Shown here: positions 1-64,000 of the stretch, piece by piece | Layout of the letters: every line of letters begins with the position of its first letter | Position numbering within the stretch: position 1 is the first letter of the stretch | Program-made: the position numbers and the translations under genes | The notes under the pieces: generated by a model | What the model was told of the DNA's origin: nothing | The model's database searches: none | The model's input: the letters and a program-made list of their open reading frames with translations, nothing else | From: Leptothoe kymatousa TAU-MAC 1615 | Lineage (GTDB): Bacteria > Cyanobacteriota > Cyanobacteriia > Phormidesmidales > Phormidesmidaceae | Reading direction: 5' to 3' | Length of the DNA: 64,000 nucleotides | Assembly (NCBI RefSeq): GCF_018739865.1 | Contig: NZ_JADOER010000004.1 | Span: 1,126,157 to 1,190,156 of the forward strand

Positions 1-290
1 GAAAGGTAAGTGGGAGAGTCTTTCCGCAGGTCAACAATAACGTCATAAACGGCTCCCTGGGTGCAGCGGACCAATTTGGTTTCGGTGGCCGGGGGAATTT
101 GAAAGTGCATGCCCCGCTGGGTTCCTTTTTTGTGGTTAAAGGAGAGATTGCACTGGGCAACAACGGGCTTTAGGCCTCGTTCTTCAAATTCTTGGGCACA
201 GAATGTGCGGGCAAAGAAACCACGATCGTCTTTTAGCAGTTCCAGGTCAACAATATAGACCCCCTGAATGGAGGTTTCATTAAAAATCAT
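1..290 (-). CDS. rfbC: dTDP-4-dehydrorhamnose 3,5-epimerase family protein, C-terminus cut by window edge
   Basis: Translating the reverse strand from the ATG at 288-290 gives 96 codons that run off the left edge. The protein starts MIFNETSIQGVYIVDLELLK and contains DDRGFFARTF, an NLSFN stretch, and KGTQRGMHFQ followed by KLVRCTQGAVYDVIVDLR. This is the RmlC/RfbC cupin pattern, including the His of RGMHFQ that belongs to the active site. The family epimerises C3 and C5 of 4-keto-6-deoxyhexoses in the cytoplasm. The usual length is about 180 aa, so roughly half is seen. It follows rfbF and rfbG on the same strand, so its substrate may be a CDP-sugar rather than the dTDP sugar of the family name; that is inference from context. 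Confidence 0.9.
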   Translation of the reverse strand, partial: MIFNETSIQGVYIVDLELLKDDRGFFARTFCAQEFEERGLKPVVAQCNLSFNHKKGTQRGMHFQIPPATETKLVRCTQGAVYDVIVDLRKDSPTYL

Positions 291-406
291 AGGTGTTAAT
301 GTTTGGTAACAGATCCTAGAAACAACAGAGTGTTACTGTCTATTTTGTCAATAACGGTTAAATGGTAGTGACGTTTCAGGTTGTTATTACCTCTGTCCAA
401 GGTGCA

Positions 407-446
407 GGGCCATTTTGTCGGACACAGGAGGAGGACAAAATGGCCC
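407..446. other. Perfect 13-bp stem-loop between rfbG and the rfbC-like gene
   Basis: Positions 407-419 (gggccattttgtc) pair perfectly with 434-446, with a 14-nt loop. No T-run follows on either strand, so it is not a standard intrinsic terminator. It lies in the 180-bp space after the rfbG stop and could be an RNA processing or stability element. Confidence 0.6.
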
Positions 447-470
447 GATTGTGGACATATGGTTTAGGCC

Positions 471-1547
471 TTAATTTGCTTTGAGCGACGCGTAGCGTTG
501 AATTTGCGCTAGGGTCATTCCATGCATATCGTCTTCCCTGATGTATCCGCGATACCATTCCACAATCCAATCAAGGGTTGTGGCTAGATCGAGTTTTGGA
601 GACCACTTCAGGCGGCTTTTTGCTTTGGAGCAGTCGAGCTTCAGATAGGTGGCTTCGTGGGGGTTGACCTTGGTGTCTAGCTGCCAGCTGGCGCCGTCTC
701 CCCAAAGTTGGGTAAGCTGCTCTGTGATCCAGGAGACAGGGCGGGCATCGCTGTCGTTGGGGCCAAAGTTCCAGCCTTCGGCTAGATCAGTGCCGGAATC
801 CCACATTTGTTCTGCCAGGGTCATGTAGCCGCCTAGGGGTTCTAGGACGTGCTGCCAGGGGCGGATGGCATTTGGGCTGCGAATCAACACCGACTCTCCG
901 GCGATAATGGCCCGAATAATATCTGGAATTAGACGGTCACCGGCCCAGTCACCACCGCCGATTACATTACCGGCCCGTACGCTGGAAAGGCCTATGCCGT
1001 GGTCCTGGTAGCTTTCTTCGTTGAAGTAAGACTTGCGATAGGCCGAGGCAACAAGTTCGGCACAGCCCTTACTGTTGGAGTAGGGGTCGTGGCCACCCAT
1101 GGCTTCGTTCTCTCGATAGCCCCAGGGCCATTCTCGGTTTTCGTAGCACTTGTCGCTGGTGATATTGACCACTACGCGGGCGCTGCCAGTCTGGCGCACG
1201 GCCTCTAGCAGGTGCACCGTACCCATGACGTTGGTGGCGTAGGTCTCTACGGGGTTAGCGTAGGAATAGCGTACCAATGGCTGGGCGGCCATGTGAAAAA
1301 TAATTTCTGGTTTGTGGGTCGCGATCGCATCTTGCATACTTACCAAGTCGCGCACATCGCCTTCGATGGACATCATGCCATCACCCACTCGAGCCACCTT
1401 AAATAGGCTAGGGTCTGTGGGAGGGTTGAGGGCATAGCCAACCACCTCGGCTCCCATGTGCTGTAGCCACAGCGATAGCCAACTGCCCTTAAACCCCGTG
1501 TGACCAGTTACAAAAACCCGTTTACCGCGCCAAAACTCCGCGTTCAT
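471..1547 (-). CDS. rfbG: CDP-glucose 4,6-dehydratase
   Basis: Short-chain dehydrogenase/reductase of the extended NAD-dependent sugar dehydratase class, 358 aa. The NAD-binding glycine motif is TGHTGFKGSWL near residue 15. The Thr of the catalytic triad is in NITSDK and the YxxxK pair is in YSNSKGCAE. SVRAGNVIGGGDWAGDRLIPD is the region typical of RfbG. It converts CDP-glucose to CDP-4-keto-6-deoxyglucose, the branch point for CDP-3,6-dideoxyhexoses of cell-surface polysaccharide. The open frame extends four codons further to a TTG at 1559, but the ATG at 1547 has AAGGAT just upstream and is the better start. It lies downstream of rfbF, whose product supplies its substrate. Full length, no defect seen. 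Confidence 0.95.
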   Translation of the reverse strand: MNAEFWRGKRVFVTGHTGFKGSWLSLWLQHMGAEVVGYALNPPTDPSLFKVARVGDGMMSIEGDVRDLVSMQDAIATHKPEIIFHMAAQPLVRYSYANPVETYATNVMGTVHLLEAVRQTGSARVVVNITSDKCYENREWPWGYRENEAMGGHDPYSNSKGCAELVASAYRKSYFNEESYQDHGIGLSSVRAGNVIGGGDWAGDRLIPDIIRAIIAGESVLIRSPNAIRPWQHVLEPLGGYMTLAEQMWDSGTDLAEGWNFGPNDSDARPVSWITEQLTQLWGDGASWQLDTKVNPHEATYLKLDCSKAKSRLKWSPKLDLATTLDWIVEWYRGYIREDDMHGMTLAQIQRYASLKAN

Positions 1548-1709
1548 AAGATCCTTCAATACGATAAAAAACTAAGCGTTACCTAGGTGGCAACTGCAGA
1601 ATTTGGCAGGTACTGCTGATCGTTAGGATGATGTTCTTCAATGGATACTGATAAATAGCATCGTGTTTCGATCAACCCATTCCCTAAACCAGCACCAGCA
1701 TTCTGCAAA

Positions 1710-1738
1710 GGGTCTAAATCTGTGATGGATTTAGACCC
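1710..1738. other. Stem-loop in the 320-bp rfbF-rfbG gap
   Basis: An 11-bp perfect stem (gggtctaaatc at 1710-1720 with 1728-1738) closes a 7-nt loop. The plus side is followed by an AT-rich tcatattttt run, but no plus-strand gene ends here. On the minus strand, where rfbF is read, only three T follow, so termination would be weak. The rest of 1548-1868 shows no gene. Confidence 0.5.
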
Positions 1739-1868
1739 TCATATTTTTAAATAGACGTTGCTGATCTGGGGTATGGTTCTATCCAATCTGAACTATGGCA
1801 AAGTTTTACAGACTGTGGCACATGCTCTAGATCAGCAACAATATAATGCCTTAGAGTTGTTTTTGGGG

Positions 1869-2642
1869 TTACCAAACCTTCCAAGGAGCTTCGTTAGCTT
1901 GCCACATTTTTTCTAAGTGACGCTTATCTCGCAGGGTGTCCATGGGCTGCCAGAAACCATTGTGCTTATAAGCAGATAGCTCTTCCATATGAGCCAGCTT
2001 TTGCAGCGGTTCCTTCTCCCAAGAGACGGAATCGTCGTCGATGTAGTCGATGACCTGGGGATTCAGGACAAAGAAACCACCGTTAATCCAAGCGCCGTCA
2101 CCTTCGGGCTTTTCTTGGAACTGCTTGATTTTAGTCTGTTCGTTGCCCAAGGCAATCGCACCAAATCGACCGGGAGGCTGTACCGCGGTCAGGGTGGCTA
2201 ATGTGCCCTGCTGCTTATGGAACTCAAGCAGCTCAGTAACATTTACACTCGCTACGCCATCACCGTAGGTGAAGCAAAAATCTTCGTTGCCCAGGTGTTC
2301 TTTCACTCGCTTGAGGCGACCACCTGTCATTGTATTATCTCCGGTGTCCACCAGGGTGACACGCCAGGGCTCTGCTTTACCCGCGTGCACGTTCATCTGG
2401 TTAAACCGCATGTCAAAGGTAACATCTGACATGTGGAGGAAATAATTTGCAAAATATTCCTTGATGACGTAGCCCTTGTATCCACAGCAGACGACAAAAT
2501 CATTAATACCGTGGTGGGAATAAATTTTCATGATGTGCCACAGAATGGGCTTACCACCAATTTCCACCATGGGCTTGGGCTTAATGGAAGTTTCTTCACT
2601 CAGGCGAGTGCCTAAACCACCAGCTAGTATGACAGCTTTCAT
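1869..2642 (-). CDS. rfbF: Glucose-1-phosphate cytidylyltransferase
   Basis: 257 aa, the usual length. The N-terminus carries the nucleotidyltransferase signature [13 protein letters not shown] with the downstream [17 protein letters not shown] segment. [10 protein letters not shown] holds the metal-binding Asp. The C-terminal [18 protein letters not shown] is diagnostic of RfbF rather than of glucose-1-phosphate thymidylyl- or uridylyltransferases. The enzyme makes CDP-glucose from CTP and glucose 1-phosphate and feeds RfbG, encoded downstream on the same strand. The ATG at 2642 has no clear Shine-Dalgarno, which is common in cyanobacteria. The 320-bp gap to rfbG is large for one transcript, so rfbG may have its own promoter. 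Confidence 0.96.
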
Positions 2643-3072
2643 ATAGTTAAAAGATTAACGAACACCTTTGATGCCATTAATGGCGTAGGAATATAACAAA
2701 CACCATCGATGGAAGAGCTTCTTTAAAGAAACTCTATATGGAACCATGCTCCATAAAGGAGCTTTAGAAATATTGCCTGGATACTGTATTATTTAACCCC
2801 TTCTTCCATAAGAAGTCCGGAACGTTAGAAAAATCTAGTAGCCTCGGCCGTTGCCAATGGGGGGAGACTTTGTTAATCCACCCATGACAGGCAGATTAAT
2901 CCATAATTGAACGTTCCTCAATTAGCATGCCCGGAAAATTAAAAGACTCGTCGGGTTTATGAAATTAGGGTGATGTTATTTCCTAAGGACTGGCATTACC
3001 TGAGCGACGTGCTAGCCGTGTTGTTGTTGGTTATGATGCTGGGCTTTAGTAGGGGAGCGGCATCCTGTTTAA
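2643..3072. other. Non-coding gap between rnd and rfbF
   Basis: 430 bp, AT-rich, containing the upstream region of rfbF and the 3' flank of rnd. No RNA gene, repeat or clear terminator is seen. A 47-codon plus-strand frame (2973-3116, hydrophobic centre) overlaps the rnd end and is not called, since no usable ribosome-binding site precedes it. Confidence 0.5.
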
Positions 3073-3723
3073 TTAATGCTCAAAAATATTTGAATATTGC
3101 AGCAGATCCAAGGTGATGAAGGTGGGCAGACATTGAAAACAGTCTTCGGCTACATGCCAACGACCTTCTCTCTGTAGCATCAAAGTTAGTCTTTTGGATA
3201 GGTCGTGCAGGTAGCGTACATCATTGGCGGCATAGGCCAATTGCTCATCGGTTAAATCACGCACGTTGCCCCAATCGGAACTTTGGGCGCTTTTGTCTAG
3301 TTCAAGGCCAACAATTTCTTTGACCAGTTCTTTCAGGCCGTGTCTGGGGCTGTAGGTGCGGGCCAGTTTGCTAGCGATTTTGGTACAGAAGACCGGGTTG
3401 ACCTCAATGGCTAGATGATGGCGCAGGGTGGCTAGATCAAACCGGGCGAAGTGAAAAATTTTGAGGATGCTGACGGTTTCTAATAGTTGTTTTAGGTTAG
3501 GGGCGCTGGTCTGTCCCCGTTCAATGCGTACAGCAGAGCTGTAGCCTTCGTTGTCGCATAGCTGGACGAGGCATAGGCGATCTCTGAGGGGATTCAGTCC
3601 CATGGTCTCGGTATCCACAGCGATAGCGTCGGATGCTAGATAGCGTTCTAGCAGAGATTGGGAAATGTCGCGATCGCAAACCTCAAAGTTTTCCAAGGTA
3701 AAAAGGTTCCTATAGTAAGTCAA
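3073..3723 (-). CDS. rnd: Ribonuclease D-like 3'-5' exonuclease
   Basis: DEDDy exonuclease of 216 aa, the short cyanobacterial form without HRDC domains. Exo I is VDTETMGL, which carries the first Asp/Glu metal ligands. Exo II is FHFARFDLATL. Exo III is YAANDVRYL, with the Tyr and Asp of the DEDDy class. The family trims the 3' ends of tRNA and other small RNAs; a role in DNA cannot be excluded from sequence. The frame opens with TTG at 3723. A second TTG nine codons inside follows AGGAAC and is an alternative start; no ATG is near. It lies 69 bp downstream of trpB on the same strand, with an imperfect 13-bp stem-loop at 3744-3786 between them. Confidence 0.9.
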   Translation of the reverse strand: MTYYRNLFTLENFEVCDRDISQSLLERYLASDAIAVDTETMGLNPLRDRLCLVQLCDNEGYSSAVRIERGQTSAPNLKQLLETVSILKIFHFARFDLATLRHHLAIEVNPVFCTKIASKLARTYSPRHGLKELVKEIVGLELDKSAQSSDWGNVRDLTDEQLAYAANDVRYLHDLSKRLTLMLQREGRWHVAEDCFQCLPTFITLDLLQYSNIFEH

Positions 3724-3792
3724 CAGTGTATAAGACCAAGAGCGGGGAGTGGGGGATGGAGCTCTATCTAATATTCCCTACTCCCCTTGTCC

Positions 3793-5049
3793 TCAACTAT
3801 CGAACTTGAGTACCTTTGCAACGGTTTGCACGTCCTTGTCGCCGCGTCCCGAGCAGTTGATCACAAGTTTAGGACTGCCTTCTAGCTGGGGGCAAAGCTT
3901 TTCTAAGTAGGCAAAAGCATGGGCCGTTTCCAGGGCAGGAATAATGCCTTCTCGTTGGGATAGCAGCTGGAAGGCATCCAGGGCTTCTTGGTCGGTGACG
4001 CCATAATATTCGGCCCGGCCAATCTCCTTTAGGTAGCTGTGCTCTGGACCCACCCCAGGGTAGTCTAAACCGGCACTAATGGAGTGGGGTTCAATCACCT
4101 GGCCATCGGCATCCTGGAGCAAAAAGCTCATGGCTCCGTGGAGTACCCCCACTCGACCTGCGGTCAGGGTGGCGGCATGTTTGCCGGTGCTCACCCCTTC
4201 CCCAGAAGCTTCCACCCCGATCATTCGCACGGTTGCGTCGTTGATAAACTCATGGAATAGGCCCATGGCATTGGACCCACCCCCCACGCAGGCGACTAAA
4301 ATATCCGGCAGGCCGCCCCACTTTTCCTGGCACTGGGCCCGAGTTTCCTGACCAATGATGGCGTGGAACTCGCGCACAATCATGGGATAGGGATGGGGAC
4401 CCGCCACGGAACCCAAAATATAGTGGGTGCTTTCCACATTGGTGACCCAGTCGCGAATGGCTTCGGAGGTGGCGTCCTTGAGGGTGCCGGTGCCTGAGCT
4501 AACGGGCTGCACCGTGGCCCCCATCAGCCGCATGCGAAATACGTTTAGGGCCTGGCGCTCCATGTCGTGAACGCCCATGTAGATGACGCAGTCAATGCCA
4601 AAGCGGGCACACACCGTGGCCGTGGCCACCCCGTGTTGGCCCGCACCCGTTTCTGCAATTACGCGCTTTTTGCCCATGCGTTTGGCTAGGAGTACCTGGC
4701 CCAGGGCGTTGTTGATTTTGTGGGCCCCGGTGTGGTTGAGGTCTTCTCGCTTGAGATAAATTTGAGGACCGCTGCCGTCGGGGCGGGCGTAATATTCGGT
4801 CAACCGCTCAGCAAAATATAATGGATTGGCGCGACCCACATAGTCCTTGAGTAATCCATTTAATTCGGCTTTGAACCCAGCTTCTTCTCGATACTGGTAG
4901 AACGCGTCCTCTAGCTCTGTGAGCGCAGGCATTAGCGTTTCGGGCACATACTTACCGCCAAAGCGGCCAAAACGACCCAGCTTATCGGGGCGTACTTCGG
5001 GGGCTGTGAGATCGGGGGAAACGGAGGAAGAAAGCGGAGTGACAGTCAC
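3793..5049 (-). CDS. trpB: Tryptophan synthase beta chain
   Basis: 418 aa, PLP-dependent. [20 protein letters not shown] is the family N-terminus. The PLP lysine is in [12 protein letters not shown], the phosphate-binding glycine loop is GGGSNAMG, and the C-terminal [10 protein letters not shown] is intact. It condenses indole and serine to tryptophan, normally in an alpha2beta2 complex with TrpA, which is not in this window; scattered trp genes are usual in cyanobacteria. Translation appears to start at GTG 5049, ahead of a non-conserved 25-residue extension. The gene is divergent from aroE, and the 183 bp between them must hold both promoters. Confidence 0.97.
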
Positions 5050-5232
5050 GGTGGTTTAGATGTGGTGGTTCAGAGGTGGTGGTTGCGGACAATCTTAATG
5101 AAAACCTGCTATGGGCGTTCTTGCCAGGCAGCAGGTTTCATTATAGGTAATTAGGAGATATCTAATGTGGGGTATCCCATGGTTGCGGTGCAACTTGTTT
5201 CGCAGCTTGCAAACTTTAGCTACTAACCATCG
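5050..5232. promoter_or_regulatory. Divergent trpB/aroE intergenic region with an inverted repeat
   Basis: The only space for promoters of trpB (minus) and aroE (plus). It contains an inverted repeat, aaacctgct at 5102-5110 pairing with 5130-5138, with a small ggc/gcc stem nested inside. No T-run follows, so an operator or leader structure is more likely than a terminator. Function is inference. Confidence 0.4.
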
Positions 5233-6099
5233 ATGATCAAGGGCACAACGCAACTGCTGGGGGTAATTGGCCACCCGGTGAAACATTCTATGTCGCCGGT
5301 GATGCACAATGCTGCGATCGCAAACCTGGGATTGGACTATGTGTATCTGCCATTTCCCATTGCCCCAGACCAGCTAAAAACGGCCATTGATGGCTTTGCG
5401 GCGGTGGGGGTGCAAGGGTTTAGCATCACCATTCCCCACAAGCAGACCATTATGCCCTTGCTCGCTGGGGTGTCGGATGTTGCCCAGGCGATTGGGGCGG
5501 TGAATACCGTGTGGCGTAACGATCGTGGCTGGTGTGGCACCAACACCGATGCCCTGGGGTTTATGGCTCCGCTAAAAGCCATGGATCAAGATTGGCGCCA
5601 GGTGCCGGCGCTGGTTTTGGGCAATGGGGGGGCGGCGCGGGCCGTGGTGGCGGCCTGTCACCAACTGGGCTGTCCCGAAATTTGGGTGGTGGGTCGCAGT
5701 CCAGAAAAGCTGGCGGCGTTTGCCGATAGCTGGGACGCCTCCCCCCTGCAGCCCAACCTATCGGTCCATGGTTGGGATAGCCTAGACCAGCTGTTGCCCC
5801 AGGTGGGCCTGGTGGTCAATTCAACCCCCGTGGGCATGGCCCCCAATGTGGATGCGTCTCCCTTAAGCCCATCGCAAATAGACCATTTACCCCCCCAGGC
5901 CATTGCCTACGATCTGATTTATACCCCCCGTCCCACGGTATTTTTGCAACGGGCCAAAGCCTTGGGGCTGGAGACCATTGATGGCTTAGAAATGTTAGTG
6001 CAGCAGGGGGCGGCGGCCCTGGAAATATGGACCCAGCAAACGCCCCCTGTGGACGTGATGCGTCAGGCCCTGGAGCATGAGCTGCAGCAGCGGGGGTGA
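5233..6099 (+). CDS. aroE: Shikimate 5-dehydrogenase (NADP+)
   Basis: 288 aa. The shikimate-binding SxS motif is in HSMSPVMHNAA, the catalytic Lys is in TIPHKQTIMP, and the Asp partner is in CGTNTDALGF. The Rossmann loop is VLGNGGAARAVV with VVGRSPEK after it, the Arg being typical for NADP preference. The C-terminal GLEMLVQQGAAALEIW is well conserved. It reduces 3-dehydroshikimate in the chorismate pathway, which ends in tryptophan among others, so its divergent neighbour trpB is functionally related. It ends 9 bp before the convergent ABC ATPase gene. No clear Shine-Dalgarno precedes the ATG. Confidence 0.96.
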   Translation: MIKGTTQLLGVIGHPVKHSMSPVMHNAAIANLGLDYVYLPFPIAPDQLKTAIDGFAAVGVQGFSITIPHKQTIMPLLAGVSDVAQAIGAVNTVWRNDRGWCGTNTDALGFMAPLKAMDQDWRQVPALVLGNGGAARAVVAACHQLGCPEIWVVGRSPEKLAAFADSWDASPLQPNLSVHGWDSLDQLLPQVGLVVNSTPVGMAPNVDASPLSPSQIDHLPPQAIAYDLIYTPRPTVFLQRAKALGLETIDGLEMLVQQGAAALEIWTQQTPPVDVMRQALEHELQQRG

Positions 6100-6108
6100 T
6101 GGGGCCAC

Positions 6109-7218
6109 CTATTGGGCAAATAGGGGCAGGCCGATGGGATTGGGCTGAATCGAAATTTGTACGGTGTCGCCAATGGCAAACCGGGCTCGGGTGCGGGCTT
6201 GCAAATTGCCCTGGGTGGGATGGGTCAGAGTGTATTTGTACTCTCGACCGAGAAATTCGCGATCGCAAATAACCAGGGCCGCGTCATCCGAGGCCACCGG
6301 CTTCAGGTGGAGCTCCTCCTGGCGCAGCATCAGGGTGCCTGCGCTGGCGGTTGTAGGTTGCACCAGGGCCCCATCCACCAGGCCCAATTCCGTTTGCCAA
6401 CCCTGTTCTGAGCGATGGGCCTCAATAAAATTTGCCTGGGTGACAAAGTCTGCAATAAATCGGGACGCGGGCTGTTCATAAATCTCCTCTGGGCTGGCCA
6501 GTTGTTCAATTTGGCCAGCGCGCATCACGGCTACCCGGTCAGCAATGGCAAGGGCTTCCTGCTGATCGTGGGTGACAAAAATCCCCGATGCCCCCACCCC
6601 CTTGAGGATGCTGCGCACTTCCTGACGCAGATATAGACGCACCTGCACATCTAAATTACTAAACGGTTCATCCAGTAAAACCAGAGATGGCCGGGGCGCC
6701 AGGGCCCGTGCCAGGGCCACCCGCTGTTGCTGCCCCCCCGATAGGGCATGGGGATAGCGCTGTTCAAATCCCTCCAAGCCCACCAGGCAAATGGCCTCCT
6801 GCGCTAAGGTGCGGATTTGCTTTGGGCTGAGACGACGGTGGCGACTGAGGTGCTTTAACCCAAAGCCCACATTGTCAATTACCGATAAATGGGGAAACAG
6901 GGCATAGTCCTGAAACACAATGCCCACATCCCGACGTTCCGGTGGGATGGCCGCACCTTGACCACATACGGGCTGTTGCGCCAGGGCGATCCATCCACTT
7001 TCTGGGGTTTCAAAGCCCGCAATGGTTCGCAATAGGGTAGTTTTGCCACAGCCCGACGGTCCCAATAACGCTAGCAGTTCTCCCTCGCCGAGCCTTAAAC
7101 TCACCCGATCAATGGCCGGTACTTTTTGCTGTGGATATTGCTTTGTAACCTGATGAAGCTCAAGAACTGTAGATAAGGATGTGGATTTCGAATCTGAAAC
7201 CTGGGAAGCCGTCGGCAT
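6109..7218 (-). CDS. ABC transporter ATP-binding protein, Fe(III)/FbpC type
   Basis: 369 aa. Walker A is GPSGCGKTTLLR, the Q-loop is VFQDYALFPH, the signature is LSGGQQQRVALARAL, Walker B is LVLLDEPFSNLD, and the H-loop His is in VTHDQQEAL. The C-terminal 100 residues after RFIADFV look like a TOBE domain, as in FbpC/FutC or CysA/PotA type importers. The closest type by feel is the ferric iron ATPase FutC, but no permease or binding protein gene is adjacent, so the substrate is open. An upstream TTG at 7254 is possible; the ATG at 7218 is preferred. The first 30 residues before LELHQVTKQY are not conserved. Confidence 0.85.
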   Translation of the reverse strand: MPTASQVSDSKSTSLSTVLELHQVTKQYPQQKVPAIDRVSLRLGEGELLALLGPSGCGKTTLLRTIAGFETPESGWIALAQQPVCGQGAAIPPERRDVGIVFQDYALFPHLSVIDNVGFGLKHLSRHRRLSPKQIRTLAQEAICLVGLEGFEQRYPHALSGGQQQRVALARALAPRPSLVLLDEPFSNLDVQVRLYLRQEVRSILKGVGASGIFVTHDQQEALAIADRVAVMRAGQIEQLASPEEIYEQPASRFIADFVTQANFIEAHRSEQGWQTELGLVDGALVQPTTASAGTLMLRQEELHLKPVASDDAALVICDREFLGREYKYTLTHPTQGNLQARTRARFAIGDTVQISIQPNPIGLPLFAQ

Positions 7219-7498
7219 AGATATTGATGTCAAGGGTGGAGGGAGCGCCTGCAAGATAGCTATTGAGATTAAAGTGCAATAGTGCCTATAGCAATCATAT
7301 CGTTATACCTGGCAACCCTGGGTGAAAGTTTGGGCCATGCCTAAAAGTGTTCGTAAGTCTGATGCGTAGGTCACACCTAGCTTATTCAAATGCCAGATAA
7401 CCACAGTTTTTTTTATCAAAGAAATTAAATGCTGAGTTTGTAGGCAGAATAATCAATTGATGGTGAAAACCATTCAATATAAAACGGAGATAATCAAA

Positions 7499-7891
7499 AT
7501 GAAGCGCGCAATTCAACTATTTCTAGGTTTAGGTGTAGCGGCGACCGTAGCTGCCTGCGGTGGTGCTCAGGATGCTGTTAAAGATGCTGGCGATGCTGCC
7601 GGTGGTGCTGTAGATGCCGCTGGTGAAGCTGCTGGTGGCGCTGTGGATGCCGCTGGCGATGCTGCCGGTGGTGCTGTGGATGCCGCTGGTGACGCTGCTG
7701 GTAAAGCTGTAGATGCTGCTGGTGATGCTGTGGAAGCTACTGGCGAAGCCGCTGGTGATGCTGTAGATGCTGCTGGCGAATTGGCTGGTGATGTAAAGGA
7801 CTCCGCTGAAGGTGCTGTGAAAGACGCGGCGGATGCTGTCACTGGCGAAGGTGGCGAAGGTGGCGAAGGTGGCGAAGGCGGTGAAGGCTAA
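7499..7891 (+). CDS. Ala-rich lipoprotein with 11-residue repeats
   Basis: 130 aa from the ATG at 7499, preceded by GGAG nine bases upstream; an in-frame start at 7457 would add an unlikely charged leader. MKRAIQLFLGLGVAATVAAC is a lipoprotein signal peptide with Cys20 as the lipidation site. The mature part is built from about seven copies of an 11-residue unit of the form DAAGxAVDAAG, drifting towards the C-terminus, then a (GGE)n tail. Eleven-residue periodicity gives an amphipathic helix like LEA or apolipoprotein segments. No family is recognised and the function is unknown; envelope or membrane-surface protection is a guess. Low complexity explains the long antisense open frames. It is followed by a strong terminator, so it is probably monocistronic. 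Confidence 0.8.
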   Translation: MKRAIQLFLGLGVAATVAACGGAQDAVKDAGDAAGGAVDAAGEAAGGAVDAAGDAAGGAVDAAGDAAGKAVDAAGDAVEATGEAAGDAVDAAGELAGDVKDSAEGAVKDAADAVTGEGGEGGEGGEGGEG

Positions 7892-7931
7892 GGCCTTGGC
7901 CACCCTAGTTTAGTAGTTTCCTTTTCATGAC

Positions 7932-7977
7932 ATGGAGGCTGTTTGACCTGGTTGGTTGAACAGCCTCCATCTTGTTT
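7932..7977 (+). terminator. Intrinsic terminator after the lipoprotein gene
   Basis: Perfect 12-bp stem (atggaggctgtt at 7932-7943 with 7959-7970), 15-nt loop, followed by cttgttt. It sits 40 bp past the stop codon at 7891. The remaining DNA to the carB start at 8310 shows no gene and should hold the carB promoter. Confidence 0.8.
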
Positions 7978-8309
7978 GAGGGGCCGGGTCGGGGACAATC
8001 ATAGAAGACCTGCCGCCCCTGTTTTTATGTGGTTGCCGACCGTTGTGGGGGTTGGCCATGCCATGGCAAAGAGCGCCACGATTACCTAGGGCATGGCTGG
8101 GAAAATCCTGACTGGTTGTTGAAAATGAGGGATTGACGCCCTAGGAAAGGGGCATTTGCCGGGGCGGCTGGATGGGCTGGTGTGGAAAACTCCTAAAAAA
8201 TCTCCGTTCTGTCGGTGAAAGAAAGCCCTACAATAATTTGGATTTATTGATCTGGGCTCCTACTGTAAGAGTTTCAGATTTTGACCTTGTTATTCCCCCT
8301 CTGCCGCCT

Positions 8310-11300
8310 ATGCCTCGCCGCAATGACCTCAGCAAAATTCTATTGATTGGATCCGGTCCAATTGTGATTGGTCAGGCTTGTGAGTTTGACTATTCCGGTA
8401 CGCAGGCATGTAAGGCTTTGCGGGAAGAAGGTTACGAAGTGGTGCTGATCAACTCGAATCCGGCCACCATTATGACCGATCCAGAAACGGCGGATCGGAC
8501 ATACATTGAACCCCTCACCCCAGAGCTGGTGGCCCGGGTGATCGAGCAGGAAAAACCCGATGCCCTATTGCCCACTATGGGGGGCCAAACCGCCCTTAAT
8601 TTGGCCGTTAGCCTGGCTAAGGACGGCGTGCTAGCCAAGCACAATGTGGAACTGATTGGGGCCAAGTTAGATGCCATTGAAATGGCTGAGGACCGTCGCC
8701 TGTTTAAGGAGGCTATGGAGCGCATTGGAGTGGGGGTGTGTCCGTCGGGGTTGGCGGAAACCATGGCCCAAGCTGAGGCCATCGCCAATGAAATTGGCAC
8801 CTATCCTTTGATTATTCGACCGGCATTTACCTTGGGCGGTACGGGGGGGGGCATTGCCTATAACCAGGAAGAGTTTGAAGTGATTGCTAAATCTGGTATC
8901 GATGCCAGTCCGGTGTCCCAGATTTTGATTGAGAAATCCCTGCTGGGCTGGAAAGAGTATGAGCTCGAAGTGATGCGGGATTTAGCAGATAACGTGGTGA
9001 TTATCTGCTCCATTGAAAACCTGGATCCCATGGGCATCCACACCGGGGATTCGATTACGGTGGCCCCGGCCCAAACCCTAACCGACAAGGAATATCAGCG
9101 GCTGCGGGATGCGTCCATCAAGATTATTCGTGAGATTGGGGTGGAAACCGGGGGCTCCAATATTCAGTTTGCGGTGAGCCCAGATACGGGGGATGTGATT
9201 GTCATTGAGATGAATCCCCGGGTGTCCCGTAGTTCTGCCCTGGCATCTAAGGCGACGGGGTTCCCCATTGCGAAGTTTGCGGCTAAGTTGGCGGTGGGCT
9301 ACACCCTGAGCGAAATTTCTAACGATATTACCCAGAAGACCCCGGCAAGTTTTGAGCCCACCATTGACTATGTGGTGACTAAAATCCCTCGGTTTGCGTT
9401 TGAAAAGTTTCCTGGCAGCGCGCCGTTGCTGACCACTCAGATGAAGTCGGTGGGGGAGGCCATGGCCATTGGCCGCACCTTCCAAGAGTCGTTTCAAAAG
9501 GCGCTGCGTTCTTTGGAGACGGGGCGATCTGGCTGGGGCTGCGATCGCAGCGAAAACCTACCCAACATTTCCAAGGTTCGAGCTAGCCTGCGGTCCCCCA
9601 ATCCCAACCGGATTTTTTCCCTGCGCCATGCCCTGCAGCTGGGGTTAAGCACCGACGATATTTACGAACTCACTGGCATTGATCCCTGGTTTTTAGACAA
9701 GCTCCAGGATCTGCTAGTGACCGAAAAATGGCTAAAACGCACCGCCCTAGATGCCATTACGGTTGAACAAATGATGGCGGTAAAGCAGCAGGGCTTTAGC
9801 GATCGCCAAATTGCCTTTGCCACTAAAACCGATGAAGACCAGGTGCGCTCTACGCGCAAAGCGTTGGGGGTGATCCCGGTCTATAAGACCGTTGATACCT
9901 GCGCGGCGGAGTTTGAGGCCTACACCCCCTACTACTATTCCACCTACGAAGAGGAAACCGAGGTGAAGCCCTCTGACCGACGTAAGGTGATGATTTTGGG
10001 CGGCGGACCCAACCGCATTGGCCAGGGGATTGAGTTTGATTATTGTTGTTGCCATGCGTCCTATGCCTTGCAGGCTAAGGATTTTGAGACGATTATGGTC
10101 AACTCCAATCCAGAAACTGTGTCCACCGACTACGACACGAGCGATCGTCTGTATTTTGAGCCCCTCACCAAGGAAGACGTGCTCAATATTATTGAGGCGG
10201 AAAATCCAGAGGGCGTGATCATTCAGTTTGGGGGGCAAACGCCGCTGAAGCTGGCGGTGCCACTACAGGCCTATTTGTCCAGTGCGCCTGAGGTCAATGG
10301 CCAGCCCATCAAAACCAAAATTTGGGGTACGTCGCCGGATTCCATTGATACGGCTGAAGATCGAGAGCGATTTGAAAAAATTCTGTGGGACCTGGAGATT
10401 AAGCAGCCCCCCAATGGCATTGCCCGCAGCTGTCAAGAAGCGCTGGAGGTGGCGCAGAAAATTAACTATCCAGTGGTGGTGCGCCCCAGCTATGTGCTGG
10501 GGGGACGGGCCATGGAGGTGGTCTATTCAGACCAGGATCTAGAGCGCTATATGACCACAGCCGTACAGGTGGAGCCCGACCATCCGATTTTGATTGATGG
10601 CTTTTTGGAGAACGCCATTGAAGTGGATGTGGATGCCATTTGCGATCGCAACGGCCAGGTGGTGATTGGCGGCATCATGGAGCATATCGAACAGGCCGGG
10701 ATCCACTCCGGAGATTCCGCTTGTTCACTGCCCACCATCACCCTAAGCGATCAGGCCCTGGGCGTGATTCGCGATTGGACCGTCAAGCTGGCCAAATCCC
10801 TCCAGGTGATTGGGCTCATGAATATCCAGTTTGCCGTTAAAGACGACCAGGTATACATCCTAGAAGCCAATCCCCGGGCATCGCGCACAGTGCCCTTTGT
10901 CTCAAAAGCCACCGGCGTTCCCCTGGCAAAAACCGCTGTTTTGGTCATGTCTGGGCAGACGCTAGGGGAGGTGGGGGTAACTCAAGAGGTTATTCCCAAG
11001 CATATTGCCGTTAAAGAGGCCGTGCTGCCCTTTAGCAAGTTTCCAGGCACCGACACCCTCTTAGGTCCCGAAATGCGGTCCACCGGCGAAGTCATGGGCA
11101 TAGACATGGACTTTGGCCGTTCGTTTGCCAAGGCAGAACTTGCGGCTAGCCAAACACTGCCGTTGAAAGGGACCACATTCATTTCCATGAACGATCGCGA
11201 AAAAGAAGCGGTGGTGTCGATTGCTAAAGAATTAACCGAGTTAGGGTTTCAGCTAATCGCAACCGCAGGCACTCGGAAAGTGCTACAGAGCCATGGCCTA

Positions 11301-11561
11301 GTGGTGGATTTAGTTTATAAAGTCCATGAGGGCCGCCCCCATGTGATTGATGCCATTAAAAATGAAGAGATTCAGTTGATCATCAACACACCGGTGGGGG
11401 CGACCGCCCAGGAAGACGATCGCATGATTCGGCGGACGGCCCTAGATTATAAGATTCCTACAATTACCACCCTGGCTGGGGCCAATGCCACCATTAAAGC
11501 GATTCGCTCCATGCAAAAGCAAACGCTGGAGGTGAAGGCTTTACAGGATTATTTGGCCTAG
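8310..11561 (+). CDS. carB: Carbamoyl-phosphate synthase large subunit
   Basis: 1083 aa from the ATG at 8310, which matches the family start [20 protein letters not shown]. The frame stays open to an ATG at 8172, but those 46 residues are unlike the family. Two homologous ATP-grasp halves are seen. The first begins [20 protein letters not shown] and contains [12 protein letters not shown]. The second begins [20 protein letters not shown] and contains [14 protein letters not shown]. The C-terminal MGS-like allosteric domain starts near [20 protein letters not shown]. The enzyme makes carbamoyl phosphate for arginine and pyrimidines with CarA, which is not in the window. It ends at a strong bidirectional terminator shared with rpsU. 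Confidence 0.97.
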
Positions 11562-11593
11562 GGGCTGTCGAACTGTAGACAGAAAATTCCACT

Positions 11594-11637
11594 AAATAAA
11601 AAGCCGCGGCCTGTATACAGACCGCGGCTTTTTATTT
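11594..11637. terminator. Bidirectional terminator between carB and rpsU
   Basis: A 16-bp perfect stem (11594-11609 with 11622-11637) with GC-rich centre gccgcgg and A/T-rich flanks, so both strands end in a T-rich run. The inner ctgtatacag is itself a palindrome and extends the hairpin after one mismatch. It serves convergent carB (+) and rpsU (-). Confidence 0.92.
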
Positions 11638-11665
11638 AAAAATCAAAAGCGATAAAGGTAGACCC

Positions 11666-11878
11666 TTAATCCTTGTTGTTGTTACGGTTGCTGCGATTAC
11701 GGCTCCAACGCTTCTGACGATGCTTTGCGATCGCCTTGCGCTTTAATTTTTCAGCCGGTGTTTCAAAGTAGCGGTGCTTTTTCATATCTGAAAAAATACC
11801 CGCTTGAACAACCTTACGCTTAAATCGCCGTAGCGCTGATTCAATTCCTTCATCATCCCCAAGGATAACCTGGGCCAT
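11666..11878 (-). CDS. rpsU: 30S ribosomal protein S21
   Basis: 70 aa, basic. It starts [20 protein letters not shown] and continues with the S21 core [23 protein letters not shown] and a Lys/Arg-rich tail [14 protein letters not shown]. The ATG at 11878 has AAAGGAG at ideal spacing and is chosen over the in-frame start at 11899. S21 binds the small subunit near the anti-Shine-Dalgarno region. The gene follows an RRM-protein gene on the same strand. An rbp-rpsU pair of this kind is known from Anabaena, where it is cold-regulated. A hairpin with a T-run just upstream (11898-11924) suggests read-through control. Confidence 0.96.
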
Positions 11879-11897
11879 AGTAATCTCCTTTAACGAC

Positions 11898-11924
11898 AAA
11901 AATGGGGCAGGACGACTGCCCCAT
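11898..11924 (-). terminator. Terminator or attenuator between rbp and rpsU
   Basis: Read on the minus strand, atggggcag/ctgccccat forms a 9-bp stem with a 5-nt loop, directly followed by five T. It ends about ten bases before the rpsU Shine-Dalgarno. Most transcripts from the RRM gene should stop here, with part reading through into rpsU. Confidence 0.8.
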
Positions 11925-11972
11925 GATAAAACAGGCTTAGGTGTAAAACACTAAACCACAACAGACTCCATT

Positions 11973-12008
11973 TGCAAAGCAGACTGCATCTGCAAAGCAG
12001 ACTGTATC
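11973..12008. repeat. Two tandem 18-bp units after the RRM gene stop
   Basis: tgcaaagcagactgcatc at 11973-11990 is repeated with one change at 11991-12008, directly abutting the TAA of the RRM gene. A partial third unit (cagactccatt) precedes it. Only a short tandem repeat; role unknown. Confidence 0.7.
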
Positions 12009-12284
12009 TTAGAAACGGCCACCGCCGCCGCCGCCACGTTGCTCACGGGGACGGGCCTTGTTGACCCGAAGGTCTCTGCCCATCCATTCTGCTCCATCTA
12101 ATGCTTCAATGGCAGCAGTTTCTTCGTCTTCTGAAGACATTTCTACAAAGGCAAATCCTCTAGGACGACCAGTTTCCCGATCGGTGGGTAGATGTACACG
12201 TTGAACTTTGCCATAATCAGTGAAGACAGCTTCGATGTCATCACGACTAGCATCGTAGGACAAATTGCCAACATAAATAGACAT
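12009..12284 (-). CDS. rbp: RRM-type RNA-binding protein (Rbp, cold-inducible type)
   Basis: 91 aa: a single RRM followed by a short Gly-rich tail (RGGGGGGRF). RNP-2 is IYVGNL and RNP-1 is RGFAFVEM, both with the aromatic RNA-contact residues. The ATG at 12284 has AGGAGA nine bases upstream; the in-frame start at 12341 would add 19 unlikely residues. These small proteins are found throughout cyanobacteria, and several are induced by cold; some bind mRNA 3' regions and affect localisation near thylakoids. It is upstream of rpsU in the arrangement described for Anabaena rbpA1. A long AT-rich leader (12285-12650) fits post-transcriptional cold control, which is inference here. Confidence 0.93.
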   Translation of the reverse strand: MSIYVGNLSYDASRDDIEAVFTDYGKVQRVHLPTDRETGRPRGFAFVEMSSEDEETAAIEALDGAEWMGRDLRVNKARPREQRGGGGGGRF

Positions 12285-12650
12285 AGAGAGTCTCCTAGGT
12301 GTAATTTGCAACGAGTTATACGGAGATCCCTCTAGAATCAAGTCGAAATTAAACTAGTCGAGTTGAACTGTGAGCGTATCGTACCGAAAACTGGACGCTA
12401 CCGTACTAGATAGCATATTGCTATAAAACTCTAGCATACCTCGCCAACCGCTAAGTTCAATTCTTAAGAATTGCTTTTTTTGCATTTTTAGATGCCCAAA
12501 TCCCTATTCGACCAAAGTCTAACGGCGGGCATTTTGTTTCTATTTATGGCGCTCAAAGCGTTGCTGATAGGCGATTCCTCCCACAGTGTGCGGCGTCAAT
12601 TCCCCAAAATTTAAAGCATTGCTAACTAATGTTTCAGTTGGGGGCACTCG
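12285..12650. promoter_or_regulatory. Upstream region of the rbp-rpsU unit
   Basis: 366 bp without a gene, between the SLOG gene stop and the RRM gene start, both on minus. It should contain the rbp promoter and 5' leader; TATA-like stretches occur near 12416-12440. No terminator with a T-run is seen for the SLOG gene. Confidence 0.4.
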
Positions 12651-13442
12651 TTATTCAACATTGAAATGATGTTTGAGTTGAGTTTGCAGATCATCCAATG
12701 AACTGTTCAGCAAATCAAACACAGAAATTTGCTTAGGGTAGTACATCGAAACTAGCTGTTGGATTTGTTCATCCTCGGGGGGCATGGCCCCGCTAATTGT
12801 ATTCGCTACCTTGTCTGCCAAGCGCCCACTGCCAGCAACAACAGTGACCTTTCTGCCCAACTCCAGGTTGACTCGCATGTCCTTCAGCGATATTTGGCCA
12901 CCATTAATCAGTAAGGTCATGGTGGGGCTGGATCCCGCCAATGTCTCAGATAGGCCCGCAAGCCACCGGGACTCACTCCCCCAGGTTTTACCAGGAACTA
13001 GAAAAAAGTGAGTGTGGTGAGGTTCAAGTTCAGCCGGGGGATCGTCTGGATCTTCTATGGGTTGGGGGAGATCATCGCCGGGAAAAATAACCATATTAAG
13101 AGGCGCAACGCCTACCAAGTTAAACCGTCCCTGCACGTGGTTACGCGCGTGCCCCATCATATGAATGACCCCAGCATCAGTACCCCCGTCTAATACTGTG
13201 ATGTTTTGCCGCTGGGAAAATGCAGCCAGGGGACCATTAAAAAACTGGATTAGCTTAGCTTGGCTTTCAGGGGACATGAGACTGGCACCACCGATCACCA
13301 GCAAAGTGGGCGTAGGGCCATTGAGACCTATGCTTGATAGGGCATGGCCATAGGCCGTGTCAGTGTTAACCTTCAGAATTTTAGCCAGTTGCCCATTGGA
13401 AAACGTGTGTTCAGTAAGTCCATAGGCGGAAGTTTTGGGCAT
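12651..13442 (-). CDS. TRPM-type SLOG (LSDAT_prok) domain protein, predicted nucleotide-ligand sensor
   Basis: 263 aa, essentially one domain. Motifs in order: LLVIGGASLM (about 47-56), VLDGGTDAGVIHMMG (83-97), HHTHFFLVPGKTWGSES (142-158), LLINGGQISLKDM (177-189) and VVAGSGRLADKVA (201-213). This is the Rossmannoid SLOG fold as found at the N-terminus of TRPM channels and in its prokaryotic LSDAT relatives, which are predicted to bind nucleotide-derived ligands. AAGAGGGATC gives the ATG at 13442 a good ribosome-binding site. It lies downstream of, and on the same strand as, the SLATT gene at 13873-15462, a pairing known for predicted conflict systems. The C-terminal 45 residues after MPPEDEQIQQ look helical. 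No catalytic role should be assumed. Confidence 0.8.
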   Translation of the reverse strand: MPKTSAYGLTEHTFSNGQLAKILKVNTDTAYGHALSSIGLNGPTPTLLVIGGASLMSPESQAKLIQFFNGPLAAFSQRQNITVLDGGTDAGVIHMMGHARNHVQGRFNLVGVAPLNMVIFPGDDLPQPIEDPDDPPAELEPHHTHFFLVPGKTWGSESRWLAGLSETLAGSSPTMTLLINGGQISLKDMRVNLELGRKVTVVAGSGRLADKVANTISGAMPPEDEQIQQLVSMYYPKQISVFDLLNSSLDDLQTQLKHHFNVE

Positions 13443-13710
13443 TGCTGATCCCTCTTGAACAAAGGCGGCTAAGCGACATTTATTTTGTGGTTAACCCTTT
13501 GACATCCTTAAAATACCCTTATCATGTCAACCTTGCGTAAGGGTATCGCTGAAATGGCCTATTTTATGTATGAGCTTCCCCTATAAAGGCGCCATGCATT
13601 TAAAAACATGCCGGGTTTCAATTCTCTTTATAGCCGCTGCTTTGATGAATGTTTGATGTTAGCACCACTCATCCAAAGACAATAACTTTTACTAGGAGAA
13701 AACTCAGGGG

Positions 13711-13909
13711 TTAACAGGGCCTATGCCAAGTTTGTGCGCAAGCTCGGCATATTTAAGGAACTAACAGAGCCTATGCCAAATTTGTGCGCGCACGCTCGAC
13801 ATATTTAAGGAACTAACAGAGCCTATGCCAAGTTTGTGCGCAAGCTCGACATATTTAAGGAATTAACAGAGCCTATGCCAAATTTGTGCGCGCACGCTCG
13901 ACATATTTA
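13711..13909. repeat. Four tandem units (50/52/50/52 bp) that copy the 3' end of the SLATT gene
   Basis: Units start with ctatgcca at 13721, 13771, 13823 and 13873. Types alternate: A has tgtgcgcaagctcg and B has tgtgcgcgcacgctcg, making a 102-bp A-B segment present twice. The last B unit is the coding end of the SLATT-GH19 gene (stop at 13873-13875), and its 37 bp are repeated without change at 13771-13807. B contains the palindrome gtgcgcgcac. Confidence 0.92.
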
Positions 13910-15462
13910 GAGAACACATCCCAACCATGGTAACCACCATTCACTAGTTTGCGTACCCGTCGCCAATCGCCAGCACGGGCTGCCTCAGCCACCCCCCGCT
14001 CCTTAAAATAGCAAGTCAGAACCTGGGCAGAAATTTCTGGATCCATGGCTAGGTCTGGATTGTTTTCTAAATCTACCCCCAGCTTCTTACCGTAGGTTTT
14101 GTAGTTAGCTCGGCCAGTGAGTTGAATATATCCGCGACCGTGGTACTTGATGCCATCGCCAGGATTTACGTTGCCCAAGTCGGCCCTGTCTTCATAGCGT
14201 TTCCAATAGCTTTCACCGCCCCATTCATGGACAGGTTTAAATCCACCCGTTTCAATGCGAATGGTGGCCAGCAATCCGATCAGTACCGCATTGTCTAAAA
14301 TGTCGTATTTTTGCATGGCCGCCAAGATGCCAGGTAGATAGACCTTACAGTCATCTAGGGAGCATTCTAGGATGCTGGCAACTTCGTCTGGGGTAATGAG
14401 TTGCTTTACCTGGGTGGTGGTGGAAACACTGCTTTTTGCGGTGGCGGCGGTGCTTTTTTGCGCGCTCAAAAGGGTTTTGAGTGCTTTGAAGTCAACTGTT
14501 TCTTCCCATTCCAGGGCATGTTGCCCCAAGGGTGGCAGGGAACTGCTGGATGAAATCGTACGACTTGATGTAGCGCGAGATCGGCCAGCCGCTCCTCTGG
14601 ACGATGGCATTAGGGGTTGGATTTCAGGGACGGGATCAGCTGCAACCCCATCACTAACCGTTGTGGCCCCAGCGTTGACGCCGGTGCCCCCAGGCATGGA
14701 TATATCGAGTAAAGAGCCGGAATATTCCACATCTTCTGTTTGGGGCTGATAGGTTGCTTGTTGTGCCGCGGCTAGTTCGGCCCTTTCTAACTCCAGACGC
14801 TGAGCCCTTGCTTCCAATTCGCTATTGAGGCGCATTAATGCTTTTTCAGCGTTGTCCTTGGCCTCTTCAGCATCTTCCTTACTTTCGTCTTGTTTCTCTT
14901 CTAGGCGGGAGACGAAGCCTTCTACGTCTTTTTGGATGTAGGCTTCCACCCGCTGGGCAAATATCTTATACGCGTCGGAGTGTACCTTAAATTTGCGGTA
15001 GGGACCTGCCAGCTGCATAAACTGCCAGCCCTCGATCTTCATACTCTCTGCTGTGCTGCGATAGTTGCGATACTTATCTCCATGGCCAAAGAACTCTTCG
15101 ACGGCGGCAGAAATTGCTACGGCCTGACTAATGCCTAGGGCAATCCAACGAACTCTTGCATCCAGGGTGATGTTTTCACTTTTAAAGCCCACCATGGCGG
15201 GCACCAGCACACCGCCAATAATGGTGACCATCCGTAACCGAAAATGTTGGTTGCGTTCCCGCGTGGCCCGTCCCTCTAGCCACATCACCTGATCTAACCA
15301 ACGATTCTTAAGGAACTCCTTCCGCAACTCTGAAATCTCAAGTTTATCGATTAGCCCCCCTAGAGTTTGCTTGAGATAGTCGTTATAAGCATTTTTCTTG
15401 GCCATTTTGTATTTGAATTTAGATGCAGGGTGTATGCGTTTCGACAGGATATTGCGTAGCAT
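13873..15462 (-). CDS. SLATT (DUF4231) 2TM protein fused to a GH19/lysozyme-like domain
   Basis: 529 aa in three parts. Residues 45-180 match the SLATT/DUF4231 domain: FLKNRWLDQVMWLEGRATRE, then two hydrophobic segments (about 77-95 and 103-122), AISAAVEEFFGHGDKYRNYR and EGWQFMQLAGPY. Residues 180-240 are an Ala/Glu-rich coiled coil, followed by a Ser/Pro linker to about 350. Residues 355-529 resemble glycoside hydrolase 19 or phage-type lysozyme, with Glu404 in ATIRIETGGF as the likely acid and YHGRGYIQLTGRANY as the conserved block. SLATT domains are predicted membrane pore-formers activated by SLOG or SMODS partners, and a SLOG gene is next downstream. No signal peptide is seen, so how the wall-hydrolase half would reach peptidoglycan is unclear. 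An alternative start is the ATG at 15405; neither has a clear Shine-Dalgarno. Confidence 0.8.
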   Translation of the reverse strand: MLRNILSKRIHPASKFKYKMAKKNAYNDYLKQTLGGLIDKLEISELRKEFLKNRWLDQVMWLEGRATRERNQHFRLRMVTIIGGVLVPAMVGFKSENITLDARVRWIALGISQAVAISAAVEEFFGHGDKYRNYRSTAESMKIEGWQFMQLAGPYRKFKVHSDAYKIFAQRVEAYIQKDVEGFVSRLEEKQDESKEDAEEAKDNAEKALMRLNSELEARAQRLELERAELAAAQQATYQPQTEDVEYSGSLLDISMPGGTGVNAGATTVSDGVAADPVPEIQPLMPSSRGAAGRSRATSSRTISSSSSLPPLGQHALEWEETVDFKALKTLLSAQKSTAATAKSSVSTTTQVKQLITPDEVASILECSLDDCKVYLPGILAAMQKYDILDNAVLIGLLATIRIETGGFKPVHEWGGESYWKRYEDRADLGNVNPGDGIKYHGRGYIQLTGRANYKTYGKKLGVDLENNPDLAMDPEISAQVLTCYFKERGVAEAARAGDWRRVRKLVNGGYHGWDVFSKYVERARTNLA

Positions 15463-15959
15463 AGATGCTACTTGCGATTGGTGGCGCTATATGAAGAAGT
15501 ATGGAGATGAGGTGGCCTCCGCACAATACATAGAGGTGAGATAAACAGTATGGGTGACTTGGCTCAAGTTTACCCACGGATGCCCCTGTGACTTAAGCCA
15601 TTGATCGTAAATTACGGACTGTGTATTTCAACCATTTTCGACAATTTATTTAAGGTATTGTCCATATTGCGAAGCACTATACAAACTAGGACCCAATGTG
15701 TAGTGCAACTCAAAGGTAAACCGTATAACTTTGGAATCCCCCTGACTGATTTATAAAAATTAACCTATCAGCCAGTGTCCTTGATTGTGTGAGGGGGCCA
15801 AGACACTATGGTCTCGCGGTTTTAGGAGCTGCCAAGAAACGACTTCACGGGTTAAGCCTGAGGCGAATACTACAGGCTTGCTGTTTTCCTTAGATATTGA
15901 CGTGTTTGCAATTAGAGGGCATTTTTCGTTTTGTCAGGTTGTTTCGTCTACCAGCGCTT
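15463..15959. other. Divergent intergenic region with a degenerate MITE-B-like segment
   Basis: About 500 bp between the divergent SLATT and M15 genes, so it holds both promoters. Positions 15823-15880 begin aggagctgccaagaaac and then cttcacgggtta, matching the first 35-40 bp of the element seen at 51786 and 59930. The match then decays and no 3' end is recognisable. No gene is seen. Confidence 0.45.
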
Positions 15960-17144
15960 ATGGATGTGACTTTGAAAAAGCTTGAGGCTGACTATAGGTC
16001 GGCATTTGATGCTTGTGCTTTGCAGCCAGGGGTGGAGCCTACGGTGAGGGGGATTGTGGGACGCATGGTGCAGCTGAGGTCGCACTATGAAACCGTAGAA
16101 AAAGCCACCGGGGTGCCCTGGTGGTTTGTGGGTATTTTGCACTACAGCGAGTGGAATTTTCGGGAGCCTGGGCAGTTTGAGCGTGAGGTGACCAATGTAT
16201 TAATTGCTAAGAAATATCACCAGGCTAAGACGCGCACCTTGGGCGCATTTTTGTGGGGCTTTGATCTGTGGCATGGTTTTCGCGGCGGTGTTGGTAAGCA
16301 GTCCACCTGGGTGTGGAGTGGCACGACTGTGCTGAGTGAACCCACGGTGCGGGTAGGGGCGGCGGCGGTAGTGCTCTATCTCCAGCAGCAGCAGCTGATT
16401 GATATTGGCAATCAAAAAGCTGTTGAGCTATTGGTGTTGACAGACACCCTGTTTAAGTTACGTCCAGAACAGAGTGCGCGGCTGTCTGAGCAGGATAAAA
16501 TCCGAGTTGCTGCTGGGACAACGCTAGAGCTGCTCAGGGATAATTTGGATAAGCATGACCATGTGAAAATTCGTATCCCGGATGGGGTGCTGATTGGCCA
16601 GCATGATCGAAGAGATTGGTATGTCTATGCCCAGCACATTTGGTTGCGGGGGACCGAGCCCAATAATCACCCCAAGGATCCACCGGTGGAACCTGAGACA
16701 AAAATTGCCGAGAGAGATCGGGGACGTGCCATTGAGGTGCCTAAATTGGGCACGGTTTACCTGGGAGACCCCATTATCCCTAAGGGGAATTTTAGCTGGG
16801 CTGAAGCGACTAAAAATGGCGATCGCATTCCGGTGGATGGCACCATCGTTGACGGCATTGTCAAAATTGCCAAGGTGATGGAAGAGGTTCGAGAGTTGTT
16901 GGGCAATCGTCCGATTACGGTTACCTCCTGGTACCGTGACCCGGTCACCAATGGCCGCGTGGGGGGCAGTAGTAAGTCCCGCCACATGTCTGGAGATGCG
17001 GTAGATTTTTTTGTTAACGGCATTTCCCCATGGGATGTGAACCGTCAATTAGAACCGTGGTGGGGCAATCGAGGTGGTTTGGCCAGTGCCGCAACCTTTA
17101 CCCACATTGATGCACGGGGGTATGGTGCGCGGTGGGAATACTAG
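15960..17144 (+). CDS. Lysozyme-like domain fused to M15-type D,D-carboxypeptidase/endopeptidase
   Basis: 394 aa from the ATG at 15960; a TTG at 15897 would add 21 residues unlike the family. The N-terminal 170 residues (YETVEKATGVPWWFVGILHY, then RTLGAFLWGFDLWHGF) resemble the lysozyme-like domain of phage-derived muraminidases. The first catalytic Glu would be in LHYSEWNF. The C-terminal 110 residues carry the M15A zinc motif: SRHMSGDAVDF supplies His and Asp, FTHIDARG the last His, preceded by TSWYRDPVTNGRVGG. Together this is a two-headed peptidoglycan hydrolase acting on glycan and peptide. No signal peptide is visible. It is divergent from the SLATT-GH19 gene, so two cell-wall hydrolases share one promoter region. 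It ends 138 bp before the five-TIR gene. Confidence 0.82.
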   Translation: MDVTLKKLEADYRSAFDACALQPGVEPTVRGIVGRMVQLRSHYETVEKATGVPWWFVGILHYSEWNFREPGQFEREVTNVLIAKKYHQAKTRTLGAFLWGFDLWHGFRGGVGKQSTWVWSGTTVLSEPTVRVGAAAVVLYLQQQQLIDIGNQKAVELLVLTDTLFKLRPEQSARLSEQDKIRVAAGTTLELLRDNLDKHDHVKIRIPDGVLIGQHDRRDWYVYAQHIWLRGTEPNNHPKDPPVEPETKIAERDRGRAIEVPKLGTVYLGDPIIPKGNFSWAEATKNGDRIPVDGTIVDGIVKIAKVMEEVRELLGNRPITVTSWYRDPVTNGRVGGSSKSRHMSGDAVDFFVNGISPWDVNRQLEPWWGNRGGLASAATFTHIDARGYGARWEY

Positions 17145-17282
17145 GGGCGTCCAATTTAGTCGATCTAGATGTATCCTGCCCTGTCCGGGGGCTAGGATAC
17201 GTGGTTGAAACGCTAGTGCGCTCACTATCGTTACTCAGCTAAGCCCTGCAATTTTTGCTTTAAGTAAAGTGGCAACCATCTC

Positions 17283-20200
17283 ATGACGCAGCCTTCCGCA
17301 TCTTCCCAGGATGTTTTTATTTCCTATGGCAGGGCAGACAGTCGTCCGTTTGCCCGCAAGCTGAAAGATTGTTTGGTCGAGGCGGGGCTAAGGGTATGGT
17401 TTGATGTTGAGGCTATTTCCCTGGAAGGAGATTATCAACATCAGATTCAAGAGGGTATTGAAAAAGCTGATAATTTTCTGTTTGTTATTTCTCCCCACGC
17501 GGTTAATTCGCCCTATTGCGTACAAGAACTTGCGCTGGCATTGGCTTGGCACAAGCGCATTATTCCGCTGTTGCATATAGAGGAGATTAGTTTTGAAAGC
17601 TGGCAGCAGCAGCATCCAGAGGCTAATGAGGGGAGTTGGCGAACGGTTAAAAAGCAGGGTCGCCACAGTAGTTTTCAAAATATGCACCCGGACATTAGCA
17701 ACGTTAACTGGGTGTATTTTCGAGGGGGGATTGATGATTTTGATGAGGGTTTAGTCGAGCTAACGGCTATTTTGGGGCGACATCAGGGCTATGTGCGTCA
17801 CCATAGCCAGCTGTTGACCAAAGCGTTGAGATGGCAGCGCCAACAATGTCAGCCCAGTGATTTGCTGCCGGCAGGGGATTTGCCAGAGGCCGAGGCCTGG
17901 CTGAGAACACGATTTCAAGCGGAGCGGCAGCCCCCTTGCCTGCCGACGGATCTCCATTGTGCCTATATTACTGAGAGTCTGAAGGCGGCCCAGCACCAGA
18001 TGACCCAGGTGTTTATCTCCTATGGCGAAGGGGATCGGGCGATGCAGGAGAGGGTGCGCAATCGCCTGATGTTTGAGGGGATTACGGTTTGGGGGAATCC
18101 GGTGGCTATGTCGGGGGCAACAGATTGCCAGCAGGCAGTTCATCGGGGCATTGAGAAAGCCGATAATCTGCTGGTGTTGCTATCTCCTGACTATTTGGCA
18201 TCGCCCCATTGCCAGCAGCAGTTGGCCTATGCCTGCCGGTATAACAAGCGGGTGATTCCGTTGTTGTTGCAGGCTATGGAGGTGGCGACGCTGCCGGCTG
18301 ATCTGCGGATGGTGCCGTTTATTGACTTTTCATCCCTGGTGTCGGATATTCATTTTGACCGGGCGATGGGTGAGTTGACGCGCACCCTGCGGAGCTCGTC
18401 AGACTATGTGGAGCTTCATAAGCGTCTGTTGGTGCAGGCGTTGGCTTGGGAACGACAGGGGCGCGATCGCAAATTTCTGCTCCGCTCCGGTGCCTTTGCC
18501 GCTGCCCAGGCATGGCTGTCAGAGCCTAGCCCCACCGGGGGAGAGCCCACCGATTTCCACACCGCTTTTATCCAGGCCAGCCAAGGCATTAACCAGTTTT
18601 ATGATGCCTTTATTTCCTATGGTCGAGCTGATAGCAAAGCCTTTGCCACTCAACTATGCCAGCAATTGACCGACCAGGGATTTCAGGTTTGGTTTGATCA
18701 AAACGATATCCCCTTGGGCGTAGACTTCCAGGCCCAAATCAATGACGGCATTGAGAAAAGCCATAATTTTATCTTTATCATCGCTCCCCATGCCGTGAAC
18801 TCCCCTTACTGTGCCAAGGAAATTGCCCTGGCACTGAAATATAACAAACGGATTATTCCGATTTTGCACGTGGAAGAGATCGGTTATTCCACCTGGAAAG
18901 CACGGAATCCCCAGGGGAGCCCAGACCAGTGGCGCGGCTTTAAGGCGAAGGGGAAACATTCCAGTTTTCCTAACATGCATCCTGAGATTGGCAAAATCAA
19001 CTGGATCCATGGCCGAGAAAGCTTGGATGACTGGGATGCGATGATCACAGGTTTGGTGGAACTGTGCCACCGCCATGAAGACTACGTGCATCAGCACACG
19101 GAGCTGTTGATGCGGGCATTGGCCTGGGAGCGCCACCAAAACCAAAGTTCCTATCTACTCATGGGTGAGGATCGTTTACGGTCACAAAACTGGCTGTTAA
19201 CAGAGTTTTCTGCCGAGCAACCCCCCTGTATCCCCAGCTTGCTCCAGGCAACCTTTATTGCCGAGAGTGTCAAAATGGCCGACGGGGGCATGACCCAGGT
19301 CTTTCTTTCCTATGCCGAAGAAGATTTTGCCACGCGGGAAATTGTGCGCTATCGCCTGCTCCAGGCAGGGGTGACCGTATGGACTAATACGGTGGATATT
19401 CGCATGGGGGAAGATTTTGAGTCGGCCATTCAACGGGGCATCGAAGAAGCCGACAACGTGGTTTATTTAATATCGCAAGCATCCCTAGCATCGGACTATT
19501 GCCAAATGGAGATCGACCAGGCACTAGATCTCAATAAGCGCATTATCCCCATGCTGGTGGAGGCCATTGATGTCAGCCGTTTGCCCGATACCATTCGAAA
19601 AATTCAGTTTATTAACCTGGCGGATAACAGAGATGCCAACGACTTGGATCGAGATTTTGCCGAGCTACTGCGCACCATTCGCCAAGATGCGCCCTACTAT
19701 AATCAGCATAAACAGCTTTTAGTGCGAGCCCTTAAGTGGGAGCGACAAAAACAAAATCCTAGCTTATTGTTGCAGCGGCGCATGCAGGATACTTATTTTG
19801 CCTGGGCTCAAAACGCCAACGGACGATCCGTGGGGGCGGCGCTGCCATTGCAGCTACTGTTCTTAGAAGCCAGCCAGATGCAGTCGCCGGATCAAACCCT
19901 GGGGGTATTTTTTGTGCACCATGGTGATGATTTTGACTTCTCTCGTCGGTTGAATGAGACTCTTTTGGTGCAAGGTAAAAGTGCCTGGCTATCCCCCGAA
20001 GGGGCCGCTGGGGAAGCCGATCGCTGGGACGATACGCGGCAGCTGATGGACAATGCCGAAAATGTTGTTTTTATCCTCTCCCCCAGCTCCGTGCGATGTC
20101 AGGCTTGTTTAGACCAGCTGCACTATGCCCAGTTTCAACAAAAACGCATACTGCCCGTTGTCTATCGGGATGTACTCAAGTCCACGGTGCCAGACAGTAT

Positions 20201-21755
20201 AAAAACTCTGCCTTGGAGTGATTTTCGCCGTCACGGCGGGGATTTTTTGGTGAATTTTGGTGAGTTGTTTCGCACCCTGGAGAGCGACCCTTACCATGTG
20301 CGAGCCCATACGCGCTTATTGGTAAAGGCCTCTGAATGGGAAACAGCGCACCGGGATGATAGTTTCTTGCTGCGGGGAAATGACCTGGCGGAGTCCCAAC
20401 GCTGGCTGCACCAGACAAAGGATAAAAAACCGCCGGTGACGGATCTCCAACGGCGCTATATCAAAGCCAGTCAGGCCTTGCCCTTGAGGAAGCTTAAGGC
20501 CCGTGCGGTGGCCATGGCAACGGCGGTGGCCGCCGGTACCGTTTCAGTGGTGAGGCTGTTTGGGGGGCTGCAACCTCTAGAGATTGCAGCCTACGATCAG
20601 CTTTTGCGATGGCGCCCCAATGAGGTGGCCCAGGATGAGCGTTTGTTGATTGTGAAAGTTGACGCGGCAAGTGGTGAGTGGTTGCGACAACAAATGGTCG
20701 AGGGTCGTTATCAGCCTGGCATTGGCACGATTCCTGAAAATGCGCTGTCAGAGGCGATTCATGTGCTTAACAGCTATGATGCTCGATTGATTGGCCTAGA
20801 CGTGTTTCGAGATTTTCCGGCCCAGGGAGCCCTGGGGAATGACTTGGCTTGGACGGATAATCTGTTGGGTATCTGTCAGACGGCGAGCGACCAGGTGAGT
20901 GATATTGGCAGTGAAATGCCTGTTGAGCGGGTGGGATTTGCCAACTTTTTGCTGGATGGTGGCAATACTGTGCGTCGGCACTATTTAACCCAGTGGCTGG
21001 AGCGGGACAGTGCCTGTGTGCCGGAGGAATCTTTTACGTTGTTGTTGGCTAAAAAATACCTTGAGGCGGAGGGGATTGCCTATGGGAATACGGGCAATGA
21101 AAATCAGCTGGAAACCATTTCCTTGGGGGATGTGGTGATTCCGGATCTTTATGGTAATGGTACGGCCTATAGCGCCATGACCGAAGGCTGGGGGTGGAGT
21201 AGTTTGGTCGATTACCAAACCTTGATTAATTTTAGGACCTATGGCGATCCTCAGACCCAAGCACGAGGGGCTCGGCTGAAGGATTTTGCCCCCCAGGTTT
21301 CGTTGGCAGCGGTGATTCGCGATCAGGTGGATCCGGCGCTGATTCGAGATCGTGTTGTTTTGATTGGGTATACCGATTTTAGCGATCGCAACTCCGACGA
21401 CTTCAACACCCCCTATGGCGATTCAATTCCTGGGGTTTACCTCCACGGCCAAATGCTTAGTCAGTTAATCAACGCCGCCTTAGAGGACCGGCCCCTAATT
21501 CGCTGGTGGCCCTTTTGGGGAGAATCCAGTTGGATTCTATTGTGGTCTAGCATTGGCGGTGTAATCTTTTGGCGATTGGTGCAGCCGTTACCGGTGTTAG
21601 CAGCTAGCCTTGGATCCCTCGGGCTATTAACCCTAGCCTGCTACGGGTTCATGGTGGGGCCAGTGGTTTGGGTACCCTGGGTACCGACCCTGGTTGGTTG
21701 GGGCTTAACTAGCGGTGCAGTGGGCTATATGACCTATCGCTTACGAAAAGGGTGA
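17283..21755 (+). CDS. Five tandem TIR domains plus CHASE2 and C-terminal transmembrane segments
   Basis: 1490 aa. TIR modules start near residues 10, 240, 440, 670 and 873, each followed by a conserved linker of the form LLxxALxWExxxxxxxxLLxG. Modules 1 and 3 share a 30-residue insert ending HSSFxNMHPxI; modules 2 and 4 start MTQVFxSY and lack it, so the order is A-B-A'-B'-C. The NADase Glu after the conserved Cys is present in modules 1, 3 and 4 (E82, E513, E743) but is Gln in 2 and 5 (Q313, Q945). After a hydrophobic helix near 1073-1090, residues 1095-1400 look like CHASE2, an extracytoplasmic sensor (LEIAAYDQLLRWRP, later DRVVLIGYTDFSDRNSDDF and IPGVYLHGQML). Two or three TM helices close the protein. 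TIR domains cleave NAD or make signal nucleotides, or act as scaffolds; the trigger here is unknown. The TPR gene follows after 6 bp. Confidence 0.88.
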   Translation: MTQPSASSQDVFISYGRADSRPFARKLKDCLVEAGLRVWFDVEAISLEGDYQHQIQEGIEKADNFLFVISPHAVNSPYCVQELALALAWHKRIIPLLHIEEISFESWQQQHPEANEGSWRTVKKQGRHSSFQNMHPDISNVNWVYFRGGIDDFDEGLVELTAILGRHQGYVRHHSQLLTKALRWQRQQCQPSDLLPAGDLPEAEAWLRTRFQAERQPPCLPTDLHCAYITESLKAAQHQMTQVFISYGEGDRAMQERVRNRLMFEGITVWGNPVAMSGATDCQQAVHRGIEKADNLLVLLSPDYLASPHCQQQLAYACRYNKRVIPLLLQAMEVATLPADLRMVPFIDFSSLVSDIHFDRAMGELTRTLRSSSDYVELHKRLLVQALAWERQGRDRKFLLRSGAFAAAQAWLSEPSPTGGEPTDFHTAFIQASQGINQFYDAFISYGRADSKAFATQLCQQLTDQGFQVWFDQNDIPLGVDFQAQINDGIEKSHNFIFIIAPHAVNSPYCAKEIALALKYNKRIIPILHVEEIGYSTWKARNPQGSPDQWRGFKAKGKHSSFPNMHPEIGKINWIHGRESLDDWDAMITGLVELCHRHEDYVHQHTELLMRALAWERHQNQSSYLLMGEDRLRSQNWLLTEFSAEQPPCIPSLLQATFIAESVKMADGGMTQVFLSYAEEDFATREIVRYRLLQAGVTVWTNTVDIRMGEDFESAIQRGIEEADNVVYLISQASLASDYCQMEIDQALDLNKRIIPMLVEAIDVSRLPDTIRKIQFINLADNRDANDLDRDFAELLRTIRQDAPYYNQHKQLLVRALKWERQKQNPSLLLQRRMQDTYFAWAQNANGRSVGAALPLQLLFLEASQMQSPDQTLGVFFVHHGDDFDFSRRLNETLLVQGKSAWLSPEGAAGEADRWDDTRQLMDNAENVVFILSPSSVRCQACLDQLHYAQFQQKRILPVVYRDVLKSTVPDSIKTLPWSDFRRHGGDFLVNFGELFRTLESDPYHVRAHTRLLVKASEWETAHRDDSFLLRGNDLAESQRWLHQTKDKKPPVTDLQRRYIKASQALPLRKLKARAVAMATAVAAGTVSVVRLFGGLQPLEIAAYDQLLRWRPNEVAQDERLLIVKVDAASGEWLRQQMVEGRYQPGIGTIPENALSEAIHVLNSYDARLIGLDVFRDFPAQGALGNDLAWTDNLLGICQTASDQVSDIGSEMPVERVGFANFLLDGGNTVRRHYLTQWLERDSACVPEESFTLLLAKKYLEAEGIAYGNTGNENQLETISLGDVVIPDLYGNGTAYSAMTEGWGWSSLVDYQTLINFRTYGDPQTQARGARLKDFAPQVSLAAVIRDQVDPALIRDRVVLIGYTDFSDRNSDDFNTPYGDSIPGVYLHGQMLSQLINAALEDRPLIRWWPFWGESSWILLWSSIGGVIFWRLVQPLPVLAASLGSLGLLTLACYGFMVGPVVWVPWVPTLVGWGLTSGAVGYMTYRLRKG

Positions 21756-21761
21756 TTTTCC

Positions 21762-22811
21762 ATGTTTCAATGCTTAAGCCTCAGCCAGTCAAGCTGGCCC
21801 AAACGCTTTAAATTTCAGCGGCGCTGGCGTTTAATGCTGGCTGTGGCTGTGGGGCTGGGCATCGTCGCCCCCATAGTGCGGCCACCAGCCGCAGAGGCGG
21901 CATGTTTCTTTTGGCAGGCCTGTGCGCGGCGGCGGGGCCAAGCGTCCAATACCCGCGCCGGGGGCAAACGGTCCGGGCGTATTGTCGGTGGGAACGACGC
22001 GTCTGTGCCCTATGTGATTTCCCCCCGCAATGCCTGGATTCGCAATCCTAACCCCAGCCAGCCCTACACAATCCGCTGGAATCCAGTGGCAGATGCCCAC
22101 CGCTATACCGTCAGGATTTGGCGTTGGACCTTCGAGCGCGATCGCCCCGAGACGGCCCTATGGGAAACAATAACCGTGGACGATGCGAATGAGCTGCCGT
22201 TTCCAGTGCTGGTGCCCTTAGACCCAGGTAACTACTATTCCATTGAGGTGGTTACCGATACGGGGGTATCGTCTGATTTGGATGAAGGATACTACGAGTC
22301 GGGCTTTCAACTGTTGTTTGATGAAGACTATGAAGACCTAAGATTTCAGCTCGATCAACTGGCCATCGATTCACCGGATGCGGCGCTTCCCCTAGCGGCA
22401 CAACAAGATGTAGAAGACCTTGCCCTCGCCCAGGCCGGTGTCTTCTTTTTAAAAGAAATGTACACTGACGCCCTAGATTTGTTGCAGGTACTAGCCGATA
22501 GAGAAATCGCCTCAGATTTGGTCTACACCGCCCTGGGCGATACTTACAGCCAAAGTGGTCTCAATCAGCTGGCCATTGAATCCTATGGGCAAGCCTTAGC
22601 CCTTGCTGTTCAAAATACAGATAGTCTGAGCGAAGCGATCATCTGCGTGAGTTTGGCCGATGTCTATGCCACGTTAGGTCTTTTTGAGAAAACTCTCCAA
22701 CATCTGCGTCAGGCACGCGAAGCCTATGCGCAATTGGATGAATCAACCGAGGTTTCCCGGTTAGACCGTCGGATTGAGGTTATTTCTGCACGCTTAGTCA
22801 GACAGCGTTAG
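21762..22811 (+). CDS. Secreted protein with Ig/FN3-like and TPR domains
   Basis: 349 aa. An N-terminal hydrophobic segment (LMLAVAVGLGIVAPIV, then PPAAEAACF) looks like a long signal peptide with cleavage near AEA-A. A beta-rich FN3-like part follows (YTIRWNPVADAHRYTVRIWR to NYYSIEVVTDTG). From about residue 205 there are helical TPR repeats, such as LVYTALGDTYSQSGLNQLAI and the next unit IICVSLADVYATLGLFEKTL. It begins 6 bp after the CHASE2-TIR gene, so the two are almost surely co-transcribed; CHASE2 lies outside the membrane, so contact between the two is plausible. This type of secreted TPR protein is common next to CHASE2 genes in cyanobacteria. No enzyme motif is seen. Confidence 0.75.
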   Translation: MFQCLSLSQSSWPKRFKFQRRWRLMLAVAVGLGIVAPIVRPPAAEAACFFWQACARRRGQASNTRAGGKRSGRIVGGNDASVPYVISPRNAWIRNPNPSQPYTIRWNPVADAHRYTVRIWRWTFERDRPETALWETITVDDANELPFPVLVPLDPGNYYSIEVVTDTGVSSDLDEGYYESGFQLLFDEDYEDLRFQLDQLAIDSPDAALPLAAQQDVEDLALAQAGVFFLKEMYTDALDLLQVLADREIASDLVYTALGDTYSQSGLNQLAIESYGQALALAVQNTDSLSEAIICVSLADVYATLGLFEKTLQHLRQAREAYAQLDESTEVSRLDRRIEVISARLVRQR

Positions 22812-23904
22812 GAGTCAGTTACATCGTCAGAATAACGAGTGCACTATGGGCATGAACTAAACCATCTTTGGACATGATGCTCAGGACCTAGCGAGCGATC
22901 AGGAAACTTTCTGAGATGACACATAAAAGTTGTACTGAGAGATCTGCTTTATCTGAAATTGATGCAATGTTTATTTAATGTGAAGAGAGATGTGCAATAC
23001 TATCCATGTGTCGTCTGTAGTTGAGTGTATTTACGTTGTATGCACTTGTCCATTAAATAGTTACTTTCTATTTTAGGATTCCGTTAAAAATATCTATATA
23101 TAAACGATCTCTTGTACCTTTCTCAATAGGTCAACTTTCTTTCAATAGGCTAGATTTCAGAAGATTGAAACACCTATTCTGTCATTGAACCTTGGTTGAT
23201 TATTTGGTTCATATGGGCTGGTGCAAAAACTGATTATAAGGGTTGCTTCCTAAATGAGTTGAGCTGGAAAGTTCTATTAGTAGGACGTTAATGGGAATTT
23301 TGACTGTTTAAAGTGTGTTCTTTATTCTAAATAGTTAAAGTCTGATGCTTGAGTCCCTTGAAAACCTTTGGTCTAGCTATTTTCTAGCTTGAAAGAAGAC
23401 TGTATAAGCATCCTTGCTGAAGATATCTGTTTTATTTTGTGTTTGGTATGAATAAGGCATTTCTATAGTGCTGATTTGTAATAGAGCAACAAGTTTCTGA
23501 AAATTCTCTTTTGGTATGAGGATTTTGATCCCATGTCTGTTAACAGATATGGCTGATTGTTTCTAGTTATATGCTATGCCTGGCAGCAAATTAAATGATG
23601 CTCGCGATCATTCAAAGAATGACTGCAGTTTACTGATGTCTTAAAAGTCTTACCTTTCTTGTGAAATAGTTTGTCCACAATTCTTGAAGACCTCAAGTGA
23701 TATTTTAGTGCTCTATCACTGGTATTTATTTTGCAGCTGAAATCATGTCCATTGTTTGACCTTTAGTCTCTTTCCTTGTCAAACACTTATCAGATATGGG
23801 CATGTCGAGTTTGGTGATGCTGAGATTCTTGCTAACTACAGCAGCTGCGGTAGACCGATCTTTTTTGCTTAATTCTGTTCTATTCAATTTTTTGGAGAAT
23901 TGAG
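22812..23904. other. 1.1-kb AT-rich region without genes
   Basis: Dense stops in all frames and lower GC than the surrounding genes. No RNA gene, tandem repeat or convincing hairpin was found. It separates the TIR operon from the GH9 gene and should hold the GH9 promoter. TTTGGAG eight bases before the ATG at 23905 is the GH9 ribosome-binding site. Confidence 0.5.
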
Positions 23905-26900
23905 ATGCGAATGTTAGACGGCGATGTGACAACAACGACTAATTCAATTGATGTTGTTAATGGCTTAAAGGCTGAGTATTACAACAACAAAGATTTTACG
24001 GATCTGATCCTGGCTCGTACAGATGCCATTGTGGACTTCGATTGGGATAATGGTTCTCCTGATGCTGAGATCGTAGCAGACACCTTTTCCGTGCATTGGA
24101 CAGGACAAATAGAACCGCTGTTTTCTGAAACCTATACCTTTGAAACCAGTTCGGATGATGGTGTTCGTCTATGGGTCAACAATGAGCTGATTATCGACAA
24201 CTTTTATGAGCAAGCCACAACTGCTCACAGCGGCACCATCACCCTGGAGGCAGGAAAGCGATACGATATCCGCCTTGATTATTATGAAAACTACGGGGGT
24301 GCCAACGCTCAACTACGCTGGTCCAGCGCTAGTCAACCCCTGGAAGTCATTCCTCAGTCACAGCTATATAGCTCTGCTGTAGTTATGGCTGAGCCTCCCG
24401 TTGAGGGTAGTGGTAATGGCCTTGCGGGAGAGTATTACCACAACAAAAACTTCACTGACCTGGCATTTACGCAAACCGATGCCACAGTGGACTTTAACTG
24501 GGATGCGGGTTCCCCTGACCCATCCATTGAAAAAGATACCTATTCCATTCGTTGGACGGGTCGAGTAGAGCCTCGTTACTCAGAAACCTACACCTTTTCC
24601 ACCAGTTCAGATGATGGTGTTCGTCTATGGGTAAATGATCAACTGATTATCGATAAGTTTGTTGAGCAGGCCGCCACCATTCATAGCGGAACAATTACCC
24701 TAGAAGCTGGCCAACAGTACGATATTCGCCTGGACTATTACGAAAATTATGGTGGCGCATCGGCTGAACTTTGGTGGTTAAGTGACAGTCAGTCCCTGGA
24801 AATTATTCCCCAGTCTCAGCTCTACAGCACGGCTGTAACAGAGCCTGAACCTCCCGTTGAGCCCGAGCCTCCCGTTGCCCCTGAGCCAGAACCCGAGCCA
24901 GAACCTGAGCCTCCCGTTGCCCCAGAGCCAGAACCTGAGCCAGAACCTGAGCCTGAGCCAGAACCACCTGTAGAACCAGAACCACCTGTAGAACCAGAAC
25001 CTCCTGTAGAACCAGAACCTCCTGTAGAACCAGAACCTCCTGCAGAACCAGAACCACCTGCAGAACCAGAGCCGCCTACCGAACCAGAACCGCCTATGGA
25101 TGGTGAGGGTAATGGTCTTAAGGCGGAGTACTACAACAACAAAGACTTTACCGATTCGGTATTCACCCGCACCGATGCCACAGTGGATTTTAACTGGGAT
25201 GCAGGTTCCCCTGACCCATCCATTGAAAAAGATACCTATTCCATCCGTTGGACGGGTCGAGTAGAGCCGCGTTACTCAGAAATCTACACCTTTTCCACCA
25301 GTTCAGACGACGGCGTGCGGCTGTGGGTGAATGATGAACTGATTATCGACAAGTTTGTTGAGCAGGCCGCCACCATTCATAGCGGAACAATTACCCTAGA
25401 AGCTGGCCAGCAGTACGATATTCGCCTGGACTATTACGAAAATTATGGTGGTGCATCGGCTGAACTTTGGTGGTTAAGTGACAGTCAGCCCTTGGAAATC
25501 ATTCCCCAGTCTCAGCTCTACAGCACGACTGTAACAGAGCCAGAACCTCCCGTTGAACCAGAACCCCCCGTTGAACCAGAACCTCCCGTTGAACCGGAAC
25601 CTCCCGTTGAACCGGAACCTCCCGTTGAACCAGAACCTCCCGTTGAACCGGAACCTCCCGTTGAACCCGCGCCGGAACCCGAACCCGCGCCTCCCGTTGA
25701 ACCAGAACCTCCCGTTGAACCAGAACCTCCCGTTGAACCAGAACCTCCCGTTGAACCGGAACCTCCCGTTGAACCGGAACCTCCCGTTGAACCAGAACCT
25801 CCCGTTGAACCTGGGCCTTCAACAGAAGTTAACGGCCTCAAAGGAGAGTATTACAACAACCAGGACTTCACTGAGCTGGCCCTCACTCGTACAGATGAGA
25901 ATGTGGACTTTAATTGGGGAACCCGGTCTCCCTATGCAACCCTTGAACCCGACTCATTCTCAGTACGCTGGACCGGTGAAATTGAACCTCGCTATTCAGA
26001 AACCTATACCTTCCAGACCTTCTCAGATGACGGTGTGCGGCTGTGGATAAACGATGAGCTAATCATTGACCAACTGGTTCCCCAATCTCCCACTCTCCAC
26101 AATGGCACCATTACCTTAGACGCAGGCCAACGGTATAACATCCGTTTGGACTACATTGAGGTTAATGGTGGGGCCAGTGCTGAATTAATGTGGTCAAGTA
26201 ACAGTCAGCCCCTGGAAAAAGTTCCTCAGTCCCAACTATTTAGTCAATCCGTACCTGCCCCCGAGCCTCCCCCTCCGGGACCTTTGTTTCCTGATCCTGA
26301 TCCAGTTGATCCTACAGCTGTAGAGATTGAGCATGTCTTCACCGTGAGTGAAAACGTAGTAGCCCTAAAGATCAACACTGGAGAAATCGCCCGTGGTAAA
26401 CAGGTTGACTATGTGCCAGCAGCAGATGACATTATCCAGGATGACGGCTGGGTCGTTCGGAACAACGAAACCATCGGCTGGCAGATAGCGGGTGAGCCCA
26501 ACAAAATTTGGCTGGTGGACGAATATAGCGGTCCTGGGCTAAACACCGCTTGGGCAGACAATGTTAGCAACTACGAGATTGTTGCTGCCGATGGTTCTAT
26601 CATCAGACCCACCAATGTTTATCGCAAGAGCAAAGTGGACGACATGGCCCAGACTGATATCTGGGAGTTTGAGTGGCCCATGGAGCACACTGTATACGTT
26701 GAACTGCCTGATGGTCTCACAGAGGGAGAAAGCTACCAGCTCAACTTTGCCGGTAATTTCTTGGCGGACAGTGAGTTTGTTTATGAACCTGAGGCAACCC
26801 GGAGCGATGCAGTGCATGTTTCTCATCTCGGCTTTGACCCCGGTGATGGGTCGAAGGTGGCTTTCCTATCTACCTGGATGGGCAACGGGGGTGGTCTGGA

Positions 26901-29013
26901 CTATGGGGCTGGCCAAACGTTCTGGCTAATTGATGCAGCCACAGGGGAAAAGGTGTACGAAGGGCAAACAACCCTTTCTAAATCGGCCAGCGAGGCGGAT
27001 GACCACCAAGGGCGAAACCATAGTGGCACCGATGTGTTCATGATGGATTTCAGTGACTTTGATACCCCAGGTCAGTACTCGGTCTATGTGGACGGTGTGG
27101 GTACCTCCTACGAGTTTGAAATTGGCGAAAATACCTGGCGTGATGCATTCTATGTGTCGGCCCGAGGTTTGTTCCACCAGCGTAGCGGCATCGAGCTAGA
27201 GGCCCCCTACACAGACTACAGTCGCCCCCGGTCGTTCCATCCTCAGGATGGGGTGACGGTATATCAGTCGACGGTGCCATTGATGGACACAAATATGGGC
27301 CTGAGTGGCGGGTTGGATGCCTTTGAAGCTTTGCAGGCCACACGCACCGACGAGGTGGTCACTGATGCCTGGGGGGGATGGATGGATGCCGGGGATTGGG
27401 ATCGCCGCACTCCCCACATGGAGGCCTCTCGTTCATTGTTAGAACTGGTGGAACTCCATGGAGACTATTTTGAGTCTGTTAATCTTGATCTGCCTGAGTC
27501 AGGCAACAACTTGCCTGATGTTTTAGATGAGGCCCTGTGGGGACTGGATGTGTTCCGCCGTTTACAAAAAGAAGACGGTGGTATCCCTGGGGGCATTGAA
27601 TCTGCGGGGCATCCCATCTGGTTTGAGGGTAGCTGGCAGGAGTCTCAAACGGTGATGGCCTATGGTCCTGGTATCTGGTCTAGCTATTTCTATGCGGGGG
27701 TGGCGGCCAGGGCGGCCTATGTGCTGAAAGATTACGATACTGACCTAGCCCAAACCTACCAGGACAGTGCTTTGCAGGCGATGGAATGGGCCAATGCTGA
27801 ACTGACGAAAGACCCCAATGGTCGATATCATCAGATTTATGACCAGCGTAATCTAGCGGCAGCAGAACTCTACCGCTTAACGGGGGATCAACAGTGGCAC
27901 GATCTGTTTTTGGAAACGACGGTTTATTCAGACCCCAATGCTAGAACCTCTATCTGGCAAAGCCACGACCATCTCCAGGCGGCATTTGTCTATGGTCGAA
28001 CTGAACGCCCTGTGGATGGGACCATTCAGCAGAATGCGATTAATTCTGTTTCCCGAGAGGCGAATGAACAAATCTCCATTATGGAGAATACGGGCTATAA
28101 GTGGAATCTGGATCCCTATTCTCCCATTGGTTGGGGCGATGGTTTCGGTGCTCCCAAAACAGATATTCTTTTGCGGGCCCATGCGCTGACGGGAGATAGT
28201 ACCTACCTAGATGCAAGTGTTCTGGCCAGCCAGTTTTCGGCAGGTGCGAATCCGGATAATATGGTGTATACCACGGGCATTGGTTACAACAACCCGGACA
28301 TGCCGTTAATTTTGGATATGCGGACGACGGGGCAGGAGGCGCCGGCAGGGATTACGGTGTATGGTCCCATTGACTTGCAAAATCCCAATGGCTATGGCGG
28401 CGACTGGAGCTGGGCGATTGACCTGTTTACCACCGACGATAGTAGTCCGACTCCCTGGGAGTTTCCTACGGCTGAGGCCTATTTTGATTCGTTCTACTAT
28501 GTGCCAGTGACTGAATTTACGATTAATCAGTCCCTTGGCCCAACGGCCTATACCTGGGGCTATCTGGCTGCTTCGGATGGTGTTGATGGGGAGACGGCTA
28601 CTGCCCAAGGCAATGCAGGCAACAACACGTTGTCAGGCACTGGAGTGAATAGTGTTATTAATGGTACTCAACCGTTAGATATGACACCGGGACAGGGTGA
28701 AGTTGATACTCTCATTGCAAGTAACGGGAATGATCTCTTTGTTCTCGGTAATGTTGGCCGCAGCTTCTATGATGATGGCGATGCCACATTGCCCGGCTTG
28801 GATGATTATGCCCTTATCCAAGGGTTTAACTTAGCTCAAGGAGACCGGATTCAACTCCATGGCACCGTTGATGACTACACATTGGGAGCGTCCCCCAATG
28901 GAGTACCTGCTGGTACAGCTATTTTCTCTCAGACTGATGATGTATCTGAGTTGATTGCTGTACTAGAGGATACGTCGCCCAATGGCCTGATGGGTGCCCT
29001 TGTCTTTGCCTAA
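23905..29013 (+). CDS. Giant secreted GH9 glycoside hydrolase with four PA14 domains
   Basis: 1702 aa. Four PA14-type carbohydrate-binding beta-barrels begin near residues 20, 170, 403 and 643; each has SDDGVRLWVNxxLIID and LRLDY-like strands. Pro-Glu-rich linkers follow PA14-2 and PA14-3. A CelD_N-type Ig domain spans about 800-960, then a GH9 (alpha/alpha)6 catalytic domain about 965-1565, with the catalytic base in GGWMDAGDWDRR and the acid Glu about 1537 in VPVTEFTINQS. The last 130 residues (DTLIASNGNDLFVLG, FYDDGD, DDYALIQGF) match a C-terminal module common on cyanobacterial proteins exported by type I secretion. No N-terminal signal peptide exists, which agrees. It likely cleaves beta-1,4-glucan outside the cell, either self-made exopolysaccharide or plant/algal cellulose. 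Followed by a strong hairpin. Confidence 0.92.
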   Translation: MRMLDGDVTTTTNSIDVVNGLKAEYYNNKDFTDLILARTDAIVDFDWDNGSPDAEIVADTFSVHWTGQIEPLFSETYTFETSSDDGVRLWVNNELIIDNFYEQATTAHSGTITLEAGKRYDIRLDYYENYGGANAQLRWSSASQPLEVIPQSQLYSSAVVMAEPPVEGSGNGLAGEYYHNKNFTDLAFTQTDATVDFNWDAGSPDPSIEKDTYSIRWTGRVEPRYSETYTFSTSSDDGVRLWVNDQLIIDKFVEQAATIHSGTITLEAGQQYDIRLDYYENYGGASAELWWLSDSQSLEIIPQSQLYSTAVTEPEPPVEPEPPVAPEPEPEPEPEPPVAPEPEPEPEPEPEPEPPVEPEPPVEPEPPVEPEPPVEPEPPAEPEPPAEPEPPTEPEPPMDGEGNGLKAEYYNNKDFTDSVFTRTDATVDFNWDAGSPDPSIEKDTYSIRWTGRVEPRYSEIYTFSTSSDDGVRLWVNDELIIDKFVEQAATIHSGTITLEAGQQYDIRLDYYENYGGASAELWWLSDSQPLEIIPQSQLYSTTVTEPEPPVEPEPPVEPEPPVEPEPPVEPEPPVEPEPPVEPEPPVEPAPEPEPAPPVEPEPPVEPEPPVEPEPPVEPEPPVEPEPPVEPEPPVEPGPSTEVNGLKGEYYNNQDFTELALTRTDENVDFNWGTRSPYATLEPDSFSVRWTGEIEPRYSETYTFQTFSDDGVRLWINDELIIDQLVPQSPTLHNGTITLDAGQRYNIRLDYIEVNGGASAELMWSSNSQPLEKVPQSQLFSQSVPAPEPPPPGPLFPDPDPVDPTAVEIEHVFTVSENVVALKINTGEIARGKQVDYVPAADDIIQDDGWVVRNNETIGWQIAGEPNKIWLVDEYSGPGLNTAWADNVSNYEIVAADGSIIRPTNVYRKSKVDDMAQTDIWEFEWPMEHTVYVELPDGLTEGESYQLNFAGNFLADSEFVYEPEATRSDAVHVSHLGFDPGDGSKVAFLSTWMGNGGGLDYGAGQTFWLIDAATGEKVYEGQTTLSKSASEADDHQGRNHSGTDVFMMDFSDFDTPGQYSVYVDGVGTSYEFEIGENTWRDAFYVSARGLFHQRSGIELEAPYTDYSRPRSFHPQDGVTVYQSTVPLMDTNMGLSGGLDAFEALQATRTDEVVTDAWGGWMDAGDWDRRTPHMEASRSLLELVELHGDYFESVNLDLPESGNNLPDVLDEALWGLDVFRRLQKEDGGIPGGIESAGHPIWFEGSWQESQTVMAYGPGIWSSYFYAGVAARAAYVLKDYDTDLAQTYQDSALQAMEWANAELTKDPNGRYHQIYDQRNLAAAELYRLTGDQQWHDLFLETTVYSDPNARTSIWQSHDHLQAAFVYGRTERPVDGTIQQNAINSVSREANEQISIMENTGYKWNLDPYSPIGWGDGFGAPKTDILLRAHALTGDSTYLDASVLASQFSAGANPDNMVYTTGIGYNNPDMPLILDMRTTGQEAPAGITVYGPIDLQNPNGYGGDWSWAIDLFTTDDSSPTPWEFPTAEAYFDSFYYVPVTEFTINQSLGPTAYTWGYLAASDGVDGETATAQGNAGNNTLSGTGVNSVINGTQPLDMTPGQGEVDTLIASNGNDLFVLGNVGRSFYDDGDATLPGLDDYALIQGFNLAQGDRIQLHGTVDDYTLGASPNGVPAGTAIFSQTDDVSELIAVLEDTSPNGLMGALVFA
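24841..25100 (+). repeat. Pro-Glu-rich linker repeat, first block
   Basis: About 85 codons of EPEPPV, PEPE and EPEPPA units between PA14-2 and PA14-3 of the GH9 protein. The DNA repeat is 15-18 bp (gaaccagaacctcctgta and variants). Such linkers are flexible spacers and prone to slippage in replication and assembly. Confidence 0.9.
25534..25817 (+). repeat. Pro-Glu-rich linker repeat, second block
   Basis: About 95 codons of EPEPPV between PA14-3 and PA14-4. The unit is 18 bp (gaaccagaacctcccgtt), more uniform than the first block, which suggests more recent expansion. A short APEPEPAP interruption occurs near 25667-25690. Confidence 0.9.
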
Positions 29014-29038
29014 TGGTGGTTGCTTGAGTTAGTTCTGT

Positions 29039-29084
29039 AGTTCTCCCCCCATTGAAATGTTCTAATCGTCATGGGGGGAGAACT
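29039..29084 (+). terminator. Strong stem-loop after the GH9 gene
   Basis: A 14-bp perfect stem (agttctccccccat at 29039-29052 with 29071-29084) with an 18-nt loop, 26 bp past the stop. It lacks a T-run, so it may be an RNA 3'-end stabiliser or weak terminator. Confidence 0.65.
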
Positions 29085-30536
29085 GAAAGGGTAATGAGGC
29101 CCTGTTTGATGTGTTAATGTCGATTCATTTTCATTCCCACAGCCGCATCAGTAAAGAAATCTGAGCTGGATAGTGCTATTAAGTGCGGGGCAGAGAAAAA
29201 TAGCATGTCCCTTTATCCTTGGGAGAATAGGGGCGTGAGGCCAGGTTTGTTATTCTCTAGCCTTCCTAAAATGGACTACCCTGAGCTGAACGTTGTTTTT
29301 TGTGCGCCTCAACCCTATGCGTATTTTTACCCTTGGCTATTTGAATTTTTCTATCGCATATTAATTGGTCTGTGGACTCTAAGGGTGTATCAAGTTCCTG
29401 GCAAGGTAGGATACTTGACTGATTATTTACGACACCAAGATGTTTGTGATTGCGGGACGATTATTTTCCTAAATCCAACATTCCCTACCAGAAATATCAT
29501 TGGAACTTGATTGTAAAACGATTACCCTATAGTTGGTGCAACTGCATAAAACTATTGCCTGATTATTTTTGATGTGTGCCTGAGAATATATACTTATATT
29601 CCGCTAATTTATGTCTAGGAAGACGAATAATTTAGGGCTATAAACCAATGGATAACTAATCAATTCAAGTTGATTTAATTCCGGTTAAGGGGAATGCACA
29701 TAAATAAAATCCCCATCACAGAATATGTCGTAGAACCTCCTCCCCTTACGAAGGGGAGGTGCCGTAGGCGGAGGGGTCTGGACCGATAGCGCTAACTGTC
29801 GATAACCCCCTGTAAGTCCCCCTTCGTAAGGGGGACAGCACACCTCGAACATGTCTCAAAGAGGTAGATTATTTTCATGCAGACGCCTAAAAGGGCTGTA
29901 TCTATAAATATTTCTTGTTTCTCCGTAGTTATATAGATTTAAATTCGCTTTACCTATAAAAAATGAGAAAACTAGAGATTATGGGGTTAAGGAGGATGGA
30001 TCGAGCCTTTTTTAGCGAAATCCATAGGCTCTATTCAAAAAAAACTTGTGTGAAAGTAGGGGTTAATTTGAACAACTCTTTAAACATTGCTTCTGTAATT
30101 TAAATGCTAATGAAGGTATTTATTAACTAATAAAAACTCCATCCTGACTTGGGTGGGGCGATCTGTAGTTTTCAGAAGGAAGTCGTTCTTTTGGGTGCCT
30201 GGGCTTGCCAACATATTAGGGAGAAATCTTAAACCCTTAAAGCTGCTAACTTACTGCTCATTAAATGTCGTTATTTTGCTGGTTTTTTGAGTTGATCGCT
30301 GCTTTAGACCTATTGAATTAGCCTAAATCTTACTGTTTTGACCTAAATAAGTTAAATATTGGCCTGTTGGTCTTTAAAGAATAGTCTTGCCCGCTGTGCA
30401 TGATGGTTGTTCACCATGGTTTGTTGCATATGTGGATTTCCTATGTTGCAAGTCAATTGCGGTGCATGCAAGACGAATAAGATGATCAAATCAGTCTGAC
30501 TGAATTTTTTAGTTTTAGACTTTAAGCTATTTCCCA
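29085..30536. other. 1.45-kb gene-poor region
   Basis: AT-rich DNA between the GH9 gene and the taxis operon. It holds MITE-A copy 1 (29688-29888). A 101-codon plus-strand frame at 29205-29510 has no Shine-Dalgarno, no recognisable family and an odd composition; I do not call it a gene. The taxis-operon promoter should lie near its right end; no motif stands out. Confidence 0.5.
29688..29888. mobile_element. MITE-like element A, copy 1 (201 bp)
   Basis: Almost identical to 51548-51772. The ends are imperfect inverted repeats (aggggaatgcacataaataaaat on the left; agg..tctgcatgaaaataat on the reversed right). Inside are hairpins cctcccctt/aaggggagg and gtccccctt/aagggggac. No transposase is encoded. 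It would need an enzyme supplied from elsewhere; the family is not identified. Confidence 0.75.
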
Positions 30537-31454
30537 ATGGTTAAAATATTATTGATTGAAAAAAAACAATCTGTCCACCACTCGTTGGGCCAGCAGCTTC
30601 GCCCCTATGGATATGAACTGTTGCTATCAACCGAAGGGGGTGACCAAGGGATTTTAATGGCCATTAAAGAGTCTCCAGATCTGATTTTGGTGGATTCAGA
30701 CCTGTCAGTGATTGATGGTTGGCAGGTAATACAGATTCTTAAGGCCTCTACGGTCACTAAAGATATCCCGGTGATCGCCCTCATGTCGCCGACAGTGCAA
30801 GCCGATTGGCAAATGCTCCTAAAGTCAGACTGTGATGATTATTGTCTGAAGCCGGTGACCTTAATGTGTCTTTTGGGTAAATTGCAAAAGATGGCCGGAA
30901 ACATACTTAAAAATTCGATTGATTTAAGGAGTATGGAAGGGTTGCTGTCTTCTCAGCCCGTTATTGCCCAGTCTGCGGGGGCATCGTCTGCGGCTAATGT
31001 GACGCCAGAGCGGCCTCGAAGGCAGATGTCATCAAAATCTTTGGTGGTTTACATTGAAGATCATCAAGCGGACAGTCAAGCCATGGCCCAAATTGTTCAG
31101 AGGGCAGGCTATGGCTACGCTAATATTGTCGATCCTCTTCATGCCTTGCCGCAGCTGTTGGAGTTAAAGCCCCAGCTGGTTTTTCTGGATTTGGTCATGC
31201 CGTTGGTGAATGGCTATGAGTTGTGTGCTCAAATTCGCCGTATTTCGGCATTCAAAGAAATGCCGATCATAATTGTGACTAATAATGATGGTATTGCCGA
31301 TCGGGTGCGCTCTAAAGTTGTTGGGGCTTCGGGCTTTCTAGGTAAGCCGATTAGGGAGCATAAGGTTTCAAAGGTGTTGGAGAAATATTTGAGGCCACTG
31401 CAAAAAGCTGTCAAGAATGAGGTGTCTCCACCTAAATTCTCACCTTTATTCTAG
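30537..31454 (+). CDS. Double response regulator, first gene of the Pix-type taxis operon
   Basis: 305 aa with two receiver domains. REC1 (1-122) has the phosphoacceptor region LILVDSDLSVIDGW and Lys in CLKPV, but the usual acidic pair at its start is replaced (LLIEKKQ), so phosphorylation may be impaired. REC2 (165-295) is complete: VVYIEDHQADS, VFLDLVMPLVNGYE, LGKPIRE. The position at the head of a CheY-CheW-MCP-CheA run corresponds to PixG/TaxP1, but the N-terminal PATAN domain of PixG is absent. It probably reads out CheA/PixL phosphorylation to the type IV pilus machinery. The ATG at 30537 has no clear Shine-Dalgarno. 77 bp separate it from the next gene. Confidence 0.88.
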   Translation: MVKILLIEKKQSVHHSLGQQLRPYGYELLLSTEGGDQGILMAIKESPDLILVDSDLSVIDGWQVIQILKASTVTKDIPVIALMSPTVQADWQMLLKSDCDDYCLKPVTLMCLLGKLQKMAGNILKNSIDLRSMEGLLSSQPVIAQSAGASSAANVTPERPRRQMSSKSLVVYIEDHQADSQAMAQIVQRAGYGYANIVDPLHALPQLLELKPQLVFLDLVMPLVNGYELCAQIRRISAFKEMPIIIVTNNDGIADRVRSKVVGASGFLGKPIREHKVSKVLEKYLRPLQKAVKNEVSPPKFSPLF

Positions 31455-31531
31455 GTGTGTAAGGTGTAGATTGTTCCCTTTGGCTGAATTCAGTAATTAG
31501 ATCGATACCGTTTATTTGTATAGGAACTTTT

Positions 31532-31903
31532 ATGGTAACTGCGTTAGTTGTGGAAGATAGCTTGACAGATCGAGAGCATTTAACAACCCATCTGCAAAAT
31601 CTTAAGATCATGGTGGTTGGTGTGGAAAGTAGCGAGGAGGCGCTCTTTAAAATACAAGCTCTTAGGCCGGATGTCGTTTTTCTAGATGTGGTATTGCCCG
31701 GTCAAAGCGGATTTGAGCTTTGTCGCCATTTAAAGAGCGATCAGAAAACCCAGGATATTCCAGTGGTGATTTACTCTACTAAAGATACGGATGCGGATAG
31801 ATTATGGGGCTCGATGTTGGGGGCAGATGCTTATTTGAGTAAGCCTGTTGATGCTGAGCAGCTGTCTCAAACTATTCAGAAAATCATTGGTGGAGCCCTA
31901 TGA
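31532..31903 (+). CDS. CheY-like single-domain response regulator (PixH type)
   Basis: 123 aa, one complete receiver domain. VVEDSLTDREH supplies the acidic pocket, VVFLDVVLPGQSGFEL the phospho-Asp, VVIYST the Thr/Ser position and YLSKPVDAE the Lys. AGGA lies upstream of the ATG. It overlaps the next gene by four bases (ATGA), which shows translational coupling. In pix/tax operons the second small regulator competes for phosphate from the CheA-like kinase or sets pilus direction. Confidence 0.9.
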   Translation: MVTALVVEDSLTDREHLTTHLQNLKIMVVGVESSEEALFKIQALRPDVVFLDVVLPGQSGFELCRHLKSDQKTQDIPVVIYSTKDTDADRLWGSMLGADAYLSKPVDAEQLSQTIQKIIGGAL

Positions 31904-32451
31904 GTGGTGCGTGGCCAAGGGTAATCGGCGGTCAGTCGCGTTCCGATGAAGTCGTGCTTGAACTAGATCCCCTCGGATTGGAACCTATTCCAGAGGATAC
32001 GCGCCAACGCTTTCTTCGATTTCAAACCTGTGCTGATGAAGCGACGTTGTTACCGTTAAAGGATATTGCAGCGGTTCTTCAGGTGACAATTGACGAATTG
32101 TTGCCGGTTCCCGATATGGCGACCTGGTTGTTGGGGGTGTGTAACTGGCGTGGGGAAATGCTGTGGCTAGTGGATGTGAATAGTCTGTTAGGTAAGGTGC
32201 CTTTATGGCATCAAAACCCCAGGTTAGAGACCATGATGGTCATTGTGATCCAGGCGGAGGAACGGTCGGTGGGTTTGGCCGTAGAGCAGGTGGATGATGT
32301 GGAACTGATTGATCCTGACAGGATTGTGCAGTCGGAAAAACTTGGTGCTGCGATTACGGATCCTATGGTGGCAGGGCATTTGCCAGAACATGGTGGAATT
32401 ATTTTGGATGCCTTGCGATTGGTGGATCATTCGTTTCGCACGCTTTCTTAA
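31900..32451 (+). CDS. CheW-like adaptor (PixI type)
   Basis: 183 aa with a CheW SH3-like fold from about residue 45: [12 protein letters not shown], then [20 protein letters not shown] and [19 protein letters not shown]. It links the chemoreceptor-like protein to the CheA-like kinase. The start overlaps the preceding stop, and the receptor gene follows after 74 bp. The N-terminal 40 residues are not part of the fold. Confidence 0.9.
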
Positions 32452-32525
32452 TTGTTATTGATTCTCTTATGTCAGCTTTTTCTACTAATTCTAATAATTT
32501 TGACCACAATCAAGGGGGTAACAAT

Positions 32526-35312
32526 ATGACTAATCCAGATCTTACGATTCCTGAAAACGACAATAATACGGTCTTGGTGACCGCATCAAACCTGACGCTA
32601 TCTGCAGAAACAACTCTCGAACACCAGGAATTGCCTGAAGATACGCTGCGGCCCCTTAAGTTGGATTCGATTCCGTTTCCGCCTGGGCCGGGTAAGCGCC
32701 CCTTTGCGATCGCAAATCTAATGGCCCAGACCACCCACCTGGAGAACCTGTGCCAAATTACCGTCACCCAGCTACGCAAACATTTGGCGGTCGATCGAGC
32801 CCTAATCTATAAATTTACCTCTGAGGAACAAGGGAATATCATTGCCGAGTCCGTTGCCAGTGGCTATACCCCCTATCTGGGGGAATCTGTCGCGGCCCTG
32901 GCGTTTGGTGAAAATACCACCCAGGCCTATCAGCAACAGCCTTTTGTCACCATCGCTAACGTTACCGAAGACGCGACCACGCCCTACCAGCTGCAGCTAT
33001 GTCAGCGTTTTCAAGTGCAGGCCTATGTGAGTTTGCCAATTTTCTTGGATGAGCGGCTGTGGGGGCTGTTGGTGGTGCAAAACTGTGCCGCACCTCGTCA
33101 ATGGTCTGAGTCTGAAATTGCCTTCCTCTACCAGGTGGGGACTGAGTTTGCCCTAAAGCTCCATATCCATGAGCTGCGGTTGCAAAATCAACAGGAAGTG
33201 ACGCGCGATCGCATCATTACCAGCGTTGTCAAAAATATTCGCACCCTATCGGATATCCAATCCATCTTCGAGACAACAGTTCAGGCAATTCGTCAATATC
33301 TAAACACTGATCGGGTGGCCGTATTTAAATTTTATCCAGGGAGCAACAACGGCAGCGGTGAAATTATTGCCGAAAGCGTGCGTAAAAACTTTGTCTCAGC
33401 CAAAGCCGTGCGGGTTGAAGACCACTGCTTTGATGAAGGCGGTAAGACCGATAACGACTATCGCCAGGGGGGCTACTGGGCCGCATCGGACATCTATACC
33501 GCCGGGCTGCCCGAATGCCACCTAAATACCCTCACCCAGTTTCAAGTGCGGGCAAATTTAGTGGTTCCCCTCCTCAAGAGTGGCAAGCTTTGGGGCCTAT
33601 TTTGCATTCACCAGTGCGATGGTCCCCGCACCTGGCAAGATGCAGAGATCGCGTTTATTCGCAGAATCGCCGCCCGGCTTGATGTCGCGTTGCAGCAAAC
33701 CACCTATCTAGAAGAGCTGCAGGAAAAAAATGACAAACTAAAAAAAATTGCCACCCAAGAGCGATTAATCACCCAAATTACCGAGCGCTTACGTCGCCAG
33801 GCCGATCTTCCCAACGCCCTAAAAACAGCAGTGCGAGATATTCGGCAGATGCTCAACGTGGGTCGAGTGGGCCTGTTCCAATTTGATCTAGCCACAAACT
33901 ACAGCGTTGGTGAATTTGTGATCGAAGACGTGGATGCGGGGGTGGTGTCCGCCATGGCGACAAAGGTGAAGGATCACTGTTTTGCCGACGGCCAGACCGA
34001 AAACTACCGCAATGGCCGCAACTGGATTGTCCATGATATTCAAGAGCTCGATTTGCCCGATTGTTTGGTTGATTTACTCTCCCAGTTACAGGTGCGAGCG
34101 TCATTGGTCATTCCCTTGCTAAAAGGCGATATTCTTTGGGGGCTGTTCTGCGTCCACGAATGTCAGGGCCCTCGCCACTGGGATGCGGCTGAAATTGACT
34201 TTGTCCGACGCATTGGGCTGCAGCTAAATATTGCCCTGCAACAGGCGGACTATTTGAACCAGCTGCAGGAAAAAAATAAAACCCTGGAGGCGGTGGCAAC
34301 CAAGGAGAAAGAATCCAAGGAGCGCTTGCAAAAGCAAGTTACCCAGCTACTGTCCGATGTATATCCTGCGTTGGAAGGCGATCTGACCGTACGGGCGCCG
34401 GTTACCGATACTGAAGTGGGTACCGTTGCCAGTGCCTATAACAACACCCTGCAAAGTCTGCAAAAAATTGTTCTTGAGGTAAAACAGGCCGCTGCGCAGG
34501 TGGGGCAAACCTCCAAACAGAGTGGTAATTCCATGACCTCCTTGAATCAGCAGGCTCAACGGCAAGTATTGTCCTTGGAGCAAACCCTGAAACGGGTGCA
34601 GGACATGATGAACTTAACTGAAGCCGTGGCCAACGATGCTCAACAGGTGGAAACGGCGGTGCAGCAGGCAAATCAAACGGTGCAGGTGGGGGATGCCGCC
34701 ATGAATAATACCGTATCCAGTATTATGGCCATTCGGTCCACCGTAGCTGATACGAGCCAACGCATTAAGCGTTTGAGTGAATCGTCCCAGAAAATTTCTA
34801 AGGTGGTGAACCTCATTAGCCATTTTACGAACCAAACCCAGCTGTTATCTCTCAATGCGTCCATTGAGGCGACGCGCGCCGGAGAATACGGACGGGGGTT
34901 TGCGGTTGTGGCCGATGAAGTACGCTCTCTGGCACGTCAGTCGGCAGAAGCCGCCACTGAAATTGAGCAGCTGGTGCAAGAGATTCAAATGGGCACCGCA
35001 GAAGTCTCTACGGCCATGGAGACCGGTATTCAGCAGGTGGCAGAAGGTACGAACCTGGTGACGGATACGCGACAAAATCTGACGGCGATTGTGGAGGCCA
35101 CAGGTCAAATTAGCTCGTTAATTCAAGGCATTAGCCACATTGCCCATCAACAGGTCTCAGAATTTAAAGATGTGACGGTGACGGTGAATGAAGTGACAGA
35201 AATTGCCAATCAAACATCCACCGAGTCTGAACAATTAACTGAGTCAATTCGTCAACTGTTGGCGACGGCCCAGGCCCTCCAGTCTAGTACAGATAAGTTT
35301 AAGGTTGCCTAG
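32526..35312 (+). CDS. Methyl-accepting photoreceptor with two DXCF cyanobacteriochrome GAF domains (PixJ type)
   Basis: 928 aa from the ATG at 32526, which has AAGGGGG upstream; an ATG at 32469 lacks one. No transmembrane helix is visible, so it is probably soluble or held by partners. GAF1 (about 70-220) lacks both bilin cysteines. GAF2 (231-390) has the DXCF motif DHCF (Cys301) and canonical ECH (Cys331). GAF3 (about 415-570) has DHCF (Cys485) and Cys513 followed by Leu instead of His. The 28-30 residue spacing agrees with TePixJ-type blue/green sensors that carry phycoviolobilin on two thioethers. A HAMP-like segment (about 615-660) and the MA signalling domain follow, with hairpin tip [20 protein letters not shown]. 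It should control the CheA-like kinase encoded next according to light colour. Confidence 0.92.
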
Positions 35313-35387
35313 GGCGACAGCCCATAAACTCCCGACCCAGAGCCCTAACGGCACTCTCTCCTTTAACCATCTGTTTAAGCCTCACCC

Positions 35388-38300
35388 ATGATCTCTGAGC
35401 CCGTGCCACCCCAGCCCGTCCCCCCCTATTTTTTACAGGAAGCGTCTGAACTCCTTCAGCAAATGGACAATGAGCTACAAACTCTGCGTCAGGACTTTGA
35501 TGTGCAAAAAGTTCACACGCTGATGCGCATTGCCCATACCCTTAAGGGGGCGGCGGCCAGCGTTGGTTTAGATGCCATTAAAACCACCACCCACTCCCTT
35601 GAAGATGCCTTTAAGGCACTGTGTGTGCCAGGTGCTTCGTTGTCAGTGGTGGTGGAAGGGCTGATTTTTGATGCCTATGCCTGTTTGCAACTGCTGTTGT
35701 CAGCACAGTTTACCAATAGTCCCCTGGATGAGTCGGCCATCTTAGATCGGATGGCTGGTATTGTTGCTCAATTCCAGGAAAATTTAGGCGATCAGTTTGG
35801 TAATGATGGCTATTTGCCAACGTCAACTGAACTCGGGTTTGACATGACCCAGTCCATTTTTGAAATGGGCGTGGCCGAAAGGCTCGATGATTTAGACAAG
35901 CTACTGCAGCACCCCAAACCAGATACGTTGCTACCCTTTCTCCAGGCCCAGGCCGAGATCTTTTTTGGCTTAGCCGAGTCCCTCGGTTTGCCAGGCTTTG
36001 GTGACATTGCCCAAGCCACACAAGCGTCCCTAGAGCTTCACCCTGGCCAGGTGGTTGACATTGCCCAGGCGGCCCTGGCGGACTATCGGGCGGGGCAGGC
36101 CCAGGTGCTCAAGGGCGATCGCACCCAGGGGGGCGCACCAGGGTCTGTGCTGCAAACACTGCGGCAGGCCGCTGCCCCGCCGGCGGTGAACAAGTCTACC
36201 CTGGTTTATCAACAGCCAGAGGATAAACCCAATCGGGTGGGAAAATTATGGCAATTTCTCACTCGACCGATTCCCAGAACCCCCGAACTCCTCCATGGGA
36301 AAGAGTCTTCCCCTAGCCCGGGGGAGAGTTTGCCGTCCCCCCCTGCCATTAAGCCGATTTCGGTGCCAGTGCCTCATATTACGGCTGTGCCCCCATCTGT
36401 AGCGGCTAATCAGCGAGTCGTTGTGCCGCCTTCGGTGGCGGAGCCTGATGTGACTAAAGCTCAGGTGGAGGTGTCTGAAGCTCAGACTGAGGTGTCTGAA
36501 TCCCAGGCTGAGGTATCTGAAGCTTACACTGAGGGGGCTGAATCCCAGACGGGAGTTTCCCAAGAACTGCCTCCGGTGGCCGGTCTAGAAACCCTGGGGG
36601 GGAACAAAGTTGTTCACCCCCACAATCTTCCCACCCTGCGGGTATCGGTTGAACATCTCGATCAGCTCAACTATATGGTTGGTGAGCTATTGACCCAGCA
36701 AAATCGCCAGGCCCTATACCACGATCAGCTGTCCGTGGGCCTCAAGGCGCTATCAGGGCGCCTCCAGCAACAGCAAAAATATTTGTATGAGTTACAGCGA
36801 CGGACGATTCAAGATGCGCTAGCGCAAACACTCCACGGTCAGCGGTCTGGGGTGTCTGCCTACCAGTTTGACACCCTGGAGTTTGAGCAATACAACGAAT
36901 TTCAACTGTTGATGCAGCCTGTGTTGGAAAATATGATTCAGCAGCAGGAGAGTTTTGAAGCGGTTGAACTGTTTGTGCGCCACAGTCAACAGCTATTGGC
37001 AAAACAACAGCGCTTTGTCGATGGGCTACGACATCGATTGTTGGATATTCGCATGCAACCCCTAGGGCCATTGCTACAACGATTTGAGCCAGTGGTGGCG
37101 CGGCTGTCGGGGCAATATAGAAAAGCGGTCGAACTGGCGATTGAGGGGGCTAACGTACGCATTGATAAGGCGATTGCCGACAAGCTTTATGATCCCCTAC
37201 TACACTTGATGCGCAATGTGTTTTCCCATGGGATTGAGTCTCCTGAAATCCGCCAACAGCGCCATAAACCGGAGGTGGGGGCGATTCGGATTGAGGCCAG
37301 CCAGCAGGGGCGCTACTTGGTCATTAAGGTGATAGATGATGGCGGTGGCCTCGATCTGGAAGCGATTGGTAAAACAGCCCTGGAAAATCGTTTGATTTCA
37401 CCCCAAAAGGCCACGGAATTGTCCATGGAAGAGATGGGCGAGCTGATTTTTGCACCGGGATTTTCCACCGCCGGTCACATTGATGATCTCTCGGGGCGAG
37501 GCATGGGGTTAAATGCGGTGCGATCGCAAATAGAAGCTTTAGGGGGGCATGTCAACGTTGCCTCCCAACCTCGTCAGGGCACCTGTTTTACCCTGAAGAT
37601 CCCGATCAATTTAACGATTTCCAAGTTGCTGCTGTGCCAGTCAGGGGATAAATACTATGGGTTGATGACGGACACGGTGCAGCAGATTTTGATGCCAACG
37701 GCCAAGCAAATTAGCACCCGTGAGCGGGTCAAATTTTTGAGTTGGCGGTTTGAAGACCAAGACCGCCTTGTCCCGGTCATCGCCTTAACCGATGTGCTGA
37801 ACTATCGGGCCAACTATCCCCCGTCCCCCCAGGCTGTTGTCCCTGACAAAACTACAGCCCTAAATCCCATTATTCTGATCCGTAACGAAGGGCAGTTTGT
37901 GGGATTGGAAGTCGACTATTTGCACGATGAGCAGGAACTGGCCATTCATCCCCTGGGCAAGGTGGTGGCCATCCCTGCCTATGTGTACGGCTGTAGCACA
38001 TTGCCAGATGGTAAATTTACCCTGGTTTTAGACGGCACCCTACTAGTCCAGGAGATTTTGTCCAACCTCTCCCAGGCTGTGTTAGATATCTTTAATGTCC
38101 CTGGCGATACCATCCAACCGCCAGTGGTGGCCTCAGCCCAGAAGACAATTCTAATTGTTGATGATTCGATTACGGTGCGCAATACCCTGGCGGATACGTT
38201 GCAGAAAGCTGAGTATGGGGTGATTCAGGCAAAGGATGGTTCAGAGGCGCTCCAGCAGCTACAAAAAATTCAGGTGGATGCCATTCTGTGCGATCTCGAG

Positions 38301-38516
38301 ATGCCGGGAATGAACGGGTTTGATTTTCTCAAGGTGCGTCAGGGAACGCCTGAACTGAATGCCATCCCAACAATTATGCTCACGTCCCGAGCTGGCGCTA
38401 AGCATAAAACCTTGGCTAAGGAACTGGGGGCTACGGACTATTTAACCAAACCCTATTTGGCACCCCAGCTGCTGGCCAAGCTGTCAGCGGCGCTGGGGGG
38501 GGCCCATGAACCATAA
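35388..38516 (+). CDS. CheA-like hybrid histidine kinase (PixL type)
   Basis: 1042 aa. Hpt domain at 10-115 with His50 in IAHTLKGAAAS. A long linker with repeated SEAQTEVSE-like units lies about 350-390. The dimerisation and HATPase region holds the N-box LMRNVFSHGIESPEIRQQ, the G1 box VIDDGGGLD and the G2 box SGRGMGLNAV. A CheW-like domain spans about 740-910. A C-terminal receiver has Asp969 in CDLEMPGMNGFDF and Lys in YLTKPYLAPQ. This is the standard phototaxis/pilus CheA with built-in receiver. It is 75 bp after the receptor gene and overlaps the next CheW gene by 11 bp. The Glu/Val linker is unusually repetitive. Confidence 0.93.
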   Translation: MISEPVPPQPVPPYFLQEASELLQQMDNELQTLRQDFDVQKVHTLMRIAHTLKGAAASVGLDAIKTTTHSLEDAFKALCVPGASLSVVVEGLIFDAYACLQLLLSAQFTNSPLDESAILDRMAGIVAQFQENLGDQFGNDGYLPTSTELGFDMTQSIFEMGVAERLDDLDKLLQHPKPDTLLPFLQAQAEIFFGLAESLGLPGFGDIAQATQASLELHPGQVVDIAQAALADYRAGQAQVLKGDRTQGGAPGSVLQTLRQAAAPPAVNKSTLVYQQPEDKPNRVGKLWQFLTRPIPRTPELLHGKESSPSPGESLPSPPAIKPISVPVPHITAVPPSVAANQRVVVPPSVAEPDVTKAQVEVSEAQTEVSESQAEVSEAYTEGAESQTGVSQELPPVAGLETLGGNKVVHPHNLPTLRVSVEHLDQLNYMVGELLTQQNRQALYHDQLSVGLKALSGRLQQQQKYLYELQRRTIQDALAQTLHGQRSGVSAYQFDTLEFEQYNEFQLLMQPVLENMIQQQESFEAVELFVRHSQQLLAKQQRFVDGLRHRLLDIRMQPLGPLLQRFEPVVARLSGQYRKAVELAIEGANVRIDKAIADKLYDPLLHLMRNVFSHGIESPEIRQQRHKPEVGAIRIEASQQGRYLVIKVIDDGGGLDLEAIGKTALENRLISPQKATELSMEEMGELIFAPGFSTAGHIDDLSGRGMGLNAVRSQIEALGGHVNVASQPRQGTCFTLKIPINLTISKLLLCQSGDKYYGLMTDTVQQILMPTAKQISTRERVKFLSWRFEDQDRLVPVIALTDVLNYRANYPPSPQAVVPDKTTALNPIILIRNEGQFVGLEVDYLHDEQELAIHPLGKVVAIPAYVYGCSTLPDGKFTLVLDGTLLVQEILSNLSQAVLDIFNVPGDTIQPPVVASAQKTILIVDDSITVRNTLADTLQKAEYGVIQAKDGSEALQQLQKIQVDAILCDLEMPGMNGFDFLKVRQGTPELNAIPTIMLTSRAGAKHKTLAKELGATDYLTKPYLAPQLLAKLSAALGGAHEP

Positions 38517-39051
38517 AACAATTCCGAGGGGCAGCACCGCCGGTCCGGCCTATAGTGAGAGATATGTGAGCATGAAGAGTCAGCGTGAGCCAGAGAAATA
38601 TATTATTTTCCAGGTTGCCAGCTACTGGTATGTGTTACCAGTGACGGAGATTTTGAAAATTGTAAACTGTCCTTCTCCTAGCCAGGGTGGCATGGTGGAT
38701 TTAGGCATGGTGCAGTTGGGCCCCCATACGGTGCAGCTGTTGAACCTACATCGGCTCTTGGACATAAATAGCAGTGCGGCGGCCACCTACGGTTTCTTAG
38801 TCGTTTTAAGGACTCAATCAGGTCTGTGGGGAATTCCCCTCGAGCAGACCCCTGACCTGATTGAATTGTCTCCGGTGACATTAAAACCAGTTGCCTTAGG
38901 CGGAGAACGGTTCCAAAGTTCTGCCATTAGCCATGTGGGGCTGCTGGAGGAACAGGCCGGTCAGCGCACGCTGTTGCGGTTGGATGTGAATGCCCTGGTA
39001 CAGCAGCAAAATGGAGCGCTTCCAAAACAGGCCGCGCCAATAGAATCCTAG
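38506..39051 (+). CDS. Second CheW-like adaptor
   Basis: 181 aa; CheW fold from residue 30: YIIFQVASYWYVLPVTEILK, LGPHTVQLLNLHRLL, then GLWGIPLEQTPDLIELSP. The frame overlaps the end of the CheA-like gene by 11 bp and has a G-rich run before the ATG; an internal Met at residue 23 is a possible start. A second CheW at the end of the operon suggests two receptor inputs or an alternative array partner. It converges on the dynamin gene, whose end lies 65 bp further on. Confidence 0.85.
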   Translation: MNHKTIPRGSTAGPAYSERYVSMKSQREPEKYIIFQVASYWYVLPVTEILKIVNCPSPSQGGMVDLGMVQLGPHTVQLLNLHRLLDINSSAAATYGFLVVLRTQSGLWGIPLEQTPDLIELSPVTLKPVALGGERFQSSAISHVGLLEEQAGQRTLLRLDVNALVQQQNGALPKQAAPIES

Positions 39052-39115
39052 GGCGTGCCGTGGGGCGTGCCGCGGCGGCTGTGCTTGATTCAGCCCCCAG
39101 ATCACCATTCTGCAA

Positions 39116-41137
39116 TCAGATCATTGTTTGTAAACGGGCTAGACCTGTTTGGATATTTTCTTCTAGGGTCTTAAGCTGTTCGATGCTCTGTTCTCGATTG
39201 ATTTCGTTTTGCTGTTTCTTTTCTATGAGGCTGCTAAGTTCTAGACGTCGGGCCGCAATATCGCCGCTAATGCGCTCAATCGCGCGTTCTTCGTAGGTGT
39301 TGAAACAGTCTTTGACTGCTTTATAAATGGGCTGCCATTGGTCTGCTGCAATTTGGGGCAGATGTTTGGCAAACTCTTTGCGGGTGGCTTTAATAAACTC
39401 TTGGCGAACAAATTCTGCTTGGGCTGCTAAAATTCCACCCCCGGCGGCAATGACCCCCACAATATTTAAGAACAAGCTGCTAAACAGCAGGCCTAAAATC
39501 TGGAGGGCAATGACGATACACACATAGCTGACGGCCATTTGTAAAACAGACTGCCAAAAATGGTTGAAGGGTTGAACCGCGTCATTGAGGGTGTCGGGAA
39601 TCTCATCAAAGAGGTCGCGAATGTTGTCGATCCAGGGGCGGGCGTCTTCTGGTGCATCGGTGCTGGGGGCATAGAATTTTCTGCCCATGATTTTTTCGTG
39701 GATAACTTCTACCACTTCTGCGTAGGCTACCTGGTATTCGGCGGCACTTTCGTTGAGTTCGTCGAAGGCTTGGCCAATTTTCTGTTTGGCGGTAAATTCC
39801 CAGGCGGCCAGCCGATCGTTGATGTAGCGTTCGAAGGCGCGCTTAAACTCTTTGTAAAAATCGTCGCGCTGGTTTTCGTCGAGAAAACTGAGGAAGTCAA
39901 GATCGGGTTGGGACGCTACAAAATCGGTTTCGAAGGTGGTTTCTAGGTTGAGGATATAGGTTTTAAACGAATCGGCGATGGCTTTAGCGGTGAGGTCGCA
40001 GCGTCCCCGAATTAGTTGTCGATAGTTGTCGCGAATCTTTTCTAGTTTGCCAAATTCACTTTCCACCGATGTTAATCGCTGCTGGAGTTCGCCCAGATCT
40101 TCATCTAATAGGGGAATGCGTCGGGCTACGGTTTCTTGCACCGCGCTATAGGCTCGGTGGGCTAGCTGGGCGGCGCGCTTGAGCTCAGCTTGACCCCGCT
40201 GCTGGGTGAGGAAGGCGTCCAATGCCCCCATAAATGTGTCCACACCACTGCCTGCGAAAGAGCCCTGTTTGCGCTGTTGACGCAGGGCGGTGAGGGCTGA
40301 AATTTCGAACCAGGCGGTATCTGTCGGTAAACTTTGGCTAAATACCTGTCGCTGTCGATTTTCGGCCTGTTGCAGTGCTGTGGCATCGTCTGGATTTACC
40401 AGGCTGCCCCGAATTCGATCCCAGCCATTGATGACATAAAAACATTCTAGATCGCGGCTTTGGATGTGGTTGCGCAGGTAGCGCCGCTCATCTAGGGTGA
40501 TGGGCTGCATGGCATCCATGACAAATACCACGGCCTGGGCCTCGTTCAAATAGGTCAACACCTGTTGATTGCGGGTTTCGGTGTCGTTTAAACCTGGGGT
40601 ATCAACAATTTCTAGCCCCGATGCCAGTAGGGGCGACGGACATTCAATCACCACGTGGCTAATGTCGGGAAAGGCATTAGTGTCTAGCTGGCGGGCTTCG
40701 TCGGGAGAGATGGTGTACTTGGTTTTGAATGTTTCAAAGTCAATGGTCGCAGGGGGGTGGTCGTTGTTGTAATGGAGGGTGACTTGCCGTTCTAGCCCAT
40801 GGCGAACCAAACTGATCAGGGCGGTGCAGGGATTGACATCACTGGGCAGTAAGGCCTCTCCCAATAGGGCATTAATGAGGGTACTTTTACCCCGTTTCAT
40901 TTCTCCGAGCACAACGATGCGATAGGTGCCCTGCTCGAGCTGTTGGGCCGTGCTTTGGAGGGTGCGGATATGGCGGGTTAATCCCAGTTGCCCCGATTGC
41001 TCATGGGTTTCGGCGCGGTCCATGGCGATCGCAATTTGGCTCAAAACCTGAGCGGCCTGCTGACGGTTTTGGAGAAGATGGTCAAGGCTTGTGGCCGGGT
41101 TAGGAAAAGAGCCGTTTGCTGCCGGAGGGGTAACCAT
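39116..41137 (-). CDS. Bacterial dynamin-like GTPase
   Basis: 673 aa. G1 is LGEMKRGKSTLINALLGE near residue 78. The G2 Thr is in VNPCTALIS and G3 is IVDTPGLND. The G4 position has VINGWDRIRG in place of TKxD, as in several BDLPs. A long helical neck follows. The paddle is a hydrophobic hairpin (VSYVCIVIALQILGLLF then FLNIVGVIAAGGGILAA), which inserts in membranes. The C-terminal helices end with a predicted coiled coil. Family members remodel or fuse membranes, Nostoc BDLP being the best known; a thylakoid or stress role is possible. Single gene, convergent with cheW and divergent from the DnaJ-like gene. No partner dynamin is next to it. Confidence 0.9.
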   Translation of the reverse strand: MVTPPAANGSFPNPATSLDHLLQNRQQAAQVLSQIAIAMDRAETHEQSGQLGLTRHIRTLQSTAQQLEQGTYRIVVLGEMKRGKSTLINALLGEALLPSDVNPCTALISLVRHGLERQVTLHYNNDHPPATIDFETFKTKYTISPDEARQLDTNAFPDISHVVIECPSPLLASGLEIVDTPGLNDTETRNQQVLTYLNEAQAVVFVMDAMQPITLDERRYLRNHIQSRDLECFYVINGWDRIRGSLVNPDDATALQQAENRQRQVFSQSLPTDTAWFEISALTALRQQRKQGSFAGSGVDTFMGALDAFLTQQRGQAELKRAAQLAHRAYSAVQETVARRIPLLDEDLGELQQRLTSVESEFGKLEKIRDNYRQLIRGRCDLTAKAIADSFKTYILNLETTFETDFVASQPDLDFLSFLDENQRDDFYKEFKRAFERYINDRLAAWEFTAKQKIGQAFDELNESAAEYQVAYAEVVEVIHEKIMGRKFYAPSTDAPEDARPWIDNIRDLFDEIPDTLNDAVQPFNHFWQSVLQMAVSYVCIVIALQILGLLFSSLFLNIVGVIAAGGGILAAQAEFVRQEFIKATRKEFAKHLPQIAADQWQPIYKAVKDCFNTYEERAIERISGDIAARRLELSSLIEKKQQNEINREQSIEQLKTLEENIQTGLARLQTMI

Positions 41138-41603
41138 AGAATGTAGACTGAAGTTTGCCGTTGTTAAGGTAGAGGTTGAATCTATCAGGTGCGGCTCAAA
41201 AGTATTTTGATGAATTTTGAGGACTTGCCACCCTGATCTTTTACTCTCTACAGTCCAGTGTGCCTCAATTCCTTAGAACCGTGATCACTCTGCCGAGGAA
41301 TACCTCTTGTCCTCATTAATTGGGGGGATATGTCAGGATTTAAAAAAGTAAGCGAATCTACTGACTGATTGGCTTTAAGGTGAATAATGCAACAGAGTTC
41401 GCCGTTGCCGGACTCAAGTTTGCTATGAGAAGCGTCCCGATGGTCAGGCGCTCCCATTCTGGGGCTGGCTCTCTAACCAGGCTGATGAGCCATCACCTCT
41501 GTGGTGATGGGAGCCCATGGGCATTTTTAGCCCATGGAGAAATGACTACAATAAGGACATTCGTAAGCATAGTTTCTCTACTGTCCTACTGGTTGGGTTG
41601 TTT

Positions 41604-42908
41604 ATGGCCACTGCTGATGATTACTATGAGCGGTTACAGGTATCCCCTGATGCGAGTCAAGCAGAAATCAAAGCGGCATTTCGCCGCCTGGCTCGGCGCT
41701 ATCATCCTGACTTAAATCCCAACGACCCTCGAGCCCTGGAAAAATTTCGAGCGCTGCACGAAGCCTATGAGGTTTTGACCGATCGGGTCCAGCGGCAGCT
41801 CTATGACCGTACGGGCACAACCGGCTATAACGAAACCCGTCCCCAAACGGCCCATGACTTTTATTTGCGGGGGATTCAACATGCGCTGGAGCGGCAGTAT
41901 AAAACGGCCCTGGCAGATTTTGATCGGGCGATTGAACTCCAGCCGGAGTTGGCGGAGGCCTATTTGCGGCGGGCCCAGGTGCGCTATGTGCTCAACGACG
42001 ATGCTGGGGTGCTGGCGGACTGTCAACGGCTGCTGCACTTTCCTAAAAAATTGTCCCAAACCCACTATTATTTAGGGCTGGCGCGTTATCGCCTGGGCTA
42101 CACCGAGAGTGCCCTGGCGGCATTTTCGGCAGCCATTGCCCAGGAGCCTGACGATCCCGATGCTTATTTTCAGCGGGGGGTGGCCTATGAGGATGTGCAG
42201 GAGTGGAACCAGGCGGCCAATGACTTCCAGACGGCGTCTATGCACTATCAGGCCCAGGGGAATTTAGAGGGCTACCACCGCAGCTGCGATCGCATTCACG
42301 CCCTCCGCAAACATCGCCGCTTTAAGCTCAAGACCCGGTCGCGGGTGATGCACCGTTGGCACCTATGGGAGCAGGCCAACCGATTGCTGTTTGGCTTGTT
42401 GGGCAACCCCGCCGAGGAACTTACGGCGCTCTACAGTCGGCTCACCCAGCGCCAGGTGCTCCACATGGGCTGCATTTTGGCCGCCTTTGGTCTGGGGGGC
42501 TTTACCTTGGGGGGCTATGTGCTGCGATTTGCGGCCAATGCCAGCGATGGCGTTGCCCTGGCCGGGCTGTGGCTATCGGGCTGTGCCGTATTTTTAAGTC
42601 TAATTATTACCCTAGCGGCCTCTCGACTGTGGCTACGGCGCCACGGCAGCTGGGCCAGCGACACCTTTATTGCCGGTGCCACCCTGCTGCCCATGGGTAT
42701 CTTTGTGCTGATCAGCCCTGTGGTGTTAGTGATTCCGTGGCTATGGCTGTTTCTGCTATGTATTGCGATGCACCACACATTTTTAACCCTTTACAGTGGC
42801 TGCCACCAGATTCACCACTTTTCTGAGGCCGTCGCCACCTGGCTAACGCCGAGCCTATTGTTTCTTAGCCTCAGCGTCGGCTACGGATTGTGGACCACCT
42901 GGCTATAG
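41604..42908 (+). CDS. J-domain/TPR membrane protein
   Basis: 434 aa from the ATG at 41604, where the J-domain begins (TADDYYERLQVSPDASQAEI); the frame opens earlier at 41517 with 29 unrelated residues. The J-domain has HPD in RRYHPDLNPNDP, so it can stimulate a DnaK. TPR units follow (ALADFDRAIELQPELAEAYL and later ALAAFSAAIAQEPDDPDAYF). From about residue 290, four hydrophobic helices cross the membrane, with an LGGFTLGGYVLRF stretch in the first. The J-TPR-4TM order suggests a membrane-anchored co-chaperone that recruits DnaK to membrane or secretory clients. It ends 7 bp from the convergent LAS peptidase gene. Confidence 0.85.
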   Translation: MATADDYYERLQVSPDASQAEIKAAFRRLARRYHPDLNPNDPRALEKFRALHEAYEVLTDRVQRQLYDRTGTTGYNETRPQTAHDFYLRGIQHALERQYKTALADFDRAIELQPELAEAYLRRAQVRYVLNDDAGVLADCQRLLHFPKKLSQTHYYLGLARYRLGYTESALAAFSAAIAQEPDDPDAYFQRGVAYEDVQEWNQAANDFQTASMHYQAQGNLEGYHRSCDRIHALRKHRRFKLKTRSRVMHRWHLWEQANRLLFGLLGNPAEELTALYSRLTQRQVLHMGCILAAFGLGGFTLGGYVLRFAANASDGVALAGLWLSGCAVFLSLIITLAASRLWLRRHGSWASDTFIAGATLLPMGIFVLISPVVLVIPWLWLFLLCIAMHHTFLTLYSGCHQIHHFSEAVATWLTPSLLFLSLSVGYGLWTTWL

Positions 42909-42915
42909 CCCGGCT

Positions 42916-44172
42916 CTACGGGGTGGGGGGCACCATCACTTCAAAGTGAATGTGGTTATCGTGGCCAGCGGCTCGACTGCAAAGCCTTTGATTGATTAAC
43001 ACCGGGTCATTAAAGTACAGCGTGCTTTTATTCACCCAGGGCTGAGCCCTTAGGGCTTCCAGCACGGCCTTGGTGGCGGGCCGGTCGTACCGCCGATCGC
43101 TCCAGGTAATGCCGCCAAAATCTCCGTCTAGCCTTGGCAGGGCCAGGTCGCCAGCGTTGCCTGTTTCATGGCCAGCATGGTCGATGGTATCGCCGCCTTG
43201 GGGCAGACTGACATCGTTCACGGCAATGGGGGCAATGCCCTCGCGATTTTTGCGATAGGCCAGTTCATAGTGAATGCCGGCGGCTTTAATCACATTACTC
43301 ATCCAGTCGATGCCGTAGTCGTGTTTATCCCAGGGCTGATCGATCACTTCGAGGTTGTAAAATCCCACCCCTCGGCTGGGCATGAGCATCCATTGGGGCG
43401 CGTTAGCGGCTTCTAAAAACCGCTGGGTGCGACCGTTCACATCGATGCGGCCATCGACTCCCCTAACGGCGGTTCTACCGGAAATGATGGACTGGAACAG
43501 CCGAATAGTCTGAACAAAGGTTTCGTAGTTTTTGTTGGCAAACGTATACCCTAGGGCAATCAAACGTTCCTGTACTTTTCTGACATCGCTGGCGCGGTTG
43601 CTCCCTCCGGAACCGACGCTGCCCCCTAGGTTGAGTTTTGTCCCACCGGGATGGTCTTCGATGTAAGGGGTGAGGGTGAGGGTGGCAACATCGCTGGCGT
43701 CTCCTGCAACCACTTTGAGGTTACGCACCTGGGGTTTAGGCACCGCAATAAAGACAGACTGGACCAGCCACTGTTGGTTGTCATTGATGGTGGTTTTTGC
43801 GGCGGGGCTGGAACTGTTGTCGATGTAAAGTTCTACGGTTTTGCCCACTAGGGATGTACTGGCAGTGCCCGCCACCTGATAGGGCTGGTAAATTTTGACC
43901 TGACTGGGGCTTTTGGTGATGGTGATTCCCTGGCTGAGGGGCGGGGCGGGCGGCGGCGGCAGGGGCTGGGGTTCGCTGACCCCTGTGCCTACGGAGACTA
44001 GGAAAAATCCTGGGGGTTCTTTGCTATTGAGCCAGGTTTTTAGCTGCCCAGTTCTAAAAAAAGTTTCACCCTCCACCTGGCCCGTGTGGGCCGTTTTATC
44101 TATTTTCTGAAGGTAATAGGCACCGTCCATTAGATAAATGGCTTTGTCGGTTTCCTTAATCCAAGTCCCCAT
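42916..44172 (-). CDS. LAS-type murein peptidase (MepA/M74-like) with peptidoglycan-binding domain
   Basis: 418 aa. The N-terminus MGTWIKETDKAIYLMDGAYY has no signal peptide. A Pro-rich stretch is followed by a beta-sandwich (SPSQVKIYQPYQVAGTASTS), then a peptidoglycan-binding-like part (SDVRKVQERLIALGYTF). The C-terminal 180 residues carry the LAS zinc residues: HETGNAGDLALPRL and the final HDNHIHFEV, as in penicillin-insensitive endopeptidases. GGAGG-like GGAGGAC precedes the ATG at ideal spacing. It probably cleaves peptidoglycan cross-links. Together with the proteins at 13873 and 15960 it is the third wall hydrolase in the window lacking a signal peptide. Substrate and export route are not known. 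Confidence 0.75.
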   Translation of the reverse strand: MGTWIKETDKAIYLMDGAYYLQKIDKTAHTGQVEGETFFRTGQLKTWLNSKEPPGFFLVSVGTGVSEPQPLPPPPAPPLSQGITITKSPSQVKIYQPYQVAGTASTSLVGKTVELYIDNSSSPAAKTTINDNQQWLVQSVFIAVPKPQVRNLKVVAGDASDVATLTLTPYIEDHPGGTKLNLGGSVGSGGSNRASDVRKVQERLIALGYTFANKNYETFVQTIRLFQSIISGRTAVRGVDGRIDVNGRTQRFLEAANAPQWMLMPSRGVGFYNLEVIDQPWDKHDYGIDWMSNVIKAAGIHYELAYRKNREGIAPIAVNDVSLPQGGDTIDHAGHETGNAGDLALPRLDGDFGGITWSDRRYDRPATKAVLEALRAQPWVNKSTLYFNDPVLINQRLCSRAAGHDNHIHFEVMVPPTP

Positions 44173-44316
44173 GAGTCCTCCAAACGATACGGGTAGATGT
44201 GGGCTAACTAGAGCATTGCTGAGATCCTTGCATGGTAGCGGATGTTGATGCTTGCTGGGGGGTAGATATTTATATCTTTTATTCTTCTGGGAGATAGTTT
44301 TTTCTTTGGCGTTGCC

Positions 44317-45624
44317 CTAGTTGAGGGAAAGGGGAATTTCAAGGAAAAATTGGGTGCCCGGTTCGTCTGGATTGGGCTCGCACCAGATCTTGCCTCGGTG
44401 GGTTTCGGCAATGATTTTGTAGCAGATGGCCAGCCCCATGCCCGTGCCCTGGCCGACATCCTTGGTGGTGAAAAATGGATCGAAAATGTGCGATCGCACA
44501 TTTTCCGGAATACCCGTTCCATTATCCATAACCCGCATCATAAAGCGATCGTCCCGCACCGCCGTGGAAATCATGACCATCCCCGGGTCTGCATTGGCCG
44601 CAGACAAACTGCGGTGGGTATCTCGCTCGTTAATCGCCTCAATGGCATTGCTCAACAGATGCATAAATACCTGGTTGAGTTGTCCTGGATAACATTCAAT
44701 CGCGGGGATGGGGCGATAATCTTTCACAACCCGGATGTTGGGATAGTCGTTGTTGCGCTGTAGGCGATTGTCCAAGACATTCAGGGTGCTATCTATTCCT
44801 TCATGGATATTCGTCGGTTTGATCTGGGCTTCATCCAGTCGCGAGAAAATCCGCAAATAAGAGACAATCTCACAAATGCGACTGGTGCCAATGCTCATGG
44901 ACGTTAAAATCTTAACCAGATCTTTCTCAAGATAGGCCAGATCAATGGACTCCATTTTGTCTAAAATCTCTTTTGGCGGGTTGAGAATATGTTTTTGATA
45001 GAGCGATACAAGCCCTAATAAATCTTCCACATAGCATTCAGCATGTTGCAGATTGCCATGGATAAAATTAACAGGATTATTGATTTCGTGGGCGATGCCG
45101 GCTACCAGTCGACCCAGGCTCGACATTTTCTCATTATGTACCAGTTGAGTTTGGGTTCTCTTTAGCTCATCGAGTGTTTGGGATAATTCGTTCGCTGTTT
45201 GTTTTCTCTCAGCAATTTCATTTTGTAATTTCTGCTGTGTTTTTCGTAGTGCCAAATGTACCTTGATACGAGCTAAAACCTCTTCGGTATGAATGGGTTT
45301 AGTAATATAGTCAACGGCACCACTGCTGAGACCTTTTACCTTATTAACCTCATCGGTTAGGGCGGTCATAAAGATAATAGGAATATGCTCGGTTCGAGTG
45401 TTCTGTTTGAGTATTTCACACACATCAAATCCGTTCATCTCCGGCATCATGATGTCCAACAAAATTAGATCGGGGACAATCTTGTTGAGCTTTTTGAAGG
45501 CACTTTTGCCACTTTTGGCAATGGAAACCTTATAGTTTTCGGTCTGTAAAACGTCATGCAGTAGCTTAATATTAGTGGGAATATCATCTACAATTAGAAT
45601 CTCATTTTTCTGGGTGCTCAACAT
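44317..45624 (-). CDS. Receiver-histidine kinase hybrid (REC-HisKA-HATPase)
   Basis: 435 aa. The receiver (1-125) has [26 protein letters not shown] with the phospho-Asp, and [11 protein letters not shown] coiled coil ([17 protein letters not shown]) leads to the HisKA box [15 protein letters not shown]. The N-box is [16 protein letters not shown]1 MDNGTGIPE and G2 [10 protein letters not shown]. No sensor domain or TM helix is present, so it is a soluble kinase whose activity is probably set by phosphorylation of its own receiver. The hybrid kinase gene at 45853-47937 lies upstream on the same strand and could pass phosphate to it; that is inference. Confidence 0.92.
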
Positions 45625-45852
45625 GATTTAGCGATATCCAGAGATGCCCTGACAATTACCATGGTTATTTGTTTTAAAGGGTACCCAAAAAAATCAGGGT
45701 ATGCGTAATCTGGACGGTATATGAATAAATATATCAAAATAAGTTGATGGATGTGTTGAATCGCAGCCAATCTAATGATTTCAACTAGGAATGATATGTC
45801 CTAAAGGCCGATGGTGGTGTGTGATCAAGCATGTTGATCTCAAAACGCCCCG

Positions 45853-47937
45853 CTACCTTATATGGGCTTCTAGCAGCTGGATAATGGCTTCATCGTCAAA
45901 TTCGTCGGCCAGTTCTAGCAGCCGATTAGCAAATAATGTGTACTGCGGATTCCGCTGCTTAAGACGTTCGGCTTCCGCTTGAATATCTGAAATGTAGCCC
46001 TTTTCCGCCGATTCATGCAGTGATAGTAGTTCTGTTGGCGATGGCACAACCATCTCGCCAGCTGCATCGGTGGCAAGGGTGTTTTCAGTCTCTGTTTCAT
46101 AACGCCAGGTGAGGTCTAGGGCTTGCTGAATTAGCTTGAAGAGTTCCTGGGCTTGAACAGGTTTGGGTAAAAAACTAAGAAATCCTGCTGATATACATTC
46201 TTGTTGGTCTAAACCTGATATGTGGGCGGATGAGGCAATGACAGGTACTGATTTTAACGCGGTTAACTGGTGTATTTGCTGAAGTAATTCATGGCCATTT
46301 ACGTTAGGCATCAACAGGTCGGTAATCACCAGATCTGGGCAAAACGCTGTTGCTTTGTTGAACCCATCCTCACCATCTTCGGCTTCTAGCAGTTCGAAGC
46401 CCATGGGTTCTAAAAGGTTAACAATGACCGCCCGATTTTCCCAACGGTCGTCGACAACTAAAACTTTTCGACGTTGCCCCTCATATCCACTTAACCGTCC
46501 TAGCTGTTGTAAGTCTGTGTGCATCCAGTCCTTTGCCAGGGGACAAGTGATATCAAACTTGAATCGGCTACCTACCTCTGGGGTGCTCTCTACTTGGATC
46601 TGGCTTCCCATCAGTTCTAGGATCCTCTGACTGATGGATAATCCTAAACCGGTTCCCTCAATTCTGTGTTTTGTCTTCTCGGCTTGTTCAAAGGGCAGAA
46701 ATATTTTCTCCAGGTTATCGGGGGCAATCCCAATCCCGGTGTCTATGATCTCAAAATGAAGCGATGTGGCCGCACTCTTATCCTTGGTCAGGGTAGACGT
46801 TACCTTTAGGATGACCCTACCGATTTCAGTAAATTTAATGGCGTTGCCAATCAAATTGAGTAAAACCTGGCGTAGCCGCTTTTCATCAGCCACGATCCCC
46901 GGGGGTAATGTATCGGGCGTTTCAAATATAAGCTGGAGCTTTTTTTGCTCTGCTCGAATGCGACAAATTTCTACGACGCCCTGGAGGAATGATGGGAAAT
47001 GAAAGGGCTTAGTATTCAGCTCCAGTTTTCGCGCTTCAATTTTCGAGATGTCTAAAATATCGTTAATGAGTGTTAAGAGGTGCTGGCCGCATTGGGCAAT
47101 GGTGTTGATGCTTTTGCGATCCTTCTCGGGACGTTCTTTTTGGGCTTGTAAAATTTGGGCGTAGCCCAAAATACCGTTGAGTGGCGTTCTTAGCTCGTGG
47201 CTGATATTGGCCAAAAACTCGCTTTTGGCATGGCTAGCACTGTCGGCCCGTTCTTTGGCTAGTTGTAGTTCTTGGGTTCTTGTCTGAATACGCTGCTCAA
47301 GCTGTTGGTTGAGTTGTTGTAAGTCGGCTTCGGCTTTGTGTCGGGCAAAGGCACCGCCAATGCTACCGGCAATGGCCCAAAGGCTAGAAATTTCTGTGGC
47401 TGTCCACTGGTGATGGGTTTTGCATTGGTCAAATCCGACAAAGCCCCAAAAGTGTTGTCGAATTAGGATAGGGGCAATTAGGATAGATAGGATTCCTTGG
47501 GGCTCTAGAATACTGCGTTCTGACTCTGGAAAGTCTTGCACTAACCCAACAACAGGTCTGCCCGCAGAAAGTTCCTCGTACCATCGGGGAAAAAAGTCGC
47601 GGTATAGCAAATTCTGCAAGTCTGGATTGTCAATTTCCGGGACGACGCCATCGGCCACCCATTCCCACCGTTGGCTCATGGCCGGGGCACGGGCGGTTGG
47701 GTGCTCATGGGTTTCAAAAATATAAATTCGATCAACTTGAGTTGCGGTACCTAATGCGGCGAGGGCCGTATTGATCGACTGTTCGTAATCGCTAACAGTT
47801 AATAAATAATTATTGGCGGTTGCAATGCCTTGAAGTAACCGCTCCGATGGACTTAGATGCTGTAGTTCCTCGGTGCTGGGTTGCAAGCTAATGGGGGGAT
47901 AACCCTGTGTGTCATGAAACTGCGACGAGTTAGTCAT
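45853..47937 (-). CDS. GAF sensor hybrid histidine kinase (GAF-HisKA-HATPase-REC)
   Basis: 694 aa, soluble. A GAF domain spans about 30-205 ([40 protein letters not shown]); it lacks bilin cysteines, so the ligand is unknown. A coiled coil leads to HisKA with His in [20 protein letters not shown]. The HATPase domain has [21 protein letters not shown] and GTGLGLSI. The receiver (about 485-610) contains [13 protein letters not shown] and [16 protein letters not shown]. The last 70 residues ([18 protein letters not shown] to QLLEAHIR) form a helical tail seen on many cyanobacterial hybrid kinases. It lies 228 bp upstream of the REC-HK gene on the same strand. Confidence 0.92.
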
Positions 47938-48129
47938 CGGTATATTTTCTAAGAGATAGATGGCATATGACCTGTTATGGATATCGTGCGATAACAGGTG
48001 AATATGCCTGTTTGTCTCTATTTTCTTAAAATAAAATTTTATGAAGTATCCTAGGTTGCCCTGGACAATCCTTTAAATATTAGCTCTGTTATTTGAAAAG
48101 CTTCTGGCAATTTTTGTGAACCACCAAAA

Positions 48130-48177
48130 ATCAGTGCCGCATTTGGTCTAGATACCTAGACCAAATGCGGCACTGAT
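48130..48177 (-). terminator. Very strong intrinsic terminator of the metX-like gene
   Basis: A 21-bp perfect stem (48130-48150 with 48157-48177) closes a 6-nt loop, and on the minus strand it is followed by five T. It lies 45 bp past the stop at 48222. Confidence 0.95.
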
Positions 48178-48221
48178 GATATTACACAATGGCGTTTGGG
48201 GCCTTGTTTTTTGCCTAGGGC

Positions 48222-49409
48222 TTATTTGGCAAAGGCATATTTGGGAATGGAAATTGAGGTGGTGGGCTGATTGACCAAAGGCGTTGTTAAGAAGTGTTGC
48301 ATGGCCGGTTCGTATAGGTCAGGTTCCCGGAGAAAAGAATCGTGTCCTAACCTTGAAGAGAGTTTAATTAGCTGGTTGGGGATGTGGCTGGCTGTGAGTG
48401 TGTTGGCTAAGAGGGTTTGTTCTACCGGTGGAAAACAGGCATCGGAATCGATGGAAAAGATGAGCCAGTTTTGGTGCTGACAGTTTTTTAGCGATCGCAA
48501 CGCAGTTGGATTTTGCAGGTCAATGCCAGGCTTCCAATTTTGCCAGGCGTGGAGCAGTCTTAAATAGCTATGGGCATTAAACCGTTGGGCAAAGCGCTTG
48601 CCTTGATAGAGCAACCAGCTTTCCAGCGGTTGATTTAATGGAAATGAACCATTTTTCTTCAGAGACTTATCCACCTTTTGGCTACAGTAGGTATCCACCT
48701 CTTCAGTCACAATATATTGCTGCATCGCAATCATCCTGGCGAGCACGAGTCCGTCTCCATCCTCAGTGTCAGCACTGGCGCCATGGGCTTGGGCCGCCAA
48801 ATGGGATTCGATCGCCGTTGCCTGCTGAAAATTCGCCAACTGCATGGCAGGGGTTACCCTGATCCCGCTAGCAATGGACATCACGTTTTTAACCTGCTGC
48901 GGATATCGCAGCGCCATATCAAGGGCCAAATAGCCCCCAAAGGAAGCGCCGATCACCCCATGCAGCTGCGATATGCCCAAACGGTTGAGCAATTCCACCG
49001 TGGCATTGACTAAATCAGAAATTTGAGGGAATGGAAAACCCTCGCCCCAAATCTCTCCTGTTTTAGGGTTTGTACAAGCTGGTCCGGTGCTCCCATAGCA
49101 GCCGCCTAATAGGCTAGGGCATAGAATCCACCAGCGGTTAGTATCCAACGCCTTATTGGGGCCGATAAACGCATCCCACCAACCATAGTAACAATCTGGG
49201 GTCCAGTACTTTACGCCGGGGCCCTCTGCGTCAAAACCAGAGGCATGGTGGCTGGTGGTTAAAACCGGAAATAACAAAATCACATTGTCCCGTTCCGGTG
49301 ATAGCTTACCCCAGGATTTCCAAGCCATCTTGGCTGTCCCAAGGGTGGAGCCATCCTGAAACTCAAATGGGTGATTGGGGGTGGCGATGGTTGTAAATTG
49401 TGTCGTCAT
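48222..49409 (-). CDS. metX: MetX-like homoserine O-acetyltransferase family protein
   Basis: 395 aa, alpha/beta hydrolase. MetX family marks are LTTSHHASG, LLGGCYGSTGPA and the nucleophile elbow GASFGG (most MetX have GGSMGG). The Asp is in SIDSDACFPP and the His in LGHDSF. The substrate-entry helices follow RVTPAMQLANFQQATAIES. True MetX acetylates L-homoserine for methionine synthesis; the changed elbow leaves room for a paralog with another alcohol acceptor. The ATG at 49409 fits family starts better than the ATG at 49439. The PLP decarboxylase gene lies 101 bp upstream on the same strand, so the two may be co-transcribed. It ends at a strong terminator. Confidence 0.8.
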   Translation of the reverse strand: MTTQFTTIATPNHPFEFQDGSTLGTAKMAWKSWGKLSPERDNVILLFPVLTTSHHASGFDAEGPGVKYWTPDCYYGWWDAFIGPNKALDTNRWWILCPSLLGGCYGSTGPACTNPKTGEIWGEGFPFPQISDLVNATVELLNRLGISQLHGVIGASFGGYLALDMALRYPQQVKNVMSIASGIRVTPAMQLANFQQATAIESHLAAQAHGASADTEDGDGLVLARMIAMQQYIVTEEVDTYCSQKVDKSLKKNGSFPLNQPLESWLLYQGKRFAQRFNAHSYLRLLHAWQNWKPGIDLQNPTALRSLKNCQHQNWLIFSIDSDACFPPVEQTLLANTLTASHIPNQLIKLSSRLGHDSFLREPDLYEPAMQHFLTTPLVNQPTTSISIPKYAFAK

Positions 49410-49510
49410 AAAATTTCCGTTGGAGGTGAGCGAATACATTAGGTGGCGTTGCTGATTCTGGGGATGGTTGTATGGACCAAGCCCACAGCAGTTTCCGTGG
49501 ATCGATTTAT

Positions 49511-51079
49511 CTAGGCCTGAGCGGCTTGTCTGCCAATGTCAGCACTTGCCTGTACCGTGGCTTCAATGTCTGTGGCCTGGGTGCGAAAGTTCACTACACA
49601 GGCCCTAAGGGCAAGCTTGCCACCATGGAGTTTGGCCTTAGAGAGAAAGGCAATATTCTGTTTTTCTAGCTCTTCTAAAATATGGACCTGTAGATGATTG
49701 AGATCTTCTTCATTACCTTGGTATCCCTGGGGCTCCACTCGCCAACAAACAATGGACAGATCGGGCTCGGTCATGAGGACTAAATCGGGGGTGGTCTCAA
49801 TCAACTTAGCCATATACTTAATCAGCCTAATATCTTGACCAATTTGGGTCCGAAACCCCTCTATGCCATGGGCCATTAACCCCAGCCACACCTTAAATGC
49901 CCTGGCCGGTCGAGAATTTTCAGGGGTGAAATCCACCAGGTCTACACCACAGGTATCTAGGAGATTTTGGTCCAGATAGGAGACCTGAAACCCAAAGGTT
50001 TGTCGGAGTGCGTGGGGATGTCTCACCAGCGTTACCCCCGCATCGAGGGGGCTGTACAACCACTTGTGGGGATCAAACGAGATAGAATCCGCATGGCGCA
50101 TGGCCGCCATTTGGAAAGAAACCTCTGGCACCAGATAGGCGGGTAACCCATAGGCCCCATCAATGTGTAGCCAAATTTTCTCATCCTGGTTTTGGATCCA
50201 TTCCACTAGGTCATCGAGGGGATCAATGGCGCCGGTGCCCACTGTGCCAGCGGTGGCAATCACCGCGACAGGAATGTGCCCCTGGGCCCGATCTTCTGCC
50301 ACCATTTCAGCCAGGCGGTCTAGGCGCATGCGATAGAAGCTATCACTGGGGACCACCCGAATCGCTTCAGACCCCATTCCTAGGAGCTCAACGGCTTGGT
50401 GATGGCAGTAATGGGCCTGGTCGCTGGTGTAAAACTTTAAGCGCCCACTGCCCTCTGGACCTGCCACACCGTGACGTCTGACATCCCATGGACATTGCAA
50501 GTGTCGGGCCGTGGCACAGGCGATAATATTAGCCAACTGGCCACCGCTGGAGAAGATCCCCTCCCAGTCGGCCCCTAGATCAAACATTTCCTTGAACCAT
50601 TCGATGCATTGGAGTTCAATGCTGGTGGCCCCTGGGGCAATGCGCCATAAATTATTATTTTGGTTAATGGCGGCTGTGAAAAATGCGCCTAAAACCCCCA
50701 CAGGATCGGGGGATGAGGTGATGTAGGCCAACCACCTAGGATGGCCGTTATAGCCAGAATAATCAACAACCTTGTGTAGATGCCCTAACAGGGTATTAAA
50801 CTCAACAGCTTTGACAGGGAGAGGCTGTTGAAAGACATTGCGAATGTGTTTTGCGTCATCATGGGGAACACACGGACGATTATCCCAGTTAGTGGAAGCC
50901 TTTTGCACTAGAAGATTAATTTCCGATGCAACTCGATCCCAAATTTCAGAGTTCCAGTCAAACCCTCGACAGATATGCTCTGTTGCTAAATTTATTTGGT
51001 TAGTTGAATTTGAGAGTTTAGGGGCAGGAAGATTAATAACGCTATTGGGGGCAAGGGTGCTGAATGATTTGCTATCCAT
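49511..51079 (-). CDS. Group II PLP-dependent amino-acid decarboxylase
   Basis: 522 aa from the ATG at 51079; a TTG at 51121 would add 14 residues. The PLP Lys is in SFDPHKWLYSPLDAG, the ring-stacking His in SDQAHYCHHQA, and the Asp pair in WLHIDGAYG. NGHPRWLAYITSSPDPVGVL and GIFSSGGQLANI match the aromatic-L-amino-acid/glutamate/diaminobutyrate decarboxylase family. The sequence alone does not decide the substrate; aromatic amino acids are the most common in this subgroup. It precedes the MetX-like gene, so the pair could belong to a small amine or methionine-linked pathway. No signal peptide. Confidence 0.85.
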   Translation of the reverse strand: MDSKSFSTLAPNSVINLPAPKLSNSTNQINLATEHICRGFDWNSEIWDRVASEINLLVQKASTNWDNRPCVPHDDAKHIRNVFQQPLPVKAVEFNTLLGHLHKVVDYSGYNGHPRWLAYITSSPDPVGVLGAFFTAAINQNNNLWRIAPGATSIELQCIEWFKEMFDLGADWEGIFSSGGQLANIIACATARHLQCPWDVRRHGVAGPEGSGRLKFYTSDQAHYCHHQAVELLGMGSEAIRVVPSDSFYRMRLDRLAEMVAEDRAQGHIPVAVIATAGTVGTGAIDPLDDLVEWIQNQDEKIWLHIDGAYGLPAYLVPEVSFQMAAMRHADSISFDPHKWLYSPLDAGVTLVRHPHALRQTFGFQVSYLDQNLLDTCGVDLVDFTPENSRPARAFKVWLGLMAHGIEGFRTQIGQDIRLIKYMAKLIETTPDLVLMTEPDLSIVCWRVEPQGYQGNEEDLNHLQVHILEELEKQNIAFLSKAKLHGGKLALRACVVNFRTQATDIEATVQASADIGRQAAQA

Positions 51080-51547
51080 GGGTAAATCGTTAATACGCTG
51101 GGGAATAAAATCGTGGGTCAATAAAATCTGGTATTGCCGATTTTCAGGACTAAACCTGTTTGTCGAGCCGTTGCACAGATTGTTTTATCCTCTAAATCAG
51201 CAGTGGTAAAACCTGCTATCCAACTGCTAAAACAGTTCGTCGCCTGGTATATGCATTTTTTAAGGACCTAACTGGCACTGCTGTCGATTTAGCGGCATTG
51301 ACCAATTACGTCTTTGGGGTTAAACCTGATGTGCAATAAAGGTATTGTTGCTAATTCTCAGTACGGGTTTAATGGGTCTCTAGCTCCCTTAAACCCGACG
51401 GATAAAACGATCCTGAGAAGCTGAAAAGCTTCATTTTGCAAAGACTTTCCATGGTTTAATCTAGAAACTTTTGAGCTGTTGTTTCAGGGATTTCAAAAGA
51501 AGGTAGTTAAAAATTGAGTGAGATAAACCCATTGATATTGAGTCTTT

Positions 51548-51772
51548 AGGGGAATGCACATAAATAAAATCCCCATCACAGAATATGTCGTAGAACCTCC
51601 TCCCCTTACGAAGGGGAGGTGCCGTAGGCGGAGGGGTCTGGACCGATAGCGCTAACTGTCGATAACCCCCTGTAAGTCCCCCTAAGCCCAAAGGGCAGGC
51701 TTTGCCAACGTAAGGGGGACAGCACACCTCGAACATGTCTCAAAGAGGTAGATTATTTTCATGCAGACGCCT
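51548..51772. mobile_element. MITE-like element A, copy 2 (225 bp)
   Basis: Same as 29688-29888 across its whole length, except that the ttcg loop of the gtcccc/ggggac hairpin is replaced by a 28-nt segment (net 24 bp longer) which itself contains aagccc/gggc and tttgcc parts. Both ends match exactly, and flanking bases differ at once outside, which fixes the borders. Confidence 0.78.
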
Positions 51773-51785
51773 TAGTCGTTGACTG

Positions 51786-51886
51786 AGGAGCTGTTAAGAA
51801 ACTAATTCACGGCTTAATCCGAAAAGGCTTGTTAAGCCATGCTTTTAAGGAAAAAGACCATGATTTTGATTTTTAACCAGCCCTTA
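51786..51886. mobile_element. MITE-like element B, copy 1 (101 bp)
   Basis: Similar to 59930-60030 over its length: aggagctgttaagaaact at the left, aagaccatgatttt inside, and cagccctta at the right. The right end reversed (taagggctggttaaaaatc) matches the left end imperfectly, giving terminal inverted repeats of about 17 bp. No coding capacity. Confidence 0.7.
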
Positions 51887-52033
51887 CCAAGGAATGGTGA
51901 AAGAAGAGATGATTGTAATGCTCATGCTTCCATAGCCCCTTGGCGGCCAGAGAAGGGAACTACTTCTTGGCGGTGGCAACGACCTGGTGCCAGAATCCAG
52001 ATGATTTAGATATTTGGCCTGAGTAGACAGGGT

Positions 52034-52258
52034 CTTTCGATAATGGCGATTTGAGTAGCAATAACCACTGCAAAAAGTGCCTTTCGATAATGGCGATTTG
52101 AGTAGCAATAACCACTGCAAAAAGTGCCTTTCAAAAATGGCGATTTGAGTAGCAATAACTACCGTAAAAAGTGCCTTTTGAAGACGGTGAATTGGGTAGA
52201 AATGACCGCTGTACACGGGGTCTTGTGAAGACGGTGATTTGAGTAGAAATAACCGCTT
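52034..52258. repeat. Five tandem 47-bp repeats, decaying to the right
   Basis: Units begin at 52034, 52081, 52128, 52175 and 52222. Core: ggcgatttgagtagcaataa. Units 1 and 2 are identical, unit 3 nearly so, 4 and 5 diverge. There are no unique spacers, so it is not a CRISPR array. Confidence 0.9.
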
Positions 52259-52769
52259 AGGACGATGAAATATACAGGAAACGGAAGAAAAATTGTCCTT
52301 GTCTTCACAAGAACTGTTTTACACTTTGTCTTTACTACATAAAAACCGTAGGTACTGATTTAAGGCGTAGCAAAAAACACATTGATCCTGTTGAGAAATA
52401 CCTGTATTTTATCCGGATGATGACAATGTATTGGGTTTATAAGGGCTTTGATAGCATTGATAATGCGTTGAATTACTGAGGTGTTTCCCTATTAGCCATT
52501 CGTCGAGTTTTGCCAAAGCAGCTTGTGGTCAGCGGGCGGGCGGGCGCCACATTATTGATAAATAGATAGCTAGATTGGGTGGCTTTGTAAAATGAGCTAC
52601 ATTTAAGAGCTCAGACCATTGGCTAGTTTTGTTGCCATTTGGCGTTTTGGTGTTATTTTCACGGTCTCTACGAAGAAATTACGGTCTACTTGTCTAGGTA
52701 TTTTCCTGTTGGTGGAGATCGCTGATGAGATTCTTATATTCGTCCCAGGATTGTTTCAGGCCAATGGCT

Positions 52770-54221
52770 TTATTCGCTGGTCCAAAGGTGGGCACTGCGC
52801 GGGGCCAGGGTTAGGGTCAGGGATGGGGCGCTAATTTGGATTGGGGGATCTTCTGTTAACAGATCCCTGTAGGGATGAAACCACTTAAATCGTGATTGGG
52901 TGTCGACCCTGATGGTTTTGGGGCTGTTGCATTTGTTGATGGCCGCAATGCCAATGTTGTCCCGTCGCCATAGCAGGGTGCAGCTATCGGTGTAGAGAAC
53001 GTCCATGGATGTGCCCTGCATTTGGTTATGGAAGCTAATCATTTGGGTGATGCGATCTCTATTCCAAACATTGTGCCAACGCCCCTGATCGATCTGACCA
53101 AAGGGCGGGGGTGCCGTGGTGCCATCGTCAAACACCATGGGGGTGCCCCCATCTCGCCCCAAAATATAGGCATAGGCCAGTTCTTCATCAACGGGATCCA
53201 AAATCCAAGAGCGAAAGGGATCGTTATAGGGAATATCGTGGGTGGTAACCACGGTTACAGCGCGGGAGGGCTCTAAGGCGTTGCCCGTTTGGTCGGGATG
53301 GGCAATGGCCGATAGGGGTTGCCCAGGGCTAAACGCCGTTTTAATCGCATTGAGTAAAGGAAAGTCATAGGCGGCAAATTCCCCTGGCAGCGTTTGTAAA
53401 TAGGGGGCTAAAAATAGGCCGTAGTCATGGGTGCCCACACCGCCGCTGGTGATAATCTCTGCAAAAACATAGGCATTTTTGATCACCTCATCCGGCATAA
53501 AGGACCGAATGGCCTCCGTCGGCATATGCTTGGCGGCATCGATGCGAAATCCACGTACCCCCAGGTCATATAGCGATCGCACATATTGTTGTCGCTGGTG
53601 TAGCACCCAAGGATGGTCGGCGCTAGTGTCCTTTAAGTCGGGCAGCCCCGGATCGTCCCCGCCGCCACAAATGCGCCCATGGGTCACTTCATGGTGATTG
53701 TCGTAGTCGCGAATACATTGGGGGGGATGGAAGTCCTGGGGGCTAAACAGCCCTTGATTTAAGTTTCCATATAGTCGCTGTTGTTCCCAATAGTCGGGAT
53801 CCTGGCGATATTGTCGCAGGGTGTCAGGCCCCGGAAAGGTGGTAGTGCCATTGCGTTCATTGGCCATGTGGTTGACCACCACGTCGGCATAGGTGAGCAC
53901 GCCCGTGGCTTTCAGGGCCTCGACCATGGCCACAAAACTCTCCTTGTTGCCATCGCAGTTGTCAATGACCCGCAGATCCTGGGGCTGATAGCGCTGATAC
54001 CAGCGACACTGGGCCGTGATGGGAGATTTCACCGGTGGGGTGACCAGTACGGCCCCATATCCAGCGGTGGCAATGGCTGCGGCTCGGGCTGCCACCGTAT
54101 CGTAGCTCCAGTCAAAAGCATGGAGGATGACGTCGTTTTTAGGGCCAGCCTGGGGGGCCGAAGCCAGGGGAATCAGTGCGGTCAGTAACGCGAGGCAGAA
54201 GACAGCCAAAGAGCGGAGCAT
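52770..54221 (-). CDS. Secreted GH13 alpha-amylase
   Basis: 483 aa from the ATG at 54221; a GTG three codons earlier is possible. The signal peptide is MLRSLAVFCLALLTALIPLA with cleavage after ASA. The (beta/alpha)8 motifs are YADVVVNHMA (region I), GFRIDAAKHMP (II, nucleophile Asp), YVFAEIITSG (III, acid Glu) and VVTTHDIPYND (IV; the usual NHD is THD). A C-terminal beta domain follows (IRVDTQSRFKWF to LAPRSAHLW). It cleaves alpha-1,4-glucan in the periplasm or outside the cell. Region I to II contains a loop with several Cys (CIRDYDNHHEVTHGRICGGG). It stands alone, divergent from the kinase-WD40 gene. Confidence 0.9.
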   Translation of the reverse strand: MLRSLAVFCLALLTALIPLASAPQAGPKNDVILHAFDWSYDTVAARAAAIATAGYGAVLVTPPVKSPITAQCRWYQRYQPQDLRVIDNCDGNKESFVAMVEALKATGVLTYADVVVNHMANERNGTTTFPGPDTLRQYRQDPDYWEQQRLYGNLNQGLFSPQDFHPPQCIRDYDNHHEVTHGRICGGGDDPGLPDLKDTSADHPWVLHQRQQYVRSLYDLGVRGFRIDAAKHMPTEAIRSFMPDEVIKNAYVFAEIITSGGVGTHDYGLFLAPYLQTLPGEFAAYDFPLLNAIKTAFSPGQPLSAIAHPDQTGNALEPSRAVTVVTTHDIPYNDPFRSWILDPVDEELAYAYILGRDGGTPMVFDDGTTAPPPFGQIDQGRWHNVWNRDRITQMISFHNQMQGTSMDVLYTDSCTLLWRRDNIGIAAINKCNSPKTIRVDTQSRFKWFHPYRDLLTEDPPIQISAPSLTLTLAPRSAHLWTSE

Positions 54222-54448
54222 ACGGGACACATGGACATGGGCTAAACCATGCTAGGCCATGGCCGATTTTAGGGTCGCCATCGTGAATAAACTCTTCAAA
54301 TTCCAGGATCCTAAAGAACGGATGGTACATTATCAAAGTTGAGCAATCCCCTAACGCTTGCTGTGGTTAGCTGTAGGGGGTGTATGCGTTCCTTGTGATC
54401 CTGGGGGGCACCCTCCCAAATTACCAAGGTCGTTTTTCAGGGTAGCTA

Positions 54449-56554
54449 ATGAGTTTATGCATTAATCCCAGTTGTTCTCGGCCCGATCATCCGAACAATA
54501 ACGAATCGAGTAGCTGTCAAGCCTGTGGGACAACTCTGATTTTGATGGGGCGCTATCGTGTTATGCGGCTGCTTAGCGACCAAACTGGCTTTGGTACGGT
54601 ATATGAGGCCTACGAGCGGGATTCACCCAAAATTCTAAAGGTTTTGCGGCCAGAGCATGGCAATAATACAAAGGTTTTGGCCATGTTTCACCATGAGGCC
54701 TCGGTGCTCAGCCGTCTGCGCCATCCAGGGGTGCCGTTTGTGGAACCCGACGGATATTTTCAGGTTTTGCCCACCACCGCAACGGTGCCCCTGCACTGCA
54801 TTGTGATGGAAAAAATTGATGGCCTCAATTTGACCCAATGGATGCAGCAGCAAGGCAATCATCCCATTCAAGCGCAGCAGGCGATCAAGTGGTTGACCCA
54901 GCTGGTGAAAATTTTGGACCAGCTGCACCAAAATAGCTATTTCCATCGAGATATTAAGCCCCAGAACGTGATGATTCGCACCAGCGGGCAGCTGGCCCTG
55001 GTGGATTTTGGGGCGGCTCGGGAAGTGACCCAAACCTATTTGGCCCAGGTGAGCCGCGGTGGGGTGGCCACGGCCATTAGTTCTGCGGGCTACACCCCCC
55101 CCGAACAGGAACATGGCCAGGCGGTGCCCCAGTCTGATTTTTATGCCCTGGGGCGCACCCTAATTTACTTGCTAACCGCCAAGGCCCCGACGGATACAGC
55201 CTTGTACGATGCGTTGCACAACCGGTTTGATTGGCGACCCCATGCGCCTCAAATTTCGCCGGGGTTGGCCAATTTATTGGATAGCATGACGGCTGCACGG
55301 GTGGTGGACCGGCCAGTTAATGCCCAGGTGATTTTGGCGCAACTAGAGCAGTTGGGCCCCCAGGAGCCGTCCGTGGTGGCGACTGTGCCAGAAACCTCCC
55401 TGCCCATTAATAGTTTTTTCTCGGCCCAGACCCCACCGGGCCCAGATGCAATGGCGGCCCCGGATGCGACATCTGTGCAAAGGGGAATTACCACCCCCTC
55501 CTGGCAAACGTTGCCCAAAACCGCACCTAAGCGGCGGCGGCCTAAACGGGCGCTCCTGGTGGTGGGACTTTTGCTAATGGTCCTGGGCGCGATCGCAATT
55601 CGCCGCTACCCCAGGGAACCGGCCACTTTCTCCCCCAATCCCCAAGTTGCCATTGCCCAGCGGGGGGTGCAGCTACAGCGCACCTTGCCCAACCACAGCA
55701 GCACCATTAACGATCTGCTGTTATTTGTCGATGGGTTGCGCATGGTCAGTGCCGGGGCCGATAACTCGATTCGTCTATGGGATTTAACCAATGGCAAGCA
55801 GCTGGAGGCTTGGGATCAGCAAACCAGCTTTGTCAATACGATTTTGCTGAGCCCGGATGAAACCCGGCTCTACAGTGGCAATGCCGACGGGACCTTACAG
55901 GGGTGGGTGGTCGCCAATGGTAATTTACTGTGGCAAAATTCGGCCGCCCACCAGGGTCCGGTTAATGTCATTACCCGGACCCCCGATGGGCAAAAGTTGG
56001 TCAGCGCCGGGGCCGATGGGTATGTCCATGTTTGGCAGGCCAGCACCGGCAAGTTGATGACGTCTGTAAAAGCGGAACAAGGACCGATTAACAGCCTGGT
56101 GGTGACCTCAGACAGTCGATACATTATTACCGCCGGCAGCGATCGCACCATTAACTTCTGGAATTTCGACACCGGAAAATCAGAGCGCACCCTGACCGGT
56201 CACGAAAGTTTTATCAATGCCCTGGCCATTAGTCCCGACGGTCGTTTTTTATTTAGCGCCAGTGCCGATGGCACCATCCGCCAGTGGAAAGTCAAAACGG
56301 GCAAACTGCTCCGCACCTTAGTGGGGCACACCAGCTATGTAAATGACATGATCTTCAGCCGCGATGGCCAAACATTAAGCACCGGCAGTGCTGACAAAAC
56401 CGTACGCATTTGGAATGTGGAAACAGGGACCCCCGAGCAGGTGCTGACCGGATTTGGCATGTTTATTGACCACTTGCTGATTTTGCCGTCCCAGCAAATG
56501 ATCACCGCCAGCCGTGCCGAAAACGCGATTAAAATCTGGCAAGAGATGCAGTAG
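54449..56554 (+). CDS. Ser/Thr protein kinase with WD40 beta-propeller
   Basis: 701 aa. The N-terminal Cys motif (CINPSC, then CQACG) is typical of cyanobacterial Spk kinases. Kinase domain about 30-300: Gly loop LSDQTGFGTVYEAY, Lys in ILKVLRPEH, HRDIKPQNVMI with catalytic Asp, and VDFGAAREV in place of DFG-L. A single TM helix (ALLVVGLLLMVLGAIAI) near 375 anchors it. The extracellular or periplasmic part is seven WD40-like blades, each ending near Trp as in IRLWDLTNGK, INFWNFDTGK and VRIWNVETG. It probably phosphorylates cytoplasmic targets in response to binding by the propeller. AGGGT before the ATG gives a ribosome-binding site. Confidence 0.93.
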   Translation: MSLCINPSCSRPDHPNNNESSSCQACGTTLILMGRYRVMRLLSDQTGFGTVYEAYERDSPKILKVLRPEHGNNTKVLAMFHHEASVLSRLRHPGVPFVEPDGYFQVLPTTATVPLHCIVMEKIDGLNLTQWMQQQGNHPIQAQQAIKWLTQLVKILDQLHQNSYFHRDIKPQNVMIRTSGQLALVDFGAAREVTQTYLAQVSRGGVATAISSAGYTPPEQEHGQAVPQSDFYALGRTLIYLLTAKAPTDTALYDALHNRFDWRPHAPQISPGLANLLDSMTAARVVDRPVNAQVILAQLEQLGPQEPSVVATVPETSLPINSFFSAQTPPGPDAMAAPDATSVQRGITTPSWQTLPKTAPKRRRPKRALLVVGLLLMVLGAIAIRRYPREPATFSPNPQVAIAQRGVQLQRTLPNHSSTINDLLLFVDGLRMVSAGADNSIRLWDLTNGKQLEAWDQQTSFVNTILLSPDETRLYSGNADGTLQGWVVANGNLLWQNSAAHQGPVNVITRTPDGQKLVSAGADGYVHVWQASTGKLMTSVKAEQGPINSLVVTSDSRYIITAGSDRTINFWNFDTGKSERTLTGHESFINALAISPDGRFLFSASADGTIRQWKVKTGKLLRTLVGHTSYVNDMIFSRDGQTLSTGSADKTVRIWNVETGTPEQVLTGFGMFIDHLLILPSQQMITASRAENAIKIWQEMQ

Positions 56555-56575
56555 TCAACCCGCATCAAAGGCGGG

Positions 56576-56648
56576 CCTAGTCGCCTTTGCGACAGGCCTC
56601 GTCGCCTTTGCGACACCTAGTCGCCTTGTTGGCGACACCTAGTCGCCC
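56576..56648. repeat. Short palindromic repeats at the kinase/GAF gene ends
   Basis: About four copies of cctagtcgcctttgcgaca-like units, each with gtcgc/gcgac forming a small hairpin; the third has gttggcgac. They lie between the convergent genes, and the last unit contains the stop of the GAF gene at 56639-56641. They may act as a bidirectional terminator. Confidence 0.7.
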
Positions 56649-57178
56649 CTAATGGAAGACGCCGAGGACAGCGTAACGGCCCCGGCCCGCATTTGTTCAA
56701 TATCAGCCTCGGACCATGCCTTGGGGCTCCGACAGTTGTGGGCAACGAGCAAGCCCCATAGTCCCTTGTCCGTTAACACCGGCACCACTAAGTTGGCCCG
56801 CACCCGCAAATGACGCAGAAAATCGCGATGGCAGGGTTCAATAGATGCGGTTTCCACATCTTCAATCGCCCGGATCCGTCCGTCTAGATAAAGGTCTGCA
56901 TATTCATCGTTAAAACATTGGTCGGGGCCGGTGGAACCATAAATCGAAAAGTCATTGTCACTCAACGATTCAAAGGTGACCTGGCCTTCCCATTGGTTAT
57001 AAAAGTAATAGATGGCCACTCGGTCGACCTGGAGCGATGAACGGATGGTATCAGTCGTTTTTTGTACCAACTGATCGCGCTGCATACTATCGCTCAGGCG
57101 TTGCAGAATCGATTGCATCGCACCGGCTTCCGAATTGCGCCGTTGCATATGAATCTCGGGGTCAAATTGTATCGACAT
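56639..57178 (-). CDS. Free-standing DXCF cyanobacteriochrome GAF protein
   Basis: 179 aa, a single GAF domain after a helical N-terminus. The DXCF motif is DQCF (Cys88) and the canonical bilin Cys is in EPCHRDFL (Cys116), 28 residues on, the same spacing as in TePixJ. RANLVVPVLTDKGLWGLLVA and the PKAWSEADIEQM helix complete the CBCR fold. No output domain is present, so it may act as a light-regulated partner protein or simply a bilin carrier. The ATG at 57178 is preferred; a GTG at 57202 would add eight residues. Neither start has a Shine-Dalgarno. The neighbour downstream is the convergent kinase-WD40 gene; no kinase is in the same direction. Confidence 0.88.
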   Translation of the reverse strand: MSIQFDPEIHMQRRNSEAGAMQSILQRLSDSMQRDQLVQKTTDTIRSSLQVDRVAIYYFYNQWEGQVTFESLSDNDFSIYGSTGPDQCFNDEYADLYLDGRIRAIEDVETASIEPCHRDFLRHLRVRANLVVPVLTDKGLWGLLVAHNCRSPKAWSEADIEQMRAGAVTLSSASSIRGD

Positions 57179-57439
57179 ATATCGACAAAGTAAAAGCAGC
57201 ACTTCTCAGCATTAATTTTGTTGTACCACCTACTGTAGGAATACAGACATTTGTTTATAGAGTCTTAAGCCTGCACCAGTTTTCAAGGGTTCTTTTTTTA
57301 TTACTTCTTAAGATTTGATGGCTGCGGGGGTTGCTTTAAGGGGCGTTTAGCTATCCCCGGTGGATGAAGTCGGAGTTCGCAGGTCGGAGGTCCTTAGCTG
57401 GATTTTTCGGCTTAATGCTAATAGCGGTGAGGGGCGTGG

Positions 57440-59749
57440 TTAAACAAATAGGACTGCGATCGCAAGTCCGGTGACCACCGTGGCTGCCCCCATGCGCATG
57501 GGTCGGCGTAGCCAGGTTGTTTTCTGAATAAACTGGGTGATGGTACTCAAAAAGCCGTAGCATATCAGTCCGGCGATGCAGGCTAGGCCCATCTTTAGCA
57601 ATGCCTTTTGGTAAATGTGCACAAAGAACTGAGCCTGGTTGAGGGTGGAATATTGGTAGTTGCTATGGTCGGCAAAAATCTTCGCATCGGGTAGCCGGGT
57701 TGTTGTCCAACGCTCACCGCCATCGATGGACTTAAAAATCTCTCCAGTCACCGCGCCAAAGCCAAACAGGGTTTGATCTTGACCATAGTTGGGCGATAGC
57801 ACCAGGGGCATGGCCCCATATTCAAAGTTGTTCACAATCGCCAGGGGCACCGTGGCATCACCCAAGGGGGTAAAGGTGCGACCCCCGTCTGTGCTTTTTA
57901 CCAGCCCGGTGCCCCGCGCGCTAACAAACAGGGTTTGATCGTCACCATAGCTAGGGGAAACGGCAACAGCTTCAATATAGGGATGGTCACCGTAGATGGT
58001 GCTCGCAACTAAATTCCAGGTGTCGCCGCCGTCTCGGGTTTCGAAGAGGCCATCGTCGGAGCCCAGCCACAGGGTTTGATCTGCCCCATAGTTAGGGGAA
58101 ATGGCCAGCTTTAGCTTTAGCCGACTTTGGAATTGGTCTGGGGCCATCATCGCTGTCCAAGACCGGCCCCCATCCGTGGTTTTGTACACCCCTTCAGCAC
58201 CGGTCATAAAGACGGTTTTGTCTTGGCCATAGTTGGGGGAGACCACCATAAAGGGGGACTCATTACCCACATGGCGGCCCAACTCACTCATTTTCTTAAA
58301 GGATTTGCCCCCATTGTCGGAGCGGTAAACCCGGCCGGCCTGGGTGCCCACAAACACTGTTTTATCCTGGCCATAGTTGGGCGACGGTGCGATCGCCAGC
58401 GCCCGTTCCCAACCTTCAAACCGCTGGAGCTTCCAGCCTTTATTTTGGGTATATCGCAATACGCCATTATTCAAAATGGTGGCAAACAGGGTTTTGTCCT
58501 GGCCATAGTTGGGCGAAAACGCCAAGGACTGAAACCGGCGGGGGTCGTCGTTGCGCTCAATGGGTTCAAATTGATCGGTAAAGAACGGCAGCTCTAGGCC
58601 CTGAGCCATGGGGGTCCAACTATCGCCGCCATTGGCGCTCATATAGGCTTCGCCCACGTAGGTTACCGCCACCAGGGTGTTGTCGGTGGCATAGTCGGGT
58701 GATAGGGCTAGGGCCATGGGAATATCCCCGGGCAAGGTGTCCAGCTGGGTCCAATCGTCCCCCTGGTTGGTGGTCTTAAACAACCCGTTAAAGCCGCTGG
58801 CTAGGACCGTTCCATCTTGGTTAAAGCTGGGGGAAATGGCCAGGTCGGTAAAGTGGGCGTAGCCCATTTTGTCGGCTTGGGGGGTTTTGGTCAGTCCCCG
58901 GTCGACGGGCTGCCAGCTATCGCCGCTGAAGTAAAACACCCCTTCATTGGCGGTTGACCCGTAGAGGGTGAAGTCACGGCTGCCAGGGGTGTTGGCGCTA
59001 ACCAGGTCCTGAATATTGGTTTCGGGCAATCCCTGGTTTAGGGCCGTGAGGGTTTGGCCACCGTCGGTGGTGGTGAGTACCCCCTGGCCCTCGGTGCCCA
59101 CCCAGAAGGTGTTGGGGTCTGGCGCAAGGCTGATGCTGGTGATGGCGCTGTCGGTGCTACCTAGGGTAGACCAGGTTTTGCCCCCATCTTTAGACTGGTA
59201 GAGCTGTCCCTGCTGGTCCCCGACAATAATATGAGTCGCGGCAGTTGCGATCGCGCCCACCGGCTGTTCTGTTGCCAAAGCCAAGGTCCAGCTATCGCCA
59301 TCGCGGCGATAGACATTGCCATCATGGCCCGTGACAAACACCTGGTCGGCATCCGTCGTCGAAACCGCCACCCGGTCTAGGGCGAGTTCTGGCAACCCTT
59401 GGTTAATCCGCTGCCAACCCTCTCCCCCATTTTCCGATTCGTATACGCCATCGCCCTCGGTGGTTAAATAGAGGTGTTGCGGCTCTGTGGCCCCAATGGC
59501 AAAGGCCGTCATCGGCCCTCGGTGGTCTAACCCCTGCACCTGGCGCTGCCAAGTGGTGCCACCGTCCCTAGACTTCAAAAAATTTCCTCGAACCAGCAGG
59601 TACATGGTTTGATCCTGTTGGTAGCTAGGGGATAGTTCCACCTGTTGCACCACATCGTGGGGATCGTGGGCTTGGGCCTGCCCGAGGCTAAAGCAGCCCA
59701 CTAGCAATGCCGTAACAACACCGAGAAAAAAATGCTTTTTATAGTCCAT
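57440..59749 (-). CDS. Secreted Asp-box (BNR) multi-repeat beta-propeller protein with C-terminal membrane segments
   Basis: 769 aa from the ATG at 59749; a TTG at 59767 is the alternative. The signal peptide is MDYKKHFFLGVVTALLVGCF with cleavage after AQA. Many Asp-box motifs SxDGGxTW recur (SRDGGTTWQR, SKDGGKTWST, TTDGGRSWTA, STDGGRTFTP), alternating with SPNYGQDKTVF repeats. This suggests two beta-propellers, like sialidase/VPS10/Ycf48 relatives, but no sialidase active-site Arg triad is clear. The C-terminus has two hydrophobic helices (MGLACIAGLICYGFL and AATVVTGLAIAVLFV) that anchor it in the membrane. Function unknown; binding of a carbohydrate or protein on the outer side of the membrane is the best guess. 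Confidence 0.85.
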   Translation of the reverse strand: MDYKKHFFLGVVTALLVGCFSLGQAQAHDPHDVVQQVELSPSYQQDQTMYLLVRGNFLKSRDGGTTWQRQVQGLDHRGPMTAFAIGATEPQHLYLTTEGDGVYESENGGEGWQRINQGLPELALDRVAVSTTDADQVFVTGHDGNVYRRDGDSWTLALATEQPVGAIATAATHIIVGDQQGQLYQSKDGGKTWSTLGSTDSAITSISLAPDPNTFWVGTEGQGVLTTTDGGQTLTALNQGLPETNIQDLVSANTPGSRDFTLYGSTANEGVFYFSGDSWQPVDRGLTKTPQADKMGYAHFTDLAISPSFNQDGTVLASGFNGLFKTTNQGDDWTQLDTLPGDIPMALALSPDYATDNTLVAVTYVGEAYMSANGGDSWTPMAQGLELPFFTDQFEPIERNDDPRRFQSLAFSPNYGQDKTLFATILNNGVLRYTQNKGWKLQRFEGWERALAIAPSPNYGQDKTVFVGTQAGRVYRSDNGGKSFKKMSELGRHVGNESPFMVVSPNYGQDKTVFMTGAEGVYKTTDGGRSWTAMMAPDQFQSRLKLKLAISPNYGADQTLWLGSDDGLFETRDGGDTWNLVASTIYGDHPYIEAVAVSPSYGDDQTLFVSARGTGLVKSTDGGRTFTPLGDATVPLAIVNNFEYGAMPLVLSPNYGQDQTLFGFGAVTGEIFKSIDGGERWTTTRLPDAKIFADHSNYQYSTLNQAQFFVHIYQKALLKMGLACIAGLICYGFLSTITQFIQKTTWLRRPMRMGAATVVTGLAIAVLFV

Positions 59750-60257
59750 AATGCCGCATGGGATCAAGAAGCCGCCTAGCTTGATGCGCTTTGCCTAGTG
59801 ATTGACTTGGGAGAAATACGTAAAGCTTCAAAGGGAGAACAATCCTTCAAGCTGTTCTAAATCCAATGAATCAAAGACTTCAATATTGCTGTTCTTTCGG
59901 ATGGTTTTATCTTCCCAATGCAAAAGCTTAGGAGCTGTTAAGAAACTACTTCACGGTTTAGTCCCGAAAGGCTTGTTAAGTCATAATTTAAATGGAAAAG
60001 ACCATGATTTTATTTCTAAACAAGCCCTTAGTCAGTAAAACTGATTGGTTTACGTTCTTAAATCAGTAATGGCAATAATCTAGCTAAGGCGGACTCATTG
60101 TTCCCTGGGGACACTGAAAATAAACGTGATCAGGGTAGCATGTAACAACAAAAATAGTTGTTGTTTGACGGGGCTTTATTGATAAAAAGAACAATATGTG
60201 TTGATTGTTGTCTGTCTAGTTGTCTTTGGGCGTTTCCCTACATCGTTCGAGGGAAAT
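59750..60257. other. Intergenic region upstream of the beta-propeller gene
   Basis: 508 bp between the Asp-box gene and the end of the hybrid kinase gene, both on minus. It holds MITE-B copy 2 and should contain the propeller-gene promoter. A 78-codon frame at 59802-60038 is mainly element B and is not called. No clear kinase terminator is seen. Confidence 0.5.
59930..60030. mobile_element. MITE-like element B, copy 2 (101 bp)
   Basis: Matches 51786-51886: same ends (aggagctgttaagaaact, caagccctta), same centre, roughly one difference in six in between. TTA is found next to both ends (cttagg.. and ..cttagt), which may be a target duplication or part of the ends. Confidence 0.7.
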
Positions 60258-63137
60258 CTACACTTCGTCCGCTAGCATTTGGAGGATTAAGTCATAGCGA
60301 AAATCATGGGTATACCCTTCCAGGGTGGCTACCAATGATGATTTGTCAGCAGGTGCCTGAGCCAGCAAGTCCAGAATCATGGGGCTACTGAGATGTTTGG
60401 CTGCTGTTTTCAAATCTTGTTTCCAACTGGCTGGCATGGCCTGTAGCTGTTGGTGTATTTGAGTTGCGTCTGTGGTATTTGCAGGGCCAGGTGTCGGATG
60501 TGGGCTGGCCTCATCTTCGTATAGATAGGTTACCTGTAGGTGTTGGGCAAGTTTGTCCCATAGCTCCTGTTCCATAAAGGGTTTACTCACAAAATCGTCA
60601 CAGCCTGCTGCATAGGCCTGCTGCTGTTGTTCTTCCAGGACCTGGGCCGTGAGGGCAATAATCACTGGGGGGGAAGGCTGTGCTTTGATGCGGCGAGTGG
60701 CTTCTAATCCATGCATGCCGGGTAAACACATATCCATCCAAATTAATTGGGGCTGCCATTGTTGTGTAACCTCAATGGCAGCTTGGCCATCGCCAACGGT
60801 CTGTACGTCGAAGCCCAGGTGAGACAGCAAACGGACCATGAGCTGCTGGGTGTCGGGCTGATCTTCAACCACTAATATTTTGAGCGTACTTTGACCTGGG
60901 GCTAGACCGACAATCCGTCGGGTGGCTTGGGCCGCAGCGTTGGTTGGGGGCTGCTGTGTTGCAATTTTTATGGGGATGGTAAAGGCAAAGGTTGTGCCTT
61001 GGCCCAGGGCACTGTCGACGCTGATGTGTCCCCCCATTAGCGATACAAATGTCTCACTAATGGGTAACCCTAACCCGGTTCCCTGCCCATGCTTTTGACC
61101 CAATGTGGCTTGGGTAAAGGGTTCAAACAGGTTGGGGATATCGGCGGCGGCGATGCCGGGGCCGGTGTCGGTTACCAAAAAGGTGAGCTGATGGTGGCTA
61201 TGGTCCCATTGGACGGTGAGTGCAACACTACCCTGGTCGGTAAATTTAATCCCATTGCCCACCAGGTTGATTAAAATTTGTCGTAATTTGCGTTCATCAT
61301 TGTAGATATGGTGGGGCAGGTCTGGCGGAAATTCTAAGGAAAAGTCAATTCCTTTTTTATATGCTTTATGACCCAACATCTCCTTGAGGGTGATGAGTAA
61401 GTGATGCAGATTAAAGTTGCCGTAGGTGAGGGTGCTTTGACCTGCTTCGATTTTGGACATTTCTAGAATGTCGTTGATCAGGGTGAGTAAATGTTCTCCG
61501 CTACGATTAATGATGGCTAGTGTCTGTTGTTGCTCGTTATTTAAGTTTTGGTCGCGGGTCAGCAGCTGACTAAAACCTAAAATTGAGTTGAGGGGTGTTC
61601 TCAGTTCATGGCTCATGTGGGCTAAAAATTTGCTCTTTGCCTGGTTGGCCAATTCGGCATCTTCCTTGGCTTGGGAAACCTTGTTTTCAGCCCGTTTGCG
61701 GGCCGTAATATCTTTTGCGCAGATCAATGCGCAGTGTTGCTGGTTTAGCAACATCAGTTCGGCGGAGATTAAATACGTTTGTCGCGGCTTGTTGGGTTTA
61801 TCGATTTCGATTTCCCAGTCGTGGATAGCGCCCTGGTGTTGCAGGGCCTGGGGAAAGAGTTTGGGGTGTTTGGGGTGTTTGAATTGAAAAACTGCTGACG
61901 GTGTACCAATTACCTCAGATCGATCGCGATCGCAAATGGCAACCATGGCCTCGTTTACTTCGATATACACCCCGTCTGGAAAGGTGGTGATGGCCATGGG
62001 GTCTGTGTTTGAATAGAACGCTTTGGAAAATTTTTCTTGCGATCGCTGTAGTTCCAAGGTGCGTTGATTGACCTGTTCTTCAAGAGAGGCATATAAGCTG
62101 GCATTCTCTTGGGAAATGGTGCTCAGCAATGACGATAGCTGGGCGAGTTCATCGTGGTGTGGAAAATTGAGGGGCGCGATGGGCTGCCCTTGGCGAGTGT
62201 CTTGCACCGCTAAGCTAAGCTGCCGCAGAGGTTTTACCAGCCGTTGTCGAGTAAATCTAAAGGTGCTCCAGACAATGTAAAGAATAACGCTGCTGATAAA
62301 CAGCAGGATCACTAGGGGAAAAATCAGATCCGCTAGGACTTCTTGGAGGGGTTGTTCGACCATGGCATACCAGGGAACGCTGTCCATGGGATGGGCACTG
62401 GCTAAGACCCATTGCTTTCTTAAGCCTGGATAAATTGATAAATCAGCTGCATAAATAGACTCTGGGGTTTTACCCTCAAGGTGATTGAGTCTAGGGGCCT
62501 CGTTGGCTATTTGGGGCGCACGGTAGCTAATAATTTCACCATTTTCAGTGGCCAGGTAGCTATAGCCGGTGCGCCCCACCTCAATATCAAGGGTGGTATC
62601 CCAGAGTTCTGTAAGATCTAAACGGGCCAGCAACATGCCCTGGGGTAGGCCAATATCGTCTAAGACGGGGACAACAATTTCGATATAGGGTTGGGTATCT
62701 GCATATTGCAGATGGCTCACCCTCACCTGGCCCACTTCAGGGGGCTGTTTTAGCCAGGGGATAGAATAGTTCGTTTTTTGTTGAGGTTGGCCAAAGGCTT
62801 GTACCTGATTAATAATTTTCTGTTGATTGTCGAGATAGATGATTTCTTGCAGAGACGGGTAGCGGGTTAAGAAATAGCGCAGGTTAGTAGTCTCGACCTG
62901 GCTGGTGTGCAGCGTTGACCCTGTAAGCAACAAACTACTTTCCAAATCTAGCAGCAAGATATCGAAGGTTTCGGCGGCACCTTGGGTAAGTTGCTGCAAA
63001 CTATGGTGGACGCGATTGATTTGGCGACGTCCCCCCTCGATTAAGGTGCTGCCTAAACCCATAAAGGCAATCAAGCTGAGTAGGAGAACTCGCCAGTTGA
63101 TTTGTTGATTTAGGAACTGGTTTTGGTTAGGCAACAT
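60258..63137 (-). CDS. Membrane hybrid histidine kinase (Cache-HAMP-PAS-HisKA-HATPase-REC)
   Basis: 959 aa. TM1 spans 17-35, a periplasmic dCache-like domain 40-265 (RYFLTRYPSLQEIIYLD, ARLDLTELWDTTLDIEVGRT) and TM2 268-292. HAMP about 293-345 is followed by a coiled coil and PAS 365-480. HisKA has His510 in [20 protein letters not shown]. The HATPase has NLVGNGIKFTD, TDTGPGIA and GTGLGLPI. The receiver (752-870) has Asp802 in IWMDMCLPGMHG and Lys in FVSKPFMEQ. A 90-residue helical tail closes the protein. The gene lies 22 bp downstream of a periplasmic sugar-binding-protein gene on the same strand, so the binding protein probably delivers the signal to the Cache domain, as LuxP does to LuxQ. 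Confidence 0.92.
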   Translation of the reverse strand: MLPNQNQFLNQQINWRVLLLSLIAFMGLGSTLIEGGRRQINRVHHSLQQLTQGAAETFDILLLDLESSLLLTGSTLHTSQVETTNLRYFLTRYPSLQEIIYLDNQQKIINQVQAFGQPQQKTNYSIPWLKQPPEVGQVRVSHLQYADTQPYIEIVVPVLDDIGLPQGMLLARLDLTELWDTTLDIEVGRTGYSYLATENGEIISYRAPQIANEAPRLNHLEGKTPESIYAADLSIYPGLRKQWVLASAHPMDSVPWYAMVEQPLQEVLADLIFPLVILLFISSVILYIVWSTFRFTRQRLVKPLRQLSLAVQDTRQGQPIAPLNFPHHDELAQLSSLLSTISQENASLYASLEEQVNQRTLELQRSQEKFSKAFYSNTDPMAITTFPDGVYIEVNEAMVAICDRDRSEVIGTPSAVFQFKHPKHPKLFPQALQHQGAIHDWEIEIDKPNKPRQTYLISAELMLLNQQHCALICAKDITARKRAENKVSQAKEDAELANQAKSKFLAHMSHELRTPLNSILGFSQLLTRDQNLNNEQQQTLAIINRSGEHLLTLINDILEMSKIEAGQSTLTYGNFNLHHLLITLKEMLGHKAYKKGIDFSLEFPPDLPHHIYNDERKLRQILINLVGNGIKFTDQGSVALTVQWDHSHHQLTFLVTDTGPGIAAADIPNLFEPFTQATLGQKHGQGTGLGLPISETFVSLMGGHISVDSALGQGTTFAFTIPIKIATQQPPTNAAAQATRRIVGLAPGQSTLKILVVEDQPDTQQLMVRLLSHLGFDVQTVGDGQAAIEVTQQWQPQLIWMDMCLPGMHGLEATRRIKAQPSPPVIIALTAQVLEEQQQQAYAAGCDDFVSKPFMEQELWDKLAQHLQVTYLYEDEASPHPTPGPANTTDATQIHQQLQAMPASWKQDLKTAAKHLSSPMILDLLAQAPADKSSLVATLEGYTHDFRYDLILQMLADEV

Positions 63138-63159
63138 CAGTCAAGACCATGGATGGCGG

Positions 63160-64000
63160 TTAAAATCTGCAGCTGGGGGAGATGTTTAAAGGAGAGTTTA
63201 CCGAGTGATCGGAGAGGTTAGCCTGGGAAAGCAACTGGGGGGTGGGTAGGTAAACCACCTCAGGAAAGGTTTCATTGTTTTCCAAGTGTCTCACCATCAG
63301 TTGTATCGCTGTTGGTGTAGTGGTTAATTGCATGGCGGTGGCGGCCAGGGTGCCATGGGCGATGGCCGCTCTGGCGACGGGAATGGCGTCATAGCCCGTA
63401 ATCAAGATATCTGGACGTTGGGCTGTTTGGGTTGCGATCGCAGCGCCGAGGGCCATGTGGTCACTGGCTGCAATAATGGCATCTACCTTGGGAAACTTGG
63501 TTAACCATTGTTCTGTAATAGTCTGAGCGGTTTGACAGCTCCACAGGGCCGTTTCCGTATCCAAAATGGTGATATTTTGGCCCTGCAGCCCGGCCACAAA
63601 GCCGTGGCGACGGTCCAAGGCGTTTTTTTGATATTTAGGACCTTCGATAATTAGCACATTGCCTGTGCCCTTGAGCCGCTCGGCCACCCACTGACCCATG
63701 GCCTTGCCCCCCTCAAAATCATTAAAGGTCACTAGGGTTAGCACCTGGGCGGAATTAATCGGGGTACCCACGGCCATAATGGCGATGTTTTTTGCGATCG
63801 CTTTTTCCACCACGGGGACCAGCTGGTTCGAGTCCCTCGGCCCAATCACAATGCCGTCAATGTCATCCCGCATAATCAGCTCATTCAGCAGCTGTATTTG
63901 CTGTCGGATACATTCCTGTTCCTGGCTACAGTCTTCCCCCACGTAGGCCAGTTCAGTGTCCACTCCCAGTTCCTGGGCTGTTTCCTGGGCCGTTTGCCAC
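63160..64000 (-). CDS. Periplasmic binding protein (Peripla_BP_4 type), N-terminus cut by window edge
   Basis: About 280 codons; the open frame continues past the right edge. The type I periplasmic binding fold is clear: DGIVIGPRDSNQLVPVVEKA, VTFNDFEGGKAMGQWVAERL, NVLIIEGP, then IIAASDHMALGAA and ILITGYDAIPVARAAIAHG. These proteins bind sugars or autoinducer-like molecules in the cleft. It ends 22 bp before the Cache hybrid kinase gene, and no permease gene is seen, so a sensing role is favoured over transport. The signal peptide would lie beyond the window. Confidence 0.88.
   Translation of the reverse strand, partial: WQTAQETAQELGVDTELAYVGEDCSQEQECIRQQIQLLNELIMRDDIDGIVIGPRDSNQLVPVVEKAIAKNIAIMAVGTPINSAQVLTLVTFNDFEGGKAMGQWVAERLKGTGNVLIIEGPKYQKNALDRRHGFVAGLQGQNITILDTETALWSCQTAQTITEQWLTKFPKVDAIIAASDHMALGAAIATQTAQRPDILITGYDAIPVARAAIAHGTLAATAMQLTTTPTAIQLMVRHLENNETFPEVVYLPTPQLLSQANLSDHSVNSPLNISPSCRF

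Follow-up and report, generated by a model that had tools for sequence, protein, structure and literature searches.

A cyanobacterial gene block combining SLOG, SLATT-endolysin and multi-TIR proteins: a possible programmed-lysis system

The window, a 64,000-nucleotide stretch of contig NZ_JADOER010000004.1 from Leptothoe kymatousa TAU-MAC 1615, carries a block of five genes encoding a SLOG protein, a SLATT-GH19 fusion, a LYSN-M15 protein, a five-TIR/CHASE2 protein and a TPR protein. The open reading frames were found where a sequence-only reading of this DNA had located them. Its claim that the block is rich in conflict and wall-degrading domains was verified by the reading frame positions and by Pfam for SLOG, SLATT, GH19, M15 and TIR/CHASE2. 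The SLOG protein (12651..13442, minus strand, 263 aa) matches LSDAT_prok (1.8e-53) and LSDAT_euk (2e-6) and is of the TRPM type; compared with the chains of TRPM2 chanzymes, phmmer gave an E value of 9.4e-6. TRPM2 binds ADP-ribose. PADLOC returned zero matches for the SLOG protein.

The SLATT-GH19 fusion is encoded on the minus strand at 13873..15405 and has 510 aa from its likely ATG; the open reading frame runs on to 15462, but the starts of orthologs make the ATG at 15405 likelier. It matches Pfam DUF4231 (6e-27) and Glyco_hydro_19 (1.5e-7), as well as NCBIfam SLATT_1 at 3.7e-29, above the cut-off, while a search of the genome itself for SLATT_1 through Pfam gave no match and was uninformative. 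The SLATT membrane domain (14848..15405), delimited by alignment, has two hydrophobic helices, which stand out in the hydropathy profile at residues 57-75 and 88-106, and both of its termini are probably cytoplasmic. The GH19 endolysin module (13876..14397) is closest, in a profile search against the PDB, to the PWe2 endolysin (9ms7, 2.6e-29), and it falls in the PHROGs endolysin family phrog_181 (2.3e-47). Its glutamate pair, Glu385 and Glu405, is invariant in all 10 aligned rows. The structure model of the fusion was poor (mean pLDDT 55.2), and PADLOC gave two weak unrelated matches and none to ThsA. Plasmid records matching the protein numbered 116, and among the 25 matches listed only the GH19 region was covered. 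A phage collection contained distant SLATTs in 23 records, from Staphylococcus and Streptococcus phages.

Between this gene and the divergent LYSN-M15 gene lies an intergenic region (15406..15959) that is likely a control region shared by both, although its alignment revealed no clear conserved motif. The LYSN-MID-M15 protein (15960..17144, plus strand) has 394 aa from its likely ATG; here too ortholog starts favour the ATG at 15960 over the start of the reading frame at 15897. Neither a hydrophobic segment nor a signal peptide was found on it, and PADLOC assigned it to no system. The peptidase M15 module (16845..17111) matches Pfam Peptidase_M15_3 (2e-18) and a second PHROGs endolysin family, phrog_894 (5e-21), and its motifs SRHxxGDAVDF and FTH are present in 6 of 6 M15-type rows. 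The N-terminal domain (15972..16412), for which we coined the name LYSN, matched no Pfam family or other known family. Related proteins are encoded on viral contigs, and compared with them LYSN is shorter and lacks one stretch. The glutamate of the HxxES motif of the viral relatives is kept in the window but lost in LYSN of Nostocales. Because of the lost glutamate, the missing stretch and the want of a family match, LYSN may merely bind. For one viral relative (L145), searches of PDB, PHROGs, Pfam and NCBIfam returned nothing. The LYSN-M15 protein likewise gave a poor structure model (mean pLDDT 57.0). When this model was compared with the folds in the PDB, nothing scored at E below 0.2; the weak SH3-like matches that did appear are a hint that MID may be SH3-like. 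The N-terminal part had been called a lysozyme from sequence alone. No family search bears this out, the viral-contig proteins being the only relatives found, and since the models are poor and the fold and family searches empty, 'lysozyme-like' is a guess.

The membrane receptor that follows (17283..21755, plus strand, 1490 aa) has five stretches matching Pfam TIR_2, as had been proposed, although two of the five carry Gln in place of Glu at the position that we take to be catalytic. Glu is found in TIR 1 (17310..17576), TIR 3 (18603..18869) and TIR 4 (19296..19616). TIR 2 (18006..18326) has Gln where 3 of 3 sister proteins have Glu, and TIR 5 (19905..20222) has Gln as do 3 of 3 sister proteins. 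In proteins of related loci this Glu is kept in 18 of 18 TIRs of 3xTIR-CHASE2 proteins and 43 of 45 TIRs of TIR-WD40 proteins. The CHASE2 domain (20538..21560; Pfam, 1.5e-47) is flanked by hydrophobic segments. Six bases after this gene begins that of the TPR protein (21762..22811, plus strand; Pfam TPR), which has an N-terminal hydrophobic segment. With the TPR label checked separately across loci, this gene was seen in same-genus loci only and is a genus-level accessory. The neighbours of the block in the window are RRM and ABC transporter genes and what is presumably carB, so that the block adjoins housekeeping genes.

Within the genus, the five-gene order is retained in three of seven genomes (G004, G005 and G007; loci L013, L014 and L016). 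Parts of the block lie at contig ends in G002 and G006. In G003, where a full-length LYSN-M15 was looked for and not found, the SLOG gene is accompanied only by 133 aa of SLATT-GH19 at the end of a contig, and all that G001 has is a 125-aa reading frame from the M15 gene. Block proteins are 67-78% identical across the genus compared with 92-94% for carB, the exception being the 133-aa GH19 piece of G003 (92%). Second SLOG genes in G002, G004 and G005 are located 1.2-1.3 kb from a TIR match. The site of the block is conserved within the genus, whereas its contexts differ outside. Full-length LYSN-M15 occurs in 10 of 59 genomes, the window's genome included; a SLATT gene is adjacent and divergent in seven of these, and in the other three the contig ends no more than 600 bases from the gene.

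In a survey of 386 genomes DUF4231 was matched in 57, compared with 0 of 14 control genomes. Among 29 places scoring >90 bits, six were fused to a recognised hydrolase, one more was cut by a contig end, and three further proteins of >400 aa had extensions outside the recognised hydrolases; 27 of the 29 were in the regions examined or the window, and the other two were open frames of <240 aa. The locus sets overlap and were not summed (L060 is from G005, L061 from G004, L062 from G007, L063 from G002, L064 from G013, L071 from G373, L072 from G024, L075 from G038, L079 from G405 and L126 from G049).

A hydrolase fusion is present in 22 of 79 SLATT loci, whose flanks are cut by contig ends and whose domain labels come from HMMs that were themselves built with this set, from sequences of the window and the loci. 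LYSN was nearby at 15 of 22 fused loci versus 1 of 57 unfused ones (Fisher 5e-10, kinship ignored). Neither TIR (12/22 versus 18/57, p 0.07) nor SLOG (15/22 versus 35/57, p 0.61; 50 of 79 loci in all) was clearly commoner in view of fused loci; both therefore go with SLATT generally more than with the fusion. Fused loci without TIR numbered 10 of 22, and those without SLOG 7 of 22, some of them on short contigs; no TIR was found at the fused loci of G016 (17.5 kb), Scytolyngbya (20.6 kb) and UBA11370 (L093, 15.8 kb). Since TIR_2 matches range from 4 to 36 per genome in 14 genomes, we set by eye a chance of 0.04 to 0.15 per lineage of finding one near a fused gene. We grouped the loci with usable flanks into seven lineages, setting aside other loci cut by contig ends. 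In five of the seven (binomial 2e-6 to 1.2e-3), namely the window genus, PCC 6406, Nostocales, Moorena and G065 but not Scytolyngbya and G016, a TIR lies no more than ~10 kb from the fused gene; with L093 added as an extra negative the count is five of eight (5e-6 to 2.9e-3).

The enzyme carried by SLATT differs between loci. Nine Nostocales/Phormidium loci have SLATT-GH24, a 111-aa open reading frame and LYSN-PH3000, with SLOG in seven and TIR in five, and the GH24 motifs FEG, Y[PK]DP and TIGWG are kept in 9 of 9. The one LYSN-PH3000 protein checked has an internal hydrophobic stretch at residues 127-145. Other loci have SLATT-C39-GH19 or SLATT-C39. On the SLATT tree, with two contig-cut rows removed, the fusion label was gained or lost at least seven times and the kind of fusion changed at least four times. 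Each module (GH19, M15, GH24, C39 and PH3000) matches a PHROGs endolysin family, among them phrog_181, phrog_894, phrog_7 and phrog_10051. Scanning viral contigs with the SLATT alignment yielded one locus (L143), in which genes for TIR-FHA, SLATT and a peptidoglycan-binding PH3000 protein are consecutive and a terminase is present.

To our knowledge, known TIR defence systems work either by depleting NAD or by way of effectors gated by nucleotides, and SLOG-SLATT pairs were reportedly predicted to be effectors by Burroughs et al. in 2015. ThsA of Thoeris has a SLOG domain. The block shares with the SLOG-SLATT conflict module an LSDAT SLOG gene adjoining a SLATT gene, and here an endolysin domain on SLATT, a LYSN-type partner and a multi-TIR receptor are additionally present. 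Passages of Kaur et al. 2020 (PMC7159879) place SLATT in NTP-dependent conflict systems and predict its opening by nucleotide signals. Another passage of that paper describes a predicted conflict system in which lysozymes and papain-like wall peptidases are effectors linked to EAD1; these have wall attack in common with the block but follow another adaptor logic, with no SLATT fusion mentioned there. TIR-SLATT gene pairs are described in firmicute phages, with SLATT proposed as a membrane effector regulated by ADPr derivatives; TIR adjoins SLATT as in the block, and the passages on these pairs mention no endolysin module (PMC9503650). In Thoeris, as outlined in part of PMC9122126, a TIR-made messenger from NAD+ switches on a cell-killing effector. 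The block resembles Thoeris in its TIR and SLOG-type sensor and in the catalytic Glu of three of five TIRs. No ThsA family was found among the PADLOC matches of the five window proteins, however, and the window TIRs score 121.2 bits with ThcB4 of Thoeris type III, below the NCBIfam cut-off of 220; a literature search found no description of type III. TIR and transmembrane proteins of the P2-like phage AC1 protect E. coli C, a likeness in TIR with membrane partners, and no wall hydrolase is mentioned in that part of the source (PMC9122126). Pfam and PADLOC detected no CD-NTase of the CBASS kind in the five proteins. Like a phage holin-endolysin cassette, the loci combine a two-helix membrane protein with GH19, GH24, C39 or M15 endolysin-family modules; unlike it, membrane part and endolysin form one chain in a chromosomal setting beside TIR and SLOG, and the phage-gene surroundings are absent around the block in the window, the viral contig L143 being the exception.

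We believe that the block may well be a programmed-lysis system in which a phage holin-endolysin pair has come under a Thoeris-like trigger, a reading that falls somewhat short of probable. CHASE2 of the TIR protein, or WD40 repeats in its relatives, would sense a stimulus and gather the TIR domains, and those with the catalytic Glu would cleave NAD+ to an ADP-ribose-type signal. The LSDAT SLOG protein, as a sequence relative of TRPM2, could bind this signal and activate the neighbouring SLATT, whose two helices would open the inner membrane in the manner of a holin. Both the SLATT-borne endolysin module and the LYSN-M15 protein, with their motifs in place, would then reach and cut the peptidoglycan, and the cell would lyse, most likely ahead of phage maturation, shielding its kin. 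With both SLATT termini probably cytoplasmic, the access of a tethered hydrolase to the wall is a difficulty for this reading, and the position of the block beside housekeeping genes also counts against it. A membrane and wall response to nucleotide signals, suggested in the sequence-only reading, nonetheless fits best in that the families co-localise. Support for it is partial, as the TPR gene was seen in same-genus loci only and TIR-SLATT and SLOG-SLATT links were already published. More generally, and tentatively, the loci may represent an immune or death system in which phage lysis enzymes are fused to a SLATT pore run by TIR-made NAD signals through a TRPM2-type SLOG, with an exchangeable lysis module (GH19, GH24, C39 or C39-GH19 on SLATT, and on its partner either M15 or PH3000) and a minimal TIR-SLATT-endolysin version in a virus.

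The same machinery might instead serve developmental or environmental lysis in filaments, CHASE2 reading an outside signal with no phage role, for example through the sacrifice of cells so that filaments break, hormogonia are released or nutrients are recycled. The named fused loci are mostly in the filamentous genera Leptolyngbya, Nostoc, Anabaena, Calothrix and Moorena, whereas those of Microcystis and Xenococcaceae have unfused SLATT. The conserved site within the genus agrees with such a role, as does the term small-molecule receptor domain applied to CHASE2 in a passage of PMC8195603. We nevertheless consider it unlikely, though deserving of attention, in view of the patchy distribution, the rapid divergence, the exchange of modules and the copy on a viral contig, which suit conflict systems better; moreover, growth habit was judged by genus name. 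It is a good deal less probable that the endolysin modules no longer cut and are wall-binding or decoy parts for wall-damage sensing by SLATT or interference with phage lysis. The shortened LYSN with its missing Nostocales glutamate would fit, and a tethered cytoplasmic hydrolase is awkward, but the motifs are intact in the aligned rows of GH19 (10), GH24 (9) and M15 (6), and the enzyme type is swapped, yet always for an enzyme.

Chance clustering of functionally unlinked accessory genes, which the sequence-only reading had left as an option, is a very improbable origin of the block. TIR genes are common in some genomes and not clearly commoner at fused SLATT, and vertical inheritance alone could give synteny within the genus. 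However, the families occur together repeatedly in several cyanobacterial families rather than as scattered homologs, and SLATT is fused directly to GH19, GH24, C39 and C39-GH19, so that chance is unlikely; the association of LYSN with fused loci, the TIR counts by lineage and the differing contexts outside the genus likewise argue against it. We give hardly any credence to a toxin-like or contact-dependent weapon whose hydrolases are released and act on neighbour cells. TPS secretion-domain genes are close to some blocks (L060 and L065), but a similar gene was grouped in just 10 of 27 loci, the three LYSN proteins checked lack an N-terminal hydrophobic segment, and SLATT is predicted in print to be a membrane effector.

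The combination of families had been put forward as undescribed. A whole-word literature search found no paper with SLATT together with endolysin, while links among TIR, SLOG and SLATT are published. If the proposed lysis system is real, its outcome, targeted lysis of the wall by exchangeable endolysins of phage type attached to SLATT, would define a class of effector not seen before, and SLATT, so far a predicted effector, would gain a directly testable output. Copies in Nostoc, Anabaena and Leptolyngbya would be amenable to experiment. A prokaryotic TRPM-type SLOG would also be linked to TIR signalling, a possible origin of the ADP-ribose sensor of TRPM2.

From left to right, the block (window 12651-22811) encodes a SLOG protein and a SLATT-GH19 fusion on the (-) strand, then LYSN-M15, a five-TIR/CHASE2 protein and lastly a TPR protein on the (+) strand. 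The domain names are backed by Pfam, PADLOC and PHROGs. In Pfam, the SLOG protein matched LSDAT_prok (1.8e-53), the fusion DUF4231 (6e-27) and GH19 (1.5e-7), LYSN-M15 M15_3 (2e-18), and the five-TIR/CHASE2 protein CHASE2 (1.5e-47) together with five separate TIR_2 stretches. The second protein is also SLATT_1, above the NCBIfam cut-off, and a PDB search matched the SLOG protein to TRPM2 chanzyme chains at 9.4e-6. In PHROGs, the GH19 and M15 parts fall in two different endolysin families (2.3e-47 and 5e-21, respectively). The N-terminal portion of the M15 protein, here named LYSN (a working name, as is PH3000 below), had no family match in Pfam, PHROGs or NCBIfam, leaving unconfirmed the label 'lysozyme' that the sequence-only reading had given it. 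At 23905-29013 the window encodes a 1702-aa protein that combines four PA14 stretches and long Pro-Glu repeats with a GH9 cellulase part; locus L060 has a TPS secretion protein on this side of its block.

TIR domains were scored at the position that we take to be that of the catalytic glutamate. In the window, Glu is found in TIRs 1, 3 and 4 and Gln in TIRs 2 and 5; in the three sister five-TIR proteins, TIRs 1-4 all carry Glu (12/12) and TIR 5 carries Gln (3/3). The glutamate is kept in 18/18 3xTIR-CHASE2, 43/45 TIR-WD40 and 11/12 other TIR proteins. Glu385 and Glu405 of the window GH19, presumably its acid pair, are unchanged in 10/10 aligned rows, and both line up with Glu of the PWe2 endolysin. 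M15 motifs are intact in 6/6 M15-type rows, and SLATT-GH24 fusions retain FEG, YPDP (YKDP in one row) and TIGWG in 9/9. The two hydrophobic segments of SLATT-GH19, at residues 57-75 and 88-106, are bordered on both outer sides by basic residues. No hydrophobic segment was found in LYSN-M15 of the window or of PCC 6406; in the L065 LYSN-PH3000 protein, residues 127-145 form an internal hydrophobic segment.

Among seven same-genus genomes, G004, G005 and G007 have the full block order, and in all three carB and an RRM gene flank it on the same side. In G002 the order is split in two halves, both at contig ends. In G006, SLOG begins one contig and LYSN-M15, TIR-CHASE2 and TPR begin another; SLATT-GH19 was not found in this genome. 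In G003, a contig end carries SLOG and a 133-aa piece of SLATT-GH19, and full-length LYSN-M15 was not found in that genome; all that G001 has of the block is a 125-aa M15-gene frame where a contig starts. Across the genus the block proteins are 67-78% identical, compared with 92-94% for carB, the exception being the G003 SLATT-GH19 piece (92%). Same-genus conservation could by itself be explained as vertical synteny. In the wider comparison, 38 of 59 genomes (own included) matched SLATT-GH19 over some of its length, in most cases through SLATT alone or GH19 alone, and 10 had a full-length LYSN-M15 ortholog. A divergent SLATT gene adjoins LYSN-M15 in seven of these 10 (G000, G004, G005, G007, G013, G016 and G024, where it is truncated by a contig end); in G002, G006 and G038, LYSN-M15 lies <600 bases from a contig end. 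The flanks in G013 (Leptolyngbya PCC 6406) are unlike those of the window, and a 3xTIR-WD40 gene adjoins its SLATT-GH19.

With the SLATT alignment as query, a scan of named genomes yielded 79 loci, the best 79 of 152 relatives, all cyanobacterial by record title save one Planctomycetota and one Chlorobi. Local HMMs revealed SLATT-GH19, SLATT-GH24, SLATT-C39 and SLATT-C39-GH19 fusions. In nine Nostocales/Phormidium loci (L065-L071, L073, L074), SLATT-GH24 is followed by LYSN-PH3000, whose PH3000 part matches phrog_3000 (unknown function) and endolysin phrog_33083. SLOG accompanies seven of the nine and TIR five, as 3xTIR-CHASE2 in L065, L066, L067 and L070 and as TIR-WD40 in L074; in L071 (G373) a TIR gene lies ~13 kb away on the same contig. 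Between SLATT-GH24 and LYSN-PH3000, all nine also carry a conserved ~111-aa ORF without a Pfam family (L065:11534-11869), possibly a regulator or immunity protein. In L065 the SLOG, SLATT-GH24, ~111-aa ORF, LYSN-PH3000, TIR and DUF928 genes share one orientation. TPS/ShlB genes lie on the SLOG side of this locus (L065:3926-8199) and a CHAT-TPR gene adjoins TIR-CHASE2 at L066:1189-3963; these may be a linked surface system.

Other loci combine the parts differently. Two 3xTIR-WD40 genes flank SLATT-GH19 in Moorena (L079, L081), and Pantanalinema (L137) and G065 (L044) share a set of SLOG, SLATT-X, SLATT-C39-GH19 and 3xTIR-WD40. Scytolyngbya (L126) has SLATT-C39 followed by a GH24 gene, without TIR, and in L094 and L100 the neighbours of SLOG and an unfused SLATT include separate genes for C39-GH19, C39 and TIR-WD40. 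A second SLATT domain and TPR-S occur together in a 1053-aa protein encoded upstream of SLOG and SLATT-GH19 (L076:199-3360), and unfused SLATTs accompany TPR-S and 3xTIR-WD40 in two Microcystis loci. Four SLATT proteins (L044:8875-10383, L137:2955-4376, L043:7989-9611, L042:8559-9731), that of L043 with a weak endolysin match in PHROGs, have long C-terminal extensions without a clear Pfam family, perhaps further effector modules.

Neighbours were counted in the available DNA, up to 10 kb on each side. A hydrolase fusion is present in 22 of the 79 SLATT loci. With kinship ignored, LYSN was nearby in 15/22 fused versus 1/57 unfused loci (Fisher 5e-10), the single unfused case being L072, whose SLATT is truncated by a contig end; TIR in 12/22 versus 18/57 (0.07); and SLOG in 15/22 versus 35/57 (0.61). 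Thus LYSN accompanies the fusion, while TIR and SLOG accompany SLATT of both kinds. On the SLATT tree the fusion label needs eight changes, at least six forced by starred branches; without two contig-cut rows it needs seven, with four changes of kind among fused rows. Genomes contain 4 to 36 TIR_2 matches (14 genomes). When loci were grouped by us into seven lineages, TIR was close by in five, with a chance of 2e-6, 1e-4 or 1.2e-3 at 0.04, 0.09 or 0.15 per lineage, and of 5e-6, 3e-4 or 2.9e-3 with L093 added as a miss. When separate scans are compared, TIR matches also lie 1.2-1.3 kb from second SLOGs of G002, G004 and G005; for the second SLATTs of G013 and G405 the distances to TIR matches are 0.8 and 1.1 kb.

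One viral contig (L143; 70,892 bases), which also encodes a terminase, carries three consecutive genes at 2547-4788: one for TIR-FHA (264 aa), one for a 194-aa SLATT and one for an endolysin-type PG_binding-PH3000 protein of 267 aa, the first two overlapping. A gene upstream of them has a weak Erf-like annealing match. The LYSN-M15 scan of viral contigs gave 15 loci, of which 14 match through LYSN and the remaining one through M15. Six aligned viral LYSN relatives read HxxES where the window LYSN reads HYSEW, and carry an extra stretch absent from LYSN; the LYSN Glu is lost in the Nostocales and Phormidium copies.

PMC7159879 and PMC9503650 already describe SLATT as a predicted nucleotide-responsive pore, TIR beside SLATT and, in another system, wall-attacking effectors; PMC9122126 describes protection of E. 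coli C by a system of TIR plus membrane proteins. No paper with both 'SLATT' and 'endolysin' as whole words was found in the literature searched, which misses most subscription papers, and no report of a SLATT-endolysin fusion was among the matches listed. By the PADLOC and NCBIfam tests made, the block is neither Thoeris nor CBASS.

The gene order, fusions, motifs and absence of N-terminal export segments are the observed basis of a lysis model, all causal steps of which we infer as likely. Activated TIR would yield an NAD-derived signal sensed by the LSDAT SLOG, SLATT would perforate the membrane, and tethered and free endolysin-type enzymes would cut the wall, leading to cell death through lysis. 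The hardest point is membrane crossing by the SLATT-tethered hydrolase, which could possibly reach the wall through a large holin-like lesion or by passage of its C-terminal part across the membrane. We place the block among the TIR/SLOG/SLATT conflict systems, as a variant that has a new type of effector.
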